DNA from: an uncultured Dokdonia sp.
Lineage (GTDB): Bacteria > Bacteroidota > Bacteroidia > Flavobacteriales > Flavobacteriaceae
Assembly (NCBI RefSeq): GCF_947492535.1
Contig: NZ_CANLNH010000012.1
Span: forward strand, 62,001 to 126,000
DNA: 64,000 bases
Direction of reading: 5' to 3'
Part shown: positions 1-64,000 of the stretch, piece after piece
Numbering within the stretch: the first letter of the stretch is position 1
How the letters are laid out: every line of letters starts with the position of its first letter
The notes under the pieces: model-generated
The model's database searches: none
Told to the model about the DNA's origin: nothing
The model's input: the letters and a program-made list of their open reading frames with translations, nothing else
Position numbers and translations under genes: made by a program

Positions 1-27
1 TGAGAAATTGTATCGAAGTCACCGAGT

Positions 28-282
28 TCAAATTACCATCCCCCTTAAAAACCGAGTTACTTTCTCCGCAGGCATTTCGCAAGGTTTTAGAAGTTCAGAA
101 GTGCTAGTGAGATAATAATTCAAACTTATAAAGTCAGTCCCTTGTAATTCTTCGGCATAGATTTTATAGGATTTCCCATTGGTAAATGTAGTTTTAGTGA
201 GGCCGTATTTTTTGTTTTCAAAAAGTACGGTACTATATCCTTCAGGAATTGTCTGTATGATATGGAGTAAAGAATCATTCAT
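28..282 (-). CDS. small hypothetical protein (84 aa)
   Basis: I do not recognise this protein. It begins MNDSLLHIIQ and has a mixed polar composition with no signal peptide, membrane segment or cysteine motif. It lies immediately downstream of the LytTR response regulator on the same strand with only 4 nt between them, so it is probably the last gene of that three-gene operon. The length and good codon use make a real gene likely, but function is unknown. Confidence 0.55.
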   Translation of the reverse strand: MNDSLLHIIQTIPEGYSTVLFENKKYGLTKTTFTNGKSYKIYAEELQGTDFISLNYYLTSTSELLKPCEMPAEKVTRFLRGMVI

Positions 283-286
283 TACC

Positions 287-988
287 CTAGCCTTTTAAAA
301 CGGAAATCACATGCTCCTTATACTTCCCTCCTATGGGGATTTCTAGTCGTCCAATTTCAATATCTTGTTGTGTAAACGCTGTGACATGATCTTTATTTAC
401 AATATACGATCGGTGTACGCGTAAAAACTGGTCCTCCGGAAGTTGCTCTATAAAATGACTAATTCGTTCTTTAATCACCAGCGTTTCTGTCGTAGTATGA
501 ATTTTCAAGTAATCTTTAATACTTTCTATGTATTTGACATATTGTAATATCACTTTTACATGCTTTTTATTCACTTGAACAAAGATATGTGCAGGCGATA
601 TATGTGCTACTTGAGGTGTGGTTTCTATTGTGGTTGAAGGTGAGACCTTCAACCGACTTACGGCCGTGAAAAAACGTTCAAATGTGATCGGTTTTAATAA
701 ATAATCGTGTGCTTGTAATTCATAACTCTCAACAGCATATTCTCGATACGCAGTCGTAAAAATAACTGTAGGCGGATGAGATACTGATTTTAAAAAATCA
801 ATACCTGTCAATTTCGGCATTTGGATATCTAAAAATAAGACATCCACTTGGTTTGTTGCCAAAAATTGAGACGCCAGCAAGGCGTTTTTAAATGACCCTT
901 TATGTTCTAAAAAAGGAACATCAGCAATATGCTGCTCTAATAAAGAGCGCGCTAAAGGTTCGTCATCTACTACTATACACCTAATCAT
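287..988 (-). CDS. LytTR-family response regulator
   Basis: A 233-aa two-component response regulator. The N-terminal receiver domain (about 1-120) starts MIRCIVVDDE with the acidic pair at D8-D9 and the phosphoacceptor at D54 in LFLDIQMP. The C-terminal LytTR DNA-binding domain (about 135-233) contains YIESIKDYLKIHT and FLRVHRSYIVN. A longer reading exists upstream, but I start at the ATG at 988 because it overlaps the kinase stop codon as ATGA, a typical translational-coupling arrangement. It is expected to be phosphorylated by the kinase encoded just upstream and to control a target not identifiable here. Confidence 0.9.
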   Translation of the reverse strand: MIRCIVVDDEPLARSLLEQHIADVPFLEHKGSFKNALLASQFLATNQVDVLFLDIQMPKLTGIDFLKSVSHPPTVIFTTAYREYAVESYELQAHDYLLKPITFERFFTAVSRLKVSPSTTIETTPQVAHISPAHIFVQVNKKHVKVILQYVKYIESIKDYLKIHTTTETLVIKERISHFIEQLPEDQFLRVHRSYIVNKDHVTAFTQQDIEIGRLEIPIGGKYKEHVISVLKG

Positions 989-2067
989 CGTATGTGTTCT
1001 GTATTTATTTGTAAAGCTACACAATACCATCCATTTTCATCAGTCACTTCATAGGAATACTCTTCATAGACTAATCCTAATTGCTTCTTGACATTAGAGA
1101 CACCAATACCTTTTGTATACGCTGTTTCATCCGTTTGTTGCGTGATCTCTTTTGTGTTTTTAACGATGAAGTGTATGTACGGTCCTTTTTGTTTTAAATC
1201 AATATGAATTCCTGGAATGCCTGTACTTCCACTCGCTCCATGTTTAAACGCATTTTCTACAATCGATAATAAAATAAGGGGTACTATTTTTACTTCAGGA
1301 GCTATAGAATTCACGCCCGCCTGTCCGGCCGGCAAGAAAACAATTTTAATATCATCCCCATACCGCAAGCGTTCTAATGCTATATAATTTTCTAATAAGG
1401 TAACTTCCTTCTCAAGAGGCACTAATTTATCATTACATTGATACAACATATAATCGAGCATCGCCGAAAGGGTTGCTACTGTTTCTGGTGCTTTATCCGA
1501 TTTCTGAAGCGTAAGTGCATATAAATTATTAAGTGTATTGAATAAAAAATGCGGATGAATCTGTGCTTTTAAAGCACCAAGTTCTGCTTTATTCTTATCT
1601 CGTTCTAATTGCAGTAATGCTTTTTCATTTTTATTCTTCTGGACAATAATACGATCGATGGTCATGGCAAATGTGGCCATTAATAAAGGAAGTAAATATC
1701 CGTCTATTAAAAATTCCCAGTCACTAAAAATCTGTACAATGGATTCTCTTACAAAAGGAGGCTCTCTAAAAAGTGTCTCATATACATAGACGGTAAACAC
1801 CCGATCTAAAGCACTTGCTATATAAAAAAGCAGCACAGAAAGCACGAAAAAAATTATATATTTCTTATTTTTATAGTAATATTGCAATAATACATAATTA
1901 AATATATACGCTGTGAGTAAATAGCCAGGTAAATGCTTTAAGTTTTGAAGGAAAATAATGTGTAACCCTTGCTTATTTCCGTCTTGAAAAAACTGAATAA
2001 ACGCAAAACTGAAGAGTAATACTCCCCAGAATATAATGTGGTCTATAAATGGTTTTTTAGTTTTCAA
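985..2067 (-). CDS. LytS/YehU-type sensor histidine kinase
   Basis: A 360-aa membrane kinase of the His_kinase family paired with LytTR regulators. Four or more hydrophobic segments fill residues about 10-145, followed by a short coiled coil and the phosphoacceptor region ALKAQIHPHFLFNTLNNL near 168-185. The N-box ENAFKHG near 270 and a degenerate G-box (KGIGVSNVKKQL) form the ATPase domain. The stretch LPAGQAG, about 25 residues before the N-box, is encoded by a GC-rich palindromic element (1315-1336) unlike the surrounding AT-rich sequence. It looks like an in-frame repeat insertion into a surface loop. The stop overlaps the start of the response regulator. Confidence 0.9.
   Translation of the reverse strand: MKTKKPFIDHIIFWGVLLFSFAFIQFFQDGNKQGLHIIFLQNLKHLPGYLLTAYIFNYVLLQYYYKNKKYIIFFVLSVLLFYIASALDRVFTVYVYETLFREPPFVRESIVQIFSDWEFLIDGYLLPLLMATFAMTIDRIIVQKNKNEKALLQLERDKNKAELGALKAQIHPHFLFNTLNNLYALTLQKSDKAPETVATLSAMLDYMLYQCNDKLVPLEKEVTLLENYIALERLRYGDDIKIVFLPAGQAGVNSIAPEVKIVPLILLSIVENAFKHGASGSTGIPGIHIDLKQKGPYIHFIVKNTKEITQQTDETAYTKGIGVSNVKKQLGLVYEEYSYEVTDENGWYCVALQINTEHIR
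1315..1336. repeat. GC-rich palindromic element inside the kinase gene
   Basis: A diverged copy of the same GC-rich palindrome family (CCTGCC...GGCAGG) found at 8827, in three tRNA or tRNA-like genes and at 61466. Here it is read in frame as LPAGQAG. Rickettsial palindromic elements are a known parallel for short repeats tolerated in both proteins and tRNAs. Confidence 0.6.
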
Positions 2068-2154
2068 AATAAATGTATTCTTTTCGTCATTCTGAATTTA
2101 TTTCAGAATCACAGCATACTTACGTAGTATATTTTTTATACTGTATCTTAAATC

Positions 2155-2325
2155 TTTTCTTTTTTTCATTACCAAAAAAAAGAAACAAAAAAGGCTAGGC
2201 TTATGAAACCTTATCTAAATGTATCGCTCTATCCCTGAATTTCCGAAACTCGCTACGCTCAGACAGTCTGAAATTCTGCGGGTTATTCACTTCACATTTT
2301 ACGACAAATTTTCGAGAGCCATAGA
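2155..2325. repeat. dispersed repeat, copy 1
   Basis: An intergenic sequence of about 170 bp that recurs with clear similarity and in the same orientation at 54229-54393. Shared blocks include a CATnACCAAAAAAAAGAA segment and a later CCTGAATTTCC.AAACTCGC segment. No ORF or transposase is associated. It fills part of the 522-bp gap between the kinase and the RibA-like gene. Confidence 0.65.
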
Positions 2326-2361
2326 ATCATCGCACTATAACTATTTTTGTCTTTTTCAGCT

Positions 2362-2522
2362 TTCTTTTTCTCCAGTATAGTAAAAAGTTCTCGTTAAAAA
2401 TTTTTGAAGCCTTGGAAAAAATTTAGAGAACTTTTTACGCTTTTCGCTAAAAGCGAAAAATACCTAAGAAAAAGTGTCTTTTCTTTTGGTTCGTTTTCTT
2501 TGGACAAGCAAAGAAAATGAAC
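2362..2522 (+). repeat. dispersed repeat, second family
   Basis: About 160 bp beginning near CTTTCTTTTTCTCCAG and ending near GGACAAGCAAAGAAAATG. An inverted, similar copy lies at 17339-17505. The element contains internal complementarity (for example TTTTTCGC against GCGAAAAA), so it may fold as RNA. It has no coding potential that I can see. Confidence 0.65.
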
Positions 2523-2589
2523 AATCACTATATACTTAATTATTTATACTAAATATTACTCTACTTATTTTTACATCCAATTCAAACTA

Positions 2590-3105
2590 TCAATCCAATA
2601 CCGTAGGTTGTATACCAGAAACCGTAATTCCATGACGTGTGAGGGTTTCTGTTTTCTTTTGATTTCCTGTAATCATGGTAATGGATTTTACTTCCAAATG
2701 TTTTAAAATTTTTGCTGCCGCTGAAAAATCACGATTGTCTTTTTGAAAACCGACTGCCTCATAAGCTTCGGCTTGTGGCATTCCTTCTTTCTTAAACGGT
2801 AAGGTATTAAGTAACGCATAATGTCCGTTGCCTTTTCCTTCTTGTTCTAGCCAAATCACAATCCCTTTTCCTGCGCGTTCTATCAGTTGTTGTGAGATTT
2901 CCATTTGCTCCCTACAATCACATTCTATACTGTTAAAATGGTGTGCAAAAATGCAAGAAGAATGTACGCGACACAATACCTCTTCTCCATCTTTTACATC
3001 TCCCATTACTAATGCATGCGACTCTTTAATACCATCATAAAAAAGGATTTCTCTATACGTTCCATACTTAGTTTTTATGGTTCCTTCGGCTAATTGTACA
3101 ATCAT
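2590..3105 (-). CDS. RibA-like GTP cyclohydrolase II domain protein
   Basis: A 171-aa protein matching the core of GTP cyclohydrolase II, which opens GTP in riboflavin synthesis. The zinc-ligand cysteines are seen in RVHSSC and ECDCREQ (spacing C-x10-C-x-C), and the nucleotide-binding signature appears as WLEQEGKGNG where canonical RibA has LRQEGRGIG. The tail ITMITGNQKKTETL matches the usual LLTNNPRK region in diverged form. It is shorter than standalone RibA (about 195-200 aa) and the catalytic loop is altered, so it may be a paralogue with another substrate. It stands alone on the minus strand. Confidence 0.7.
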   Translation of the reverse strand: MIVQLAEGTIKTKYGTYREILFYDGIKESHALVMGDVKDGEEVLCRVHSSCIFAHHFNSIECDCREQMEISQQLIERAGKGIVIWLEQEGKGNGHYALLNTLPFKKEGMPQAEAYEAVGFQKDNRDFSAAAKILKHLEVKSITMITGNQKKTETLTRHGITVSGIQPTVLD

Positions 3106-3315
3106 TGCTTCAAAAGTATTTTTTATTCGGTATAAAATTACAGCTATTCGACCAGATCAGATCTATCGTCGACTAAAAAGCGATTGCCGAAGACTAATTT
3201 ATTTATCTACGCTTAAAGGGTTTCTATTTCTTCCAACGCCCGATTGGTCTATTTTCTAAAATACGCCTGCTTTCGTAGCGCATCTTTGACCTATCAATTT
3301 AAATAACAAACAGCA

Positions 3316-4608
3316 ATGAAAAAATTTAAACTCAATAAACTAGGGCGTCGTTTTTGGAGAACCGTATGCGTTTTATTTGCGTTAGTAGTTTTCTGGAATA
3401 TCTATTATTTTTCTACGTTTACACGCTTTCGCGAAAGCGCACCCATCACCACCACCATTAATAATCCTCTATACAAACTTCAAATCGAAGAAGCTACGAA
3501 GCATCTCGATACCATAGGAAAACGTAAAGAACTCCCTTCTTTTTCTGTCGCCGTAGGTCATAAAGGCGAAGTGGTTTGGTCTGCTGCGGTAGGGTATCAA
3601 GATATAGATGCCGGAATTGCCGCCACTCCTAAAACACAATATCGAATTGGTAGTACTTCAAAAGCCGTCACTACCACAGGTGTTGCTCGTGCGGTAGATG
3701 CTCATAAAATCCAACTAGATGCCATACTTGGAGATACAATTACAAATTGGACAAAAAAGAAATGGGATTTTAGCATGCAACAACTTCTCAGTCATACCGC
3801 TGGCGTTGGACATTATACAGATTTTGGTATTGCTTCTGGCAAATATACCGTCTGTAATTGCCATGAATTTAAAACTGCTTCTGAAGGCCTTAAAGTATTT
3901 GACCCATATGATCTCATTTTTGAACCAGGTACTGCCTTTGCGTATTCAACCTTTGATATTAACCTAGCAAGTGTTGTCTTAGAACAAGCGGTGAGCACGC
4001 CATTTTTAGACTATATGGATACAAACGTTTTTCAACCTTTAGGAATGAAAGATACCTACGGGGATCATAATAGACCGAAAACCGAGCATTTTGCTACGTT
4101 TTATGAAACAGGAGATGGGTACTATCGAGAGTATCGAAATTTTGAGCAGGTATATGATATTAATTTAAGTTATAAATGGGCCGGTGGTGGTTTTATCTCA
4201 ACGCCTACAGATCTTGTCAAAATGGGGAATGCCTATCTCACCGATGATACATTCTTAAGCCATGAAACAAAGCGTACATTTTGGACGCCTATGAAGTTAG
4301 ACAACGGTGAGGTTAATGAACAATTATATGCATTAGGATGGCGATCGTATTTAGAGTTTGAAAACCCTGATTTTTTAGACGGCGAAACTCCGGTATGGAT
4401 GGTACATCACGGTGGCGTGAGCAAAGGGTCTCAGAATTTTTTAGTGCTATTCCCTAATTATGATCTTGTCATTGATGCGTCTATCAATACCAATGTAGAT
4501 GACTTTTGGACATTCTCTAATGAGGTGTATAAAATTGCAGACGCTTTCTTGAAGACCATTGAGAAAGATGAAAAGTTGCTCTATAGAGAAATAAAAGAAC
4601 GTATATAA
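3316..4608 (+). CDS. membrane-anchored serine hydrolase, beta-lactamase class C family
   Basis: A 430-aa enzyme of the serine beta-lactamase/DD-peptidase fold. One N-terminal membrane segment (about 14-33) is followed by the periplasmic catalytic domain. The nucleophile motif S-x-x-K is seen as STSK within YRIGSTSKAV, the second motif as AYST (usual form YSN), and the KTG-equivalent as HHGG near the C terminus. A palindrome of the TTTCGCGAAA family is read in frame as TRFRES just after the membrane segment. It is followed after 11 nt by a second member of the family, so the two are probably co-transcribed. Substrate unknown. Confidence 0.85.
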   Translation: MKKFKLNKLGRRFWRTVCVLFALVVFWNIYYFSTFTRFRESAPITTTINNPLYKLQIEEATKHLDTIGKRKELPSFSVAVGHKGEVVWSAAVGYQDIDAGIAATPKTQYRIGSTSKAVTTTGVARAVDAHKIQLDAILGDTITNWTKKKWDFSMQQLLSHTAGVGHYTDFGIASGKYTVCNCHEFKTASEGLKVFDPYDLIFEPGTAFAYSTFDINLASVVLEQAVSTPFLDYMDTNVFQPLGMKDTYGDHNRPKTEHFATFYETGDGYYREYRNFEQVYDINLSYKWAGGGFISTPTDLVKMGNAYLTDDTFLSHETKRTFWTPMKLDNGEVNEQLYALGWRSYLEFENPDFLDGETPVWMVHHGGVSKGSQNFLVLFPNYDLVIDASINTNVDDFWTFSNEVYKIADAFLKTIEKDEKLLYREIKERI

Positions 4609-4619
4609 CACGCTATACT

Positions 4620-5717
4620 ATGAAAACTCATACTTTCTTACACTTGCTATATATCTCATGTTTCTTATTAATTAATGAAAGACTTTGTAGTCAAACTTCT
4701 CATGTACAACAATTACAGACCACTATAGATGCTATAATATCTAAAAAAATGAAGCAATATGACATTCCTGGGCTTGCTATTGGAATTGTTTCTCAAGATA
4801 CGATCGCGTATACAAAAGGCTATGGTGTACGAAGTATCTATACTAGAAATCCAATTACAGAAAACTCAGTATTCCATACAGCTTCAATCAGTAAGCTATT
4901 TACGGCCATGGCTATTATAGATCTTGAACAAAAAGGATGCTTATCTCTAGATGATAGACTTATAAGCATTGTTCCTGAATTGAGATCTCAGAATAAAAAT
5001 GTGAATACAATTACTATACGACAGTTATTAAATCACACCTCTGGTTTAGGTGATATTTCTAATTACAATTGGGGTAATGATAACCAATCGGATGATAGTC
5101 TTAAGAAGTATCTACTATCATTAGATTTAGAGGGTGAACAGAGTCCTTCTACCACATACGCATACAGCAATTTGGGATATAACATTCTAGGGTATGTCAT
5201 TGAAAAGGTAACAAATCAATCTTTTGAAGACTATATGCAAAACGAGATCTTGAATATGATTGGAATGTCTCATAGTGATTTTAGATATTTTAATATTCCT
5301 GATCATGTACGTACTTCTCCTCATTCTAGAAGTTGGTTTAACAAAACATATATTAGAAAAAACTACCCGTATACGAGAGAACATGCACCTAGTAGCACAT
5401 TAAATTCTTCTGTAACTGATTTAAGTCTATGGATGATTTCTTTTTTGAGAGACTTAAAAGATTCTTCAAATACAAAATATCAAAATATGATCTTACCATC
5501 ATTTGAACCGTATCCATACATAGGTCTTGGTTTTCAATTATATGATGTTCATTCAAAAAAAGCAATAGGTCACTATGGAGGCGATAAGGGGTTTAGAAGT
5601 TTTTTAATGATGATTCCAGAACAAAGGATTGGGATTGTTCTTCTTGCAAATTGCGATTATAATGAAGACTTCAGACAAGAAATTGTATATGAAATCGCAT
5701 CATTAATGATTCATTAA
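4620..5717 (+). CDS. secreted serine hydrolase, beta-lactamase class C family
   Basis: A 365-aa protein with an N-terminal signal peptide (hydrophobic stretch about 6-20). Catalytic motifs are intact: SISK in HTASISKLF, YSN in YAYSNLGYN, and HYGG in GHYGGDKGF. The fold is that of penicillin-binding protein/esterase relatives; the substrate cannot be read from sequence. It sits 11 nt downstream of another member of the family, suggesting an operon and an old duplication, although the two proteins are clearly diverged. Confidence 0.85.
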   Translation: MKTHTFLHLLYISCFLLINERLCSQTSHVQQLQTTIDAIISKKMKQYDIPGLAIGIVSQDTIAYTKGYGVRSIYTRNPITENSVFHTASISKLFTAMAIIDLEQKGCLSLDDRLISIVPELRSQNKNVNTITIRQLLNHTSGLGDISNYNWGNDNQSDDSLKKYLLSLDLEGEQSPSTTYAYSNLGYNILGYVIEKVTNQSFEDYMQNEILNMIGMSHSDFRYFNIPDHVRTSPHSRSWFNKTYIRKNYPYTREHAPSSTLNSSVTDLSLWMISFLRDLKDSSNTKYQNMILPSFEPYPYIGLGFQLYDVHSKKAIGHYGGDKGFRSFLMMIPEQRIGIVLLANCDYNEDFRQEIVYEIASLMIH

Positions 5718-5809
5718 GTATCAATATATAATGATTAAAATCCCGTAGAAGTACGCTACTTTTTTCACTATCAGAAGTATATTTTTAACCAATTCAAAAA
5801 TCTACTTTT

Positions 5810-6802
5810 ATGAAAATCACAATTACAAACAAATCTGCAGTTGCAAATCCTGCCGATATCTTCCTTATGCTAACTGGAGATAATTTTACAGGATCTGGAA
5901 TCACTATTGGAACACCAACACCTTTATCTTCATTAACAAATAATTCTTTTGATGTTACACGTATTGATAGTGGCCGTTTATATATCTCATATTATACTAA
6001 ATTACCTAAAAACCCAGCGCCTACTTCAAACAATTATTATGGGTATATAGAACTTACTTTAGGAACAAATAATGTACTATGGACAGATTTATCATCTGTA
6101 GATGTATTTGGAGTACCTATCGCAATGACAATAGGATCTCATAAATTAGGGTATTCAAAATCACACAATACGATTGTTAAGAATATAGCGACTGCTTTAG
6201 GAGGAACAAATGGGGCTGCGGTACAACGTAAAAATGGAAAAGGGAATACAAAAGTAGTAGGCGCTAACGTACTTTTTGCAAATCAACCGCCGTATGATGC
6301 CTATTTAAAAACATTGCAAGGAAAACCACTCACTATAAAAAACGTCCCAAGTAGCCCTATAACTTATGATTTTACAGGATCATTCACCAATAAAGGAGGT
6401 ATATCTTTAACATCTACTTCTCCAAAACTTACTTTTGAAATTCCCGCTACTGATTTGAATAATAAAACCATCTATTTAAGTAATGGAAATTGTGTGTATA
6501 ATGGGAAACCAAGAAATGCCATGTTTCCTAATGATGTCTGCGCTGCTGTATATAGAGATATTATGGTCGGAATAAATGAAGGATATTTCTCAGCTAAAGG
6601 TCCAAATGACAGTTCATTATTTCCTAAGATGACTCCCTTTAAAAACGGACATGGAAATGTATATGCAAAACTCATTCATGAGGGCTCTGACTCGTATGGG
6701 TATCCCTTCTCAGATAAGAACTTAAAAACACTTATTCAAGTACCTGTTACTAACACGTCCAATTTGGAACTTACCATTCTGGAAGATGATAAAATAAGTT
6801 AA
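5810..6802 (+). CDS. GH64 / thaumatin-like beta-1,3-glucanase-like protein
   Basis: A 330-aa protein that resembles bacterial glycoside hydrolase family 64 laminaripentaose-producing glucanases. Supporting landmarks are the N-terminal beta-rich domain, the segment SSVDVFGVPIAMTI, the NGNCVYNG/NDVCAAVYRDI region and the late motif GSDSYGYPFSD, which in GH64 is GKAYGFAYDD-like. There is no signal peptide at the chosen ATG, which is unusual for a glucanase, so the role is uncertain. It is transcribed alone, after a short gap containing a weak hairpin. Confidence 0.5.
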   Translation: MKITITNKSAVANPADIFLMLTGDNFTGSGITIGTPTPLSSLTNNSFDVTRIDSGRLYISYYTKLPKNPAPTSNNYYGYIELTLGTNNVLWTDLSSVDVFGVPIAMTIGSHKLGYSKSHNTIVKNIATALGGTNGAAVQRKNGKGNTKVVGANVLFANQPPYDAYLKTLQGKPLTIKNVPSSPITYDFTGSFTNKGGISLTSTSPKLTFEIPATDLNNKTIYLSNGNCVYNGKPRNAMFPNDVCAAVYRDIMVGINEGYFSAKGPNDSSLFPKMTPFKNGHGNVYAKLIHEGSDSYGYPFSDKNLKTLIQVPVTNTSNLELTILEDDKIS

Positions 6803-6806
6803 CATA

Positions 6807-7658
6807 TTACTCACAACCTTCAGCATCCAGAGGAATAAACTTTGTATTATTCAGGACAGGGTATTCTTTTGGATCTAAGGTGAGTTTATATTCTAGTTCT
6901 TTGCCGTTATCAAACTGTAAGGTGAGATAAGAATCATTATGTACAGAATAGATTGTATAACGACCACGACTATCTTCATTACTATTGGCATAGCCAAATC
7001 CTTCGGCGACATCAAAAGAAGCATGTGCATTAAAGTAGAACGTAAAGGTACCATTAGTACATAAGTTAATAACACGCTTTACGCTTCCCCCGTCTGGCCC
7101 ATCACCCGTTTTTTGATACGTAAGTTTTTGCCCTACCAATCGTTGTTCCCATTCTTTAGTAACTTTAGATGCTTTCGGTTTAAAAAAGTTTACAGAAGTG
7201 GCTAATTGATTGGCAGCACTCACATGATCTTGAGAAAAAGCGTTGGTCTCCGTAAGAATCAAGATACTCATTCCTTTTCCTTGACCATCTATAAGGCCAA
7301 TCGCATAGGCTTTTACTTTTGTACTATAATCATAGGTGCCTTTATAATACCCTTCGGCTCTTTTAGTATTTACTTTTTTAAAAGCCCCATCTGCCGTAAG
7401 ATTAAATCCATCTTCTTGGATTCCTTGTTGTGCATTGGAGACAACAGTTTCAATCGTTCGAATAGGATTATCTGATAAAATCATCATCCCAGGAATGGTG
7501 GTATGACCTAATACTACATACTCTCCTTGAATATCTCCCGTCCAACCCGCGGGTACAGTAAATGAGACGCCAAAATCATCTAAAGAAACTTGTTCTTGTG
7601 CATTTGCGTGTAATTGAAAAATTAAAATAATGATGAACAATGTACTACGTAAAAACAT
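6807..7658 (-). CDS. secreted protein of unknown function
   Basis: A 283-aa protein with a clear signal peptide (about residues 1-20, cleavage after NAQ). The first half (about 25-150) resembles PsbP/DUF1795-like secreted domains with a conserved GVSFTVPAGW opening; the second half ends in a cysteine-containing segment (DAEGCE). The stop is 4 nt from the stop of the convergent GH64-like gene. I cannot assign a function. Confidence 0.7.
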   Translation of the reverse strand: MFLRSTLFIIILIFQLHANAQEQVSLDDFGVSFTVPAGWTGDIQGEYVVLGHTTIPGMMILSDNPIRTIETVVSNAQQGIQEDGFNLTADGAFKKVNTKRAEGYYKGTYDYSTKVKAYAIGLIDGQGKGMSILILTETNAFSQDHVSAANQLATSVNFFKPKASKVTKEWEQRLVGQKLTYQKTGDGPDGGSVKRVINLCTNGTFTFYFNAHASFDVAEGFGYANSNEDSRGRYTIYSVHNDSYLTLQFDNGKELEYKLTLDPKEYPVLNNTKFIPLDAEGCE

Positions 7659-7832
7659 ACCCCTATATTTTGATGGTTAGTTACATAAATGTACTTAAAA
7701 AAGAACAAAACTTTCTAATATGCTTTGTATCATAAAATTACCTAGCAAAAAAAGAGGTGTTTCGTATACTTATAGACTTCAAAAAACTACTTATTTAAAA
7801 GCATCAAAATTATATTTAAAAATTATTCCTCA

Positions 7833-7990
7833 TATTTGCACCTGAAAATTTAAAATATAAAGTAACCTATGAGTTTATTTCACGTACATATCACGGACGC
7901 CATTTTTGGGGTTAGGAAACCAATTTTTAGGTAGAAAACTTTAAGAGATATCACAACAAAGCGTCCATCACAATGGACGCTTTTTTTGGT
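7833..7990 (+). ncRNA. attenuator-like leader RNA, module 1
   Basis: A -7 element TATTTG at 7833-7838 precedes a 21-codon ORF (7869-7934, MSLFHVHITDAIFGVRK...). A strong intrinsic terminator follows: AAAGCGTCCA/TGGACGCTTT (7958-7983) plus a T run. GGACGC inside the small ORF (7895-7900) is complementary to GCGTCC in the 5' arm of the terminator, so an alternative fold could block termination. Three other modules in this window have the same design. No long gene follows until 9042, the RNA-repair operon. Confidence 0.55.
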
Positions 7991-8371
7991 TTAAATGGTA
8001 AATGCATTGTTTTTTAAACAACATTCTAAAAAAATAATAACCTATCTCAAAAAAGTTTCTGCTTCCGCTGTTTTTCTAAGAAGTCATTTGTGCTTTTTTG
8101 ATTGAAGCGAAAAATCATTGATTTTTATTCATTTTGAAAGCTTTTTTGAACTGCATAGCATCGCCTACGGAGTAATAAAAAGATAAAAAAGGGATGAAAA
8201 GAAATATTTTTTTAGCCAATTGAAAAAAGTTCAAATAACTTCTCTAAAGAGTTAAAACAAAGGAAATCAAAAAGTTGTAGTCCTGTATGTATTTTCGCGA
8301 AAGCGGACAGGGAATTCTTTGCTTAAAAATTATCATAAGTCATTGATATTCAGAAAAATAAATTGAAATTT

Positions 8372-8766
8372 TATTTGCACAATTCAAAAAAGCATTTCAT
8401 CTTTGCATCGCAATTGTAACAAAAACGAATTGTTTAATCAATTACTATTTATGAGTTGAGATTGATGTAAAATTAAAATGATGATTCTTTTCCTTTATGT
8501 GAATTAGAAAAATCAAGCATAGCCATAGCTACGGTTTCTTTTTATAATGAAACAGAAAGTAAAGAAGGGCATTTTAATACAACCATTTCAATTTATAAAT
8601 AGTATCATAATCGAAGTATATATGTTTAAAAACAAAAACACATACGATATCCTAAAAAACGTAGACGCTACAGGATATCCCCTTCGAGACTTCTACACCG
8701 TATAGCTTTATCACAAAGCAATACTCTGAGGTCCGAAGTACAAAAAACGTTTCGGGCTTTTTTTAT
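8372..8766 (+). ncRNA. attenuator-like leader RNA, module 2
   Basis: Promoter elements TATTTG (8372) and CTTTG (8401) with downstream CATCGCAAT are nearly identical to those of module 4. A 27-codon ORF (8622-8705, MFKNKNTYDILKNVDATGY...) overlaps a strong hairpin (GATATCC/GGATATC). The terminator is GTCCGAA/TTCGGGC (8731-8757) followed by seven T. CTTCG-A-GAC in the ORF (8682-8690) pairs with GTCCGAAG of the terminator with one bulge. The RNA-repair operon starts 276 bp downstream, so read-through could feed it. Confidence 0.55.
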
Positions 8767-8826
8767 GCCTTTTTAGTGAAACTCAATAGTGAGAAGTCTG
8801 TAAGACGAGCAATATTGTAAGTTGAA

Positions 8827-8848
8827 CCTGCCTTTGCCGGCAGGCAGG
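8827..8848. repeat. GC-rich palindromic element
   Basis: Starts CCTGCCTTTGCC and ends GGCAGGCAGG. Its reverse complement is identical to the element inserted in Y-RNA unit U3 (20945-20966) and differs by one base from those in tRNA-Lys and tRNA-Gly. It is directly followed by a second palindrome with arms ATCCCGCT/AGCGGGAT. Confidence 0.8.
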
Positions 8849-9041
8849 CTAATCCCGCTGAAGAGCGGGATCTAAATTCAAAGATCACTTTAAGCATAAC
8901 AGAGTAACATTTCCCAGAAACTATTACTAATTTAAAATTAACTCTTATGAAACTTAAAAACCTTATTCCATAAGATTCTAGGATTGCCAGGCATATTCCG
9001 GAATCGAAAATCAAAAAAGTATCAACGAAATACACTGATTT

Positions 9042-9728
9042 ATGAAACCGGCACATATCAAATGCCAGCGATTAAAAGAAGTACGCCGTATTTATAAAAG
9101 ACAACGAGAGGTTTGGAAAGCACAACAAGCATTAGGATACACAAAATTAGATATTCCTATACGTGATGGCTGGTACAAAGAACTTGTTATTACTAAACGA
9201 ATAGCACGCTATAAAAATCAAGACGCTATGCTAGAAATCATAGCAAAACTTGACAAGCATGTTTGGGGAAAAACAAAAGAAGAGGCAAATGCAGCATGGT
9301 CTAAAAGAGTAACAGACCACCTCATCGTAAAAGAAGTCCCTACCATTAGTAAAAAACAATTCAGAAAACTAAGTGATAAAGCTAAATGTCTTTGTGTTCC
9401 TTTTCGGTATTATATCCGAAAACATACACTTAGAACTCGCTTTTATGTTCGGCTTCCAAAAGGAACCTATCGTGTCAAATACACTAGAGCGTACATCACA
9501 CACAGACGTAACATAGATCCATTATTAGAGCAAGAAGATGCCTTCTTGGATGGACTCCTCATGCGCAATGGATACTATGAGGCTGTCGAAAAATTAAGCA
9601 GATGGAGATCAAAATGGGACTGCTATGATAGAAGAGGCAGGAATTATATCAACTCAAAATTAAAAGGGTTGACTCATCGCGAAATCCAAGACATTATTAA
9701 TGAAGAATTATCATGGGAAAAAAACTAA
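9042..9728 (+). CDS. basic protein of unknown function, coupled to RtcB
   Basis: A 228-aa protein that I do not recognise. It is rich in Lys, Arg, Tyr and Trp, with clusters such as RRIYKRQREVWKAQQ and YRVKYTRAYITHRR, so binding to RNA is plausible. No catalytic motif is evident. Its stop codon overlaps the start of rtcB by 16 nt, which implies translational coupling and a role in the same repair pathway. It could be an adaptor that brings RNA or the ribosome to the ligase; this is inference from context only. Confidence 0.7.
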   Translation: MKPAHIKCQRLKEVRRIYKRQREVWKAQQALGYTKLDIPIRDGWYKELVITKRIARYKNQDAMLEIIAKLDKHVWGKTKEEANAAWSKRVTDHLIVKEVPTISKKQFRKLSDKAKCLCVPFRYYIRKHTLRTRFYVRLPKGTYRVKYTRAYITHRRNIDPLLEQEDAFLDGLLMRNGYYEAVEKLSRWRSKWDCYDRRGRNYINSKLKGLTHREIQDIINEELSWEKN

Positions 9729-11104
9729 GTGGAAAAGACCTAATCAAATTAGGCTTTCCAAAAAATAATAGCATCAATATCACTTTAGGTCAGATTAACA
9801 GATATCACAAACGGCTTAAAAAAGAACAAGTATTACAACAAGCAGCTTTGGTACTAGCAAATCCAAAGGAATATATAGGTGATGGTGTATGGGGTAAAAT
9901 AGCAGAGAGTCTTACAGATCCTGTAGTAGTCAAAAAACAAACACTACGATCTACACGAGTTCCTCATATGGTTTATGGAGAAAACGAGATAGATGATCAA
10001 GCAAAATACCAATTATACGATGCCTTAAAATTACCTGTAGCCGTCGCTGGCGCTTTAATGCCAGACGCACATAGCGGATATGGTTTGCCTATAGGCGGTG
10101 TGCTTGCCACAGATAATGCAGTGATTCCTTATGGAGTAGGTGTAGACATAGGATGTCGTATGAGCTTAACACTCTATCCTATTAAAATATCATATCTCAA
10201 AGGGAAGAAACATCAATTGGTCAATATGCTCTCAGAACATACCAAATTTGGCATGTATGAGACTCATAAAAACAAGCATGACCATGAGATATTTAGTCAT
10301 CATGCATTTAAAGATATTCCTTTAGCAAAAAGGCTTAAAGACAAAGCTTTTAAACAACTAGGAACGTCTGGAGGCGGAAATCACTTTGTAGAATTTGGAA
10401 GTGTACAAATTACAGATCCAAATAATGAGTGGGATTTAGCACCAGGTGAGTACTTAAGTTTATTATCACATAGCGGTTCACGAGGGTTAGGAGCTAATAT
10501 TGCAAAGCATTACACCTACCTCGCCACAAAGCAATGTCCGTTACCAAAACACGTACAACATCTAGCTTGGCTGGATTTAAATACACATGATGGACAAGAA
10601 TATTGGATCGCAATGAATCTTGCTGGTGATTATGCACAAGCATGTCATGATAATATTCATGCTCGAATAAGCAAACTGTTAGGTGCGCGTCCGTTAGCCA
10701 ATATTGCCAACCATCACAATTTTGCTTGGAAAGAGCAGATAGATGGAAAGGAATGTATTGTGCATCGTAAAGGAGCCACGCCTGCTGCCAAAGGAGAACT
10801 GGGCATCATCCCAGGATCAATGACGGCGCCAGGATACATTGTAAGAGGTCTTGGAAATCCAAACAGTTTACAATCGGCTTCACACGGAGCAGGTCGTTTG
10901 CACTCACGTCGTAAATGCAAAGAAAAATTTACCCAAAGTGCTATTAAAAAAGAGCTAGCCGCACATGATGTCACCCTTATAGGCGGAGGTGTAGATGAAG
11001 CACCTATGGCGTATAAAGACATCAAAAAAGTGATGGCAAATCAACAAGAACTCGTAGAAGTGGTAGGCACTTTTACACCAAAAATTGTTCGTATGGACAA
11101 GTAG
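9713..11104 (+). CDS. rtcB: RtcB-family RNA ligase
   Basis: A 463-aa RtcB ligase that joins 2',3'-cyclic phosphate or 3'-phosphate RNA ends to 5'-OH ends using GTP and Mn2+. Metal and active-site motifs are present: PDAHSGYG (118-120), D145/C148 in GVDIGC, N223/H224 in GGGNHF, H253 in SHSGSR, H334-H335 in NHHNF, and SHGAGR with the presumed guanylylated H391. It overlaps the basic protein upstream and is followed after 317 bp by prfH. RtcB2-PrfH pairs are known to repair ribosomes cut in the 16S decoding centre, and this gene is the likely RtcB2 of such a pair. Confidence 0.93.
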   Translation: MGKKLSGKDLIKLGFPKNNSINITLGQINRYHKRLKKEQVLQQAALVLANPKEYIGDGVWGKIAESLTDPVVVKKQTLRSTRVPHMVYGENEIDDQAKYQLYDALKLPVAVAGALMPDAHSGYGLPIGGVLATDNAVIPYGVGVDIGCRMSLTLYPIKISYLKGKKHQLVNMLSEHTKFGMYETHKNKHDHEIFSHHAFKDIPLAKRLKDKAFKQLGTSGGGNHFVEFGSVQITDPNNEWDLAPGEYLSLLSHSGSRGLGANIAKHYTYLATKQCPLPKHVQHLAWLDLNTHDGQEYWIAMNLAGDYAQACHDNIHARISKLLGARPLANIANHHNFAWKEQIDGKECIVHRKGATPAAKGELGIIPGSMTAPGYIVRGLGNPNSLQSASHGAGRLHSRRKCKEKFTQSAIKKELAAHDVTLIGGGVDEAPMAYKDIKKVMANQQELVEVVGTFTPKIVRMDK

Positions 11105-11132
11105 ATTTTTAGAAAGATATATCAAGAAAAAA

Positions 11133-11405
11133 GTAGTACTCATTTTCGTTTCCCCATCCCTAAAGGGTGCGAAAATTAGATTAATCAGATGATAAGAAAA
11201 AGACCTCCCTCTAGGGATGGGGTAAAAGTCTTTTTCGTAGTCGGTTTTAGTACTATGAATTTTAAACATATATCATTTAGGGCGTTACACTATGTTGCCC
11301 AAAAAGCAACATAGTGTCGGGCTTTCTGTTTCAATTCCTCGCCACACATAAAGTGTGTCTGTGGGATTTACACGGCAATCCCTAACGCATTCTTAAGAAT
11401 CGTTA
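11133..11405. other. highly structured rtcB-prfH intergenic region
   Basis: The 317-bp gap holds three strong inverted repeats: CCCCATCCCTA (11152-11162) with TAGGGATGGGG (11212-11222); ACACTATGTTGC (11287-11298) with GCAACATAGTGT (11306-11317); and a palindrome TAACG-C-ATTCTTAAGAAT-CGTTA (11383-11405) just upstream of the prfH start. They could act as an RNA switch, processing sites or a protein operator that uncouples prfH from rtcB. No gene is seen. Confidence 0.6.
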
Positions 11406-11421
11406 GAAAAAATTAGAAACA

Positions 11422-12111
11422 ATGGACACACTTATACAAATCACAGCAGGAAGAGGCCCTGCCGAATGTAATTGGGTGGTTGCAAAAGTATTAAAAGCCT
11501 TTATCGCAGCACTCAAAGAACATAATGGCAATCATGTTGTATTACAAAAACAACAAGCAGGCATCACCGCTGTACAATCAGTGATACTACGTATCTCAGG
11601 AAAGAATTTAGACACCTTTCTTTCCGAATGGATAGGCACGATACAATGGATTGGAAAATCCCCGTATCGAAAAAATCACAAGCGTAAAAATTGGTTTATA
11701 AAATTACAAGAAGTACCACAGCTAGAAACCACATCATTTCATGAGAAAGATGTCAAGTATCAAGCGATGCGTAGTACAGGTCCTGGAGGACAAAACGTAA
11801 ATAAAGTAAACTCGGCAGTGCGTGCTACACATATTCCTACAGGAATACAATGTGTTGCTATGGACAGCAGATCACAACACCAGAACAAAAAACTGGCGTT
11901 ACAACGTCTTAAAGATCAGTTTCAGATACACCATTTGGAACAATTGAAAGAGCAAGCCGCTACTACTTGGGAACAACACCTCAATATAGAACGAGGAAAC
12001 CCAATACAAGTCTTTAAAGGAAGTGATTTTAAACACCAAAAAAAGAACAAAAGTTACGCCTCAAAAAGGCAGTCACTTAAAAACGAATTAAAAAAGAAAT
12101 CATGGGAGTAA
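11422..12111 (+). CDS. prfH: peptide chain release factor H (PrfH)
   Basis: A 229-aa class I release-factor homologue with the GGQ peptidyl-tRNA hydrolysis motif at 122-124 (STGPGGQNVNKV) and a basic C-terminal tail, but without a codon-recognition domain of the RF1/RF2 type. The size matches PrfH, known to release nascent chains from ribosomes damaged at the decoding centre so that RtcB2 can religate 16S rRNA. It overlaps the next gene by 10 nt. Confidence 0.93.
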   Translation: MDTLIQITAGRGPAECNWVVAKVLKAFIAALKEHNGNHVVLQKQQAGITAVQSVILRISGKNLDTFLSEWIGTIQWIGKSPYRKNHKRKNWFIKLQEVPQLETTSFHEKDVKYQAMRSTGPGGQNVNKVNSAVRATHIPTGIQCVAMDSRSQHQNKKLALQRLKDQFQIHHLEQLKEQAATTWEQHLNIERGNPIQVFKGSDFKHQKKNKSYASKRQSLKNELKKKSWE

Positions 12112-12638
12112 CAATAGACAAATATATATTTCAAGCTTTGGATGCATACCCATACAACCTTGAAGAAACAATAGAATCTTTAAACTATGCACTGTCATAT
12201 GATGAGAAGAATGCTGTCGCTTTGTGTCTAATGGGTAGACTATATGCAGAACAATTGGGTAATTATGAAATGGCAAAAACATACTACGAACGTGCTTTAG
12301 CCGAAGATATGCATGCAGTAAATATCTATCCAAAATACATTAATGTATTGCTTTGGAATGAAGACTATGCCATTGCAGAAAAAGTAATCGATTTTGCACT
12401 TACCGTAAAAGGAACTGATAAAGCCGTATTGTACTTTAAAAAAGCCGTTTTATTTGAGAAAAAGAAAGCATATAAAGATGCATTGTCTTGTCTCAAAACA
12501 GCAAAGGTTCATACCTATAACACGCATTTTATGAACGATCTAGATTCCGAAAAGAATCGAATCAAAGAAAAAATGCCAAAAAAGAAGAAATCCAAAAAGA
12601 AAAAGAAAGATTCTTCTAAAAAGAAGAAAAAGAAATAA
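12102..12638 (+). CDS. TPR-like protein with lysine-rich tail
   Basis: A 178-aa protein with about three tetratricopeptide-like helical pairs (for example NAVALCLMGRLYAEQLGNYE and YYERALAEDMHAVNIYPKYI) and a C-terminal tail of about 25 residues almost entirely Lys and Ser. The tail suggests electrostatic binding to RNA or the ribosome. Translational overlap with prfH links it to ribosome rescue. TPR genes next to prfH-type operons seem plausible as adaptors, but I cannot name the family. Confidence 0.75.
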   Translation: MGVTIDKYIFQALDAYPYNLEETIESLNYALSYDEKNAVALCLMGRLYAEQLGNYEMAKTYYERALAEDMHAVNIYPKYINVLLWNEDYAIAEKVIDFALTVKGTDKAVLYFKKAVLFEKKKAYKDALSCLKTAKVHTYNTHFMNDLDSEKNRIKEKMPKKKKSKKKKKDSSKKKKKK

Positions 12639-12835
12639 TCATATCTGTAATTATTTATACGCATTATCATTTCATATCATTCCGAGTTTATTTCGGAATC
12701 TCATCAAGTGAAAACGATTTTTCAGAGTGAGAACCTGAAACGAGTTCAGGTTGACGAAACGAATTACAGTACGTATATAAATAGTTATTTCACTTGAAAT
12801 ACGTGGAATGAAAAACAGATGTAAAAATAAAAGAT

Positions 12836-13378
12836 ATGGGAGCACCACATAACAAAAAACGATATGGCGAATTATGGCCTGACTATAAAATAACCTATGC
12901 ACTTACAGAACTTCACTTTTTAAGAGAGCTTGTGGTTTTGTCTGGAGGATGGGCTTGGCATTTTTTGTCTCCAGAAGGACACAAAGAGTTTAAACATGCA
13001 CACGATCATAAGGATATAGATTTGTTTATAGCGCCACAAAACATTGCCGAAGTCATGTATATTTTACAAGAACGTGGCTTTAAAAAAGTATGGACACGCT
13101 ATGATCATTTACCTAGTGACGAACAATTTAGACGGTATGAAAAAACAGAAGAACATGCAGGAAAACTCTTTCGAATTACGATTGACTTTTTTGTCAATAA
13201 AAATGTACCTCAACGTACCGTAAAAGGGTGGAACATTGTAGAGCCTTCTTTTTTATTAAGTCTATACAGTAACATACACTCAAGTGATAAATGTTGGGCC
13301 GTACAAGCTGCATTACATTTACTCAAATACGATATCGACCCGTTGGATCGTGAAGAGTTAATCCAAATGCCTAGATAA
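12836..13378 (+). CDS. predicted nucleotidyltransferase (pol-beta fold)
   Basis: A 180-aa protein with a minimal nucleotidyltransferase signature: the glycine motif LSGGWAWHFL (about 36-45) followed by HDHKDIDLFIAP, giving the paired acidic metal ligands D-x-D, and a third acid likely in ITIDFFV. The family resembles AbiEii/LnuA-type small NTases. In an RNA-repair operon the likely job is end healing or tailing of RNA, but substrate is not shown by sequence. The gene follows a 197-bp gap that contains a flavobacterial palindrome. Confidence 0.75.
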   Translation: MGAPHNKKRYGELWPDYKITYALTELHFLRELVVLSGGWAWHFLSPEGHKEFKHAHDHKDIDLFIAPQNIAEVMYILQERGFKKVWTRYDHLPSDEQFRRYEKTEEHAGKLFRITIDFFVNKNVPQRTVKGWNIVEPSFLLSLYSNIHSSDKCWAVQAALHLLKYDIDPLDREELIQMPR

Positions 13379-13396
13379 TAGTAAATAATACAACAA

Positions 13397-13454
13397 AATC
13401 TATAGGTGATTTCGATACAGTTTTCTCCGAAAATCACTCAATCACCTATAGATT
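13397..13454. terminator. hairpin with conserved apical loop, copy 1
   Basis: Perfect 14-bp stem AATCTATAGGTGAT/ATCACCTATAGATT. The 30-nt loop (TTCGATACAG...AAATCACTCA) is nearly the same as that of the hairpin at 54151-54220, whereas the outer stems differ. It probably serves as a terminator or REP-type element after the nucleotidyltransferase gene. Confidence 0.6.
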
Positions 13455-13468
13455 AATTAAAAAAATAG

Positions 13469-13489
13469 ATCCCGCTGAAAAAGCGGGAT
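13469..13489. repeat. ATCCCGCT palindrome
   Basis: ATCCCGCT-GAAAA-AGCGGGAT. It is followed by a TTAGTTCAAC...TTTTCAAAATAGTGTTT segment. A similar composite occurs in inverted orientation at 43600-43680, and a degenerate form without the palindrome lies near 50440-50500. Confidence 0.6.
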
Positions 13490-13555
13490 TAGTTCAACCA
13501 ACTATTTTGAATTCACCCTTCGGGCTTTTCAAAATAGTGTTTCACTAATAAAACA

Positions 13556-14098
13556 ATGAATACAACAGATAATATATTAGTAATAGACCTAGAGGCTACC
13601 TGCTGGAATGGTCCCATACCACAAGGGCAAGTAAATGAGATCATAGAGATCGGTATTTGCGTTTTAAATGCCCAAACGGGTGAAATCTCAGACCCTAGAG
13701 GTATTCTCATTAAGCCAGAACGCTCAAAGGTGAGTCCGTTTTGTACCGAGCTTACCACCATCACACAAGACATGTTAGATCAGGAGGGTATCTCTTTTGA
13801 AGATGCCTGTGATATCATACGTGATGAATACGAAGGACATTATAATACGTGGGTGAGTTATGGTGATTATGATCGCAACATGATGCAACGACAATGCAAG
13901 ATTCGAAATATCGATTACCCATTGTCTCATGATCATATCAATGTAAAGCAACTTTTTTATGAGATTAAAGATCTCCGAAAGAAAGTAGGTATGAAAGGCG
14001 CTTTAAACATCCTTAATATTCCTTTGGAAGGCACCCATCACAGAGGTGTGGATGATGCCAAGAATATTGCCAAAATCATGGATTGGTGTTTGGGATAG
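13556..14098 (+). CDS. DEDDh 3'-5' exonuclease (Eri-1/DnaQ-like)
   Basis: A 180-aa exonuclease of the DnaQ superfamily. ExoI is VIDLEATCWNG (D and E metal ligands near 10-12), ExoII lies in VSYGDYDRNMM with an aspartate, and ExoIII is HHRGVDDAKNIAKI with the DEDDh histidine and final aspartate. The spacing and the TCW after the first motif are typical of Eri-1-like exoribonucleases that trim RNA 3' ends. Its place at the end of the RtcB-PrfH operon supports a role in trimming damaged RNA before ligation. Confidence 0.85.
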   Translation: MNTTDNILVIDLEATCWNGPIPQGQVNEIIEIGICVLNAQTGEISDPRGILIKPERSKVSPFCTELTTITQDMLDQEGISFEDACDIIRDEYEGHYNTWVSYGDYDRNMMQRQCKIRNIDYPLSHDHINVKQLFYEIKDLRKKVGMKGALNILNIPLEGTHHRGVDDAKNIAKIMDWCLG

Positions 14099-14229
14099 TC
14101 CCCTTTCTATTTTCTTAAAGTCACTTAGTACGTCATTCTGAATCTCATCATAAAAATTATTAACCTAATGAGAAACTGAAACGGATTCAGTTTGACGAAA
14201 CAATTTAGAAACTATTTTTTATAATTAAG

Positions 14230-14268
14230 AAACCGTCGTTTACAACTTGTAAATGACGGTTTTGTTTT
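14230..14268. terminator. bidirectional intrinsic terminator
   Basis: AAACCGTCGTTTACA / TAAATGACGGTTT stem between two convergent genes, with T runs on both strands. Confidence 0.75.
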
Positions 14269-14290
14269 TATGAACTTTCAATAAGTTTAT

Positions 14291-17155
14291 CTACTCTTCT
14301 TCTAAAGCTTGATCATATTTTTCAAGTAAATCTTGAAAACGTTTTTCATTTTTATACTTTTCTTTAATATCATCATCTAACCAACTTGCTTTTGCTTTTA
14401 AGTGGAAAGATTTTTCTAATAATTCATAAAATTTTTCGGTATTCCCTAGAGATTCATAAATAGTAGATTTTGTACCATACAGAAAGCCATCTGTATCATT
14501 TAATTTTAGAGCTATATCTATAACCTTGAATGCCTCATCAATCTTATTTAATCTTCTTAGAGCATTAGCTTTGTTTGAGTATATATCTATTCGTTCATTA
14601 TCTATGCCTAGTGCTCTATCACAATCTCCTACCACTCCTTCATAATCTTCTAACCCACTCTTAGTCATAGCTCGATTTAGATAATAACTAATATTATTAT
14701 TATCTAAATCTATAGCTTTATCATTGTCTAAGAGCGCTTCAGAATATTTTTTTGAATCAAATTTAATTTCTGCCCTTCGATCAAAAAACATTGCTTCTTT
14801 ATCATCTAACTCTATAGCTTTATTATTATCTAAAAGTGCTTCAGAATATTTTTTTAATCTATGTTTTGAAATAGATCTGTTATAATAATACCCTGCAATA
14901 TCATTTTCTAATTGTATTGCTATATCAAAATCTTTTATAGATTCTACATAATATTTCAAATCACCTTTTACTACTCCTCTTTGGTGAAAATATCTTCCTA
15001 TTTGGTTGTTCAGTTTTATTGATTTATCTAAATATTTTATAGATGTTTTGTATTTCTTTTTTTTATGGTATAATATTCCTATTTTAAATAAATTATTATG
15101 GTCTTCTGGGTTTAAACTTTCTATACTTAAGCGTTTTTTTAAACTTTTATCAATATTCTTATCATTTTTTTCATAACATAAAACCAAATCTAAAAGAGCA
15201 GAAATATCATTTTCTTCGATTGTTAGTAATTGTTCATAATGGGTAATTGCCCTGCCCCAAAGTTCTTCCATCATGAATTGTCTTGCCAATGCACGGTGAT
15301 GTTCTATTGCGTTTAGTAAATAATTTTTTAAATTTTTAACCTCCACTATTGCTCCTTTTTCATTGATTGATTGATTAATGTCAGGATGATTCTCATAAAA
15401 ATTTAAAAATTCACTAGCATAATTTAAATAAGGTTCAAAAGCGATATGCATGGTAAATACAGATAAAGAGTCTTGAAGTTTCCCTTCATTTATCTGATTA
15501 TGCGATTTTTTTTCTACTATAATATTTTCCTCATTGCAAACTAAATATTTAAAAGAGTCAGGCAAAGGTATATCATACAAAAATTCAATAAAACCTTCAA
15601 TATCTTCTATGTTTTCATTATCGTATAGTTTATCTACAGAAGGGTTTTCTTTAAAGAATGGAAGAAAGTAATTAAAAGGATTATCAATAAAATAATCATT
15701 TTCAAAAATATATTTTCCTAAAACACTTTTTCTTTGCAATCCTATTTGCATGAAATAGATTATTTTTTTTAATGATTCTTGTATTTCAGGGTTTAATTTT
15801 AAACGTTCTATTTTTGATTCTAATTTTTTCTTATGTCGAATCCATCTATTACCTAAAAAATTTAAGACTATAAACAAGTAGGTAATAGCTTTCTGCCATA
15901 CTTTTGGTTCACTTTCATTTACAAAATCAATTAGCAAATCAATTTTTGTAATATCTATTTTCCTGTGATTTACAAGACTACATGCTAATGCACTTACAAT
16001 AACACTACGATGATACCATTGGTATGCCTTTTCGTTGACATCTTTTATTTTACTAATTTTCTGTTTAGTTAGATCACTTATTATCTCTGAATTATAAATG
16101 GTATCAAACAAATGTTCAAGTTCGTTTTGGTCATGATCTGGTATTTTAAAGTCAAGATTAAACTGCTGGGTGCGCAATTCTATCATTCGATCTTTGATTA
16201 CACGTAGCTCTTTATCGACTTTCTTTTTAAGATGATCTTCTTCTTCATCAAATTCTTCTTTTTTTTCATCAAACATTTTCTCTAAGAGAACAATGTCTTC
16301 TATTTTAGAAATATCTACATCTTCTTTTTCATTTGTAGTTTTTACTAGATTTCCTTTTGAATGTTCTTTTTTGGCTTCTATTAATTCATCTAATAAAGTA
16401 TCAAAAGATTCTTCCCAATCTTCAACGGGAACATCTTTCACACCATCTAAATTTGTAGTACGATTAGTAACAATATAATGAGTATTATTATGACCTTTAT
16501 ATATTTTATTTAAGAAATCTAATTGATCTTTTATAAAAGGGTCTTCCATACTAAAACCAAGAAAAAGGATCGTTTTAGTTTGTAGAAAACTTCTTAAACT
16601 CTGTGTAGCTGCATTTTCTTCAACATATGATTTTCTGTAATCACTTTCGAATAAAATACATTTTGTAGGATCAGAAATGTCACCATGCATTTTATACAAA
16701 AATGGATTTCCTTTGATTCCTAGTTTCTGTTGAAATTGATTATCGTGTGTATATGGCTTAATACCTTTAGGAAGTACTGCTTCTAAAGCTGTATCGTAAT
16801 TTGTAGTTATTATTTTATCACTTATCTGCCATAGCTTCTTATGTCTTTCAAGTTTGTCTTCGGGGTATTCTACTTTATTTATAACTGAATACAATATTTT
16901 TTCTGCTTCTGGTCTATGTCCCCTATCTTCAATTTGTTGTAAGACATCAAATACACTTATTGAGTTAGATTCCAATAAATCTATATTGTGTTTAAAATTC
17001 ACTAAAGACTTGTCCCCATATTCCTTATAAAGCTCCTCTAGTATTTTTATAATTAAGTTATTCCAATTAGGTATCCCTAATGGAATAGACATCCCCGCCC
17101 CAACAAAAAGAATTAAACTATCATCTGCAATTGCTTCCTTTATTTTTTCTATCAT
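14291..17155 (-). CDS. SIR2-domain protein with C-terminal TPR array
   Basis: A 954-aa protein. The N-terminal SIR2-like domain (about 1-240) shows the NAD-binding start LILFVGAGMSIPLG, TTNYDTALE, the KMHGDISDP motif and TILFLGFSMEDPF. A charged coiled-coil region (about 275-335) leads to a helical middle part, and the C-terminal third (about 630-945) consists of tetratricopeptide repeats (repeated NKAIELDDKEAMFFDRRAEI-type units). SIR2 domains fused to repeat sensors are frequent in anti-phage systems where they deplete NAD. It lies inside the RNA-repair island but on the opposite strand, so it may be an abortive-infection partner. Several TPR units are nearly identical, indicating recent repeat expansion. 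Confidence 0.85.
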   Translation of the reverse strand: MIEKIKEAIADDSLILFVGAGMSIPLGIPNWNNLIIKILEELYKEYGDKSLVNFKHNIDLLESNSISVFDVLQQIEDRGHRPEAEKILYSVINKVEYPEDKLERHKKLWQISDKIITTNYDTALEAVLPKGIKPYTHDNQFQQKLGIKGNPFLYKMHGDISDPTKCILFESDYRKSYVEENAATQSLRSFLQTKTILFLGFSMEDPFIKDQLDFLNKIYKGHNNTHYIVTNRTTNLDGVKDVPVEDWEESFDTLLDELIEAKKEHSKGNLVKTTNEKEDVDISKIEDIVLLEKMFDEKKEEFDEEEDHLKKKVDKELRVIKDRMIELRTQQFNLDFKIPDHDQNELEHLFDTIYNSEIISDLTKQKISKIKDVNEKAYQWYHRSVIVSALACSLVNHRKIDITKIDLLIDFVNESEPKVWQKAITYLFIVLNFLGNRWIRHKKKLESKIERLKLNPEIQESLKKIIYFMQIGLQRKSVLGKYIFENDYFIDNPFNYFLPFFKENPSVDKLYDNENIEDIEGFIEFLYDIPLPDSFKYLVCNEENIIVEKKSHNQINEGKLQDSLSVFTMHIAFEPYLNYASEFLNFYENHPDINQSINEKGAIVEVKNLKNYLLNAIEHHRALARQFMMEELWGRAITHYEQLLTIEENDISALLDLVLCYEKNDKNIDKSLKKRLSIESLNPEDHNNLFKIGILYHKKKKYKTSIKYLDKSIKLNNQIGRYFHQRGVVKGDLKYYVESIKDFDIAIQLENDIAGYYYNRSISKHRLKKYSEALLDNNKAIELDDKEAMFFDRRAEIKFDSKKYSEALLDNDKAIDLDNNNISYYLNRAMTKSGLEDYEGVVGDCDRALGIDNERIDIYSNKANALRRLNKIDEAFKVIDIALKLNDTDGFLYGTKSTIYESLGNTEKFYELLEKSFHLKAKASWLDDDIKEKYKNEKRFQDLLEKYDQALEEE

Positions 17156-17338
17156 AAAAACAAATCATTATATATTGGCTTTAGGGGGTTCTTAAAAATA
17201 AAGATAAAAATGGACATAACTAACTATCAACGAAATAACTATAATAAATAATTAACACGTGTTTTACTTAAATAACAATTTAATTCTTTTGAGTGATTTA
17301 TTAAAAAAATGCCTAATTAACTCATAATCATACATTTT

Positions 17339-17505
17339 GTTCATTTTCTTTGCTTGTCCAAAGAAAACAGAACCAAAAGAAAAGACACTTTTTCTTAGGT
17401 ATTTTTTCGCTTGAAGCGAAAAACCACAAAGAGTTTCCTAAATTTTTTCCAAGGCTTCAAAAATTTTTAACGGAAACTCCTTGTTATACTGGAGAAAAAG
17501 AAGAT
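17339..17505 (-). repeat. dispersed repeat, inverted copy
   Basis: Inverted similar copy of the element at 2362-2522. It occupies most of the 440-bp gap between the SIR2-TPR gene and the WYL regulator; the rest of the gap holds a TTTCGCGAAAG palindrome near 17582. Confidence 0.65.
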
Positions 17506-17597
17506 ATAATCTATTAACTTATACCTAAATCAATTTAATTTTTAATAAAAATATAACCTATTTCAAATGACTCATTATAAATTTTCGCGAAAGCATA

Positions 17598-18608
17598 CTA
17601 TTCCTTATCCTCATATTGAGATAAAGCGATTCTAAGTTTATGATAAATACGCTTTCGAAGATGGTTTGGTTTAAGGACTTCAATACTATCTCCAAATCCT
17701 AAAATGAGGCGTTCCAATTCAAAATTGTGTTGTACCTGAATTTCAAAAATAGTCCCGTCTTCAGTTTTTTTGATTTCTCTTTGAGAAGCATGAAAAGGTT
17801 TTGTAGAAACATACGGTGCATTTTTACGATCTACTCTAAAGGTTACTTTTTGTGCTCGTACATTTTCAGATACCGTCACCCCAACTACATCTTTATAATA
17901 GCTATCGCCTTGCACTTCATTGTCTTCATACGTAATGTCATCTTTGATGGTGATACCTAGCATACGGTCTAAGGCCAGTGTGGTATACTTGCTTTTTGAA
18001 AGCGCTAAGACAAACCAGCGATTATTGAATTCTTTCAATAATTGAGGATGCACAATCATGGTACTTTCACTACGTGCTTTAAAGGATTTATATGAGACCT
18101 CAATTACTTTTTTATGTTGAATGGCTTCATAAATCACATCAATATATTCCAATCCTTTGAGCTGTTCGTTTTTATCTAAATGAATAATAGATCGCCTATT
18201 TTCTTGAGAAGAATAGACAGAGTCTTCCAGTCGCTGTAACACACCATCCATTTCTTTAAAAAGGGAAAAGTCTTTAAACTCACGCAAAATCTGGATCGCT
18301 TCATTCATGACTTTGACATCCTTGTCGGTGACGGGAATATTCATGATGCTATAATCTTCTTCGGTATAGCGATAGTATTTACGTTTATAGACTTCGATAG
18401 GTGCATTATAACCCAACTTATCACTTCGCATGGTTTGGATATCCAGTTGTACAGTACGTTTACTCACGTACACATCTTTGCCTTCATATTCATATAATGC
18501 ATCAGAACAGGCATCAATCAAATCATCAAGGGTCCATTGTCTGTATTTATTACGTAAACATTGATCAATGGTTTTATATCTAATAAGAGCATTTTTATTG
18601 GCAGCCAT
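17598..18608 (-). CDS. WYL-domain transcriptional regulator
   Basis: A 336-aa regulator of the PafC/YafY type. The N-terminal winged helix-turn-helix part (about 1-95) includes YVSKRTVQLDIQTMRSDKLG. The WYL domain (about 155-240) has the family hallmarks VSYKSFKA, HPQLLKEFNNRWFVLAL and LALDRMLGI, followed by a C-terminal WCX-like extension. WYL domains sense nucleic acids or nucleotides in several defence and DNA-damage systems. The gene is divergent from the TROVE gene, with a palindromic operator between them that recurs at three other island promoters, so this is the best candidate for the island regulator. Confidence 0.88.
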   Translation of the reverse strand: MAANKNALIRYKTIDQCLRNKYRQWTLDDLIDACSDALYEYEGKDVYVSKRTVQLDIQTMRSDKLGYNAPIEVYKRKYYRYTEEDYSIMNIPVTDKDVKVMNEAIQILREFKDFSLFKEMDGVLQRLEDSVYSSQENRRSIIHLDKNEQLKGLEYIDVIYEAIQHKKVIEVSYKSFKARSESTMIVHPQLLKEFNNRWFVLALSKSKYTTLALDRMLGITIKDDITYEDNEVQGDSYYKDVVGVTVSENVRAQKVTFRVDRKNAPYVSTKPFHASQREIKKTEDGTIFEIQVQHNFELERLILGFGDSIEVLKPNHLRKRIYHKLRIALSQYEDKE

Positions 18609-18639
18609 GATGTATTTTTTTGAAAAAATAAGAAATAAT

Positions 18640-18690
18640 TTTAACTACGCAAAAAGATTGCGCAATACATTGAAATATTTGCCCTGTAAT
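18640..18690 (+). promoter_or_regulatory. palindromic operator and promoter of the TROVE/Y-RNA unit
   Basis: Operator TACGCAA-AAAGA-TTGCGCA (18646-18664), then 11 nt, then the -7 element TATTTG (18676-18681). It lies between the divergent WYL and TROVE genes. The same operator and the same 11-nt spacing recur at 22881, 25536 and 48963. Confidence 0.75.
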
Positions 18691-18712
18691 TAACAACAAA
18701 ATACAAGAAACA

Positions 18713-20236
18713 ATGAAATTTAATGTATTTACAAAGACAAAGAAACAAGTAAAAAACTACGAAGGAGCAAAAGCATATAGACTTACTCCTAAAATGGAAC
18801 TGTACACAGCTGTTGTTAATTCTACCTTAGAAAAGACAAGCTATGAAAAAGGACAGGACAGATTACAAAGAATCATTGATTTAGTTCAGAAGAATGATCC
18901 TTACTTTGTAGCACAACTGGCTGTTTATGCACGTCAAAAAATGTATTTACGATCTATTCCTATTGTATTAGCAGTAGAATTATCTAAAATACATAGTGGA
19001 GATAATCTAGTGAGTAGAACAGTAAATGGAGTGATCCAACGTGCTGACGAAATCACTGAGTTACTAGCCTACTACCAAGTAGCTAATCAAAGAACAGGCA
19101 CTAAAAAGTTGAATAAACTTTCTAAGCAAGTTCAAAAAGGGATTGTGATGGCATTAAATAAGTTTGATGCCTACCAGTTTGCAAAGTATAATAGACAAAC
19201 GGAAGTGACATTTAAAGATGCTATCTTCTTAACACACCCAAAGGCAAAAGACGATGCACAACAAGCAATTTTTAATCATGTTATTCAAGGTACACTAGAA
19301 GCACCGTATACATGGGAAGTAGAACTATCAAAACTAGGGCAACAATCCTTTAAAAATGCAAAAGAAAAGCAAAAAGCATTTACAACGCAATGGGAAGCTT
19401 TAATTGATAGTAAGAAGTTAGGGTATATGGCATTAATGCGTAACCTAAGAAATATTTTACAAGCAGATGTAAGTGCAGTGCATATTAGTAAAATAGCAGA
19501 TACACTTACAGATCCATATCATGTAAAAAGGTCAAAACAATTTCCTTTTCGTTTTATGGCGGCATATCAAGAATTAATGAGTATTAAATCCTCATATACA
19601 CCTTACGTATTAGATGCGCTAGAAACAGCCATTAAATTAAGTGTAGAAAATATAAAAGGATTTGAACTAGATACTAAAGTTGTGATTGCTTGTGATGTAT
19701 CAGGATCGATGATGCAATCTATTTCTAAAAATAGCAAGATTCAAGCCTATGATATTGGTCTTGTATTGGGAATGCTATTACAACACAAAAGTGATAATAT
19801 CATTACAGGTCTTTTTGGAGATCGATGGAAGCGATACATTTTACCAAAAGGGGATGTATTATCCAATGTGATGAAGCTTAAAAAGATTGAAGGTGAAGTT
19901 GGCTACTCTACAAATGGTTATAAAGTAATTCAAGATTTGAATTCAAGAAAACGAATTGTAGATAAGGTGATGATTTTTACCGATTGTCAATTATGGAATA
20001 GCGGTCATTACAATTCAGATGCACATATTGCCACTGAATGGAAGCAATACAAACGTATCGCTCCTAATGCCAAACTATACATTTTTGATCTAATGGGATA
20101 CAAAAACGCACCACTTAACATCACACATGATGATGTACACTTAATTGGTGGTTGGAGTGATAAAACTTTTGAAGTACTAGATGCTATCGAAAATGGAGCT
20201 TCAGCAATCCAGCATATACAGGAGCAATCCTTATAA
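18713..20236 (+). CDS. rsr: TROVE-domain protein, bacterial Ro60 (Rsr)
   Basis: A 507-aa orthologue of the Ro60 autoantigen. The TROVE module (about 15-315) forms the HEAT-like ring that holds misfolded RNA ends and Y RNAs. The vWA domain (about 320-500) has a complete MIDAS start DVSGSM at 328-333 and MIFTDCQLWN later. Bacterial Rsr works with Y RNAs and PNPase in RNA quality control. Nine Y-RNA-like genes follow immediately downstream on the same strand, which is exactly the expected genomic partner arrangement. Confidence 0.93.
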   Translation: MKFNVFTKTKKQVKNYEGAKAYRLTPKMELYTAVVNSTLEKTSYEKGQDRLQRIIDLVQKNDPYFVAQLAVYARQKMYLRSIPIVLAVELSKIHSGDNLVSRTVNGVIQRADEITELLAYYQVANQRTGTKKLNKLSKQVQKGIVMALNKFDAYQFAKYNRQTEVTFKDAIFLTHPKAKDDAQQAIFNHVIQGTLEAPYTWEVELSKLGQQSFKNAKEKQKAFTTQWEALIDSKKLGYMALMRNLRNILQADVSAVHISKIADTLTDPYHVKRSKQFPFRFMAAYQELMSIKSSYTPYVLDALETAIKLSVENIKGFELDTKVVIACDVSGSMMQSISKNSKIQAYDIGLVLGMLLQHKSDNIITGLFGDRWKRYILPKGDVLSNVMKLKKIEGEVGYSTNGYKVIQDLNSRKRIVDKVMIFTDCQLWNSGHYNSDAHIATEWKQYKRIAPNAKLYIFDLMGYKNAPLNITHDDVHLIGGWSDKTFEVLDAIENGASAIQHIQEQSL

Positions 20237-20243
20237 TAATGAT

Positions 20244-20273
20244 AAGCTCACATCTAAAATGGGTGTGAGCTTT
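20244..20273 (+). terminator. hairpin after rsr
   Basis: AAGCTCACA / TGTGAGCTT stem with an 11-nt loop, 8 bp after the TROVE stop codon. The T run is poor, so it may be a processing site or a partial terminator separating rsr from the Y-RNA array. Confidence 0.55.
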
Positions 20274-20301
20274 CACAAAAGTTCTTTGACAAAAATATTA
20301 A

Positions 20302-20524
20302 AAACAAGTGCCGTAAAAAAGGTTACTTCGTAACTATAACGATCCTAAGGTAGAGTAACACAGGTGACTGTGCTAGCGAAGTCGGATTAAAAACCGACAG
20401 GGTGAAAAGTATGTTTTATACATACGTAAGTCTCTCTGAGATGTCAAATCACCGGTTCACTGTCCTATGGGATAAGAACGACGCTCATGTATGAGCATCG
20501 CCTTTTTTGCTTTTCGCCTTGTTT
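20302..20524 (+). ncRNA. Y-RNA-like unit U0 with 23S rRNA helix 69-71 mimic
   Basis: Closing stem AAACAAG (20302-20308) / CTTGTTT (20518-20524), next to a U-G/C-G step and a bulged C, then the array motif GCCGTA-N8-TACTTCG. From 20329 to 20353 the sequence matches the universally conserved 23S rRNA H69-H70 strand at 24 of 25 positions (CGTAACTATAACG then ATCCTAAGGTAG). After a 20-nt hairpin insertion, TAGCGAA (20374) and the H71-like GTCGG...CCGAC (20381-20398) continue the 23S order. The rest (20399-20515) is structured and not identified; it includes a GCTCAT/ATGAGC hairpin. Confidence 0.75.
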
Positions 20525-20536
20525 ATTTTAAAATCT

Positions 20537-20700
20537 ATAAAGTAAGTGTCGTAGATAAGTATTACTTCGTTTCATCTAATATCAGGGTCGTAGGTTCGAT
20601 TCCTACCTTCCTCACTAAAAAACATACTATTTTTGGGGAAGTAGCTCAGTTGGTTAGAGCATGATACCTAACACACTTCTCGCCAGTAACCTTACTTTAT
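20537..20700 (+). ncRNA. Y-RNA-like unit U1 with permuted tRNA mimic
   Basis: Closing stem ATAAAGTAAG / CTTACTTTAT (10 bp, perfect) with bulged C, and motif GTCGTA-N9-TACTTCG. Inside, in permuted order: T arm GTAGG-TTCGATT-CCTAC, 3' acceptor CTTCCTC (20607-20613), a 21-nt linker, 5' acceptor GGGGAAG (20635-20641) and D arm GCTC...GAGC. The acceptor strands pair 7/7 with one G-U. No anticodon arm: its place is taken by the Y stem. Confidence 0.8.
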
Positions 20701-20727
20701 TAAAAACATATATTTACTATTAGGAAA

Positions 20728-20861
20728 CTAAAGTGACGTAAATTACGTGATACTTCGCAGGTTCGACTCCTAATCTCTCCACTAGTTTCAACACAACAAT
20801 ACCATGGGGATATTATGCTCAATTTGGTGAGCAAGATTCACTAGTTGCCTTTTTCCTTTAG
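20728..20861 (+). ncRNA. Y-RNA-like unit U2 with permuted tRNA mimic
   Basis: Closing stem CTAAAG / CTTTAG with motif GACGTA-N10-TACTTCG. T-arm-like GCAGG-TTCGACT-CCTAA overlaps the end of the motif. The 3' acceptor TCTCTCC (20774-20780) pairs with 5' acceptor GGGGATA (20806-20812) at 6 of 7 positions. A D-like arm TGCTC...GAGCA follows. This is a weaker copy than U1, U3 and U5. Confidence 0.7.
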
Positions 20862-20890
20862 GTTCTAAATAGTAAAACAAATAATAGTAC

Positions 20891-21070
20891 AAATAAGTGC
20901 CGTAAATTAAAGATACTTCGCACTTCTAATACCGTGGTTGTGGGCCTGCCTGCCGGCAAAGGCAGGTTCGAGTCCCATCACTCTCACTATAAAGATTAAT
21001 ATACAAATGAGAGTGTAGCTCAAGATGGATAGAGCACGTAAAACTACTTTGATTGCCTTTTGCCTTGTTT
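20891..21070 (+). ncRNA. Y-RNA-like unit U3 with permuted tRNA mimic and T-loop insertion
   Basis: Closing stem AAATAAG / CTTGTTT, bulged C, motif GCCGTA-N9-TACTTCG. T-stem GTGGG/CCCAT is separated from its loop TTCGAGT by a 22-nt GC-rich palindrome (20945-20966), the same insertion point as in tRNA-Lys and tRNA-Gly at 36 kb. The 3' acceptor CACTCTC (20979-20985) pairs perfectly with 5' acceptor GAGAGTG (21009-21015), then TA and D arm GCTC...GAGC. Confidence 0.8.
20945..20966. repeat. GC-rich palindrome in T-loop of unit U3
   Basis: CCTGCCTGCC...AAAGGCAGG, 22 nt. It is identical to the reverse complement of 8827-8848 and inserted between the 5' T-stem strand and TTCGA. Confidence 0.85.
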
Positions 21071-21087
21071 ATTACTATAAAATTAAA

Positions 21088-21223
21088 AAAAGAGTGTCGT
21101 AAAAGAATGATACTTCGTATGAATACTGGAAACACAGGTGTGACTCCTGTCCTTAGAAATGAGGTCGTCTAGGATAACATAGGACGCCAGAGAAAAGCCA
21201 TTCTTTGTATTATTACCTCTTTT
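21088..21223 (+). ncRNA. Y-RNA-like unit U4 with permuted tRNA mimic
   Basis: Closing stem AAAAGAG / CTCTTTT with bulged C and motif GTCGTA-N9-TACTTCG. T arm ACAGG-TGTGACT-CCTGT has an atypical loop. The acceptor is reduced to CCTTA / TGAGG, directly closed by a GAAA tetraloop, which makes a continuous permuted hairpin. D arm CGTC...GACG follows. Confidence 0.75.
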
Positions 21224-21241
21224 AATTCTAAAATAATAAAA

Positions 21242-21400
21242 AAGTAAGCGCCGTAGATAAAAGTTACTTCGCACTCAGGATGCCGTGGTTGTAGGTTCGA
21301 GTCCTACCACTCCTTCTAAAAAACAGATAACAAGAAAAGGAGTGTAGCTCAAAGAGGTAGAGCACGATTATAATTTCTTTTATTGCTCATTGCCTTACTT
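21242..21400 (+). ncRNA. Y-RNA-like unit U5 with permuted tRNA mimic
   Basis: Closing stem AAGTAAG / CTTACTT. Here the usual U-R step is C-G, a compensatory change that supports the stem. Motif GCCGTA-N9-TACTTCG. T arm GTAGG-TTCGAGT-CCTAC; 3' acceptor CACTCCT (21308-21314) pairs perfectly with 5' acceptor AGGAGTG (21338-21344); D arm GCTC...GAGC. Confidence 0.8.
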
Positions 21401-21419
21401 ATATTTAAAATATACTCAA

Positions 21420-21491
21420 AAAAGAGTGTCGTAGAAAAGTGTTACTTCGTATTCAAAACAAAAATTCACTTTTCAATTTGTTACCTCTTTT
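21420..21491 (+). ncRNA. Y-RNA-like unit U6, minimal form without tRNA mimic
   Basis: Closing stem AAAAGAG / CTCTTTT with bulged C and motif GTCGTA-N9-TACTTCG, but only 72 nt long. No T arm or acceptor is present. AAAAGTG/CACTTTT inside can extend the stem. It is a bare Y module. Confidence 0.7.
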
Positions 21492-21495
21492 CTAA

Positions 21496-21590
21496 AAGAA
21501 TGTGTCGTTAGTATAATCATACTTCGTTCATAGGCTGATTTTGTTCGGGTTCGAATCCCGCATAAGGATTATATGATCGTTACCATTCTT
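21496..21590 (+). ncRNA. Y-RNA-like unit U7, reduced
   Basis: Closing stem AAGAATG / CATTCTT with bulged C and motif GTCGTT-N10-TACTTCG. A T arm CGGG-TTCGAAT-CCCG is present, followed by only a short CATA/TATG hairpin in the acceptor position. Confidence 0.7.
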
Positions 21591-21599
21591 AATATTATA

Positions 21600-21740
21600 A
21601 AAAAACAGTAATGCCGTAGTTATAAAATACTTCGTCACCAAAAACGATGGGAGGATTAGTTCTTAGAAACTAAACTGGGTTCGATTCCCAGCAGGACAAG
21701 CCCAATTTACTTTTATTACAATTTTTGCTTACTGTTTTTT
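21600..21740 (+). ncRNA. Y-RNA-like unit U8, last of the array
   Basis: Closing stem AAAAAACAGTAA / TTACTGTTTTTT (12 bp, perfect) with a bulged C. The 3' strand ends in six T, so this stem probably doubles as the terminator of the array. Motif GCCGTA-N9-TACTTCG; T arm CTGGG-TTCGATT-CCCAG. A TTAGTT/AACTAA hairpin precedes the T arm; the acceptor is unclear. Confidence 0.72.
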
Positions 21741-21886
21741 CTATATATGCTTTAACGCTTCATTCTCCCTACGGTAGTGAACCTGCCTCCCAGCAGTCAG
21801 ATCTCATAAGTTCGCTTTCGCGAAAGCGTATAAAACCTCATTTAAATTCATTTATTATTACCTTTATTTTAAATTCATGTAATTAA

Positions 21887-22441
21887 ATGGGCATTAACAT
21901 CACGGCTATTTTTCCTATATCTCAATTTGGCAAACGATTTGATAAAATCATTGATAAAATTGAAAATCAAGAATATCCATCTATACAGGCATATTATCAA
22001 ACAACACTTGAAGAAGGTTTTCCTGATTTAGGAAATCATAAACCTCAATGGTATCTAAATGACGAAAAAGTAACTCAAAGACCTCAGCTACCTAATCTTC
22101 ATGCTGAGCTTAGTTTACCAGAAGGGCTTGTAATAAGGTTTAGAGATAATGGCTTTGAAATATGGAGTGTCATCAGAGCATTTATAGCTATAAAACATCA
22201 TCCGAAAGTGGCACAAAAATTAGTAGCCATTTACAAAGAAATTGGACGTGATGTTCAAATAAATGAATGTTTGGTCATGGGGGATTGGAATCCTATATAT
22301 CTCTCTTTTAGGAAAGGAAATCCATACAAATTAATAGCGTTAAAAGATCCACGTAAAAATTCTTTAGAAGATATTTATATTGAAGACACTGACTCTTATG
22401 ATATCATAGGACATTATTTAGTAAAGATATCTGAGATATAA
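21887..22441 (+). CDS. hypothetical protein (184 aa)
   Basis: I do not recognise this protein. It is soluble, with aromatic- and charge-rich segments such as GNHKPQWYLNDEKV and FRKGNPYKLIALKDPR and no signal peptide or obvious catalytic motif. It is the first protein gene after the Y-RNA array, 146 bp beyond the last unit, and is followed by the S24/S26-like gene. Context suggests an accessory role in the TROVE/Y-RNA unit, but this is inference. Confidence 0.6.
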   Translation: MGINITAIFPISQFGKRFDKIIDKIENQEYPSIQAYYQTTLEEGFPDLGNHKPQWYLNDEKVTQRPQLPNLHAELSLPEGLVIRFRDNGFEIWSVIRAFIAIKHHPKVAQKLVAIYKEIGRDVQINECLVMGDWNPIYLSFRKGNPYKLIALKDPRKNSLEDIYIEDTDSYDIIGHYLVKISEI

Positions 22442-22541
22442 CTTATATTTGTTGCTATAATTGTTCTTTGAAAAACCATACTCCATAGTTTTTGAATTAT
22501 ACCTAAATAGGTATTCAAGTTTAATTTAAATACTATAAAAA

Positions 22542-22838
22542 ATGAATTGGAAAATTCAAGAGCTATTGAATGGGGAGACCATTGTCTCCAAAGAACCCGG
22601 TAATTCTATGTTACCTATCTTAAAATCAAAACAACCCGTTGTTCTTCAACCCGTCACATGGGAAGATTGCGAACCAGGAGATATTGTGTTTTGTAAAGTA
22701 AGAGGCAACTGTTTTACACACCTTGTCAAAGGAAAGAATGTAAAACGAGGATTACAGATCGGTAACAACCGAGGTCATATTAACGGATGGACCAAAAATG
22801 TATATGGCAAAGTAATAGAGATATTACCTGTGTCATAA
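22542..22838 (+). CDS. small S24/S26 peptidase-like protein
   Basis: A 98-aa protein with the core of LexA/signal-peptidase-like folds: nucleophile motif GNSMLPIL (Ser followed by Met), the strand EPGDIVFCKVRGN, and a FTHLV segment where S26B enzymes carry their catalytic His and S24 proteins carry Lys. There is no DNA-binding domain or membrane anchor, so it is a stand-alone protease-like domain. Similar small proteins occur near defence and stress loci. A strong terminator follows directly. Confidence 0.65.
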   Translation: MNWKIQELLNGETIVSKEPGNSMLPILKSKQPVVLQPVTWEDCEPGDIVFCKVRGNCFTHLVKGKNVKRGLQIGNNRGHINGWTKNVYGKVIEILPVS

Positions 22839-22842
22839 GTGT

Positions 22843-22864
22843 AGCGCTCAATAGCGCTTTTTTT
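22843..22864 (+). terminator. intrinsic terminator
   Basis: AGCGCT-CAAT-AGCGCT followed by eight T, right after the S24/S26-like gene and before the next island promoter. Confidence 0.85.
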
Positions 22865-22879
22865 CTGTCTTTATTTATA

Positions 22880-22921
22880 GTACGCAAAACCATTGCGTAC
22901 TACTATTTCATATTTGTACTA
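22880..22921 (+). promoter_or_regulatory. palindromic operator and promoter of the tRNA-like RNA / RlaP unit
   Basis: Perfect palindrome GTACGCAA-AACCA-TTGCGTAC (22880-22900). The -7 element TATTTG begins 11 nt after the core half-site TTGCGTA. Matches the operators at 18646, 25536 and 48963. Confidence 0.78.
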
Positions 22922-22932
22922 TAAATAACAAA

Positions 22933-23138
22933 CCCTCTTTAGCATAAAGGGAAGTGCTGTGGTAAAAGATTTTGATTCGTAACCACGGAGTGATTGGATG
23001 ATGTCGTTAGTGATACGCTCGCTAATGAATAGATTTTGCAGAAGCACCGAAATGAACAGGATTCAAAGTAGGGAAGCGCATTTAGAGCCAATCTGTTCGC
23101 AAATCGCGAAAGTCCCAGTTCGAATCTGGGAAGAGGGA
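22933..23138 (+). ncRNA. 206-nt tRNA-like RNA with expanded variable region
   Basis: Ends pair as a tRNA acceptor: CCCTCTT (22933-22939) with AAGAGGG (23131-23137), followed by discriminator A. TA at positions 8-9, a D arm GCAT-N8-GTGC with GGG in the loop, and T arm CCCAG-TTCGAAT-CTGGG directly before the 3' acceptor are all canonical. The anticodon-arm region GTGGT...ACCAC has an 18-nt loop, and about 125 nt fill the variable region, closed by GATTGG/CCAATC and containing GTCGTTAGT...TACGCTCG, which resembles the Y-unit motif. It is the 5' leader of the first RlaP gene. Not permuted, unlike the array units. Confidence 0.75.
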
Positions 23139-23154
23139 CTAAAAAGAAATAACA

Positions 23155-23892
23155 ATGAAAACAAGACTTACACATATAGAAAAAGATCGCAATGTCAAGA
23201 TACTATTCGCATGCGAATCAGGCAGTAGAGCCTGGGGATTTGCTTCTCCAGACAGTGACTATGACGTACGATTCTTATACACAAAACCACTCCCTTGGTA
23301 TCTCTCTATCTCAGACAAACGAGATACGATAGACATCATGGATGGTGACTTTGATGCCGTAGGATGGGAACTTCGCAAGAGTTTACTCCTACTTAAAAAA
23401 TCCAATGTTCCTGCAGTAGAACACCTCTTCTCTCCTATTATTTATAAAGGCAATGAAGAACTATTGACAGAACTACGTGGCATCGCAACAGACTGTTTCT
23501 CTCCTATTGCTTCCATGTTTCATTACCTCAGTATGAGTAAGAAATATGAAGAAAAAATAACAGCAGACACAGTGAAGTTGAAGAATCTTTTTTATGCCTT
23601 GCGCACTGCCATGGCAGGAAAATGGATTTTGGAATACGGGACTATGCCTCCTGTACGCTTTCGCGAAATGCTACCCTTAGTCACTACCAATATCGCAGAT
23701 GAGATAGAACATCTCATGGACATAAAATCTAAAAATGCCGAAAGTTATGTGCATAAACGACCTGAAATTGTATGCAACTTCGTTTCAGAAGTCATCGCAA
23801 CCAATGATCGATATGCAAAAACACTTGCTAACGGAAAACCAGATACAGAACGTATCAACCGCTTTCTATACAAGTGCATCACTGAAAGCTAA
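23155..23892 (+). CDS. RlaP-type nucleotidyltransferase
   Basis: A 245-aa pol-beta-fold nucleotidyltransferase of the RlaP family (RNA-ligase-associated predicted NTase). The catalytic signature is ESGSRAWGFASPDSDYDVRF (about 22-41): glycine-serine motif plus the D-x-D metal ligands. The C-terminal half is helical. RlaP genes are repeatedly linked to RtcB and Rnl ligases and are thought to act on RNA ends. The ATG lies 17 nt after the tRNA-like RNA. A second RlaP paralogue lies 573 bp downstream. Confidence 0.85.
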   Translation: MKTRLTHIEKDRNVKILFACESGSRAWGFASPDSDYDVRFLYTKPLPWYLSISDKRDTIDIMDGDFDAVGWELRKSLLLLKKSNVPAVEHLFSPIIYKGNEELLTELRGIATDCFSPIASMFHYLSMSKKYEEKITADTVKLKNLFYALRTAMAGKWILEYGTMPPVRFREMLPLVTTNIADEIEHLMDIKSKNAESYVHKRPEIVCNFVSEVIATNDRYAKTLANGKPDTERINRFLYKCITES

Positions 23893-24126
23893 AATCTTAG
23901 ACGAGGCTTGTTGGAAGACATAAAGAAATTACCATTGTTTAAATAACAATTTAAGTATGTCATTCTGAATTTATTTCAGAATCTCATTACGCTTATTGCT
24001 ATTACAGTGAGAAAATTACACCTCCTTCCACAAGCTTAGTCTAAATCACTCTTTTCTTCCCTCCTAATAAGGCTTGTGCTGAGCTTGTCGAAGTAAGGGA
24101 TTGAGGGAGGTGTAATTACAAGAAAA

Positions 24127-24468
24127 ATGAAAACACAAACAGGGTATAAATATCATATAGAACAAGCCCTTATAAAAAACAATTGGAAAATTATTGAAGC
24201 AACTATTTGTAATGCTAATATCTGGGAGTCAGAATACTGGATCGTAACAACAGTTCATAACCCAGAAATCAGTTTATATTTTAGTTTTAATAAAACATGG
24301 CAATACCAATTTTCAGAAGTAACGATCTCAGATATGAATGCTTCTGAATATACACGTATTACCTCTTTATATTTATCTAGAGGAAGATTCAGTAAAGGGT
24401 TACAGAAATGTATAACCGATCTTACTACCTTTAGAAATACAGTAACACATCAAAAAGTAATAGCATGA
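24127..24468 (+). CDS. hypothetical protein (113 aa)
   Basis: I do not recognise this protein. It is a small alpha/beta protein with many aromatics (ISLYFSFNKTWQYQF). Its stop overlaps the start of the second RlaP gene as ATGA, implying coupled translation and a shared function. The 234-bp gap upstream contains a flavobacterial GTCATTCTGAATTT palindrome and a GCTGAGCTTGTCGAAG element. Confidence 0.65.
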   Translation: MKTQTGYKYHIEQALIKNNWKIIEATICNANIWESEYWIVTTVHNPEISLYFSFNKTWQYQFSEVTISDMNASEYTRITSLYLSRGRFSKGLQKCITDLTTFRNTVTHQKVIA

Positions 24469-25529
24469 AAACAATAGCAGACCTTAAAGCATCCGATTGC
24501 ATCCTATTTGAATGCATTAGTGGCAGTAAAGCCTACGGACTGGATACAGCTACCTCGGATACCGATATCCGAGGGGTTTTCATACTTCCTAAGGAACTAT
24601 TTTATAGTATGGAGTATCTGGAGCAAATCAATGATGCAACCAATGATGTGGTATATTATGAATTGCGAAAGTTCATCTCTTTACTCTCAAAAAATAATCC
24701 AAATATTTTGGAGTTACTCAACGTGCCTGAAGATTGTGTTTTGCTAAAAGATCCCTTGTTTGATCGTATCAAAATGGACTATTTCTTGTCAAAATTGTGT
24801 AAAAACTCTTTTGCAAACTATGCCTATACACAAATCAAAAAAGCACGCGGACTCCATAAAAAAATAGTCAATCCCATGGCTAAAGAGCGTAAAACTGTAT
24901 TGGATTTTTGTTATGTAAGAGATACCAAAACTTCCATTCCTCTAAATGAATATTTGGAGGAAAATAAATTACTAGAGACGTATTGTGGTTTGGTGAAGAT
25001 TCCACATATGAAAGATTGTTACAATCTCTTTTATGGAGCAAACAAAGGCTATCAAGGTGTTGCAAGAGCAAATGCCAATGACGTATGTCTGAGTTCTGTA
25101 GAAAAAGAAGAAGTCCCTATCGCCTTACTCTATTGTAATATAGATGGATATGCTGCGTATTGTAAGAAGTATAAAGAATACTGGGATTGGGTCGCCAAAA
25201 GAAATGAAGCACGTTATGAAAATAATATAGCACATGGAAAGAATTATGATACCAAAAACATGATGCATACCTTTCGGTTATTACATATGGCCAAAGAGAT
25301 TGCACAAGATGGAATGATCCATGTACGAAGACCCGATCGTGATTTTTTGTTAGGGATTAAACAAGGGGTCTTTGAATATGATGACTTGGTTGCGAAAGCG
25401 GAAGTTTTAAAAGTGGAATTAGATATATTATATGATACTTCTGAGCTGATAGAAAAACCAGATATAGCACAAGTGGATGAATTATTGGTGAATATTAGAA
25501 GTGAGTTTTATACAAAAAATTTAAATTAA
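24465..25529 (+). CDS. RlaP-type nucleotidyltransferase, second copy
   Basis: A 354-aa protein with the same N-terminal signature as the first copy: ECISGSKAYGLDTATSDTDIRGVF (about 16-39), including the D-x-D metal ligands. The C-terminal region is longer (basic, histidine-containing LHMAKEIAQDGMIHVRRPDRDF). It is diverged from the first copy, so the two probably act on different substrates or steps. It ends 68 bp before the second RtcB gene. Confidence 0.85.
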   Translation: MKTIADLKASDCILFECISGSKAYGLDTATSDTDIRGVFILPKELFYSMEYLEQINDATNDVVYYELRKFISLLSKNNPNILELLNVPEDCVLLKDPLFDRIKMDYFLSKLCKNSFANYAYTQIKKARGLHKKIVNPMAKERKTVLDFCYVRDTKTSIPLNEYLEENKLLETYCGLVKIPHMKDCYNLFYGANKGYQGVARANANDVCLSSVEKEEVPIALLYCNIDGYAAYCKKYKEYWDWVAKRNEARYENNIAHGKNYDTKNMMHTFRLLHMAKEIAQDGMIHVRRPDRDFLLGIKQGVFEYDDLVAKAEVLKVELDILYDTSELIEKPDIAQVDELLVNIRSEFYTKNLN

Positions 25530-27004
<1,475 letters not shown>

Positions 27005-27014
27005 CAATATATCA

Positions 27015-27677
27015 ATGAATATAATTAAAATCATACAAAAAAGCATTCCGTTCCTTTCTGAAACATGGAAGGAACAGTATGCTCCTTTTTTGGAGGAGGA
27101 TGCTTTATACGCTTTCGCGAAAGCGTTACAAACCTATTCACAACAGGGAATTTCACAAGATTATGGATTGCCGTATTTTAAAGAGGAAGTAACACCAACT
27201 CCTGAAAAGGTGCTAGCACATTTTATGCCTCTTTTTAAAGCGTCAGATACAACCCCTGAAGAATGGGCAAAAGCTATCGAAGCTACACCTTTTGAGTATT
27301 TGTTAGTGATCCTGGGACAACGATGGACCTCAGCAAGTATCAAAGACATACGCGCCCTTCCTCCTACAGAACAGACGTTATTAGAAAGTTGTTTTGCACC
27401 GTATAATGATCAGATTACTACGGTGACTAGAGCTTGGGAAAAACATATGGGACGCTCTTCAGATGCGTTTTGGGGAATTGCAAAGGGAAATCCTACCCAA
27501 AAAGAAGAAACGATAAAAAAACAAATTACCAAAATGATCCAAACCCAAACCTGGTGGAATATCTTTTATCATTACAAACATGAGCTTGTCTACGAAATCA
27601 GAGTGCCCAGTGGTCACGGCATCCGATGGACTAAAGATGGCACACAACTCATTGGGTTTTTAGAACCTTTTTTGTGA
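27015..27677 (+). CDS. hypothetical protein coupled to second RtcB
   Basis: A 220-aa protein that I do not recognise. An in-frame TTG at 26994 would overlap rtcB, but I start at the ATG at 27015, 10 nt after the rtcB stop. It is largely helical with conserved-looking tryptophans (SETWKEQY, GQRWTSASI, TQTWWNIFYHYKHEL) and ends GHGIRWTKDGTQLIGF. It contains an in-frame TTTCGCGAAA palindrome (YAFAKAL). Context suggests a partner of the second RtcB. Confidence 0.65.
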   Translation: MNIIKIIQKSIPFLSETWKEQYAPFLEEDALYAFAKALQTYSQQGISQDYGLPYFKEEVTPTPEKVLAHFMPLFKASDTTPEEWAKAIEATPFEYLLVILGQRWTSASIKDIRALPPTEQTLLESCFAPYNDQITTVTRAWEKHMGRSSDAFWGIAKGNPTQKEETIKKQITKMIQTQTWWNIFYHYKHELVYEIRVPSGHGIRWTKDGTQLIGFLEPFL

Positions 27678-27745
27678 ATCAAAAACGAAATCAATATTGA
27701 TAAAGCAAGAAAGAGATCAATTATTATGATACATTAAGACTGAGC

Positions 27746-29119
27746 ATGAAAAATTATTCAGATCAAATAGAAAAGATAAAATCCAAACTTTTATTAGCAA
27801 AAAAAGTAGATAAAAGTCTTAAGGTTTTTGGGGCTAGTAGCCATCAATATAGTATTAATAAACCTGCAACTATTGATGATGTATTAGTTATTGAAAAGAA
27901 ATATGCAATACACCTTCCTGATTGTTATAAAGCATTTGTTTTACAATTCGGAAACGGAGGAACAGCATATGCTAATTCTGGAGCTGGACCTTTTTATGGA
28001 ATTTATCCTCTAGGTGAATATGTAGATGAATTAATTGATGAAAACACTGAAAAATACCTGAAGAACAATTGTATCCTTTATCCAAAAATGACAGACCAAG
28101 ATTGGAAAAATATTACACTGAAAATAGAAGATGATGCTATTTCAGATGATGATTACACAAAAGAACTTGGAAGAATTTATGGAGGTATTTTACCTATTGG
28201 TTCTCAAGGCTGTACCTACTTACATGGATTGGTATTAAATGGAGAACATAAAGGTAAGGTTGTAAACTTAAGTTTAGATCATTATAAACCAATTTTCACA
28301 TTTGAAAATAATTTTCTTGATTGGTATGAAAGATGGCTAGATGAAGTTATTTCTGGAGATTTATTAATTGATTCGCCTACTTGGTTTGGATATTCAATGG
28401 GAGGAACGGAAAAGCAATTATTAGAATCTTTTCATTCTAATTCAAATAATACGACAGGGAAAGATGCACTCATCGGTTTATTAAAAAAAAGGAAAATAAC
28501 ACCCATAACTCTACATTTAATTAATCAAGCATATACTGATTCTAATAATGGGAATTCTCAATTATTACTTCAAATATTAGCAAAGCATCAACATGATACG
28601 TGGAAAGAATATGTTATCGAATTAGGAAAGAATGATCTTCTAACGGTATTTAAATACATCTTTTGGTATGATAAGCCGAATTACTCTGACTGGAAGGAAT
28701 TTATTAACGCGAATATATCTCATATAACTGATTATGAAATCTTTAGATTCTGTACTTATATACTACAAGAATGTCAGTTTGATTATGGTTCTCTTATTAA
28801 AAACTTTATTAAACATCAAAATGAGGAAATTAGATCAACAACAATATATTCTTTAGGAAAATTAAGTAATAAAGAAGATTACCTAGATATATTCATCATT
28901 GGATTAAATGATACTTCACAAAAAGTGATTCATTCATCATTACAGGCATTATCTGGTATCAAAAATAAAAGTCTTTTAGTTCATTATAAAAATATAGCTG
29001 ATCTTTTCCCTGTAGAAAAAAACTATATTCTGTCAAATTTAAAAAACAGACTTAAAGAATTTAATATTAGTTTAAAATGGCTTAGAGAAAATGATCTAAG
29101 TATTTTTTCAAAAAAATAA
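27746..29119 (+). CDS. SUKH (SMI1/KNR4) domain protein with helical repeats
   Basis: A 457-aa protein. The N-terminal SUKH domain (about 25-210) shows the typical IDDVLVIEKKYAIHLPDCYKAFV and QFGNGG core. The C-terminal half (about 230-455) consists of short helical repeats resembling HEAT units (EIRSTTIYSLGKLSNKEDYL). SUKH domains serve as immunity proteins or as binding modules. No cognate toxin is adjacent, so a regulatory or antidote role for the repair island is only a guess. Confidence 0.75.
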   Translation: MKNYSDQIEKIKSKLLLAKKVDKSLKVFGASSHQYSINKPATIDDVLVIEKKYAIHLPDCYKAFVLQFGNGGTAYANSGAGPFYGIYPLGEYVDELIDENTEKYLKNNCILYPKMTDQDWKNITLKIEDDAISDDDYTKELGRIYGGILPIGSQGCTYLHGLVLNGEHKGKVVNLSLDHYKPIFTFENNFLDWYERWLDEVISGDLLIDSPTWFGYSMGGTEKQLLESFHSNSNNTTGKDALIGLLKKRKITPITLHLINQAYTDSNNGNSQLLLQILAKHQHDTWKEYVIELGKNDLLTVFKYIFWYDKPNYSDWKEFINANISHITDYEIFRFCTYILQECQFDYGSLIKNFIKHQNEEIRSTTIYSLGKLSNKEDYLDIFIIGLNDTSQKVIHSSLQALSGIKNKSLLVHYKNIADLFPVEKNYILSNLKNRLKEFNISLKWLRENDLSIFSKK

Positions 29120-29243
29120 TTAGACATAAGTCAAAGAAGTCACTTGAGTATTTTAGTGGTTTATGAGCACCAGCAACTAAATAAAAATGTTACTTGATAC
29201 GCTTTCGCGAAAGCGTATATAAAACAACAATCACGTATTAAAA

Positions 29244-29714
29244 ATGAACCAAATTGGAACGTATCATAATAGAACCGTCTTTTGGGCAAGTTATGATGAC
29301 ATACTATGTAATAAAATGCCAAAAAATGATTGGATCTGTTTCATAACCTGTTCCAAAAAGAAACCTAGTCTTGATGCATTTGAGACTTTCACTAGAAATG
29401 CTATTCAGAATGGCATTCTCGAATTTAAAGGACATGGAGTTTATGGAGAACTTTTACATGATTGGTTTGATGAAACTATCAACATTATGGAAGTCATGGA
29501 AAATAATTCTGAAGTAGATGTAATGACTACCTGGCATGATAATGAGTCGTACGCTAGTGCATTTTGGCAATGCTTTTTTGCTACTTGTTTGCCCGATGCT
29601 ACAGATTATACTCATCTAAAAATAGTATGTCTGGATCTAGATGGAATGAACAGAACACACGAATTAAAAAAATATATTCATCGTTTTGAAAATGAATGGA
29701 TTCCAGAAAATTAA
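29244..29714 (+). CDS. hypothetical protein (156 aa)
   Basis: I do not recognise this protein. It is acidic, cytosolic and rich in Trp, Asp and Met (TTWHDNESYASAFWQCFF). It is a separate plus-strand gene after a TTTCGCGAAA palindrome at about 29198-29216. Small size and composition would fit an immunity or accessory protein, but there is no direct evidence. Confidence 0.6.
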   Translation: MNQIGTYHNRTVFWASYDDILCNKMPKNDWICFITCSKKKPSLDAFETFTRNAIQNGILEFKGHGVYGELLHDWFDETINIMEVMENNSEVDVMTTWHDNESYASAFWQCFFATCLPDATDYTHLKIVCLDLDGMNRTHELKKYIHRFENEWIPEN

Positions 29715-29820
29715 TAAAAACAAGCATCCTTTATGACAAAAGAAAGAACAACTTAAAAACATAGGTGTCAAAATAGTTTAAAATTTAATTAACATCAGAA
29801 AACCTGTTCTAACATAAAAA

Positions 29821-30540
29821 ATGACCACTAGAAACCGAGGAAAAGAAGGACGTGATGATCTCTTATTTGGAGATCCCAAAATGCAGCACAAAATAAAAGA
29901 AGCTGTGACTGATATTTCTTATTTACTATCAAGAGGGTTTTCTGAAAAATCATCAGTACAACTGGTAGGGCATCGATATAGACTTAATACGCGTCAACAA
30001 AAAGCAGTACAAGGGATGAGTGCGACAGCTGAGCAAGTAGCACATCGTAAAACCACCAAAGTTTCCATAAATCAATTGAAAGATCAAACCCTCATCATAG
30101 ATGCATTTAATATCCTAATTATTCTTGAGAGTTTCTTTTCTGGTGCCTATATTTTTAAAGGGCTAGATGATTGTTACCGTGATGTCTCTAGTGTACACGG
30201 CACCTATAAACGGGTACAGCAAACACAAAATGTCCTGATTGCAATAGGCGATTTTTTAAAGGAGGCACAGGTCAAAGAAGTGATTTGGGTGTTTGATCAG
30301 CCTGTGAGTAATAGCGGCCGAATGAAAATGTTGCTGGGGGAGCTTTCGCGAAAGCGTACGTATAAATGGCAATGTATTCTTGATTACAATCCTGATAAAG
30401 TCTTAGCGCAAAGTGATTATATCGTAGCCAGTTCTGATGCTTGGATTCTAGATCGAGCACAACGGTGGTTTAATCTTTCTGGAGCGATTATAGAAAATTT
30501 CAAAACACAAGAAACCAACACAATTCTCTTCGCTCGTTAG
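29821..30540 (+). CDS. DUF434-like protein, possible PIN/NYN-type nuclease
   Basis: A 239-aa protein that resembles DUF434 proteins. The N-terminal part (about 15-80) is helical and basic; the C-terminal domain starts TLIIDAFNILI and continues with WVFDQPVSNSG and SSDAWILDRAQRWF, giving spaced acidic residues as in PIN/NYN-like nucleases. DUF434 genes have been noted near RNA-repair genes. A TTTCGCGAAAGCG palindrome is read in frame as SRKR. Nuclease activity is inferred only. Confidence 0.65.
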   Translation: MTTRNRGKEGRDDLLFGDPKMQHKIKEAVTDISYLLSRGFSEKSSVQLVGHRYRLNTRQQKAVQGMSATAEQVAHRKTTKVSINQLKDQTLIIDAFNILIILESFFSGAYIFKGLDDCYRDVSSVHGTYKRVQQTQNVLIAIGDFLKEAQVKEVIWVFDQPVSNSGRMKMLLGELSRKRTYKWQCILDYNPDKVLAQSDYIVASSDAWILDRAQRWFNLSGAIIENFKTQETNTILFAR

Positions 30541-30646
30541 TCTTCTTGAAAATCGACTGAAACTACTGAACACCAAGTCTTTTGTCTTCTTTATTAGTGA
30601 TAAAATAACCTAGATTTGACACATAAATAGTATAAAAACCTACGTT

Positions 30647-31099
30647 ATGAAAACACCTAAAATATTGGTGATGATAGGAATCATCGCCCTTGTTGTAAGT
30701 AGTTGTGCAAGTCTCTATGATCACTACACTTACACCGAAACAATTGCTACAAAAGTACAAGCAATAAGCCTGATAGAACAAAGTGACGAATCGTATGCGT
30801 TACATGCATCAGAAGTGACTGCACTCAAAAATCAGTTGCAAATAATGCTTGCCTATGAAGAAGGTAAAGCCAAAAATGATATTACGGTTCGTATGTGGAG
30901 GGTTCTTAATAATGATGAGAAACTTATAAAAAGTTATTTGTCCTTATGGGAAGAAAAAGGAACACTAAGTCCTGTATTTATAGGGGAAGCAAAGCCTCAA
31001 ATAGAAGAAGCTTTTGATATTCTGATTGCTTATGAAGAGAAAAAGGATAAAAAAACAAAAGAAACAATCACTGATTTTATTGACACCTTAAAAGAGTAA
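30647..31099 (+). CDS. small lipoprotein
   Basis: A 150-aa protein with a lipoprotein signal peptide (hydrophobic VMIGIIALVVSSC; lipobox Cys about 20). The mature part is helical and charged. It is followed after 4 nt by another small gene, so they form a pair. Function unknown. Confidence 0.7.
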   Translation: MKTPKILVMIGIIALVVSSCASLYDHYTYTETIATKVQAISLIEQSDESYALHASEVTALKNQLQIMLAYEEGKAKNDITVRMWRVLNNDEKLIKSYLSLWEEKGTLSPVFIGEAKPQIEEAFDILIAYEEKKDKKTKETITDFIDTLKE

Positions 31100-31103
31100 T
31101 ACC

Positions 31104-31424
31104 ATGGATTTTGATTTATTATTTAAAGAGCTAAAAGAAGAAATTACCGAGCTTGCTAAAGACAAGTTTAATGAACAAGGCATTGCTATTGCTCAAGATA
31201 TGCAGGAATACTTAGCACATTCTAAAGAGAAATTACAGCGATGGGCAACGTTGTTTAAAGCACAAAGTATCGATAAAGACGAACTCGTATGGTTACTTAA
31301 AAGTCAGAAAGAATTGCTTTTATTAAAGTCTTTACAGAATATAGGCGTGAGTAGTATCAGTATTGGTCATTTTAAAAATAAGATTGTCGATACCGTACTT
31401 TCAAAAATTGTAGCACAGGTATAA
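31104..31424 (+). CDS. hypothetical protein (106 aa)
   Basis: A small helical, charged protein (DFDLLFKELKEEITELAKDKF) with no signal peptide, 4 nt downstream of the lipoprotein gene. Its fold could be an amphipathic helical bundle. Function unknown. Confidence 0.6.
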   Translation: MDFDLLFKELKEEITELAKDKFNEQGIAIAQDMQEYLAHSKEKLQRWATLFKAQSIDKDELVWLLKSQKELLLLKSLQNIGVSSISIGHFKNKIVDTVLSKIVAQV

Positions 31425-31446
31425 AAAAGAATATATACTCGTTTAT

Positions 31447-31487
31447 AAAAGGGAGCAAATCTATAGTAGATTTGCTCCCTTTTTTTA
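31447..31487. terminator. bidirectional terminator
   Basis: AAAAGGGAGCAAATCT / AGATTTGCTCCCTTTT stem between two convergent genes, with T runs on both strands. Confidence 0.88.
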
Positions 31488-31494
31488 TGTGTAA

Positions 31495-31716
31495 TTAACA
31501 ACCTGTATCTTGATAATCTGTTGCTCCATTTTGCGGACAAGGATCATCACATGATTGTGTAATAAGGACCATATAAGGACTCCCAGCTGGAAAGAAGGTA
31601 CATACACAGCAACCTCCACCAGGGAAAGGCGGAAAATTAAATCCTCCTTTAATCGTTTTTTGTTCTTTGTTACTTAACGTTTCAGCTCCGTTAATGTTTG
31701 AAATCTTTTTTAACAT
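31495..31716 (-). CDS. GG-leader peptide (bacteriocin-like precursor)
   Basis: A 73-aa precursor with the Bacteroidota double-glycine leader MLKKISNINGAETLSNKEQKTIKGG and a short core of about 48 residues rich in Gly, Pro and six Cys (GGGCCVCTFFPAG, SCDDPCP). Cleavage after GG by a C39 peptidase/ABC exporter is the family expectation; none is encoded in this window. A relative is at 42928. Confidence 0.75.
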   Translation of the reverse strand: MLKKISNINGAETLSNKEQKTIKGGFNFPPFPGGGCCVCTFFPAGSPYMVLITQSCDDPCPQNGATDYQDTGC

Positions 31717-31956
31717 AATACATTGGTTTTTAAAATTAGATACTCATAGTTATAAAGTATATTTTCTAACCGCAACATATAGAACACTATTTTAAAGAAT
31801 CTAGGGGTATGCTTTTTAACATTTTCAAATGTTATCGTTCTTAAACGTGTGCTGTTATATTTTTTAATAAATACGCTTTCGCGAAAGCGAATAAAGAAAA
31901 ATTAATATCTTCACAGTAAGCATCTTATACAAACCACTAATCATAAAAAGTATATA

Positions 31957-34557
31957 ATGACAAAAGATCTAGTATCAAGTATTAGAGTATTGCGAAGATC
32001 TATGAAAGATTTTACAAAATCTTCATTTCTGAGCATTCTTGTTTTAGGACTAATTTTATTGATCTTATTCAAAATGGATCAAGCCTATACAATGATGGTA
32101 TTTATGCTTGAAGAAGATAAATTCTCTTTATTCTTGTGCTTCTTTTTTGTAAATGCATTAGCGCTTACCTTATCACACTATCCTATCTACACCTATTACT
32201 CACAAGGATTTAACAAAAGTAAAAATGCTATTACCTGGGAAGATAAAAAAATAGAATTTACACTCTTTAAAAAATTCAAATTTTCATATCCTTACTTTAT
32301 CTATCGTCTAGATGCCAAGAACTATGAAATGAGTGTCACAGCAAATGTCTTACGTTATTGTATAGGTATTGTGATTTATGCTGTTTGGGTGATTTTTATT
32401 TATAAAAGTGTACGCCCTAATTTACTTTTTAATGATCAGCTTGGTTTACCACTACAAGCAATTGCATGGATCATTGGTATTTTCTTTACATTTCCCATTA
32501 TCACATATGCTATTATCAAATTTAGAATAGTAAAAAATAAGATCGTTAATAAAACAGCATTATATACTAGAATAACACGGTATTATTTTTTAGCATCATT
32601 ACTTTCTGCATTACTTCTCATATATATTTTAGTAAGTGATACAATATTTAGTAGATACGGTTTTATCTTGGTAATGCTGTGTACTTATTGCATGATGTTT
32701 TGTTATGTGTTTTTTAGGTTAGTAAGATCTAAAACATCTGATGTATATAATAGTTTACATCCTAAAAATAAACTTCGCATTTTTATTAAAGCTCTTATTT
32801 TATTTGAAAATCCATTGCGATATTTACAAACATTTGTCACCTTATTTATAATCGCTGTCCTATTAATAAGTTATTGGAGTATTAGAGCTTTAATGGGAGA
32901 TGGACTAGGAAATAATGTGATTCCTATCTTACTCGTGTATTTATTTGCCTATTATTGGATTATAGCTAATGTGGGGAAATATCTATTTGTAGCAAATAGT
33001 CCTTTGACCAAGACATCCCGTAGTGGTAAACAAATAAAATACTGTGATACAAAAACCTATAAATTAACCTTTTTAGGTATTACTATTCTTACTGTACTTG
33101 CTGTTATATCATTCATGTTTGCTGAGCAAAAAACGCATGAAATAGAAACCGTTGCTAATGTAACTGATCCTTCAAAAGTAATTGATGAAGCTACATTTAT
33201 AAAGGCTGTGAAAAACATAAAAGAAGATCGGGTGTTTTTTATTTCTTCTTATGGAGGAGGCCTTAAAGCAAATGCATGGACGATCAATGTTCTTCAAAAA
33301 ATTCAAGAAGAAACAGATCATAACTTTTTAAATCAAACCATATCATTATCTGGGGCTTCAGGAGGGTCACTAGGACTTGCCGTTTATACAGGATTATATG
33401 CACAATACGGCACCAATGATGTGCGATTAAGACAAAAAATAGATACGATTTCCAGAGAAGATTATGCTTCTGCAGATCTTACATTTACCTTAGGTCTTGA
33501 TTTATATAGAAAACTTTGGCCACTCACCAATGGCTTGGGATTACAAGATAGATCGTATTATTCTATGATTAAATATCAAAATTTTATAGAAGACACACCA
33601 GATAAAAATATATTAAGTGAGGTTGCGTATAGACAATATTGGGCTAATGCTTTTAAAAACAAAAATGATGGCGCCAAAGGATACTTCCCTTCTTTGATTA
33701 TGAACACAGCTGGTGCAAGAGCAAACAGAGGAATTTTATGGTCTGTCAAAGATAATGAGTCATTCAATAGAATATTCTCAAATGCAGATAATTTAGCCGA
33801 CTTGTATTTAGAGAAAAACAAAACCCTTCCGTATTACCAAGCTGTATCTATGACCAATAGATTTCCCGGTTTAAGTCCTGCAGCAAAGATCAAAGGATAT
33901 GGACATTATATGGATGCTGGTGTAATAGACAATAGTGGCTTATTAGGCAATCTTGATGTTTTCAATTACCTAAGAAATCAAACGAAAGACTCTTTATTCA
34001 GTAACAAAAAAGTAGTTTTTGTAGATATTATAAATAGTAAAACATTGTATTTAGATCATTTGATGGAAGAATTCATAGAAGATGGATTTGATGTGCGATC
34101 TATAGATGAGTCAGAAAAAGATAATATCGTTGTAAATCTATCGACAGCTTTAAACTATAATAAAATTCCTAAATACTTAAGTGACTTCTTTACAAATTGG
34201 GGAAACTCTCCAAATACAACATCAAATGCTTTACAAGGTAAAGTAACCTACTATCCTATTTATTTACCTCATAAAATTACGGTAAAGGATATTGAAAAGC
34301 ATATGTCTGGTAAATACGATAAAAGTAAAAAACAACAATTAAAGAATCTCTTATTAAATCACAATGAGAAAATTCTTACTATGACAGGCACTGATACAAT
34401 AGGCTTCTTTGATAAATGGGAGTATTACGAACCTACTTTATCTAGACATATGGGAGAAAGTAGTTATAAATATATGAAGCGTATGCTTGATAGCAATGAG
34501 TATATCAATAGAGTAATTAATGAAGTAAATAACTCTAAATCCAATACATTAAACTAA
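31957..34557 (+). CDS. membrane protein with patatin-like phospholipase domain
   Basis: An 866-aa protein. The N-terminal half (to about 390) contains about nine to ten hydrophobic segments. The C-terminal half carries a patatin-like serine hydrolase: oxyanion loop SSYGGGLKANAW, nucleophile motif GASGG in LSGASGGSLG, and the catalytic-dyad Asp in YMDAGVIDNSG. Patatin domains cleave acyl lipids. It is a single gene with no obvious partner. Confidence 0.8.
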   Translation: MTKDLVSSIRVLRRSMKDFTKSSFLSILVLGLILLILFKMDQAYTMMVFMLEEDKFSLFLCFFFVNALALTLSHYPIYTYYSQGFNKSKNAITWEDKKIEFTLFKKFKFSYPYFIYRLDAKNYEMSVTANVLRYCIGIVIYAVWVIFIYKSVRPNLLFNDQLGLPLQAIAWIIGIFFTFPIITYAIIKFRIVKNKIVNKTALYTRITRYYFLASLLSALLLIYILVSDTIFSRYGFILVMLCTYCMMFCYVFFRLVRSKTSDVYNSLHPKNKLRIFIKALILFENPLRYLQTFVTLFIIAVLLISYWSIRALMGDGLGNNVIPILLVYLFAYYWIIANVGKYLFVANSPLTKTSRSGKQIKYCDTKTYKLTFLGITILTVLAVISFMFAEQKTHEIETVANVTDPSKVIDEATFIKAVKNIKEDRVFFISSYGGGLKANAWTINVLQKIQEETDHNFLNQTISLSGASGGSLGLAVYTGLYAQYGTNDVRLRQKIDTISREDYASADLTFTLGLDLYRKLWPLTNGLGLQDRSYYSMIKYQNFIEDTPDKNILSEVAYRQYWANAFKNKNDGAKGYFPSLIMNTAGARANRGILWSVKDNESFNRIFSNADNLADLYLEKNKTLPYYQAVSMTNRFPGLSPAAKIKGYGHYMDAGVIDNSGLLGNLDVFNYLRNQTKDSLFSNKKVVFVDIINSKTLYLDHLMEEFIEDGFDVRSIDESEKDNIVVNLSTALNYNKIPKYLSDFFTNWGNSPNTTSNALQGKVTYYPIYLPHKITVKDIEKHMSGKYDKSKKQQLKNLLLNHNEKILTMTGTDTIGFFDKWEYYEPTLSRHMGESSYKYMKRMLDSNEYINRVINEVNNSKSNTLN

Positions 34558-34889
34558 ATGTATTACTAACATTAGTAACTATCAATGTAATGAACTATGA
34601 TAGAAGTAAACTACCTCTAGGTATTAAACCCTTTGGAGGTACTAATAAATAACATGACTAACACAACATCTGTAGCACTTATATTTAACTTTCTTAAAGC
34701 CTAATTTCCTATAGTCTCTCTCTTGAATTAATTGTCAGAAAACTTCTCATTTTTATATTAAATCTATACAATAACATCTATACTTGGTGAGTATATAAAA
34801 CAAGGAAAAACAGTAAGTATTTAAAAGTTTTGACAGTCTTTTCAATAAAAAACTAGGTCTATATTTTTCAAAAACCAAAAAATTATAAC

Positions 34890-35098
34890 ATATTTGCCCC
34901 GTAAATGATACAAAGAATACAACATACAGCACCGAAATCACTGTTAAGCCAGTGGTGCGATTACCGTGGGATAAATGAATTTATTGTTATGGATAAGGAC
35001 GCTTGTATGTATTCTAAAGATTTTACACAATGATAGTATAACTAAGAAAAATCAAACATATATAAAGCAAGCGTCCAAGGAATTGGGCGCTTTTTTTA
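34890..35098 (+). ncRNA. attenuator-like leader RNA, module 3
   Basis: -7 element TATTTG (34891), a 42-codon ORF (34905-35033, starts MIQRIQHTAP) overlapping a strong hairpin GCACC-N5-CACTG...CAGTGGTGC, then a terminator AAGCGTCC/GGGCGCTT (35069-35092) with seven T. GGACGCTTG inside the ORF (34997-35005) is perfectly complementary, over 9 nt, to CAAGCGTCC (35068-35076) at the 5' side of the terminator. The tRNA array begins about 860 bp downstream. Confidence 0.6.
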
Positions 35099-35334
35099 TG
35101 TCCAAAATGTTTAAAAACCTTATGAACAAAACAAAAACAGAAAAAAATTAAAAAAATAGTTCATCTATTGAAAAGAGTATAATCACATAATAAAAAATCC
35201 ATTTGGAAGCTAAGCAACAGAGAGACAGTCTACTGCATAAAAATCCAATATCTGTCATAAGACGGACAAGGATATCTATGTCTAAAAACAAACATAACTA
35301 ATTGATTATCAGTAAAATAAATTTAATTTTTATT

Positions 35335-35612
35335 TGGAAAATTAAAAATTAATTCGATCTTTGCATCGCAATCAGAAACAATCTAATGTTGTTTCTACAT
35401 AGAAATAAAAACGTAATACATGAAAGCAAATACTATGATACCGAGTTTTAGTCTACATCGAGGATGTAGCGTCGAGCAAAGAGTGCTCGGCTTATATATA
35501 GACTCGGACACATACGTCTTTTTTATAGAACAAAAACGGAAACGCATATAGGCATATATCGATTTCTTACACTATAAAAAAGACGCCCAGACAAGGCGTC
35601 TTTTTTTATGCA
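35335..35612 (+). ncRNA. attenuator-like leader RNA, module 4
   Basis: Promoter CTTTGCATCGCAAT (35350) is identical to module 2 over 14 nt. A leader hairpin GAAACAA/TTGTTTC precedes a 43-codon ORF (35420-35551, starts MKANTMIPSF), which overlaps hairpins CTACATC/GATGTAG and GTCGAGCA/TGCTCGGC. Terminator AAAGACGCC/GGCGTCTTT (35579-35603). CGTCTTTTTTATAG in the ORF (35515-35528) is perfectly complementary, over 14 nt, to CTATAAAAAAGACG (35572-35585), which includes the terminator 5' arm. Confidence 0.6.
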
Positions 35613-35635
35613 CTACGATCATTGACATATTGAAC

Positions 35636-35800
35636 CCGAATTATGCATTAGAAAATCTATTGCGTATTTAAATCTCTGCAAAATCAAACACTTCGTTGCA
35701 CTTTTTAATGTAACCATAGCTATGCTATGCTAAAATTAAGAAAGCACTTGATTTTATTGAGCTTTCAGCCCTCATGACAAATCTCTAATGCATAATTCGG
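35636..35800. mobile_element. MITE-like element with 17-bp terminal inverted repeats
   Basis: Terminal repeats CCGAATTATGCATTAGA (35636-35652) and TCTAATGCATAATTCGG (35784-35800) are perfect inverted copies enclosing about 130 bp without an ORF. No transposase is encoded. It lies between leader module 4 and the tRNA array. Target duplication is not evident. Confidence 0.6.
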
Positions 35801-35959
35801 ATTGAAAAACTAACATATATAAGTTACTTAGTAAAGTGCTACTACATGATTATAGAACGTTGATCTTAAAAAATTACGCTTTCGCGAAATCGAACGCAGA
35901 AGAATCTCTATAAATCATATATCTAGAATACACTTTTATGAACTAACAAATATATACAT

Positions 35960-36054
35960 TGACATGTAACTCAACTGGCAGAGTACCCAGCTTTTAACTG
36001 GGAGGTTATGAGCCTGCCTGCCGGCATAGGCAGGTTCAAATCTCATCGTGTCAA
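35960..36054 (+). tRNA. tRNA-Lys(TTT) interrupted in the T loop
   Basis: Acceptor TGACATG/CGTGTCA, D arm, anticodon arm CCCAG-CTTTTAA-CTGGG (anticodon TTT) and T-stem ATGAG/CTCAT are intact. A 22-nt GC-rich palindrome (36013-36034) is inserted exactly between the T-stem 5' strand and loop TTCAAAT. Without it the gene is a normal 73-nt tRNA. No CCA is encoded, as for the other tRNAs here. Confidence 0.85.
36013..36034. repeat. GC-rich palindrome inside tRNA-Lys
   Basis: CCTGCCTGCC...ATAGGCAGG. Self-complementary ends (CCTGCC/GGCAGG) would form an extra hairpin on the T arm. Confidence 0.85.
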
Positions 36055-36092
36055 CTTTATCTCAAATTTTGTAGTAGAAAATTTTAGTATAT

Positions 36093-36179
36093 GGAAGGGC
36101 AAGCCAATGGGCGGTGGTCGCTGTTTTGAAAACAGTTAGGAGCTAACGACTCGTGTGGGTTCGACTCCCACTCCTTCCG
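36093..36179 (+). tRNA. tRNA-Ser(TGA)
   Basis: Acceptor GGAAGGG/TCCTTCC, anticodon loop TTTGAAA (TGA), long class II variable arm (TAGGAGCTAACGACTCG), T arm GTGGG-TTCGACT-CCCAC. Looks intact. Confidence 0.88.
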
Positions 36180-36183
36180 CTTT

Positions 36184-36271
36184 GGAGAATAGGCAAATAT
36201 TGGCTTTGTTGCACTTGTCTGCTAAACAAGTTCACGTTAGCGTGATGAAGGTTCGATCCCTTTGTTCTCCG
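36184..36271 (+). tRNA. tRNA-Ser(GCT)
   Basis: Acceptor GGAGAAT/GTTCTCC, anticodon arm ACTTGT-CTGCTAA-ACAAGT (GCT), class II variable arm (CACG...CGTG), T arm GAAGG-TTCGATC-CCTTT. Four nt after tRNA-Ser(TGA). Confidence 0.85.
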
Positions 36272-36277
36272 CATTTT

Positions 36278-36350
36278 GATACTGTAGCTTAACTGGTAGA
36301 GCCGGGAGCTGTTAACTCTCAAAGTATAGGTTCAAATCCTATCAGTATCG
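36278..36350 (+). tRNA. tRNA-Asn(GTT)
   Basis: Acceptor GATACTG/CAGTATC, anticodon loop CTGTTAA (GTT), T arm ATAGG-TTCAAA-TCCTAT. Looks intact. Confidence 0.88.
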
Positions 36351-36354
36351 CAAA

Positions 36355-36429
36355 AGACAAGGTGGCTGAATGGTTTAGGCAACGGATTGCAAACCCGTTT
36401 CATATGAGTTCGAATCTCATCCTTGTCTC
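36355..36429 (+). tRNA. tRNA-Cys(GCA)
   Basis: Acceptor AGACAAG/CTTGTCT, anticodon loop TTGCAAA (GCA) on a stem with one mismatch, T arm ATGAG-TTCGAAT-CTCAT. Its last 18 nt are duplicated at 36503-36520. Confidence 0.85.
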
Positions 36430-36520
36430 AATGATTGAAACAGCATCAAACTTGTTTGAATACTGTGGAAATCCATTTTGTGACTTTATGAGAAAGCGTA
36501 ACAATCTCATCCTTGTCTCA
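36430..36520 (+). other. spacer hairpin plus duplicated tRNA-Cys 3' end
   Basis: After tRNA-Cys comes a spacer with ACAG...CTGT and CAAAC/GTTTG pairing, then ATGAG-N13-CTCATCCTTGTCTCA (36488-36520). The end repeats the tRNA-Cys T-stem and acceptor 3' strand, but the 7-nt T loop is replaced by a longer unrelated loop. Two more cases follow tRNA-Pro and tRNA-Leu(TAG). Confidence 0.65.
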
Positions 36521-36527
36521 AACACCT

Positions 36528-36610
36528 GGAAGTATTGAGCAATTGGTTGGCTCGCCTGACTGTAAATCAGGTCTCGCGAGAGCATGTAGGTTCGAGTCCT
36601 ACTACTTCCA
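36528..36610 (+). tRNA. tRNA-Tyr(GTA)
   Basis: Acceptor GGAAGTA/TACTTCC, anticodon loop CTGTAAA (GTA), long variable arm (TCTCGCGAGAGC), T arm GTAGG-TTCGAGT-CCTAC. Confidence 0.88.
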
Positions 36611-36616
36611 CAATAA

Positions 36617-36710
36617 GCAGTTATGGTGTTAATGGTAGCATAATAGACTTCCACTCTTTAGGTCTGAGCCTGCCTGCCGGCATAGGCAGGTTCGAATCTC
36701 AGTAACTGCT
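36617..36710 (+). tRNA. tRNA-Gly(TCC) interrupted in the T loop
   Basis: Acceptor GCAGTTA/TAACTGC, anticodon loop CTTCCAC (TCC), T-stem CTGAG/CTCAG. A 22-nt GC-rich palindrome (36669-36690), identical to the one in tRNA-Lys, sits between CTGAG and TTCGAAT. Otherwise a normal tRNA. Confidence 0.85.
36669..36690. repeat. GC-rich palindrome inside tRNA-Gly
   Basis: Identical 22-nt copy of 36013-36034 at the same tRNA position. Confidence 0.85.
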
Positions 36711-36729
36711 CTTAAAAAAATAATAATAT

Positions 36730-36802
36730 AGTATCGTAGCACAACGGCTAGTGCACCCGACTGTCTCTCGGAAGGTTGTGGGTTCAAATCCCATCGGTAC
36801 TG
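36730..36802 (+). tRNA. tRNA-Asp(GTC)
   Basis: Acceptor AGTATCG/CGGTACT, anticodon loop CTGTCTC (GTC), T arm TGTGG-GTTCAAATC-CCAT. One mismatch in the anticodon stem. Confidence 0.85.
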
Positions 36803-36900
36803 CATCATATAAAGTCTAGAAAGGACTTCTATCTGGGGTTTGTAATCGCAATATACAAGCTCTAGATACCAAACACAGTATTTATACAAGTACTGTATTT

Positions 36901-36973
36901 CTGGGAGGATAACGACGGTTAGTTTACCCGCCTTGGACGCGGGAGGTTGCAGGTTCGAATCCTGCCTCTCAGA
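36901..36973 (+). tRNA. tRNA-Pro(TGG)
   Basis: Acceptor CTGGGAG/CTCTCAG, anticodon arm CCCGC-CTTGGAC-GCGGG (TGG), T arm GCAGG-TTCGAAT-CCTGC. Preceded by a spacer with ACAGTA/TACTGT pairing. Confidence 0.88.
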
Positions 36974-37066
36974 CGAAAGAATCATATCAAGTTTACTTGA
37001 ATATGATTTCCAATGAGACGTGGCAGGAAAGACAAGGTCAACCCTGCCTCTCAGACGAAAGAATCA
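36974..37066 (+). other. spacer hairpin plus duplicated tRNA-Pro 3' end
   Basis: Perfect spacer hairpin AATCATAT-CAAG...CTTG-ATATGATT, then GGCAGG-N14-CCTGCC. A 24-nt repeat of the tRNA-Pro 3' end and its flank (36961-36984) reappears at 37043-37066. The T loop is again replaced by a longer loop. Confidence 0.65.
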
Positions 37067-37093
37067 AATAAAGTATTCTTGAATGATTTTCAA

Positions 37094-37189
37094 TGAGGTA
37101 TGGCGCACGGTTAGCGCACCGTGCTGATGCCAAGGTGGTTTTGGAGCCAGTGCTGAACTTTTTTCAGTATTCGAGTCCCAATACCTCAA
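37094..37189 (+). tRNA. tRNA-Ile(GAT) interrupted in the T arm
   Basis: Acceptor TGAGGTA/TACCTCA, D arm GCGC...GCGC, anticodon loop CTGATGC (GAT; one stem mismatch). A 25-nt element (AGCC.GTGCTGAAC...TTTCAGTA, about 37145-37169) lies between T-stem TTGG and loop TTCGAGT. It is unrelated in sequence to the GC-rich palindrome but placed at the same point. Confidence 0.8.
37145..37169. repeat. GCTGAAC-type palindromic element inside tRNA-Ile
   Basis: CTGAA...TTCAG inverted ends. A near copy is in tRNA-Met, and related GTGCTGAGCTTGTCGAAGTA and GTCATTCTGAA...TTTCAGAAT elements occur in intergenic regions of this window. Confidence 0.75.
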
Positions 37190-37206
37190 CAATTATATAA
37201 CAACAA

Positions 37207-37262
37207 GAGCACACTTACGTCTGAGCGCTACCCCTATATGGTAGAAGGTTCAGACGAGTGCT
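37207..37262 (+). ncRNA. compact hairpin RNA between tRNAs
   Basis: Nested stems AGCAC/GTGCT, GTCTGA/TCAGAC and CTACC/GGTAG. No tRNA features. Possibly a processing or spacer element of the tRNA transcript. Confidence 0.45.
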
Positions 37263-37300
37263 TTATGTTACATATTATAATAATGCATTTACTATAAAAT

Positions 37301-37398
37301 TGGGGTATGACGCAATTGGCTAGTGTGCTGGTCTCATTAACCAGAGGTTTTAGAGCCTGTGCTGAACGTGTTTCAGTATTCGAGTCCTGATGCTCCAA
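37301..37398 (+). tRNA. tRNA-Met(CAT) interrupted in the T arm
   Basis: Acceptor TGGGGTA/TGCTCCA, anticodon arm CTGGT-CTCATTA-ACCAG (CAT; could also be lysidine-modified tRNA-Ile). A 25-nt element, about 90% identical to the one in tRNA-Ile, separates T-stem TTAG from TTCGAGT-CCTGA. Confidence 0.78.
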
Positions 37399-37404
37399 CA
37401 AATA

Positions 37405-37531
37405 GTTCCGTTGGTCAAATGGTGAAGACGCCACACGTTAACTCATTGATCGCAGATTTGATATATCGGATTCGTTGAATTCGTAAACTCATTTCTATGT
37501 GGAATTAGAGGTTCGATTCCCCTACGGAATA
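37405..37531 (+). tRNA. tRNA-like gene with expanded anticodon loop
   Basis: Acceptor GTTCCGT/ACGGAAT, D arm GTC...GAC and T arm AGAGG-TTCGATT-CCCCT are recognisable. The anticodon stem CCACA/TGTGG encloses about 60 nt instead of 7. The insert is bounded by two ACTCATT copies (near 37441 and 37486). Identity cannot be assigned; it may be a tRNA with an intron-like insertion or a decayed gene. Confidence 0.6.
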
Positions 37532-37540
37532 CAACAAATT

Positions 37541-37614
37541 GCAGGAATGGCGGAACCGGCATACGCACTTGATTTAGAATCAAGCTTTTGAGAGTTCGAA
37601 TCTCTCTTCCTGTA
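37541..37614 (+). tRNA. tRNA-Leu(TAG) lacking the long variable arm
   Basis: Acceptor GCAGGAA/TTCCTGT, anticodon arm CTTGA-TTTAGAA-TCAAG (TAG), T arm GAGAG-TTCGAAT-CTCTC. The variable region is only about 5 nt (CTTTT), whereas bacterial tRNA-Leu normally has a class II arm of about 12-17 nt. Its 3' end is duplicated at 37696-37715. Confidence 0.8.
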
Positions 37615-37715
37615 CTACTTATATCTGTTTTTAATAGCAATGCTATAATAAATTAAACAGAGAGATGAGAAGTTTATCCTGAGCGAAGTCGAAGGGAATC
37701 TCTCTTCCTGTACTA
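37615..37715 (+). other. spacer hairpin plus duplicated tRNA-Leu 3' end
   Basis: Spacer with TCTGTTT/AAACAGA and ATAGCA/TGCTAT pairing, then AGAGAGAT...ATCTCTCT enclosing a CCTGAGCGAAGTCGAAGG-type palindrome. The 20 nt at 37598-37617 recur at 37696-37715. Confidence 0.65.
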
Positions 37716-37756
37716 TTTTACATAGTTATATTCATAATAATCGTGTATAACTATAA

Positions 37757-37829
37757 TGCTCCGCTGGCCAAATGGAAAAGGCATCAGGTTTAAGCCCTGC
37801 GATTTCTTGGTTCGAATCCAAGGTGGAGT
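37757..37829 (+). tRNA. tRNA-Leu(TAA) lacking the long variable arm
   Basis: Acceptor GCTCCGC/GTGGAGT, anticodon loop TTTAAGC (TAA), T arm CTTGG-TTCGAAT-CCAAG. The variable region is only about 5 nt. Second Leu-anticodon gene with this class I shape. Confidence 0.78.
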
Positions 37830-38109
37830 ACAAAATCCTAATCACTTTGTGAAAAGGTGGGCTGCTTATAGTCCTTAGATAAACTTGGTAACAAGTATAA
37901 ATCTGTATGCTGACACAGTATATAGAGGCTTTTTTCTGAAAAGAAAGGAGTACACGTAAGCAAGCAACTAACATATTTTCACGAGAATTCAGGGGCGACC
38001 GCTGAGAAGACTTAGGGAAATATAGCCGACTTCAAAATAGGTTTGAGATGGAGACGTCAATAAAAACAAAGTTCGTTTTTTTGAATTTTACTGTTTAAGA
38101 ATAAATTAC
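37830..38109. other. unassigned end of the tRNA array
   Basis: Contains AGAT-ACTTG-GTAA-CAAGT-ATCT and other hairpins, but I see no tRNA or ORF. May be the trailer of the tRNA transcript. Confidence 0.4.
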
Positions 38110-40680
38110 TTATAGTTTTAAGAATTTCAAATTTTCATTATAAGTTTTACTTACAGGAATAGTTGTATTAAATACAGTAACTTCTTTCTGGCCATTCTTT
38201 TGATTTACCTTATCTATACGAACATAATAAGAACGATGTACTTTTATATATTCTATGGTATCAGGTAATTCATCATAAAAATCGTCTATTTTTTTTCGAA
38301 TGAGATATTTTTTTGACTTGGTATAGACTTCTATGTAATTTCTAGAAGATTTAAAATAGCCTATATCAGAAGATTTTACTTTGATAGATTTCCCATCATG
38401 TTTAATCGTTACGACAGTAGTCTTATTATCTTTTTTCTTAATACTATAAAGTGCTATTTTAATTACCTTTTTTAAATACTTTGCGTCAAAAATTAAAACA
38501 CGGTAAAAAAATGCTAAGTATACTAAAATGAATAAAAAAATTATGCTACTTATTAAAAACCATATAGATTTCCAAAAAGGAGGGGTTATAGTAAAAATAG
38601 TTTGTATAGTATCTCCCCATGTACCATCGTCATTTTTGACTTGAATTGAAATATCATATTTCCCAGTAGCTATATTTAAGATGTCTAATGCTTGTCTTTT
38701 GCTATACTTCCATACCGTATCTGACTTTTTTATTTTATATCTATAAAATGTTTCTTTCCCTTCTTTAAAAGAAATCGATTTATATTCTAGTCTTATCGAT
38801 TTTGTAGTGTATGGAAAAGTCAATTTTTCTGAAATATCTACTGCTTTTTCGTCTACAATGATATTATTTAATTGAAACCATTTCTTATAATTAACTGTAA
38901 GTTGATTAACTACTTTTTTAGGAATACTAAACAATCCTTCTTTAGAAGAAATCCAAATGGTATCCTTTATAACTTCTATATCATTAATTTCAGATGAAAT
39001 GAGCCCTTCATTAGTAGCTAATGTTTCAACTTCATAGGAATCATTAGCAAATAATGTAATCCGATTAAGTCCTTGGTTAGTTCCTGCCCAAATGGTGTAT
39101 TTGTCTTCTACAAATAACTCAGTACATAAATCACTTGATAATCCATTTTTTTTAGAAATAGAGATAATGGTATCTTTTTTATTAATGAGTATACCAGCAC
39201 CCATTGTAGAAATATATAAATTTTGATCTTTATAATCTACGTCAGAAATACGATAACTGAAATTGGGGTGTTGATTTTGTAAAGAATAAATACTACCATT
39301 TTCAAATTTAAATAACCCATCTAAAGTGCCAATAATAATAGTAGAATCTTTTTGTGTAACATCAAAAATACGACGAGCCATATTTACTCTTCTATATGAC
39401 TCATTTTTAAAGATAAATAAATTAGATCTTTCATAGGGTATCGTAAAAAATTTGTCATCATTAATCCCTAAAACTGTTAAAATTCCTTTTTCATTTAAAT
39501 ATTTACTATCTATTATTTTATCCTTTTGTTTATCATACTTGACATAAGCTGGGTAACTATTTATAAGCGTTGAAAATGTTGAAAAGATATCTTTTTCTTT
39601 TCTTAAAATTTTTCCATCATGTAATGAAATATATAATTGATCATTATCATCTTTAGCTAAATCAATAGGATAACTATCAAATTTGTAATAACTTATATCA
39701 GGTTGTTTTGAATAAAAAACCCCCGCATTTAAAGTGGAAATCCATAATCCATTTTCATGATCTCTAAAAATTTTAGTTACTGATTTATTTTTTAAGAAAT
39801 GATGTTGAACAACGCCTTCTAAATTGATAATTTTAACACCTCCATACTGATATCCTACCCAAAAATGATTGTTATCATATTTACCTGCCATAATAGGAGT
39901 GTCATTATTATTTTCTATAATCTCTATTTCATTAATCTGATCAAGAATGCTATCAATAATAAAAGAATTTCTTCCAAAGAAACAAACTCTTTTATTATGA
40001 TTAGGAAACTCAATAACTCTAGAAAAAACAGATTTTCCAGATTGTCTTTCTATAGTTTTACTCCAATATAACTCTTTAGATATATCTTTTTTAGTTTTAG
40101 TAACAAAACTAAAACTAGGATGTTCTTTACTAATATTAAGTTGAAGATTCTCTTTCTGGGGCTTAATCCTAAGATGACTTAATTCATTAGTAATTATTTT
40201 TGAAGGGTTTAATTTTATATATCCATTTACCTGCAAAAAATCAACTAATAATTCGTTATTTTTTAGGGTAATATTGTTTATGATAAGATTTTCTTCCCAA
40301 GAATTTTCAATAATATCTTTGTGAGAATATAAATGAAAACCATCTGTAGCATTTTTGAAATAAAAAATGCTATTACTTAATGTTGAACACCATATGGCAC
40401 CATCTTCTTGTTCAAAGAAATTATATATAACATTATCTGGAAGTCCTTCAGAAGTTGTAAAACGTTCAAAAGTAATTCCATCATACCTAGTCAATCCTCT
40501 GTCGGTAGCAAACCAAATATATCCTTTAGTATCCTGAGTAATATCATATATCTCATTACTAGAAATTCCATCTATAGCCGTAAAATTTTCAAAGTATGGA
40601 TGATCTTGAGCTAAACTAGTATAGCTACAAAAAAATACAATAAATAATACGTAATAATTGAATTTTTCAAAAAGCATCAA
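38110..40680 (-). CDS. propeller-type sensor with C-terminal LytTR domain
   Basis: An 856-aa one-component or hybrid-like sensor. A signal peptide (about 1-24) leads to two-component propeller repeats (ISSNEIYDITQDTKGYIWFATDRGLTRYDG, later TIWAGTNQGLNRI), a Y_Y_Y domain (about 640-710), one membrane segment (about 715-740) and a cytoplasmic LytTR DNA-binding domain (about 760-856, FKSSRNYIEVYTKSKKY, YIKVHRSYYVRID). There is no kinase domain, so a periplasmic signal would be passed directly to DNA. Divergent T9SS cargo genes upstream may be targets. Confidence 0.85.
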   Translation of the reverse strand: MMLFEKFNYYVLFIVFFCSYTSLAQDHPYFENFTAIDGISSNEIYDITQDTKGYIWFATDRGLTRYDGITFERFTTSEGLPDNVIYNFFEQEDGAIWCSTLSNSIFYFKNATDGFHLYSHKDIIENSWEENLIINNITLKNNELLVDFLQVNGYIKLNPSKIITNELSHLRIKPQKENLQLNISKEHPSFSFVTKTKKDISKELYWSKTIERQSGKSVFSRVIEFPNHNKRVCFFGRNSFIIDSILDQINEIEIIENNNDTPIMAGKYDNNHFWVGYQYGGVKIINLEGVVQHHFLKNKSVTKIFRDHENGLWISTLNAGVFYSKQPDISYYKFDSYPIDLAKDDNDQLYISLHDGKILRKEKDIFSTFSTLINSYPAYVKYDKQKDKIIDSKYLNEKGILTVLGINDDKFFTIPYERSNLFIFKNESYRRVNMARRIFDVTQKDSTIIIGTLDGLFKFENGSIYSLQNQHPNFSYRISDVDYKDQNLYISTMGAGILINKKDTIISISKKNGLSSDLCTELFVEDKYTIWAGTNQGLNRITLFANDSYEVETLATNEGLISSEINDIEVIKDTIWISSKEGLFSIPKKVVNQLTVNYKKWFQLNNIIVDEKAVDISEKLTFPYTTKSIRLEYKSISFKEGKETFYRYKIKKSDTVWKYSKRQALDILNIATGKYDISIQVKNDDGTWGDTIQTIFTITPPFWKSIWFLISSIIFLFILVYLAFFYRVLIFDAKYLKKVIKIALYSIKKKDNKTTVVTIKHDGKSIKVKSSDIGYFKSSRNYIEVYTKSKKYLIRKKIDDFYDELPDTIEYIKVHRSYYVRIDKVNQKNGQKEVTVFNTTIPVSKTYNENLKFLKL

Positions 40681-41004
40681 GGGGTCTTTTTCTTTTTATA
40701 GCATGCTAAATATAGAAATAACTATAAACAGTTTAATGAAATAGCATGAAATAAATTTCATTTACAAAATTTAGATCCAACATTTTAGCAGGCATATTAT
40801 CATTTATTCTGTACTAATAATTTATTGCCAGATTCATTTGTCCCAAGAATGATATGATTCGTCCCAAAAACTCGTTACCAATTGTATGGATTAACAAGCC
40901 TGTACTTCTCTTATATCAATTTATGACATTATTCTGGGATTAATCAAAATAGTCGATACTCAAAGATAATTTTGAATAAATAATTATTAAAATTCAAAAC
41001 AAGA

Positions 41005-41901
41005 ATGAACAAAATACTACTTATCCTTTTATTCCTATTTATTAATTACACATGTATACATTCTCAGAGTATTATATTAAGTCATAGTGTTGATAATGAT
41101 ACAGGCACCGTTTTAGCTACAGCTTGTTTTCAAGATTTAGATGGAGATAATGAAAATGACACAATTCTTGAAAACTCTTGGTGGAGGTCTTACACACCAT
41201 CTGCTCCTGAGTTTGGAATTTCAGGACAATTTATGATTACCGGCGTTCAATTTGTTAGTATATCTTCATCAACTAGTGAAGTAAATAGTACAGCCACTAT
41301 AAGGCTTCATATTAGTGATGGCCCATTTCCAAATGGTAGTCTTACTGAAATTGCCTCTGAAAGTATAGTCTTAGATCCATCTAATGTTTTTGACCTTATA
41401 AATGTAAATTTAGCTACTACTACTCCAATTATAGTTTCTGCAGATCAGGAAATAGTCATACAATTTGAAATAGCATCGCAAGATCTTGTAGATTTTGCAG
41501 AAAACGGAATTGGAGCAAATAGTTTTGGACAAACAGCTCCTTCATATCTTACTACAGCAGCAGAGCCATGCGGAATTACAGACCTTGCAGATTTAGGATT
41601 TCCAGATGTGCATTATGTATTAAACTTAGTTGGTGAGGAAGTATTAAGTATAGATGAGAATACGATTGAAGGTACTATTTCCATATATCCAAATCCAGTA
41701 CAAGATATATTAACTATTACTGCGCAAAGAGGTATTCAAAATATATCATTAATAAACTTAGAAGGTCAAGTTGTATTAAGGAAAGAGATAAATAATGAGA
41801 AAAACTCACAAATAGATTTTTCTGAAATATCCAGAGGGGTACATATAATAGAAATTGTTTCTAATGGGCAAAAAGGAATTTATAAAATTATTAAAGAATA
41901 A
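41005..41901 (+). CDS. T9SS-secreted protein, first of a tandem pair
   Basis: A 298-aa protein with a signal peptide (about 1-20) and a type A C-terminal sorting domain (SIYPNPVQDILTI ... GIYKIIKE). The middle part is beta-rich and Asp/Thr-rich, with a conserved NSWWRSYTPSAPEFGIS segment shared with the next gene. It has 6 nt to the next gene start. Exact function unknown; secreted or surface location is well supported. Confidence 0.82.
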   Translation: MNKILLILLFLFINYTCIHSQSIILSHSVDNDTGTVLATACFQDLDGDNENDTILENSWWRSYTPSAPEFGISGQFMITGVQFVSISSSTSEVNSTATIRLHISDGPFPNGSLTEIASESIVLDPSNVFDLINVNLATTTPIIVSADQEIVIQFEIASQDLVDFAENGIGANSFGQTAPSYLTTAAEPCGITDLADLGFPDVHYVLNLVGEEVLSIDENTIEGTISIYPNPVQDILTITAQRGIQNISLINLEGQVVLRKEINNEKNSQIDFSEISRGVHIIEIVSNGQKGIYKIIKE

Positions 41902-41907
41902 ATAACA

Positions 41908-42798
41908 ATGAAAAAAATAATATTAATTCTTGCATTTTTTAATTTTATAAATTTTAATGCCCAAACATTAGTATTAAGTCATAGCATAGATGATACAACC
42001 CTTACTGATTTTGCAGTTGTGTGTAGAACTGATGAAGACGGAGATGGTACTTTAGACACCGTAGCAGAAAACTCATGGTGGAGGTCATATACTCCCTCAG
42101 CTCCAGAATTTGGAATATCAAATCAATTTTTGATATCAGGTATTCAATTTATTAGTCTTAGTGCTACGAATACTACAGAGAATACCGATGCTACAGTTAG
42201 ATTACATACAACTGATAATCCATTCCCTACCGGTAATTTAACAGAGATTGCATCAGAATCTATAACATTAACCCCAGATACTTCTACATTTTTATTACAA
42301 GTTAATTTTTCTACACCAATTTTAGTAGATGCAGATCAAGAAATAGCTATACAATTTGAAATCACTAATACTGATGTTGTAGATTTTGTACAGAATGGAA
42401 TAGGGGCTAATAATCTAGGACAAACAGCACCTTCCTACCTTTCTAGTGCACCATGTGGTATTTTTGATATTACAGACTTTAATGATATTGGAGATGGTTT
42501 TCCAGATAATAATATTGTATTAAACTTAGTTGGTGAGGAAGTATTAAGTGTAGATGAGAATACGATTGAAGATATTATTTCTCTATATCCAAATCCAGTA
42601 CAAGATATATTAACTATTGAAACACAAGTAGAAATTCAAAAAATATCTTTATTTAACTTGAATGGACAAGTTGTTTATAATCAAAAGGAAGGAAATATAA
42701 ATCGACAAATTGATATTTCTGAATTGTCAAAAGGTGTTTATTTATTACAAATCATTTCTAATCGACAAAAAAGAATTTACAAGGTTATTAAAAAGTAA
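41908..42798 (+). CDS. T9SS-secreted protein, second of a tandem pair
   Basis: A 296-aa paralogue of the preceding protein, similar over its full length (NSWWRSYTPSAPEFGIS, GEEVLS.DENTIE, YPNPVQDILTI). Nucleotide identity is particularly high around the GTTGGTGAGGAAGTATTAAG block, which suggests gene conversion or recent duplication. It carries a signal peptide and type A sorting domain. Confidence 0.82.
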   Translation: MKKIILILAFFNFINFNAQTLVLSHSIDDTTLTDFAVVCRTDEDGDGTLDTVAENSWWRSYTPSAPEFGISNQFLISGIQFISLSATNTTENTDATVRLHTTDNPFPTGNLTEIASESITLTPDTSTFLLQVNFSTPILVDADQEIAIQFEITNTDVVDFVQNGIGANNLGQTAPSYLSSAPCGIFDITDFNDIGDGFPDNNIVLNLVGEEVLSVDENTIEDIISLYPNPVQDILTIETQVEIQKISLFNLNGQVVYNQKEGNINRQIDISELSKGVYLLQIISNRQKRIYKVIKK

Positions 42799-42927
42799 AT
42801 TAGAATTATAAAGTTACAAGGTGAATATGCCAAAAATGATAGTTAAAACTTTAAAAAAAACAGGTAAAACCCTTGATTGCCTGACTTAAATGTTCAAGGG
42901 GTTATTCATATTAAACTATAAAATATT

Positions 42928-43158
42928 ATGTTAAAAAAAATTTTAAATGTAAAAGGGGTTGAAAGATTAAGTACTAAAGAGCAACAGCTCATAAGTGGTG
43001 GTGGATTTCTAACATTTTGTTCGTCAGATGATGATTGTAGAGTACCAGGTTTTCCAAACTGCCGCTCGGCTTGTCTTACTAATATTAACGGACAAAACCT
43101 ATGTGTTTTTGAAGTGAGTACTTGCTCTGATAATGGAGGAGGTGTTGGTATAGGGTAG
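42928..43158 (+). CDS. GG-leader peptide (bacteriocin-like precursor)
   Basis: A 76-aa precursor with leader MLKKILNVKGVERLSTKEQQLISGG, closely related to that at 31495, and a 50-residue core with six Cys (FCSSDDDCRVPGF, NCRSACLTN, CVFEVSTC). The spacing suggests disulfides. A terminator follows. Confidence 0.75.
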   Translation: MLKKILNVKGVERLSTKEQQLISGGGFLTFCSSDDDCRVPGFPNCRSACLTNINGQNLCVFEVSTCSDNGGGVGIG

Positions 43159-43217
43159 TCTATTTATATAGATTATTCTTTATTCTATTAATAAGTTATT
43201 AAAAGAAAATTTATTTT

Positions 43218-43252
43218 AAACGGAATTGACTTTACAGTTACTTCCGTTTTTT
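43218..43252 (+). terminator. intrinsic terminator
   Basis: AAACGGAA / TTCCGTTT with six T, downstream of the GG-leader peptide gene. Confidence 0.8.
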
Positions 43253-43334
43253 GTCATAATACTAAATCTATATCTTCTTTAAAAAAGTTCGATATATCTC
43301 ACTTTATATATATTATTTTACATCTATATTTCTA

Positions 43335-43597
43335 TGGTAAACATTCTCGCAGGCCGCTCGTAAAGGAGACGCCTGTTAATGGTGGGGGAGCCAACCCCTG
43401 TAGTTGCAAAGTGCGGATATTACAAAGCCGCTATGCAAGCCTAGTCTAAGTTGCCGAACAGTTACAATGTAATCAGGCATCGGGTATGTACGTGCTTCCT
43501 CAATGCGAAGAGGAAAAACGTGGAAAACAAGAGAAAGCATTGCTATAATCCTTGGAAAGCATATTCAAAACGACAGTATTCTCAAATCGTTTTTATT
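43335..43597 (+). ncRNA. unidentified structured RNA
   Basis: GC-rich for this window and full of local pairing: GCAGGC/GCCTGT, GGGG-AGCCAA-CCCC, TTGCA-AAGT-GCGG...CCGC-TA-TGCAA, TGCC...GTTAC/GTAAT...GGCA, and TTCCTC/GAGGAA. It ends in a weak terminator AAAACGA/TCGTTTT (43568-43592). There is no T arm or ORF. It lies upstream of three tRNAs and the RNA ligase gene. I cannot match it to a known class. Confidence 0.55.
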
Positions 43598-43655
43598 AGT
43601 AAAACACTATTTTGAAAAATTGCAAAGCAAGGTATTCAAGATAGATAGTTGAACT

Positions 43656-43678
43656 AATCCCGCTTTTTCAGCGGGATC
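43656..43678. repeat. ATCCCGCT palindrome, inverted composite copy
   Basis: AATCCCGCT-TTTTC-AGCGGGATC; with its left flank it matches 13469-13550 in inverted orientation. Confidence 0.6.
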
Positions 43679-43822
43679 TTTAGTTTAATAAGCGTAATAC
43701 CACATACGTTCGTTAGCCTAACAAAACTTTAGTTGGGGCGTACGCTACGAATCTCGCATAGAATATTTGGGTATAGGTTCCCTTTTAATTTCTTGATCTC
43801 TATGTAACGTGGCGTACCATTT

Positions 43823-43894
43823 AGATCTATGGTGTAATGGATAGCACACAAGGCTACGAACCTTGAGGTAAGGGTTCAACTCCTTTTAGATCTG
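43823..43894 (+). tRNA. tRNA-Arg(ACG)
   Basis: Acceptor AGATCTA/TAGATCT, anticodon arm CAAGG-CTACGAA-CCTTG (ACG), T arm AAGGG-TTCAACT-CCTTT. Confidence 0.87.
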
Positions 43895-43922
43895 CAAAAT
43901 CATACCTTCTTAGGTATTGTAT

Positions 43923-43993
43923 TAACCTGTGATGTAACGGCAGCATACTAGACTTTGACTCTGGCAGTATAGGTTCGAATCCTATCAGGTTAT
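43923..43993 (+). tRNA. tRNA-Gln(TTG)
   Basis: Acceptor TAACCTG/CAGGTTA, anticodon loop CTTTGAC (TTG), T arm ATAGG-TTCGAAT-CCTAT. Confidence 0.86.
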
Positions 43994-44022
43994 CTAAAAA
44001 GCTTATTTATATGAGCAAAAAT

Positions 44023-44095
44023 GGTGTTTTTAACTTATGTGGTAAAGTGCTAGACTGTGAATCTAGATAACAGGGTTCGAATCCCGAAAACACCC
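44023..44095 (+). tRNA. tRNA-His(GTG)
   Basis: Acceptor GGTGTTT/AAACACC, anticodon arm CTAGA-CTGTGAA-TCTAG (GTG). The T-stem pairs only GGG/CCC cleanly, so the gene may be slightly degenerate. It lies 100 bp upstream of the RNA ligase gene. Confidence 0.82.
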
Positions 44096-44195
44096 CTAAA
44101 GATATCTTTTGAGTAATTAAACAATACAAAGATCATCACTGACGTGCAGTCATTAATTGCATTATTTCTATTGTTTAACATTTAAAAAAATACTC

Positions 44196-45182
44196 ATGTT
44201 CAAAAAATACAACGCTATAGAAAATACATATCGAGAGAAGGTAATAGAACAAATACACCTTCACGGATATGGAAACGACACCTTTGTAGTACAAGAAAAA
44301 GTACATGGTGCAAACTTCTCATTTATTTGTGATGGAAAAAACATACAAGTGGCCAAGAGAACAACGCTTATTGAAGAAGGCGAACAATTTAACAACTATC
44401 AATTTGTTCTAGATACATATCGAAATTGTATTGTTGAGTTATTCTCTCTCATTACAAAAGACATTCCAGACGTAACTACTATTCATGTATATGGAGAGCT
44501 GTTTGGAGGTTCTTATGGACATCCCGATGTAGAAAAGATTCCTACTATGGTCAAAGTACAAAAAGGAATTAGTTACTCTCCAAAAAATGATTTTTATGCT
44601 TTTGATATCTGTATAAATCAAGAATACTATCTTGATGTACATCAAACAAATTCTTATTTTAAAAAAACAGGTTTCTTTTATGCAAAAACACTTTTTGAAG
44701 GAGATTTACAAAGTTGTTTAGAATATCCTAATCTATTTAGCACTTATATTCCACTATGGTTAGGTTTTCCTGAAATGGAATCTAATTTTTGTGAAGGAGT
44801 GGTAATACGTCCTTCTAAAAACAGTATTTTTCGTAATGGATCTCGTGTTATTTTAAAAAATAAAAATGAGAAATGGTCTGAAAAATCTAAAGTCAAAAAA
44901 GTAGTAAAACCTATTGAATTTACAGAGGAAGAAACTACACTATGGGATATTCTACATAGTTATCTTACAGAAAACAGACTCATAAATGTACAAAGTAAAC
45001 TAGGTGAATTTCAAGTGAAAACTATTGGAAAAACCATTGGATTCTTTGCTAAAGATGCCCTAGAGGATTTTATAAAAGAACATCCTACACTGTGGGATAC
45101 TATAGAAAAAGAGAGACGTAAAGTAATTACAAAGCGTCTAAATATAGCATCAGCTACATTAGTGAAAACTATGTATCTATAG
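44196..45182 (+). CDS. Rnl2-type RNA ligase
   Basis: A 328-aa ATP-dependent RNA ligase of the T4 Rnl2 family. Nucleotidyltransferase motifs are in order: motif I EKVHGANFSF (adenylylated Lys near residue 35), AKRTTLI, motif III HVYGELFGG, IIIa FYAFDICIN, motif IV EGVVIRPS and motif V VILKNKNEKWSEKSK. A helical C-terminal domain follows. Length equals T4 Rnl2. An in-frame TTG at 44157 exists, but the ATG at 44196 fits the family start. Rnl2 seals nicks in RNA duplexes with 3'-OH ends and so complements the RtcB enzymes. Three tRNAs precede it on the same strand. Confidence 0.92.
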   Translation: MFKKYNAIENTYREKVIEQIHLHGYGNDTFVVQEKVHGANFSFICDGKNIQVAKRTTLIEEGEQFNNYQFVLDTYRNCIVELFSLITKDIPDVTTIHVYGELFGGSYGHPDVEKIPTMVKVQKGISYSPKNDFYAFDICINQEYYLDVHQTNSYFKKTGFFYAKTLFEGDLQSCLEYPNLFSTYIPLWLGFPEMESNFCEGVVIRPSKNSIFRNGSRVILKNKNEKWSEKSKVKKVVKPIEFTEEETTLWDILHSYLTENRLINVQSKLGEFQVKTIGKTIGFFAKDALEDFIKEHPTLWDTIEKERRKVITKRLNIASATLVKTMYL

Positions 45183-45190
45183 CTCAAATG

Positions 45191-45221
45191 AAAAAGGCTT
45201 CCAAATATGGAAGCCTTTTTT
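45191..45221. terminator. bidirectional terminator
   Basis: AAAAAGGCTTCC / GGAAGCCTTTTT between the RNA ligase gene and the convergent T9SS adhesin gene. Confidence 0.88.
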
Positions 45222-45242
45222 GTTATGCTAATTTAAATAGAT

Positions 45243-48200
45243 TTACTTCTTAATAAATCGTCTTGTGATGGTAGTATCACCCGACGTAATTCTAATAAAG
45301 TATGTACCTGATTTATAATCAGACACATTAATACTTCGAATATCTCCATCATTCATTTCACTTACGAGCATTCCTAGCATGGAGAATACCTTGATATTGT
45401 CTATAGTTCTGTCCTGCACATCAATATTCAATACTCTTTCTGCTGGGTTAGGATAGATTCTAAATAGCGTATTATCCTCTCTAGCAAGTAACTGTGTACT
45501 CAAGGATTGCGACCTCGTAGCATCTACACAAAAATCTGTCACATCAGAAGCTCCAAAATCTCCTCCAGAAGCGATCACTCCTTCAGAACTTTCTAAGGTA
45601 TATGATCCATTACCAAAGCCGCAACAAATACCATCTCCGAAAGCATCTGTAATTGTAAATGTATAATCTCCTGAACTTAATCCATTAATATTTTCAACCA
45701 CTGTAGATCCATCAGGATTTGCGGTAGAATAACTATTGCTTGCTACGGTTGTTCCTCCAGATGTTAATGTCCAAGCGGTTTCTTCAGGATAATCATCAAA
45801 ATTAATGGTAAGTGTTAAATCTCCCGCAGCACAATTATTACCTGTTCCTCCATCTGTAGTAAGCGAAATATCATCTATGGCAACATCTGCTTGCCAAGTA
45901 CCGCCTGTTACTCTATTAAAACGTAATTGAAGTCCTCCTCCTACATAAGCCGCAAGATCAAGTGTTACCGTATTCCATTGATTTCCTTGATTTCCGGTTT
46001 GATTCCAGATTGATGCCCATGTATTTCCATCATCATTACTTGCTTCCAAATCAATACTTCCTGCATCTGTAGATCCAAACATGTGGTATTGGAATGAGAA
46101 GGTTGCTTGAGAAGCACTATTTAAATCAAAACAAGGAGAATTTAAAATCGCTTGTTTATTTGGGAAGCCTGTCCCGTTTCCAGAAGCTTCTACATACACA
46201 TAGAATGCACCATCTGCTCCAGTAGAAGGTCCTGTGTTATTAGAAGGCGTTCCTCCTGAGTCACGCGTCCAATTTAAGTCGTCTCCTGTAGCTTGTCCCC
46301 AAGCACCAAAAGAACTTTCAAAACTCTCTGAGTATGGGAATGCAGTGATACCTCCAGAACATCCTGATCCTGGTTCTCCCCCTGAAGTAGTAAGAGCAAT
46401 AGCATCTATCGCTACATCTGCTTGCCAAGTACCGCCTGTAATTCTATTGAAACGTAGCTGAACACCACTTCCAATATAAGCCGCTAGGTTTAGGTTTATC
46501 GTATTCCATTGATTTCCTTGATTTCCAGTTTGACTCCAGATAGAAGTCCATGAAAGTCCATTATCATTACTAGCTTCTAGTGCTATACTACCTGCATCAT
46601 TAGATCCAAACATATGATATTGGAATGAGAAGGTTGCTTCTGTCTCATTGCTCAAATCATAACATGGGGAATTTAAAATCGCTTGCTTATTTGGGAATCC
46701 TGTTCCATTTCCAGAAGCTTCTACATAGATATAAAATGCGCCATCTGCTCCTGTAGAAGGTCCTGTATTATTAGAAGGTGTTCCTCCAGAATCGCGCGTC
46801 CAGTTTAAATCATCTCCTGTTGCTTGTGTCCAATCTCCAAAAGAGCTTTCGAAACTCTCTGAGTATGGGAAAGAAGAAATTCCACCTGTACAGGCAGTAA
46901 TAGCTCCTGTGGTTACACTTACTGAATTACTCTGTCCCGATTGATTCCCTGCAGCATCTTTAGCGATCACAAAGAAACTATAGGTCGTTGTTGAGCTTAA
47001 TCCTGTTACTGTAAAACTAGTTCCAGATGCGGTTCCTACAACAACACCGTCTTGATACACATCGTATCCAGTAACTCCAATATTATCTGTAGAAGCATTC
47101 CAAGATAAATCTGTACTTGTTGCTGTTGTATTTGTAGCCGCTAAACTTGTAGGTGTAGAAGGAGGGTCTGAATCTGGTATTGCATTTCCAATTTGGAAAG
47201 CAGCCACATGACTCTTTCTAACAGTTGCTGCACTTCCATTCATATATTCTCCAATATGCCAGAACGTCAAATCATCTGTTGGATCTATCGTAAGCTGTGA
47301 ATAATCTCCATAACGACCATCTGGTCTGTTTGTTTGTGCATTTCCGTCTACAATAGTTTGCTCTGCAACAGTCATAGTTCCCAACGGATCTGATGCCAAT
47401 CGCCCTGTGTATCGTAATGAAGTAAATATAGAGTTACTTACAATGGTATACCCTAACCCTATATTGCCTTGGAAGTCCATTCCTATACTTCCACAAAACA
47501 CACTATAATTAGGTTGTGAATACGTACCTTCTTGATAAATAGTCCAAGGTTGATTATCACCTGTTTGACGTAATTCATACCAACGTATTCCTGCTCTAGT
47601 ATCATTTCCACTTACATCAACTACAAAGTTCATCACTGCAGAGTTATGCGTTCCAAAACGTCTATAATTGGTCATATACATCATGGTTGCTTGAATCGCA
47701 TCAATATTAGGACCATTGCCTGGTTCGTCAAGATTATTAAATGAACCTCCATTAAATACTGCATCAAAAGAGGCTGTATTAATTTGTTGTGGACTTGAGA
47801 TAGAAGAACTTGCAGGGTTATTCCAATTAACACTAATATCCCAAATATTTAATCGGTCTTGTGATACACCACTCCAACTATCATCTTGCATATACACAAT
47901 AGGATGTGGTACTCCTACAGGTGGCAATGAAGGTCCAGTAGCATTAAACCCACCTGGGCTATAGAATCCATTATTTGAAGCCCCTGGTAATGGAAAACCT
48001 ATTAATTGAGCATTTGGATTTCCTACTAGCATTTCATCACGCTCTACAGCAAATACAACCTCGCTTGTTGTAATAGAACCTTGATCTTTATTTGCTGTAA
48101 TATAATAGCCATCACTCCAAATAGATAATTTTTCATAATCTGGAAATGACCCTGTATTAAAACGATAGGTAAACCAACCATCATTTACTGGATCTGGTCC

Positions 48201-48752
48201 TTGTCCTACTGCAATTAAAAAACCATTTGGGGTGTTACTAAATTGCATAATAATAAAACGATCTGCATAACGATCATATACCACAACAGGATCTCCTAGG
48301 GTTTCTCCCGGAAATATAGTTCCTAAAGATGCTTCAGGAAGTAATACATTTCCTGAGCGATCTAAGATTCCAAAACCTGAGTTAAAGGCATATACATAAT
48401 GATTTGGGCCTATAGCTCCTGTTGGATCATTTAATACCGTTCCTTGATGAGCACCAAAAGAAGCCACAGGAGCTCTTCCTTGAATAGGTTGTACTTGAGT
48501 TTGTTTTTGAAGTAAAGGATCGGGTCCTGCAGGAAGTCCTTTTCCTGGAATAAATGTATTTGATCCTCTTCGTTTAGGAGGAGCTACATGTTCAAATCCA
48601 GCAGCAGCTATAATATTATCCATAGAAGATAGTGCTGGTATCTCTCTCATATATTCTGCTTGACCATATGAGGTAGGTGACATTGATCCGTCTTGGGCGT
48701 ATCCTATAAAGGCGCTCAAAAGACATAAAATAAAAAGTGTAATTTTCTTCAT
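45243..48752 (-). CDS. large T9SS-secreted adhesin-like protein with FN3 and MAM-like repeats
   Basis: A 1169-aa protein with a signal peptide (about 1-20), a beta-propeller-like region (about 100-525), one fibronectin type III domain (about 530-615, SWNASTDNIGVTGYDVYQDG), two nearly identical MAM-like domains (about 620-790 and 795-970, sharing FPYSESFESSFG and FNRxTGGTWQADVAID), a further beta domain and a type A sorting domain (IYPNPAERVLNI ... RRFIKK). Likely surface-exposed and adhesive. The repeat similarity points to recent internal duplication. Confidence 0.85.
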   Translation of the reverse strand: MKKITLFILCLLSAFIGYAQDGSMSPTSYGQAEYMREIPALSSMDNIIAAAGFEHVAPPKRRGSNTFIPGKGLPAGPDPLLQKQTQVQPIQGRAPVASFGAHQGTVLNDPTGAIGPNHYVYAFNSGFGILDRSGNVLLPEASLGTIFPGETLGDPVVVYDRYADRFIIMQFSNTPNGFLIAVGQGPDPVNDGWFTYRFNTGSFPDYEKLSIWSDGYYITANKDQGSITTSEVVFAVERDEMLVGNPNAQLIGFPLPGASNNGFYSPGGFNATGPSLPPVGVPHPIVYMQDDSWSGVSQDRLNIWDISVNWNNPASSSISSPQQINTASFDAVFNGGSFNNLDEPGNGPNIDAIQATMMYMTNYRRFGTHNSAVMNFVVDVSGNDTRAGIRWYELRQTGDNQPWTIYQEGTYSQPNYSVFCGSIGMDFQGNIGLGYTIVSNSIFTSLRYTGRLASDPLGTMTVAEQTIVDGNAQTNRPDGRYGDYSQLTIDPTDDLTFWHIGEYMNGSAATVRKSHVAAFQIGNAIPDSDPPSTPTSLAATNTTATSTDLSWNASTDNIGVTGYDVYQDGVVVGTASGTSFTVTGLSSTTTYSFFVIAKDAAGNQSGQSNSVSVTTGAITACTGGISSFPYSESFESSFGDWTQATGDDLNWTRDSGGTPSNNTGPSTGADGAFYIYVEASGNGTGFPNKQAILNSPCYDLSNETEATFSFQYHMFGSNDAGSIALEASNDNGLSWTSIWSQTGNQGNQWNTINLNLAAYIGSGVQLRFNRITGGTWQADVAIDAIALTTSGGEPGSGCSGGITAFPYSESFESSFGAWGQATGDDLNWTRDSGGTPSNNTGPSTGADGAFYVYVEASGNGTGFPNKQAILNSPCFDLNSASQATFSFQYHMFGSTDAGSIDLEASNDDGNTWASIWNQTGNQGNQWNTVTLDLAAYVGGGLQLRFNRVTGGTWQADVAIDDISLTTDGGTGNNCAAGDLTLTINFDDYPEETAWTLTSGGTTVASNSYSTANPDGSTVVENINGLSSGDYTFTITDAFGDGICCGFGNGSYTLESSEGVIASGGDFGASDVTDFCVDATRSQSLSTQLLAREDNTLFRIYPNPAERVLNIDVQDRTIDNIKVFSMLGMLVSEMNDGDIRSINVSDYKSGTYFIRITSGDTTITRRFIKK

Positions 48753-48957
48753 TTTTGATGAGTATAAGGTGTTAAAAATAAGTTAGTTATCAGTTAAGTT
48801 ATAAAAAAACTAAGGAATTATTGACAAGTATTCTCTTAAAAAACACAATACCCCTTATTTCTATGGAAAAGCCGTAATACGGCTCTGGAAAAGGGATACA
48901 AAACAGACACCCTTAAAACATAAAACCACTCATTTATAATAAAAAAATAAGTTTTTA

Positions 48958-49010
48958 ATCACTACGCAAAAAGACTGCGTAGTAGTATTTCACATTTGCA
49001 CTGTAAATAC
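48958..49010 (+). promoter_or_regulatory. palindromic operator and promoter of the second tRNA array / SPFH unit
   Basis: CTACGCAA-AAAGA-CTGCGTAG (48962-48982), 11 nt, then CATTTG (48993-48998). Fourth copy of the island operator. Downstream lie only tRNA-like genes and the SPFH gene. Confidence 0.75.
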
Positions 49011-49255
49011 TGATTGAGTGACTTCATCTTTTGGAATCAGTGAGGCATTCAAAATGGATATCCCGTCATAACACGGCGTATGGCGGGATTTAAAAATTAA
49101 CTTATATGAATTCATGTTCATATTCAAAAAAAGAGTGCAGTCTGATTGTGGTGGTCAGTTTAGTAGTACACATTTATAGCTACTAAAAATGTTGTTTATA
49201 CATAAACTTCATTACTGTGCTCTGCATAAACAATGTACTCGTTATATCGAGTTAT
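49010..49255 (+). ncRNA. structured leader of the second tRNA array
   Basis: Contains ACTGATT...AATCAGT, ATCCCG/CGGGAT (49059-49091) and the long-range pair GAGTGCAGT (49132) / ACTGTGCTC (49215). No tRNA is recognised. Probably the 5' part of the transcript from the operator-controlled promoter. Confidence 0.5.
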
Positions 49256-49260
49256 AAAGT

Positions 49261-49331
49261 GTCTGTAGTGTAATGGCTAGCACGGTGGGTAGATCCTACA
49301 AGTCTGAAGTTCGATTCTCGGAAGGCACGTA
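49261..49331 (+). pseudogene. degenerate tRNA-like gene
   Basis: Acceptor GTGTCT/AGGCAC and a D arm (AGTGTAATGGCTAGCAC) are clear, but the T-stem is mostly unpaired around TTCGATT and the anticodon loop GTAGATC gives no safe identity. A hairpin spacer GTACATCA/TGATGTAC follows. Confidence 0.6.
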
Positions 49332-49357
49332 CATCAATACTCTTGATGTACACTTGA

Positions 49358-49428
49358 AACAGTAGCTTATGTGGTATAAGCGTCAGGTTGAAGCCCTGAA
49401 GATATACGTTCGACTCGTATCTGTTTCA
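49358..49428 (+). tRNA. tRNA-Phe(GAA), copy 1
   Basis: Acceptor GAAACAG/CTGTTTC, D arm GCTT...AAGC, anticodon arm TCAGG-TTGAAGC-CCTGA (GAA), T arm ATACG-TTCGACT-CGTAT. All stems pair. Outside the anticodon arm it is identical to copy 2 at 49542. Confidence 0.85.
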
Positions 49429-49463
49429 CTATATATTGAGAATACATATCTCAAATATGACAC

Positions 49464-49534
49464 ACGCTTATGGTGTAACGGTAGCATCTAAGTCTCCAAA
49501 ACTTAGGGTTGAGGTTCAAATCCTTGTGAGCGTG
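49464..49534 (+). tRNA. tRNA-Trp(CCA)
   Basis: Acceptor ACGCTTA/TGAGCGT, anticodon arm TAAGT-CTCCAAA-ACTTA (CCA), T arm TGAGG-TTCAAAT-CCTTG. Confidence 0.84.
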
Positions 49535-49541
49535 CAATACT

Positions 49542-49614
49542 GAAACAGTAGCTTATGTGGTATAAGCGACCCGCTGAAGACGGGTAGATATACGTTCGAC
49601 TCGTATCTGTTTCA
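49542..49614 (+). tRNA. tRNA-Phe(GAA), copy 2
   Basis: Same body as copy 1 (acceptor, D and T arms identical) but with anticodon arm ACCCG-CTGAAGA-CGGGT. Anticodon remains GAA although all five stem pairs differ. Confidence 0.85.
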
Positions 49615-49748
49615 CACTATGCAAGTCTTGTTGGGTGTTTCTGTATAGCACTATTGTATGTGGTATTACAGTTTTTGTATGACGACCGCATATCCAATTT
49701 GACATAGAGGTTTGATTATTCTCCAAAAATAATCATACACTGTAGGTT

Positions 49749-49800
49749 GTGGGTTCGAGTCCCACTCTCATTTATGAGATAGTTCAACGGATAGAATAAC
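49749..49800 (+). ncRNA. permuted tRNA-like element P1
   Basis: Order is T arm GTGGG-TTCGAGT-CCCAC, 3' acceptor TCTCA, loop TTTA, 5' acceptor TGAGA, then D-like arm GTTCAACGGATAGAAT. No anticodon arm. Resembles the tRNA mimics of the Y array but I see no GYCGTA motif here. Confidence 0.65.
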
Positions 49801-49813
49801 AGTAGTAGATGTT

Positions 49814-49920
49814 GCGGGTTCGAGTCCCGTCAATTCTTAATGAGAATTGTAACTCAATGGGCAGAGTACTACAATGGACTGAAAATCCATTTCTAGTGAA
49901 GTTAAGGGAAGAGCTTCTAA
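49814..49920 (+). ncRNA. permuted tRNA element P2 with Phe-type anticodon arm
   Basis: T arm GCGGG-TTCGAGT-CCCGT, 3' acceptor CAATTCT (49831-49837), linker TAATG, 5' acceptor AGAATTG (49843-49849; perfect 7-bp pair), TA, D arm ACTC...GAGT, and anticodon arm ATGGA-CTGAAAA-TCCAT (GAA). Joining its ends would give an almost complete tRNA-Phe. Confidence 0.7.
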
Positions 49921-50614
49921 AAAACTTCCCACCACCAAGATGATCAACTTATAAAAAATGATCAACAGACTGTTAATCTGTATAAATTTAAACAATACAA
50001 GAGCTATCGGTTGTTTATCTCTTTAGGGAGGTCACAATAAATCTTGAATGTACTTTGAATCATTGATTTTAGATACTACAAAGTTGTTGCTTTTTTATAG
50101 CACCTGTTTTCGACAAAGAGCTGTTTCTAAACGTTTCTTTCTTGTTTACAATCTCTAAAAAACCAATAATAGGTTAGTCTATAAAATCTCTTATTCCGTT
50201 CATAAAGGATGATAGCTATTGTATTGTTTTTTAAAAGAATTATGCTTTCGCGAAAGCTATGCCAGAAACAATAGCACTAGCGAAATGAAAAATAATATAT
50301 GAAGAAGCTATTAAAAAGTAACTTAATACGTCATTCTGAACTTGTTTCAGAATCTTATCAAATTCGTTACTCGTGTAATGAGAAACTGAAACAAGTTCAG
50401 TTTGACGAAAATTACACCTTTTAGGTAGCATCTAGATCAATTCACTATTCTGAATTCGTCCTTCAGACTTTTCATAATAGCGTTTTACTAATAAAACATA
50501 ACTTCTTTGTATACCGGTCATAGAAGTTATCCTGAGTACTATACTCAAAAACTGAAGTTTAACTATTTCCCAGATAGATGGGATTAAAAACAAAAGATAC
50601 CCGCCTTCACGGGC

Positions 50615-51724
50615 ATGAGAATTATGAAAAAAATACGTATCAACGCCGGTAAAGTCGGCTTAGTTTTTAAGAATGGAGATTACAAACGCGTCCTTATAGA
50701 GGGTGTACACTGGGTACGCTTTCGCGAAAGCGTAAACGTATACAATACCGCACTTTCTTTTACATCAAATACTCTCGATTTAGAAGTGTTCTTACGAGAT
50801 GAAGAACTCGTTAAATTATGGCATATTATTGATGTATTAGACCATGAGATTGTGATTGTATACAAAAACGGAAAATATAGTCAAACCCTTACCGCTGGGC
50901 GTTATGTTTTTTGGAAAGGTCTTGTAACATACGAATTTACACGCGCCGATCTTAGCAAGATTGACATCACAGAAGAGATTGACAGGGCTGTATTTTCTAA
51001 GTATGATCTATATAACCATATCCGTGTGTTTGAAGTAGCAGCGCATGAAAAAGCTGTCATGCTAGTGAATGATGAATATGTAAAGACATTATCTGGAGGT
51101 ACATACCGTTTCTGGAAGAATGACACTACCATTAAAATTGCAAAAGTAGATTTACGTCAATTACAACTAGAAATAGCGGGTCAAGAGTTACTCACTAAAG
51201 ATAAAGCGACGATTCGTTTAAACTTTTACGCACACTATAAAGTGACTCAGGTAGAGAAGGCTTTACTAGAAGCAAAAGATTTCGAAAAGCAATTATATGT
51301 ATCATTACAACTAGCGCTTCGTGCTTTTGTAGGGAGTTACACATTAGATGAACTATTAGAAAGTAAAGAAGCATTAGCGCAATCTGTTTTTGAAGATAGT
51401 AAAGACATTGCAAAAAAGCTTGGTGTTACGGTACTGAATTGTGGCGTACGTGATATTATCCTTACCGGAGAAATGAAAGACATTATGAATCGTGTGTTAA
51501 TTGCACAAAAAACAGCACAAGCAAATGTCATTACACGTAGAGAAGAAACCGCAAGCACTCGTAGTTTGCTGAATACAGCAAAACTTATGGAAGAAAACGA
51601 AATGCTTTACAAGCTGAAAGAAATGGAGTATGTTGAAAAAATTGCCGACAAAATCGGGGAGATTACGCTATCTGGAAATAGTGGCATGGTCACTCAATTA
51701 AAGGAATTATTTACAACAAAGTAA
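50615..51724 (+). CDS. SPFH/Band-7 (slipin-like) protein
   Basis: A 369-aa protein. The C-terminal 220 residues are an SPFH (Band-7) domain (KVDLRQLQLEIAGQELLTKDKATIRLNF, GVRDIILTGEMKDIMNRVLIAQKTAQ) with a helical tail. The N-terminal part holds two related small beta modules (GKVGLVFKNGDYKRVLIEGVHW and HEKAVMLVNDEYVKTLSGGTYRFW). There is no clear membrane segment. Band-7 proteins of this type have been linked to RtcB-containing repair loci. It is the only protein gene downstream of the fourth operator. A palindrome is read in frame as VRFRESV. A second ATG three codons in is also possible. Confidence 0.85.
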   Translation: MRIMKKIRINAGKVGLVFKNGDYKRVLIEGVHWVRFRESVNVYNTALSFTSNTLDLEVFLRDEELVKLWHIIDVLDHEIVIVYKNGKYSQTLTAGRYVFWKGLVTYEFTRADLSKIDITEEIDRAVFSKYDLYNHIRVFEVAAHEKAVMLVNDEYVKTLSGGTYRFWKNDTTIKIAKVDLRQLQLEIAGQELLTKDKATIRLNFYAHYKVTQVEKALLEAKDFEKQLYVSLQLALRAFVGSYTLDELLESKEALAQSVFEDSKDIAKKLGVTVLNCGVRDIILTGEMKDIMNRVLIAQKTAQANVITRREETASTRSLLNTAKLMEENEMLYKLKEMEYVEKIADKIGEITLSGNSGMVTQLKELFTTK

Positions 51725-51740
51725 TCCATATACTAGAATA

Positions 51741-51768
51741 AACGCCAAGATTTTCCTCTTGGCGTTTT
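51741..51768 (+). terminator. intrinsic terminator
   Basis: AACGCCAAGA / TCTTGGCGTT followed by TT, 16 bp after the SPFH gene. Confidence 0.75.
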
Positions 51769-51949
51769 GTGTTAAAAAGCATTAAAAATGTATATTTTTA
51801 TCCTCATTTTAAGATACATAGACCAATAAATAGTCTTTTTAACAAGCATTATAAATGATAGATTCCTAAGAATTCCTATTTTTACGATAATCACATAAAT
51901 GTAGTATTGACTACAGACTCACTATAACCAATCTATAAACTTTGAAATT

Positions 51950-54142
51950 ATGATGCGAACATTACTCTGTGTACTTTTTATTTGTTTAAGTACTATTACT
52001 GTACATTCACAGGAATCTATTGCGAGAGAATGGAATGAAGAACTTCTAGAAGCCATCCGTAATGATTTTGCTCGTCCCACGGTACATGCCCGAAATCTTT
52101 TTCACACCTCTGTATTAATGTATGATGCTTGGGCAATTTTTGACGAGACGTCTGTTCCTTTGTTTTTAGGAAAATCTTTTGGCGGTTTTCAAGTACCTTT
52201 TGAAGAAATTACACTTCCTGACAATGAATCCGATACAGAAGCGGCGCGAGATGAGGTTATAAGCTATGCTGTTTTTAGGTTATTAATGCATCGATTTGCA
52301 AGCTCTCCGGGAGAAGAAGAGACATTACCAGCTCTAGAAGCTAAATTTTCTGAATTATCGTATGATGCTTCTTTTACAGATACTGATTATTCAGGCGGAT
52401 CATTTGCGGCATTAGGAAATTATATGGCAGAGCAGATGATTGCCTTTGGTTTACAAGATGGTTCTAATGAAGATTTTGATTATGGAAACACTTCATACCT
52501 TCCTGTAAACGAACCCTTATTACTCGACATGTATGAGGAGACAAATGAAATAGATCCAAATAGATGGCAACCTCTTGCTTTTGAAACATTTATAGATCAA
52601 TCTGGAAATCAGATTCCTACACAAGTTCCTGATTTTTTAAGTCCAGAATGGGGAATTGTAACGCCTTTTGCGCTAAGTGAAGAGGATTTAGAAATCTTCC
52701 CTATAAATGGATTTGACTATTATGTATATAATGACCCTGGAAGTCCTTCTCTTATTCAAGATTCTGATGGAAATGCACTAGAAGATCCTTATAAATGGGG
52801 ATTTGGTTTAGTCGCTTCTTGGTCGAAACAGTTAGATCCAGCTGATGGAGTCATGATTGATATTTCACCTGCAAGTATTGGAAATATACAAAGTTACCCT
52901 ACTACGTTTGAAGAGTATCAAGACTTTTATGATTTTGAAAATGGGGGTGATGCAAGTATTGGCCATGCTGTAAATCCAGCAACAGGACAACCGTATGAAA
53001 CACAAATGGTACCTAGAGCAGATTATGCTAGAGTACTTGCTGAGTTCTGGGCAGATGGGCCTGATTCTGAAACCCCTCCAGGACACTGGTTCACCATTTT
53101 GAATTATGTAAATGACAACCCACTTTTAGAAAAGAAAATAGGCGGTGAAGGAGAAATATTAAGTGATCTTGAATGGGATATCAAAACCTATTTCTTATTA
53201 GGTGCAGCGATGCATGACAGTGCTGTAAACACATGGGGATTAAAAGGATATTATGATTATGTACGTCCTATTTCTGCTATACGCTATATGGCTGGAAGAG
53301 GGCAGAGTGATGATAGCTCTTTAGCAAATTATGACCCACATGGACTTCCACTTATTGATGGCCTTATTGAAGTAATTGAAGAAGGAGACCCACTAGCAGG
53401 TGATAACAATGAGTTTGTTGGACAACTCAAAATGAATGTTTGGAGAGGGCCTGATTTTATAGCAGATCCAGATACCGATATTGCTGGTGTTGATTGGATT
53501 TATGCCAATAGATGGTGGCCGTACCAACGACCTACTTTTGTAACTCCGCCTTTTGCAGGTTACATTTCTGGTCATTCTACATTTTCCAGCGCTGCTGCTC
53601 AAATTCTTACGCTAGTAACGGGTGATCCATTTTTTCCAGGTGGGATGGGGACCTTTGAAATTCCTCAAAATGAGTTTTTAGTTTTTGAAGAAGGACCTTC
53701 TGTAAATATGATCTTACAATGGGCTACTTATAAAGATGCATCAGACCAAACGAGTTTATCCAGAATCTGGGGAGGTATTCATCCACCTATAGATGATATT
53801 CCTGGGCGTTTTTTAGGAGAACAAATAGGAAATGATGTATATGATAGAGGGCTTGATTATTTTTCTGGTGTTGCATTAAGTACAGAAGATGCTGTGATTA
53901 CTCCTGTAACGGTATTTCCAAACCCTGTAAACAATTTACTCCAAATCTCTGGAGCATCCCAAAGCGATGTTACGCTTACAGTATATAGCATCAATGGAAA
54001 AAAAGTGCTTTCAGAAACAAAACAAATGACCGCAAATAGTACAACACTAGATGTAGAAAAATTAACGACTGGGATCTACTTTTTAGCAATTATAGATAAT
54101 CTACAAAACACATCACAAACGGTAAAAATTATAAAGCAGTAA
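51950..54142 (+). CDS. vanadium haloperoxidase/PAP2-like protein with T9SS sorting domain
   Basis: A 730-aa secreted protein: signal peptide (about 1-20), large helical domain, then acid-phosphatase/haloperoxidase motifs KGYYDYVRPISAIRY (K-x6-RP type), SGHSTFSSAAAQ and IWGGIHPPIDDIPGRFLG. A type A sorting domain closes the protein (VFPNPVNNLLQI ... TVKIIKQ). It may be a haloperoxidase or a phosphatase; residues at the vanadate site fit both. Single gene, own terminator. Confidence 0.85.
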   Translation: MMRTLLCVLFICLSTITVHSQESIAREWNEELLEAIRNDFARPTVHARNLFHTSVLMYDAWAIFDETSVPLFLGKSFGGFQVPFEEITLPDNESDTEAARDEVISYAVFRLLMHRFASSPGEEETLPALEAKFSELSYDASFTDTDYSGGSFAALGNYMAEQMIAFGLQDGSNEDFDYGNTSYLPVNEPLLLDMYEETNEIDPNRWQPLAFETFIDQSGNQIPTQVPDFLSPEWGIVTPFALSEEDLEIFPINGFDYYVYNDPGSPSLIQDSDGNALEDPYKWGFGLVASWSKQLDPADGVMIDISPASIGNIQSYPTTFEEYQDFYDFENGGDASIGHAVNPATGQPYETQMVPRADYARVLAEFWADGPDSETPPGHWFTILNYVNDNPLLEKKIGGEGEILSDLEWDIKTYFLLGAAMHDSAVNTWGLKGYYDYVRPISAIRYMAGRGQSDDSSLANYDPHGLPLIDGLIEVIEEGDPLAGDNNEFVGQLKMNVWRGPDFIADPDTDIAGVDWIYANRWWPYQRPTFVTPPFAGYISGHSTFSSAAAQILTLVTGDPFFPGGMGTFEIPQNEFLVFEEGPSVNMILQWATYKDASDQTSLSRIWGGIHPPIDDIPGRFLGEQIGNDVYDRGLDYFSGVALSTEDAVITPVTVFPNPVNNLLQISGASQSDVTLTVYSINGKKVLSETKQMTANSTTLDVEKLTTGIYFLAIIDNLQNTSQTVKIIKQ

Positions 54143-54150
54143 TTTAAATT

Positions 54151-54220
54151 TAAAAACACAAAAGGTGACTTCGATACAATTTACCTTCGGCAAATCACTC
54201 AGTCACCTTTTGTGTTTTTA
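54151..54220. terminator. hairpin with conserved apical loop, copy 2
   Basis: Perfect 20-bp stem (TAAAAACACAAAAGG... / ...CCTTTTGTGTTTTTA). Its loop TTCGATACA...AAATCACTC matches that of 13397-13454 while the stem differs. Confidence 0.7.
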
Positions 54221-54228
54221 TTAGCTAT

Positions 54229-54393
54229 TCTTTTTTTCATCACCAAAAAAAAGAATCAAAAAAGTCTAGACTTACAAAACCTTGTCTAAATTTATTGCTC
54301 GATTCCTGAATTTCCTAAACTCGCTTTGCTCAAACAGTATGAAATTCTACGGAATATTCACTTCAAATTTCACGACAACTTTTTGATAGGTCA
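54229..54393. repeat. dispersed repeat, copy 2
   Basis: Similar to 2155-2325 in the same orientation. Fills the gap between the haloperoxidase-like gene and the holin-like gene. Confidence 0.65.
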
Positions 54394-54410
54394 TTATTCA
54401 CAAATTCATT

Positions 54411-54875
54411 TTACACCTCCTTTTTCTTCTTTTTTGAGGGCTTGTCCCTGAGTTGTTCTATGCTATCTTTAAAAGCGGTATTTCTTAAAAGATTAGTAAA
54501 CGCTTTAAGAGGGTTTACACCATAAATTTTACTAAAGTTCTCTAGAATAGATTTGATCTCTGCAATAGCAATAAACCCTGCAATAATTTTTAATAATGGG
54601 ATTTCTTGCAAAATGTGCATTTCCATAAAGTAAGCTGCTAAAATCACTAGGTTATAGATAAAAAACTTTGATATAGTATGCATAATACGGTAACAACATA
54701 TCGCCACGCCATTTTTAAAAGAAGCATAAGAGCCTGTTATAAAATCTACGATAATCAGGAAGATCATAGTAACGATCATCCCTTGTACAGGTGCTAGTAT
54801 TGCACATAGCCAAAATAGGATTTTTGTTATTTTTTCTGTTTCCATAGCAATTGTTTTTAAAAGTTTAATTATCAT
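54411..54875 (-). CDS. phage-holin-family membrane protein
   Basis: A 154-aa protein with four hydrophobic segments and a lysine-rich C terminus (KPSKKKKKEV). The pattern, including IVDFITGSYASFKNG, fits the toxin-secretion/phage-lysis holin family. No other phage genes are nearby, so it may be a domesticated holin. An internal ATG ten codons downstream (METEKITK) is an alternative start. Confidence 0.65.
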   Translation of the reverse strand: MIIKLLKTIAMETEKITKILFWLCAILAPVQGMIVTMIFLIIVDFITGSYASFKNGVAICCYRIMHTISKFFIYNLVILAAYFMEMHILQEIPLLKIIAGFIAIAEIKSILENFSKIYGVNPLKAFTNLLRNTAFKDSIEQLRDKPSKKKKKEV

Positions 54876-55136
54876 GTTTGGGGGAGTTGTTATACAGAAC
54901 TACTAGTTAGTAGTACGTTTCACTGTGTTCTCGATTGTTTATTGGTAAGATTAGAAACATCAAGAATTGTTCATTATACCTGTTTTGATTTCTTAGTCGT
55001 AAGATTAATCAAAAACATACACATATTACAAATAAATATATTTATTTATGTAATTTGTTATATTTTAATATGTATTATGTTTAATTATGCTTTCGCGAAA
55101 GCGTATACAAGAAACCATCAGAATAATGCACAAAAA

Positions 55137-55230
55137 AACTGTCTGAAAAGTAATTTTATCATCAACCTTAATTTGTTTCAGTTCCTCAAAACCTTTACAA
55201 ACAAAAATTAAAATTACTTATCAGACAGTT
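55137..55230. repeat. 94-bp imperfect palindrome
   Basis: Arms AACTGTCTGAaAAGTAATTTTA (55137-55158) and the reverse complement at 55209-55230 with one mismatch. Lies 43 bp downstream of the OmpA-like gene stop; may be a terminator or small mobile element. The rest of the 54876-55273 gap shows only a TTTCGCGAAAGCG palindrome at 55091. Confidence 0.6.
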
Positions 55231-55273
55231 AGTCTCTATGTGTTGGCATCGCCAAAGAGTTTAATAGCTTTTA

Positions 55274-55990
55274 TTACCCTCCATTCGCTGCATTTTGAGC
55301 ATCGCGTTTCATCTTTTCATTTGGAATTAAAACAATATTTACACGACGGTTATGTGCGCGTCCTTCTGGAGTATCGTTAGATGAAATAGGGCTTGTTTCT
55401 CCAAACCAATTTGTTGTAAAACGTCCTGGGCTTATGCTCTGTCCATTAGTAAAATATCCTGTAACTGCTTCTGCACGTTTTTTTGACAATGTCATATTAT
55501 ACTCTGCAGGACCTGTACTATCTGTATGGCCTATCACTAAGACATTAGTGTCTGGAAATTCACGTAGTAAGCCTGCCATTTTATCTAAGGTTACTTTAGA
55601 ACGCTCTGTAACATTGTGTTTATTGGTATCAAAATTAATTCCGCTGTTTTCGTCAAAAGTAACAATGATATCATCATCTACACGCTCTACTTCTACCCCA
55701 GGAATTTCTTCTTCAATACGCTGTGCATTTTTATCCATTTTATTTCCGATAATTACACCCGCAGCGCCTCCTACAACACCTCCTATAACAGCACCAATCT
55801 CTCCATTCCCCCCTTTTCCTATATTATTTCCTAGTATGGCACCTAATACAGCACCTCCTGCTGCACCGATTACAGCTCCTTTTTGTTTATTATTAGCATT
55901 TTGAACAGCTCCACAATTGATTAGCGAAACACTAATCATTAATGCCAATGCTACGCCTCCTATTTTTTTTGTACTTATTTTCATCTTCAA
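55274..55990 (-). CDS. OmpA-family lipoprotein with glycine zipper
   Basis: A 238-aa outer-membrane lipoprotein. Signal peptide ends at SLINC (lipobox Cys about 26). A glycine-zipper region (about 36-85, GAVIGAAGGAVLGAILG) precedes an OmpA peptidoglycan-binding domain (about 105-225) with NVLVIGHTDSTG and LSKKRAEAVTGYF ... NRRVNIVL. Anchors the outer membrane to peptidoglycan. Confidence 0.88.
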   Translation of the reverse strand: MKMKISTKKIGGVALALMISVSLINCGAVQNANNKQKGAVIGAAGGAVLGAILGNNIGKGGNGEIGAVIGGVVGGAAGVIIGNKMDKNAQRIEEEIPGVEVERVDDDIIVTFDENSGINFDTNKHNVTERSKVTLDKMAGLLREFPDTNVLVIGHTDSTGPAEYNMTLSKKRAEAVTGYFTNGQSISPGRFTTNWFGETSPISSNDTPEGRAHNRRVNIVLIPNEKMKRDAQNAANGG

Positions 55991-56013
55991 CGATTTTGTT
56001 TACTACTATATTT

Positions 56014-56499
56014 TTATTCTACTTTATTGAAATTTAATGATATGGTTACGGGAGTCCCTTCTACATTAACTGTTTGTTGCCATTGCATAACTCCTACATC
56101 TAAGTGCGTAAGTGAAAATCGGTATCCCCTCGTTTGATCCTTATCTGCTTTTCCCAATTTTGATGTAGGCTTGAGTAAAAAGTCATAGAGCCCCGATTCT
56201 TTATTTATTTCTTGAATGGTAAAGATAAAATTGCGATCTCCGGTGACACAACTATTATCGTTTATCGTATACAATCCTGAATTGTTATTAGGAATAAATC
56301 GCCAAGTACTTCCTTCAAAACATGCCTCACTGGCATCTTGAAGTAATTTGATAGTATATGTACCTGCTTGGTCATGAGTGACGGAATTTAATTCCCAATT
56401 TCCTTTCATGACTTTTTTCGATTGAATGACGGTTTTAGAAGTGCCACAAGACACAAAAACCAGCATAAAAACCAAAGAAAATTTAATTAGTGTATTCAT
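56014..56499 (-). CDS. lipocalin-like lipoprotein
   Basis: A 161-aa protein with a lipoprotein signal (VFMLVFVSC) and a single lipocalin-like beta-barrel domain (MKGNWELNSVTHDQ, GSTWRFIPNNNSG). It is 23 nt upstream of the OmpA-family gene on the same strand and probably co-transcribed with it. Ligand unknown. Confidence 0.78.
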   Translation of the reverse strand: MNTLIKFSLVFMLVFVSCGTSKTVIQSKKVMKGNWELNSVTHDQAGTYTIKLLQDASEACFEGSTWRFIPNNNSGLYTINDNSCVTGDRNFIFTIQEINKESGLYDFLLKPTSKLGKADKDQTRGYRFSLTHLDVGVMQWQQTVNVEGTPVTISLNFNKVE

Positions 56500-56909
56500 T
56501 ATGTTAGTGTTTTCTATTTATACGATCTATTTTAATGTATGGACTTTATTCATTAATTTTTAAGTTACAAATTCTTTTGACACAAAAGAATCAGCAAATT
56601 TAATTCTCAATTAAAATCGACGTACTGTTGCTCTTAATCGACAAGTAACGTCTTTGTTATTAAAATTGAGACATTTTTCTACTATTAGTGTATATGTAGA
56701 AATGTTTTTTCGCTTTCGCGAAAAGGTGAAAATTTACGCTCTAAATTATTTTAAATAAAAGGCATTAAAACCCAAGGCAAGCAACTAAGATTTATAGCGG
56801 TTGTATACTTATAAGAATCTATATTTTTTATTGAGATAGCTCACATTTAGCATTTGATTAAGATGATATTATATGTATATGTAGTAATTTAATAGAAAAA
56901 CAAAAAACA

Positions 56910-57071
56910 ATGAAAAACTTAAAAAAACACATGATTCGTAATCCTCATACACTTATGGGAGGAGAGATCACTATCTCAAATGCAACAACAGATTTACCTA
57001 GAGATCGAAATAATGTTCAGAATCCTTTTAGAGCGCTTTATGACTATAAGCCGTACGCTACGCCTTTTTGA
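56910..57071 (+). CDS. small peptide with internal GG site
   Basis: A 53-codon ORF, MKNLKKHMIRNPHTLMGGEI onwards, ending YKPYATPF. It has a basic N terminus, a GG at 17-18 as in secreted-peptide leaders, and a plausible AT-rich promoter upstream; a strong bidirectional hairpin terminator follows (57116-57160). The leader lacks the LSKKEQ motif of the other two GG peptides. The 56500-56909 gap upstream shows only one TTTCGCGAAA palindrome. Confidence 0.45.
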   Translation: MKNLKKHMIRNPHTLMGGEITISNATTDLPRDRNNVQNPFRALYDYKPYATPF

Positions 57072-57115
57072 GTAAGGTTGCTTTTTATACTGTATGACTC
57101 TTAGGGATTTACCTA

Positions 57116-57160
57116 AAATACAAAAAGCCATGAATATACGTCATAGCTTTTTGTATTTTA
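57116..57160. terminator. bidirectional terminator
   Basis: AAAATACAAAAAGC / GCTTTTTGTATTTT arms. Similar hairpins (CACAAAAGCTATGAC..., TACAAAAAGCTATAAC...) follow each cassette at about 57778 and 58442, suggesting they were duplicated with the immunity-like genes. Confidence 0.8.
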
Positions 57161-57227
57161 GATTACTCTTATCGTCACCATGCTAAAGCGTGGCGGAAGC
57201 GAAGGAAATATTTTTACAGTATAAAAC

Positions 57228-57572
57228 TTATCTCCTATTGTCTTTTAGAAATTGCTGAAATTCTTTTAAAAAGAAAACAAACTTTTCTGTAGTCCAAATA
57301 AACTCTTCTTCCTCTTTTCTATTTGTTAGGTTAAAAAAATACACTTCATCTGTATAAATAGAAATACCTAAATTCCCATCTTCAACTTGATAATCATAAT
57401 TTTCTTCTCCTTTCAGCGCTTGAATTTCACCTAATATATCTTGAATTTTATTTGAATTCCAAGCATGTGAATTTATTTCAAATAAAGCTTGTTCTTCTCC
57501 AGACAAAGAATCAAACTCTATACCATATATCTCTTCTTGACCAAAGACTTTCGTTGTAAACTTATATTCCAT
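57228..57572 (-). CDS. immunity-like protein (114 aa)
   Basis: A small acidic protein (EYKFTTKVFGQEEIYGIEFD, ALKGEENYDYQVEDG). Not recognised, but it follows a displaced toxin tail (57585-57734), as expected for an orphan immunity gene in a polymorphic-toxin locus. Confidence 0.6.
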   Translation of the reverse strand: MEYKFTTKVFGQEEIYGIEFDSLSGEEQALFEINSHAWNSNKIQDILGEIQALKGEENYDYQVEDGNLGISIYTDEVYFFNLTNRKEEEEFIWTTEKFVFFLKEFQQFLKDNRR

Positions 57573-57584
57573 TGTAACTATATT

Positions 57585-57734
57585 TTAATTAATTTTCGGG
57601 TATGCACTTGTTAAATTTCCAAGATTATCAAATTCAATTAGAATTCTAAAACCATCATCACTACTTAATTCACCGCTAGCACCCGTCTGTGACGGATGCT
57701 TTAATAAATAAGGAAACTTAACTAATAGAACTTC
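57585..57734 (-). pseudogene. displaced toxin C-terminal fragment
   Basis: An open stretch of 49 codons without a start, ending SAYPKIN-stop 12 nt before the immunity-like gene. It contains KHPSQTGASG, encoded by a palindromic repeat that also appears in the next fragment. Confidence 0.6.
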
Positions 57735-57889
57735 TTATAAATATTATTTAGACAACTAAGCCCTACTTATCTTCCTAAAACACAAAAGCTATGACGTATG
57801 ATCATAGCTTTTACAAATTATTGTTGTTTTAATGACCTCCTATCTCTATTAGTTACAAACTGGAGGTAGCAGGTAAAAAGGATATAGAT

Positions 57890-58282
57890 CTAATTAGGAA
57901 GCCCTGGACCTACTTGTGAAAAATCTCCAGAAAGCATGTCTTGGCAATATTTTTCAAAAAAAGTTCTAAATAAAAATACTGTAGCCTTTATATCATCAGT
58001 AAATGTTTCTACTTCTGAAATTTCAATATCCGTTAATCCCTCATTAAAATTATCAAAACCTTTTAATGAAGGAAGATCATAATAAAATTCATTTATCTTT
58101 TTGTTTCTCAAAATAATACCTATATCTTCTTCTCTTCTTTCAGTAAAAAATTTTATCAATACCTTTTCATTACTTAACGTAATAAGATATTGATTACTAT
58201 CAGTATCCCAATCCATTTTATATTCTTCTTTTATACTTTGAAATTGTGACCTAATAAAAGGTATATATTCTGTTATTAACAT
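57890..58282 (-). CDS. immunity-like protein (130 aa), paralogue A
   Basis: Clearly related to the gene at 58567: shared TEYIPFIxxQFQxIKxxYxMxW start, FxTERREExxIxxRN/KN core and identical CQDMLSGDF.QVGPGLP-type end. Follows a displaced toxin tail (58329-58436). Likely immunity protein. Confidence 0.7.
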   Translation of the reverse strand: MLITEYIPFIRSQFQSIKEEYKMDWDTDSNQYLITLSNEKVLIKFFTERREEDIGIILRNKKINEFYYDLPSLKGFDNFNEGLTDIEISEVETFTDDIKATVFLFRTFFEKYCQDMLSGDFSQVGPGLPN

Positions 58283-58328
58283 AATCTTTCGTATTATAAT
58301 TTATTTTCGTTAATGCGCGTAGATTTTT

Positions 58329-58436
58329 TTATTTTGCTAGTTCTGGCGGAATCATCATTTTTGTTTTAGGATCACCCCCGCTAGCGCTAGTCTGTGATGA
58401 GTGTCTCCAGAATTTAAGAACACAAAAACCTCTTTC
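58329..58436 (-). pseudogene. displaced toxin C-terminal fragment
   Basis: 35 open codons without a start ending GDPKTKMMIPPELAK-stop. The intact toxin-like protein at 58972 ends similarly (FDPKTKMMVPPEKAKG). The fragment carries HSSQTSASG from the same palindromic repeat as the fragment at 57585. Confidence 0.65.
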
Positions 58437-58566
58437 CTATTTACTTCAAAATACAAAAAGCTATAACACATGGTCATAGCTTTTGCAAATTATTACTTTC
58501 TATGCACTCTTGACGGCACCTGTCATAGACGAGCGCTAGCGAGGCAAGCAAGAGTTGAATATAAAT

Positions 58567-58959
58567 CTAACTAGGTAATCCTGGACCAACTTGTAAAAAA
58601 TCTCCAGAAAGGACATCTTGACAGAATCTTTCTAGAAAGATAGCACTTACGTAAGTAATTCCTTTAATTTGATCTTTATATCCTTTACTTATGTTTAGTT
58701 CTTGTTCTGTTAAATAATTATTATCTGGATTTTTAATTTTAATTAATCCAAAAATCGTATAATATTCATTTGCTTTTAAATTTTTTATCACAATTCTCAT
58801 TCCTTCTTCCCTACGTTCAGTCATAAAACTAAGTGATACACTATCACTGCTTAAATCGTATATATAATCATTATTCTCACCACCCCAATTCATTCTATAT
58901 TGTTGTTTAATATTTTGGAACTGATCCTGTATAAATGGAATATATTCTGTTATAGTCAT
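58567..58959 (-). CDS. immunity-like protein (130 aa), paralogue B
   Basis: Paralogue of 57890-58282, 12 nt downstream of the large toxin-like gene. Position and size match the immunity partner of that toxin. Confidence 0.72.
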   Translation of the reverse strand: MTITEYIPFIQDQFQNIKQQYRMNWGGENNDYIYDLSSDSVSLSFMTERREEGMRIVIKNLKANEYYTIFGLIKIKNPDNNYLTEQELNISKGYKDQIKGITYVSAIFLERFCQDVLSGDFLQVGPGLPS

Positions 58960-58971
58960 AATATTCTTATT

Positions 58972-61347
58972 TTATAATTTATTTTCTTTAAACTCCGTGA
59001 TACTAGGAAGACCTTTTGCTTTTTCAGGAGGAACCATCATTTTTGTTTTAGGGTCAAAACGATACCCATGCTTCCATTCAAATCTATGAATTTCTTTTCC
59101 AAAACCAGAAAGTTTTTCTCCTACTATTATTCCATCTCTAAAAATTGGATTTCTTAGAGCTTTAAAATCAGACATTATAACAACATCTACTTTTTTTGCT
59201 ACTGCAGAGTCTACCCATTTTGCATTTACTTGTTTAAAAAAACCTCCAGTTTCAACAAAAAACTCATAAAGATCATCAGAAACATTTAATAAATTAAACC
59301 TCTGTCCATCTAACAAAGGAAATAGATCATCTATTTTATTTATTTCAGGATAATCCAATTGTTTTAATATAAATTGCAAATCCGAAGCAAAACTACCAAC
59401 AAGATATGAACCTTTCTTTGTTTGTGAGTTAATAATCACTCCTGAAGTAGGAATATGATGAAATCCAACGTTTCTAACTCGTTCTGCTATATTATCTAAA
59501 ATTTTTAATATCTCTGCATCTTTTGCTCCATGAGTAAAAATCTTAGTTTTAAGGAAATTATCAATTTCTTTAGTTGCTCCAGAGAGTATTACTTCTCCTT
59601 GATGCATCAAACCATAAATTGCTTTTCCATCTACTTGACCTTCTAATACTGAAACTCCTAATCTCCATAAACGATCTATATTAGATTGTACTATTTTAGT
59701 TTTTAATACTGAGCGAACTTGGTTTATAGGTACTATTTTAAACGCTACATTCCCAAAATTAGAAATTTCAACATTTATGATTGCTTGAAAGAGTAATCTT
59801 TGTATACGTTCTCTAATTACAATAGCGCTGGCATCTTTTACTTTGCTAAGCTTTCCTACAATACCAGGACCATTTTTAATAAGACCTTGTCTTACAGCAG
59901 ATGATACACTAACAATCGCAAAAGAGCCACTTATCGCTTCCCAATTTCTATCAAGCCATGCTCCTTCTTGAGTTCCTTTTAATTCTGGTCTTCTTAGAAT
60001 TACAGCGATATCAATGGTGCTTATCACAATATCTGCTGCTGCAATAACTGCTGTAAATCCTGTAGCTCCTGCAGATAAGGCTCCTGCAGATACTAGTATA
60101 CCTACAATATTCACAATAATCAAAGTTGTATTGATTACAGTTTCCCACTCAGCTTCATCAGAAAGATACTTTACTTCTAATGCACAAACTGGCACTTCAC
60201 CATTCCCATTTGCATCTTTTAAAATTACAAGATCTAACGGGTGAAAAATAGTAGGTCCATCTAATAGAGCATTAATAGGTACTTTTAATGGAATATCAAC
60301 AGTTTCTCCTTCTGTATTATTAAGTTGTATATCAAATTCAAATTCTCTTGGTCCAAATCGCTCAAGTTTAATATTCTTTTGATCATCTTTTATAAGAATA
60401 TCACTATTCAATCTATACCCTTTACCTATATTGAAAGTCACATCTCGTCTTGAGGCTTCTTGTATCGTTTCATCATTTTTAACCTCTCGAGTATATAACT
60501 GAGCTAACGTGGTTAATAATGTTGTAAACTGTACTTCTGCTGTTCCTTGAAGTGCGTCATATATTCGTATAGCTTCTTCTGGTTTTGTATTAAAATAATC
60601 ATACAAAACTTTTGGATCTGTAAACCCAAAAAGTAATTTCATAATAGCAGTACCACTATCCTTAAACCAACTTAAAGCACCCTCTAGATCATACGTAAGC
60701 AGTGTTTTTAAATCTTTAATAAGAGTTTCATTGCCTCGTTGTTTTAATACAAACAGAGGTGCTTTTTCATACAACCATTTTAAAGTCGCGTCATCAGAAA
60801 CATTTCTAAAAGCATCATTAAACTCTCTAATAATTAATGCATCTACTTCTTTGTTCCTTCTAGTCTTAACGATCTCTGATAATGAAATATAGTCTTCATA
60901 AATAGGAGTTTCTATTCGTATTGCAATTTCATTGCTTGTTTCATATTTAATCTTTTTTATGTAACTAATTATTCTCTTACTTGCATCTAGTTTAAAACTA
61001 AATAAAGCACTTCCTTCATTTCTATTTACTTTTCCTTTTTTCTTATTTAGCACGCCCGATAACTGTAAAGTTCTTTCTCCCTTTTCTGGGTCATTTACAA
61101 TTAAAGGAATGTGAATTTCATAAGATTGAGGTTCTGTTCCATCTAATGCATTGATTGTAAGTGTAGTTGTTTTATTTGAAATATACTCACTATAATCAAA
61201 CTCAAAACTTCTATACTTCCCAATAGTTTTAGCCAGTTTATCAAAATCAATTACATCATTATAAACCCCTTCCTCAGAAACAGCATTATCTTCAAACACA
61301 ATAGGAGGATTAAACCCCAATTGGTCTGCAAATTCAAATATGCTCAT
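58972..61347 (-). CDS. large toxin-like protein with variable C terminus
   Basis: A 791-aa protein that I do not recognise by name. N-terminal part (about 1-420) is rich in beta and helical segments; about 425-470 holds a hydrophobic glycine/alanine-rich stretch (VGILVSAGALSAGATGFTAVIAAADIVI). The C-terminal end HGYRFDPKTKMMVPPEKAKG recurs as an orphan fragment at 58329-58436, next to a paralogous immunity gene. This arrangement is typical of polymorphic toxins. The secretion route is not evident, but the neighbouring 61539 protein may be involved. Confidence 0.7.
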   Translation of the reverse strand: MSIFEFADQLGFNPPIVFEDNAVSEEGVYNDVIDFDKLAKTIGKYRSFEFDYSEYISNKTTTLTINALDGTEPQSYEIHIPLIVNDPEKGERTLQLSGVLNKKKGKVNRNEGSALFSFKLDASKRIISYIKKIKYETSNEIAIRIETPIYEDYISLSEIVKTRRNKEVDALIIREFNDAFRNVSDDATLKWLYEKAPLFVLKQRGNETLIKDLKTLLTYDLEGALSWFKDSGTAIMKLLFGFTDPKVLYDYFNTKPEEAIRIYDALQGTAEVQFTTLLTTLAQLYTREVKNDETIQEASRRDVTFNIGKGYRLNSDILIKDDQKNIKLERFGPREFEFDIQLNNTEGETVDIPLKVPINALLDGPTIFHPLDLVILKDANGNGEVPVCALEVKYLSDEAEWETVINTTLIIVNIVGILVSAGALSAGATGFTAVIAAADIVISTIDIAVILRRPELKGTQEGAWLDRNWEAISGSFAIVSVSSAVRQGLIKNGPGIVGKLSKVKDASAIVIRERIQRLLFQAIINVEISNFGNVAFKIVPINQVRSVLKTKIVQSNIDRLWRLGVSVLEGQVDGKAIYGLMHQGEVILSGATKEIDNFLKTKIFTHGAKDAEILKILDNIAERVRNVGFHHIPTSGVIINSQTKKGSYLVGSFASDLQFILKQLDYPEINKIDDLFPLLDGQRFNLLNVSDDLYEFFVETGGFFKQVNAKWVDSAVAKKVDVVIMSDFKALRNPIFRDGIIVGEKLSGFGKEIHRFEWKHGYRFDPKTKMMVPPEKAKGLPSITEFKENKL

Positions 61348-61465
61348 TGTTTTTATTTTATTTAATTAGACATCGTATCTATATGTGCAGACATAGATAC
61401 TTATACTCCCTTATCGCAGCCCATATCCATCGTGAATATGGGCTGTATTAACTTTCGCGAACCTG

Positions 61466-61487
61466 ACTTTGCTGGCAGGCAGGAGCG
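61466..61487. repeat. degenerate GC-rich palindrome
   Basis: CCTGACTTTGCTGG...GGCAGG, a diverged member of the family found in tRNAs and at 8827. Confidence 0.65.
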
Positions 61488-61538
61488 TAACCACTACTAA
61501 CTCTCGCAAAAGGGATAAGGTTTTTTAAAAACTACTTC

Positions 61539-64000
61539 TTAAAAAGTGATCTGATCTCCTCCCTCTCTTTCAGGGAAAGGAATTGGATTTAATATTATAT
61601 CAGATTGTGATACTGGTTCAATCTCTGTAAGTGTTGTAGGTTCTGGTGTATTCTGAGTTCCGGTAAGAATTGCTGTACCGCGCTCTATAGTACTATCTCT
61701 TTCTTCATTTTCACAATAGCATGGCAATCCTTCTTCCTGAAGTACCGCAGCGTCTGCTTGAACAATCGTTAATGATGTAGGCACACGAGTTTCCCATTCT
61801 TTTTCTACTTCGCCCTCTATAATTTGCATCTCTTCTGAAATAGAAAGATATAGGTCGTTATCTTCAGCAATCACAAGACCTTGTCCTTCCCATAATTCTC
61901 CTGTTTCCATATACCAGTTTACGGCTTCTTCAAATCCTGGACGTACGGGTACTACTGCACGTGCCATTCCTGACTGTAAAAAAGCTTGAAAGATAGGATC
62001 TGCTGCGTCGTTTTCTTGAAATAAAGATTTCCAGTTTTCTTCTTCTCCATAAAAATATGGGTAGAATAAATAGGCCATAATATCCCAATCAAAGGCTTGC
62101 TCAAAGAATTTTACCGTGCTTGCATGTGTATCAAAGGCGTTATTTTTAACTACTTTAGAAATACCTGTTAGACCATCTACATCTTCATAATTCTCCTTGG
62201 CTATTGTTTGACCTAGTTGATCTGCCAATAACTCTATAGCAATACGTTTGATTTCTTTTTTCTCAACACTACGATTAAATAATGGATTAAAAGAAACGTT
62301 TCCTGGATCTTCTTCTACTGGTGTCACTACAGCTGCTAATGCATCATTATATGCCTGAAGTTGGTTTTCGTACACATCCATAATTGCATTAAATGTTTCT
62401 AGTTGCCATTGCTCAAAGATCTCTGAAGTTCTTCGACAATTAGCGACCACTCCTATAGAAGCTCCCCCTACATCTGCTCCATGAAAAGCTACTCCTAATT
62501 CTTTTTGAATTGGATTGGAAGAAAAACTATAATTTCTCACAATTTTATCATTAGAAGCATTAGGTAAGCTTGTATAATGGTGGCCAACTGTCATAGCTCC
62601 ATATGTACTTTCTTTACCATGTGGAACAAAAGTAAATCCTAATGTTGCTTGTGCACTAATTACTTCATATCCATCTGGGATTTCCATTTTAAAATTACTC
62701 GCGCCAGGATAGTAATGTTCTGCCAGATATTCAGTTCCTTTTACACTAAATGAGTCTGACACACTCATAAATTGTTGTGGCATAGCATTAACCTCAGCAT
62801 TATATGCGCCAGCAAATGCTTTATAATTTCCAGCTAAAACCACTGTAGGTGCAATCATTCCAATCTCACTTGGATGTTGTGGCTCTTCTGGTAATACGGT
62901 TGTATTTGGATTTACCGTTCCAGATGTTGCTTGTAATGCAATAGCTTCTTTAAAGAATCTTGAAGGTTCTGGAATTGCAAATTCATACATGAGTCGTTTT
63001 CCATAATTCACAAGTTTATTGGTATAAATTTTATCTACCCAACGGTACACACCTGTCACGTGTTCAGTCCCTTGTGTATTATCAAACCCGTGTTTGTTAT
63101 TTTCTTCAAACTCTTTAAGAATACGGGATGTACGTTTACGGGTCACTTTTTCAACAACACGCTCTAAGGCTCTTTCTGTTACTTCTTCTGCATAGGTTTG
63201 TGCTTCAGAATTTGAATTTGACGTTGAGCTTGATGAAGAGGTATTGAAAAACGCATTGGCATTAAATCTAGTTCCTCCAAACATACCGCTTACTCCTGCA
63301 TTTGCTCCAGCATCTTGTGCACTATCTTCATTTACAATAGAAGAGGCTTCACTTTGAATTTCAAAACGTTCTGTTGTAGAGGTATCTCTTAAGTTTTCTA
63401 CTTCACGCTCGGTGGTTTCTTCTGTTGTTGTTTCTACACTCGTTAAATTTCGTGTAGAACGTTCTTTATATTCTCTTGCTAGAATGTTTTCTATGTGAGA
63501 TACTTCACCTGGCACATAACAACAAACTTCTTGTTCTACGCGTCTAAAATCGGCAATACCAAGATTTGTTACACCATATACTTTTCTATCTGAAACAGGT
63601 ACAGTTCCAGTATTTGTCGTCTCATGAAAATCACCTAGGTTTAAACTTGTACTAAACACTTGTTGATTAAAAGTTAAGGATCGACCATCGCTTAATACGA
63701 TTTCTCCTTCAAGCATAAATGATGTGGTATTTGGAGGAAAAGCAACTAAACTTGGGAAAAATTTAAGTAATTTTCCCGAAGGTGTATCTGAAACTGTAAA
63801 CTCAGTTCCTGAAAGTGTCGTAATATTATTGATCAGGACTTCATACTCCACATATATAATCTGAACTCCATCTAGCTGACGATAAATATGCATATTGATA
63901 TCTCGCTCACCTGATGAGTTTGTTTGATGTAATGGCGGCATACTATAATCTGCATCAGGCACATTTATTTTATTTGATACTGTGACTACAGACCCTCCTA
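61539..64000 (-). CDS. large protein of unknown function, 5' end outside the window
   Basis: The reading frame is open to the window edge (in-frame residues GGSVVTVSNKINV precede a GTG at 63962), so the true start probably lies beyond 64000. The visible part is over 800 aa: a beta-rich region, a long charged/Thr-Ser-rich coiled-coil region (about 160-300 of the visible part, EERxxER-like), a helical middle, and a C-terminal CYCENEERD segment. Upstream of the toxin-like gene on the same strand; may be a delivery or structural component. Confidence 0.7.
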   Translation of the reverse strand, partial: GGSVVTVSNKINVPDADYSMPPLHQTNSSGERDINMHIYRQLDGVQIIYVEYEVLINNITTLSGTEFTVSDTPSGKLLKFFPSLVAFPPNTTSFMLEGEIVLSDGRSLTFNQQVFSTSLNLGDFHETTNTGTVPVSDRKVYGVTNLGIADFRRVEQEVCCYVPGEVSHIENILAREYKERSTRNLTSVETTTEETTEREVENLRDTSTTERFEIQSEASSIVNEDSAQDAGANAGVSGMFGGTRFNANAFFNTSSSSSTSNSNSEAQTYAEEVTERALERVVEKVTRKRTSRILKEFEENNKHGFDNTQGTEHVTGVYRWVDKIYTNKLVNYGKRLMYEFAIPEPSRFFKEAIALQATSGTVNPNTTVLPEEPQHPSEIGMIAPTVVLAGNYKAFAGAYNAEVNAMPQQFMSVSDSFSVKGTEYLAEHYYPGASNFKMEIPDGYEVISAQATLGFTFVPHGKESTYGAMTVGHHYTSLPNASNDKIVRNYSFSSNPIQKELGVAFHGADVGGASIGVVANCRRTSEIFEQWQLETFNAIMDVYENQLQAYNDALAAVVTPVEEDPGNVSFNPLFNRSVEKKEIKRIAIELLADQLGQTIAKENYEDVDGLTGISKVVKNNAFDTHASTVKFFEQAFDWDIMAYLFYPYFYGEEENWKSLFQENDAADPIFQAFLQSGMARAVVPVRPGFEEAVNWYMETGELWEGQGLVIAEDNDLYLSISEEMQIIEGEVEKEWETRVPTSLTIVQADAAVLQEEGLPCYCENEERDSTIERGTAILTGTQNTPEPTTLTEIEPVSQSDIILNPIPFPEREGGDQITF

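What the first reader, a model, noticed from the sequence alone, without database searches (positions are those of the whole stretch)
20302..21740. Tandem array of nine Y-RNA-like genes carrying circularly permuted tRNA mimics
Seen: nine consecutive units directly downstream of a TROVE/Ro60 gene. Each is closed by its own stem (7-12 bp in most; for example ATAAAGTAAG/CTTACTTTAT and AAAAAACAGTAA/TTACTGTTTTTT). In each the 3' strand has an extra C, while neighbouring pairs covary (U-A, U-G, C-G). Each has GYCGTA-N8-10-TACTTCG after the stem. U1, U2, U3, U4 and U5 then contain T arm, 3' acceptor, linker, 5' acceptor, D arm; acceptor pairing only works in this permuted order (perfect 7 bp in U3 and U5; GAAA-capped in U4). 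Known: bacterial YrlA RNAs combine a Ro-binding Y module with a tRNA-like domain. Inference: this is a diversified YrlA family in which each copy mimics a different tRNA. A nine-copy array with different mimics, plus one rRNA mimic and one bare Y stem, would be new to me.
Basis: partly seen in the sequence, partly recalled or inferred. Interest (0 to 1): 0.95.

Follow-up and report, generated by a model that had tools for sequence, protein, structure and literature searches.

The report
Ro60 Y-RNA array mimicking tRNA, rRNA
Next to a bacterial relative of the human autoantigen Ro60 lies a row of nine small structured RNA genes that share one Y-RNA-like stem but carry different tRNA-like parts and, in one case, a piece resembling ribosomal RNA; similar rows occur in related bacteria and in a giant phage.

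Summary
Nine units (20300-21740) follow a TROVE/Ro60 gene in an RNA-repair island; all nine close with the same module. In a phylum sample an exact motif lies within 1.75 kb downstream, same strand, in 19 of 23 genomes with a close Ro60 and in 0 of 8 with a divergent one. In 20 aligned units stems, T arm, permuted acceptor and D arm pair in 97.2% of cells; 25 of 33 pairs change on both sides.

The "extra C" is better read as a bulged base on the 5' strand, with GY of GYCGUA pairing with RC (9 of 9 window units). Circular permutation holds, but is the known YrlA layout. "Each copy mimics a different tRNA" is only partly right: U1, U3 and U5 share the same nearest tRNAs. The strongest new element is U0: a covarying cargo of about 165 nt that begins with 23S rRNA helix 69/70 sequence; its class is in 15 of 80 relative loci. 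Verdict: a diversified variant of bacterial Y RNAs, probably Ro60 adaptors or ribotoxin decoys. Function was not tested.

The parts
18713..20236 (+). TROVE/Ro60 (Rsr-like) protein, 507 aa, with a vWA-type domain
   Evidence: Pfam TROVE E 2.4e-30; PDB relatives 9l5y, 9kop, 2nvo
20300..20527 (+). U0: Y module with 23S rRNA helix-69/70-like cargo (about 20330-20499)
   Evidence: 24 of 25 nt identical to own 23S; class in 15 of 80 loci; 35 of 60 pairs changed on both sides
20537..20700 (+). U1: Y module with permuted tRNA (T arm, acceptor, linker, acceptor, D arm)
   Evidence: acceptor 7 of 7; YrlA 39.5 bits, below gathering 69
20720..20868 (+). U2: Y module (GACGTA variant, A opposite U) with a weakened permuted tRNA-like cargo
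   Evidence: closing pairs; BLAST cluster with 4 relative loci; permutation read by eye
20888..21073 (+). U3: Y module with permuted tRNA; extra GC-rich stretch in the T arm
   Evidence: acceptor 7 of 7
21085..21226 (+). U4: Y module with short tRNA-like cargo, permuted by eye
21241..21402 (+). U5: Y module with permuted tRNA
   Evidence: acceptor 7 of 7; YrlA 39.5 bits; row 1 of alignment A4
21418..21492 (+). U6: bare Y module without tRNA-like cargo
21494..21592 (+). U7: Y module (GTCGTT variant) with T-arm-only cargo
21600..21740 (+). U8: Y module with a non-permuted cargo (short G-C stem, hairpin, T arm)
   Evidence: 12 outer pairs; placed with the GGGG...CCCC class by structure, not by the BLAST cluster
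17598..18608 (-). WYL/WCX protein divergent from Ro60, candidate regulator
   Evidence: Pfam; a relative in 27 of 80 loci
9713..12638 (+). RtcB ligase, PrfH release factor and TPR protein
   Evidence: Pfam; PrfH 213.1 bits, cut-off 166.65
23155..27004 (+). RlaP-family nucleotidyltransferases (23155-23892, 24465-25529) and second RtcB (25598-27004)
   Evidence: Pfam

Best explanation
The locus encodes a diversified set of Y RNAs for the neighbouring Ro60 protein. Shown by sequence comparison: each unit has a conserved module (outer stem with a bulged base, GYCGUA internal loop, inner stem, UACUUCG) that is tied to Ro60 genes, and an interchangeable cargo. In the main class the module takes the place of the anticodon loop of a circularly permuted tRNA, so elbow and acceptor stem are kept while the anticodon and a free 3' end are lost. 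In another class the cargo begins with 23S rRNA helix 69/70 sequence. Inferred: Ro60 holds the module, and the cargo recruits proteins that normally recognise tRNA elbows or that rRNA region (repair ligases, nucleotidyltransferases, exonucleases, modifying enzymes), bringing them to Ro60-bound damaged RNA, together with the neighbouring RNA-repair genes. My estimates: identity as Y RNAs about 0.95, adaptor mechanism about 0.4.
For: Tie to Ro60: 19 of 23 close-Ro60 genomes against 0 of 8 divergent ones; 69 of 81 sources (80 loci plus window) hold at least 2 exact motifs. Structure. 23S-like class: 15 of 80 loci plus window; in 15 aligned members 35 of 60 pairs, 23 of the 43 in the cargo, change on both sides, and 0 of 500 shuffles reach the covariation score. 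GGUUC of the T arm is invariant and the D-loop GG nearly so in 20 units, although the units had been picked with T- and D-arm patterns. Repair neighbours in the flanks held: WYL 27, RNase_T 25, Rnl2 17, RtcB 15, at least 3 tRNAs 18, of 80 loci. Published: YrlA tethers Rsr to PNPase and its tRNA-like domain is modified by tRNA enzymes (PMC8394870, passages); Ro60 RNPs with Y RNAs were immunoprecipitated from Bacteroides thetaiotaomicron (PMC11277228, passages).
Against: No transcript or binding data; the partner of each cargo is unknown. YrlA scores stay below the Rfam gathering score (39.5 against 69), though so does the unit of a plasmid rtcR-Ro60-RtcB locus (49.9). Many units were sorted as T arm only (152 of 371) or nearly empty (52 of 371), which fits a simple tether or gate as well. 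The helix-69 loop is shortened in L073, L083, L102 and L123, so that loop cannot be all that is recognised. Of the 23 close-Ro60 genomes 4 have no exact motif near by; 61 of the 80 genomes with a match have none near a close Ro60; one genome without a Ro60 hit (G648) has nine matches within 600 nt, mostly 68 nt apart. 65 of 80 loci show no RtcB in the flank held.
Confidence: 0.58

Rival explanations
1. Decoys: the cargos are competitive inhibitors of tRNA- or rRNA-cleaving toxins. They show the toxin the tRNA body or 23S helix 69/70 without a cleavable anticodon loop, protecting the translation machinery while repair proceeds.
For: Hughes et al. 2020 (PMC7790460, passages) raise this for YrlA. 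The island holds repair genes and a divergent second tRNA set, as expected of an anti-ribotoxin locus. Variety of cargos fits an arms race.
Against: Cargos lack the anticodon loop, where many tRNA toxins cut (recalled); no toxin was matched to any cargo. The 83 loci L042-L124 held none of the sarcin-ricin, decoding-site or 530-loop motifs sought (the window was not in that search).
Confidence: 0.27
2. Gates and stabilisers only: the Y stem closes the Ro60 channel and tRNA-like parts merely protect or help process the RNA; array growth and cargo variety are by-products of duplication and recombination.
For: Bare and T-arm-only units are common. U1, U3 and U5 share their nearest tRNAs.
Against: The 23S-like cargo keeps its own fold with changes on both sides in 23 of 43 cargo pairs. 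The GGGG...CCCC cargo gives weaker support, 4 of 16 cargo pairs.
Confidence: 0.13
3. Decayed tRNA and rRNA gene fragments gathered beside a tRNA array, without function.
For: tRNA genes lie in 25 of 80 loci.
Against: Permuted order with changes on both sides in 7 of 7 acceptor pairs, which were not used to pick the units, and a shared closing module.
Confidence: 0.01

Closest known systems
YrlA bacterial Y RNA (Rfam RF02553; Salmonella yrlBA; Deinococcus Y RNA)
   Same: Beside Ro60; end-paired module with internal loop and inner stem; tRNA-like domain in the order T arm, acceptor hairpin, D arm
   Different: Module consensus GYCGUA-N9-UACUUCG instead of the Rfam consensus gaAUGC...CUAc; scores below gathering; arrays of many units; further cargo classes, one of them 23S rRNA-like
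Ro60/Rsr proteins
   Same: TROVE domain and vWA-like domain; relatives in the PDB
   Different: NCBIfam Rsr equivalog cut-off not reached (47 of 900 bits)
rsr-yrlBA-rtcBA operon of Salmonella (PMC7790460) and PrfH-RtcB systems (PMC6514570), passages of both read
   Same: Ro60, Y RNAs and RtcB together; PrfH and RtcB with a TPR gene, as described there
   Different: A WYL protein beside Ro60, with Rnl2, RlaP and a second tRNA set in the same island
TROVE locus of Caulobacter jumbo phage CcrColossus (JX100810)
   Same: Six GGCGTA-N9-T[AT]CTTCG units (four with exact TACTTCG) with strong closing stems beside TROVE; by eye at least three with permuted tRNA cargo
   Different: Upstream of the gene; one tRNA-Gln is the only RNA gene annotated over them; no CCTAAGGTAG found there

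Membership tests
Bacterial Y RNA (YrlA type) | Encoded beside a Ro60 gene | tested here: met
Bacterial Y RNA (YrlA type) | End-paired stem with internal loop and inner stem | tested here: met
Bacterial Y RNA (YrlA type) | tRNA-like domain, T arm before D arm | tested here: met
   met for U1, U3, U5 and 103 of 371 units by pattern; not met for U0, U6, U7, U8
Bacterial Y RNA (YrlA type) | Rfam RF02553 gathering score 69 | tested here: not met
   best 39.5 bits in the window, 47.3 in the 8 relative loci scanned
Bacterial Y RNA (YrlA type) | Binds Ro60/Rsr | not testable with these tools
   needs pull-down
Ro60 (TROVE) | TROVE domain | tested here: met
   106.6 bits, cut-off 23
Ro60 (TROVE) | Ro60 vWA domain | tested here: inconclusive
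   vWA_Ro60 26.1 bits, just under its cut-off 27.7; DVSGS at residues 328-332
tRNA | Rfam or ARAGORN tRNA call | tested here: not met
   no ARAGORN call in 20300-21740; 20.1 bits against 29
23S rRNA | LSU rRNA homology beyond a short stretch | tested here: not met
   only 23-33 nt align

The most novel reading that the evidence does not exclude
Ro60 in Bacteroidota is the hub of a modular RNA-mimic library: one fixed Ro60-binding module displays interchangeable mimics of the translation machinery (tRNA elbow and acceptor, 23S helix 69/70), each directing Ro60 to, or shielding, a different target of RNA damage. At least one jumbo phage carries its own array of the same kind.
Probability: 0.4. 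Interest if true: 0.88.

Novelty: new variant of a known kind. Interest (0 to 1): 0.72.

Why it matters
It turns the question of what the tRNA-like part of bacterial Y RNAs is for into a comparative one: one genome offers many natural variants on one module, including an rRNA-based variant, in one island with repair enzymes. The rRNA-like cargo suggests that Y RNAs may address ribosomes as well as tRNAs. Rfam does not pick these RNAs up at its gathering score in the window or in the 8 relative loci scanned, so they are probably missed in annotation.

Tried and rejected
Rejected: chance, or tRNA debris. Rejected for the window: a different tRNA for every unit. A likeness of the U4 D arm to tRNA-Glu, recalled, was not borne out by scores. 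No sarcin-ricin, decoding-site or 530-loop motif in L042-L124. Short 16S likenesses in L103 and L118 (18 nt, E 0.002) were judged weak and not followed. A CCTAAGGTAGC-like hit on the minus strand of L110 was dropped because it stands outside a Y array. Of 11 further Ro60 loci from phages, plasmids and viral contigs (L042-L044, L137-L144) only L139 holds the exact GNCGTA-N9-TACTTCG motif. Rows left out before alignment: L054 from A2 (large insert); L063 and L113 from A3, to which U8 and its Aquimarina counterpart L045 were added though they fail the pattern; A4 holds 20 of 77 permuted units with score 14 or more and cargo of 75-115 nt, picked by hand for spread; from A5 the short hits L073, L109 and L115. 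Two of 103 permuted units were too short for the acceptor test. The main papers on bacterial Y RNAs (Chen 2013, Chen 2014, Wang 2018, Sim and Wolin 2018, Sim 2020, Burroughs and Aravind 2016) are not held; what they say beyond citations in held papers is recalled.

Full report
What is there. The window holds a TROVE/Ro60 gene (18713-20236; Pfam TROVE E 2.4e-30; PDB relatives 9l5y, 9kop and 2nvo). On the same strand follow nine units, each with a GNCGT[A/T] box, 8-10 nt, and TACTTCG. The pattern scan of the own genome gives 8 exact matches, 7 of them in this array. All nine units close with a score of 14 or more.

Relatives. A scan of genome contigs (one genome for each of 84,980 species) with a two-member Ro60 alignment gave 357 relatives, of which the best 80 were kept: Aquimarina, Kordia, Flavobacterium, Chryseobacterium, Pontibacter, Saprospiraceae, Cytophagales and others. 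The nearest are Aquimarina (80-83% identity), so the window is probably from Aquimarina or a close genus (inference). Ro60 is patchy: 2 of 299 genomes of the family (own included) and 31 of 395 of the phylum sample. The 80 loci hold 230 exact motifs; the spacer is 9 nt in 224 of 230 and the base before the box is T in 228 of 230. Counting the window, 69 of 81 sources hold at least two exact motifs.

Association test. I read the places by hand. Of 23 genomes in the phylum sample with a Ro60 of at least 55% identity (own genome included), 19 have an exact motif on the same strand within 1.75 kb downstream; G372, G396, G429 and G480 have none. Of 8 genomes with a divergent Ro60, 0 have one. Overall 80 of 395 genomes have a match, so 61 have matches that are not near a close Ro60; 47 of these 61 are single hits, and the reversed-pattern control gives scattered hits of the same kind. 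The only cluster among them is in G648, which has no Ro60 hit: nine matches within 600 nt, mostly 68 nt apart. The motif alone is therefore not proof of a Y RNA.

The module. 294 of 411 candidate units reach a stem score of 14, against 11 of 411 with random 3' stretches. With the 3' end fixed by the inner stem alone, 150 of 224 have at least 6 of 7 outer pairs, against 41 of 224 with swapped 5' strands; the Y-R position forms a standard pair in 173 of 224 against 140 of 224 swapped. The reading that fits: outer stem, one bulged base, GY pairing with RC, CGUA loop, inner stem of about 8 bp, UACUUCG, cargo, inner stem 3' side, about 8 nt, RC, outer stem 3' side. In the window GY-RC pairs in 9 of 9, and the GAC variant of U2 faces a U, as this reading predicts.

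Main cargo: permuted tRNA. RNAalifold on 20 units gives the structure I had drawn by hand from U5. Pair counts: 97.2% of cells paired, 25 of 33 pairs changed on both sides, covariation 0.678 against 0.210 in shuffles (0 of 500 reach it) and at most 0.157 when slid. The units had been picked by outer and inner stem score and by T- and D-arm patterns, so those helices are favoured by selection; the acceptor was not used for picking, and all 7 of its pairs change on both sides. Over a wider set 74 of 101 acceptors pair 7 of 7 in the permuted order, against a mean of 21 of 101 with swapped strands. The order T arm, acceptor hairpin, D arm is that of Rfam YrlA, so permutation is a known trait. In the window it is perfect in U1, U3 and U5, which all lie nearest to tRNA-Ala(GGC) and tRNA-Thr(UGU) of the same genome.

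Other cargos. Of 371 units with score 12 or more (a level that 55 of 411 controls also reach), a simple pattern sort gives 103 permuted T+D, 152 T only, 52 short, 51 other, 11 with the full helix-69 motif and 2 D only. The sort undercounts D arms. One class has a GGGG...CCCC stem around a hairpin and a T arm, not permuted (BLAST cluster of 27 sources). I place window U8 there by structure; the BLAST cluster does not contain it. In 15 aligned units 19 of 32 pairs change on both sides, but only 4 of the 16 cargo pairs.

The 23S-like cargo. U0 shares 24 of 25 nt with the own 23S rRNA. In one search the members match it over 23-33 nt at 91-100% identity: 27 of 27 in four Aquimarina, 33 of 33 in L090; L123 gives no match. 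The class, defined by a CCTAAGGTAGC-type string after the motif, is in 15 of 80 loci plus the window. Beyond the first 23-33 nt the cargo of about 165 nt has no match to rRNA. The alignment of 15 members supports eleven helices, nine of them in the cargo, with 35 of 60 pairs (23 of 43 in the cargo) changed on both sides and covariation 0.402 against 0.194 in shuffles (0 of 500); on the count of further pair types 21 of 500 shuffles do as well. CCUAAGGUAG is invariant, but the class was defined by it; the helix-69 loop is shortened in four members. A search with the U0 cargo finds only itself in the own genome at E up to 0.001, a level at which the 23S match does not show either.

Setting. The window is an RNA-repair island: RtcB, PrfH, TPR, an RNase_T exonuclease, a SIR2-TPR protein, WYL, two RlaP-family proteins, a second RtcB, Rnl2. 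In the flanks held for the 80 loci (up to 10 kb, many contigs shorter): WYL 27, RNase_T 25, Rnl2 17, RtcB 15, RlaP 7-8, tRNA genes 25, at least three tRNAs 18. The 16 window tRNAs are only 0.43-0.68 similar to the main tRNAs of the same anticodon, a divergent second set.

Beyond Bacteroidota. Of 11 further Ro60 loci examined, one, jumbo phage CcrColossus, has the motif: six units upstream of its TROVE gene with 10-11 module pairs each, the two GY-RC pairs included; one tRNA-Gln is the only RNA gene annotated over them. A Methylosinus plasmid has one YrlA match (49.9 bits) and, by eye, further YrlA-type units between Ro60 and RtcB. Some jumbo phages are reported to carry TROVE proteins along with RNA repair genes (PMC7824862, passages).

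How it may work. Shown: module, tie to Ro60, cargo structures. From the literature: YrlA tethers Rsr to PNPase and is a substrate of tRNA modification enzymes (PMC8394870, passages); a decoy role has been suggested (PMC7790460, passages). Inferred: the cargos act as adaptors or decoys for proteins that handle tRNA and rRNA damage. I favour adaptors (about 0.4) over decoys (about 0.27).

Novelty. Ten searches of the held library (listings and starts of abstracts seen) showed no description of rRNA-like Y RNAs or of such arrays; the main subscription papers are not held. From memory, Chen et al. 2014 already reported likely Y RNAs near Ro60 in over 250 bacterial and phage species, with at least one tRNA-like Y RNA in each. 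Hence: new variant of a known kind.

Noticed in passing
window 22928-23146 (+); L047, L048, L051, L052, L063, L074, L079, L086, L098, L099, L104, L106, L124: A second conserved structured RNA with no Rfam match over gathering in the window: a normal-order tRNA frame (acceptor, D arm, T arm) with a structured insert of about 140 nt in place of the anticodon arm, in 13 of 80 loci plus the window; within about 0.25 kb upstream of RlaP, Ro60 or RtcB in 6 of these 14 (window, L048, L051, L079, L099, L104). 22 of 37 predicted pairs change on both sides.
   Followed up: partly
window 35960-49615 (+): A second, divergent set of 16 ARAGORN tRNAs (one more by Rfam only) around a T4 Rnl2-type RNA ligase at 44157-45182; similarity to main tRNAs of the same anticodon only 0.43-0.68. 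Possible stand-by tRNAs for use after tRNA cleavage; 18 of 80 relative loci have at least three tRNAs in the flank held.
   Followed up: partly
L139 1334-2430 (Caulobacter phage CcrColossus): Six-unit Y-RNA array upstream of the phage TROVE gene; one tRNA-Gln is the only RNA gene annotated there.
   Followed up: partly
window 20237-20300: Terminator-like hairpin after Ro60, then GTTCTTTGA about 10 nt upstream of the first unit, also in L045, L046 and L010 (GTTCATTGA in L047 and L048): a possible promoter element for the array.
   Followed up: no
window 14291-17155 (-): SIR2-like N-terminal domain with TPR repeats, resembling ThsA in PADLOC, between PrfH-RtcB and the WYL-Ro60 pair.
   Followed up: no
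L073, L080, L083, L089, L091, L113, L117, L120, L121: A cargo class with a GAATAACAG core and no T or D arm, seen in nine Chryseobacterium loci; not identified, and these loci were not compared with Rfam.
   Followed up: no
G648 contig C22, 35028-35604: Nine matches to GCCGTAGAGACGCGATACTTCG within 600 nt, mostly 68 nt apart, in a genome without a Ro60 hit: probably an unrelated repeat.
   Followed up: no
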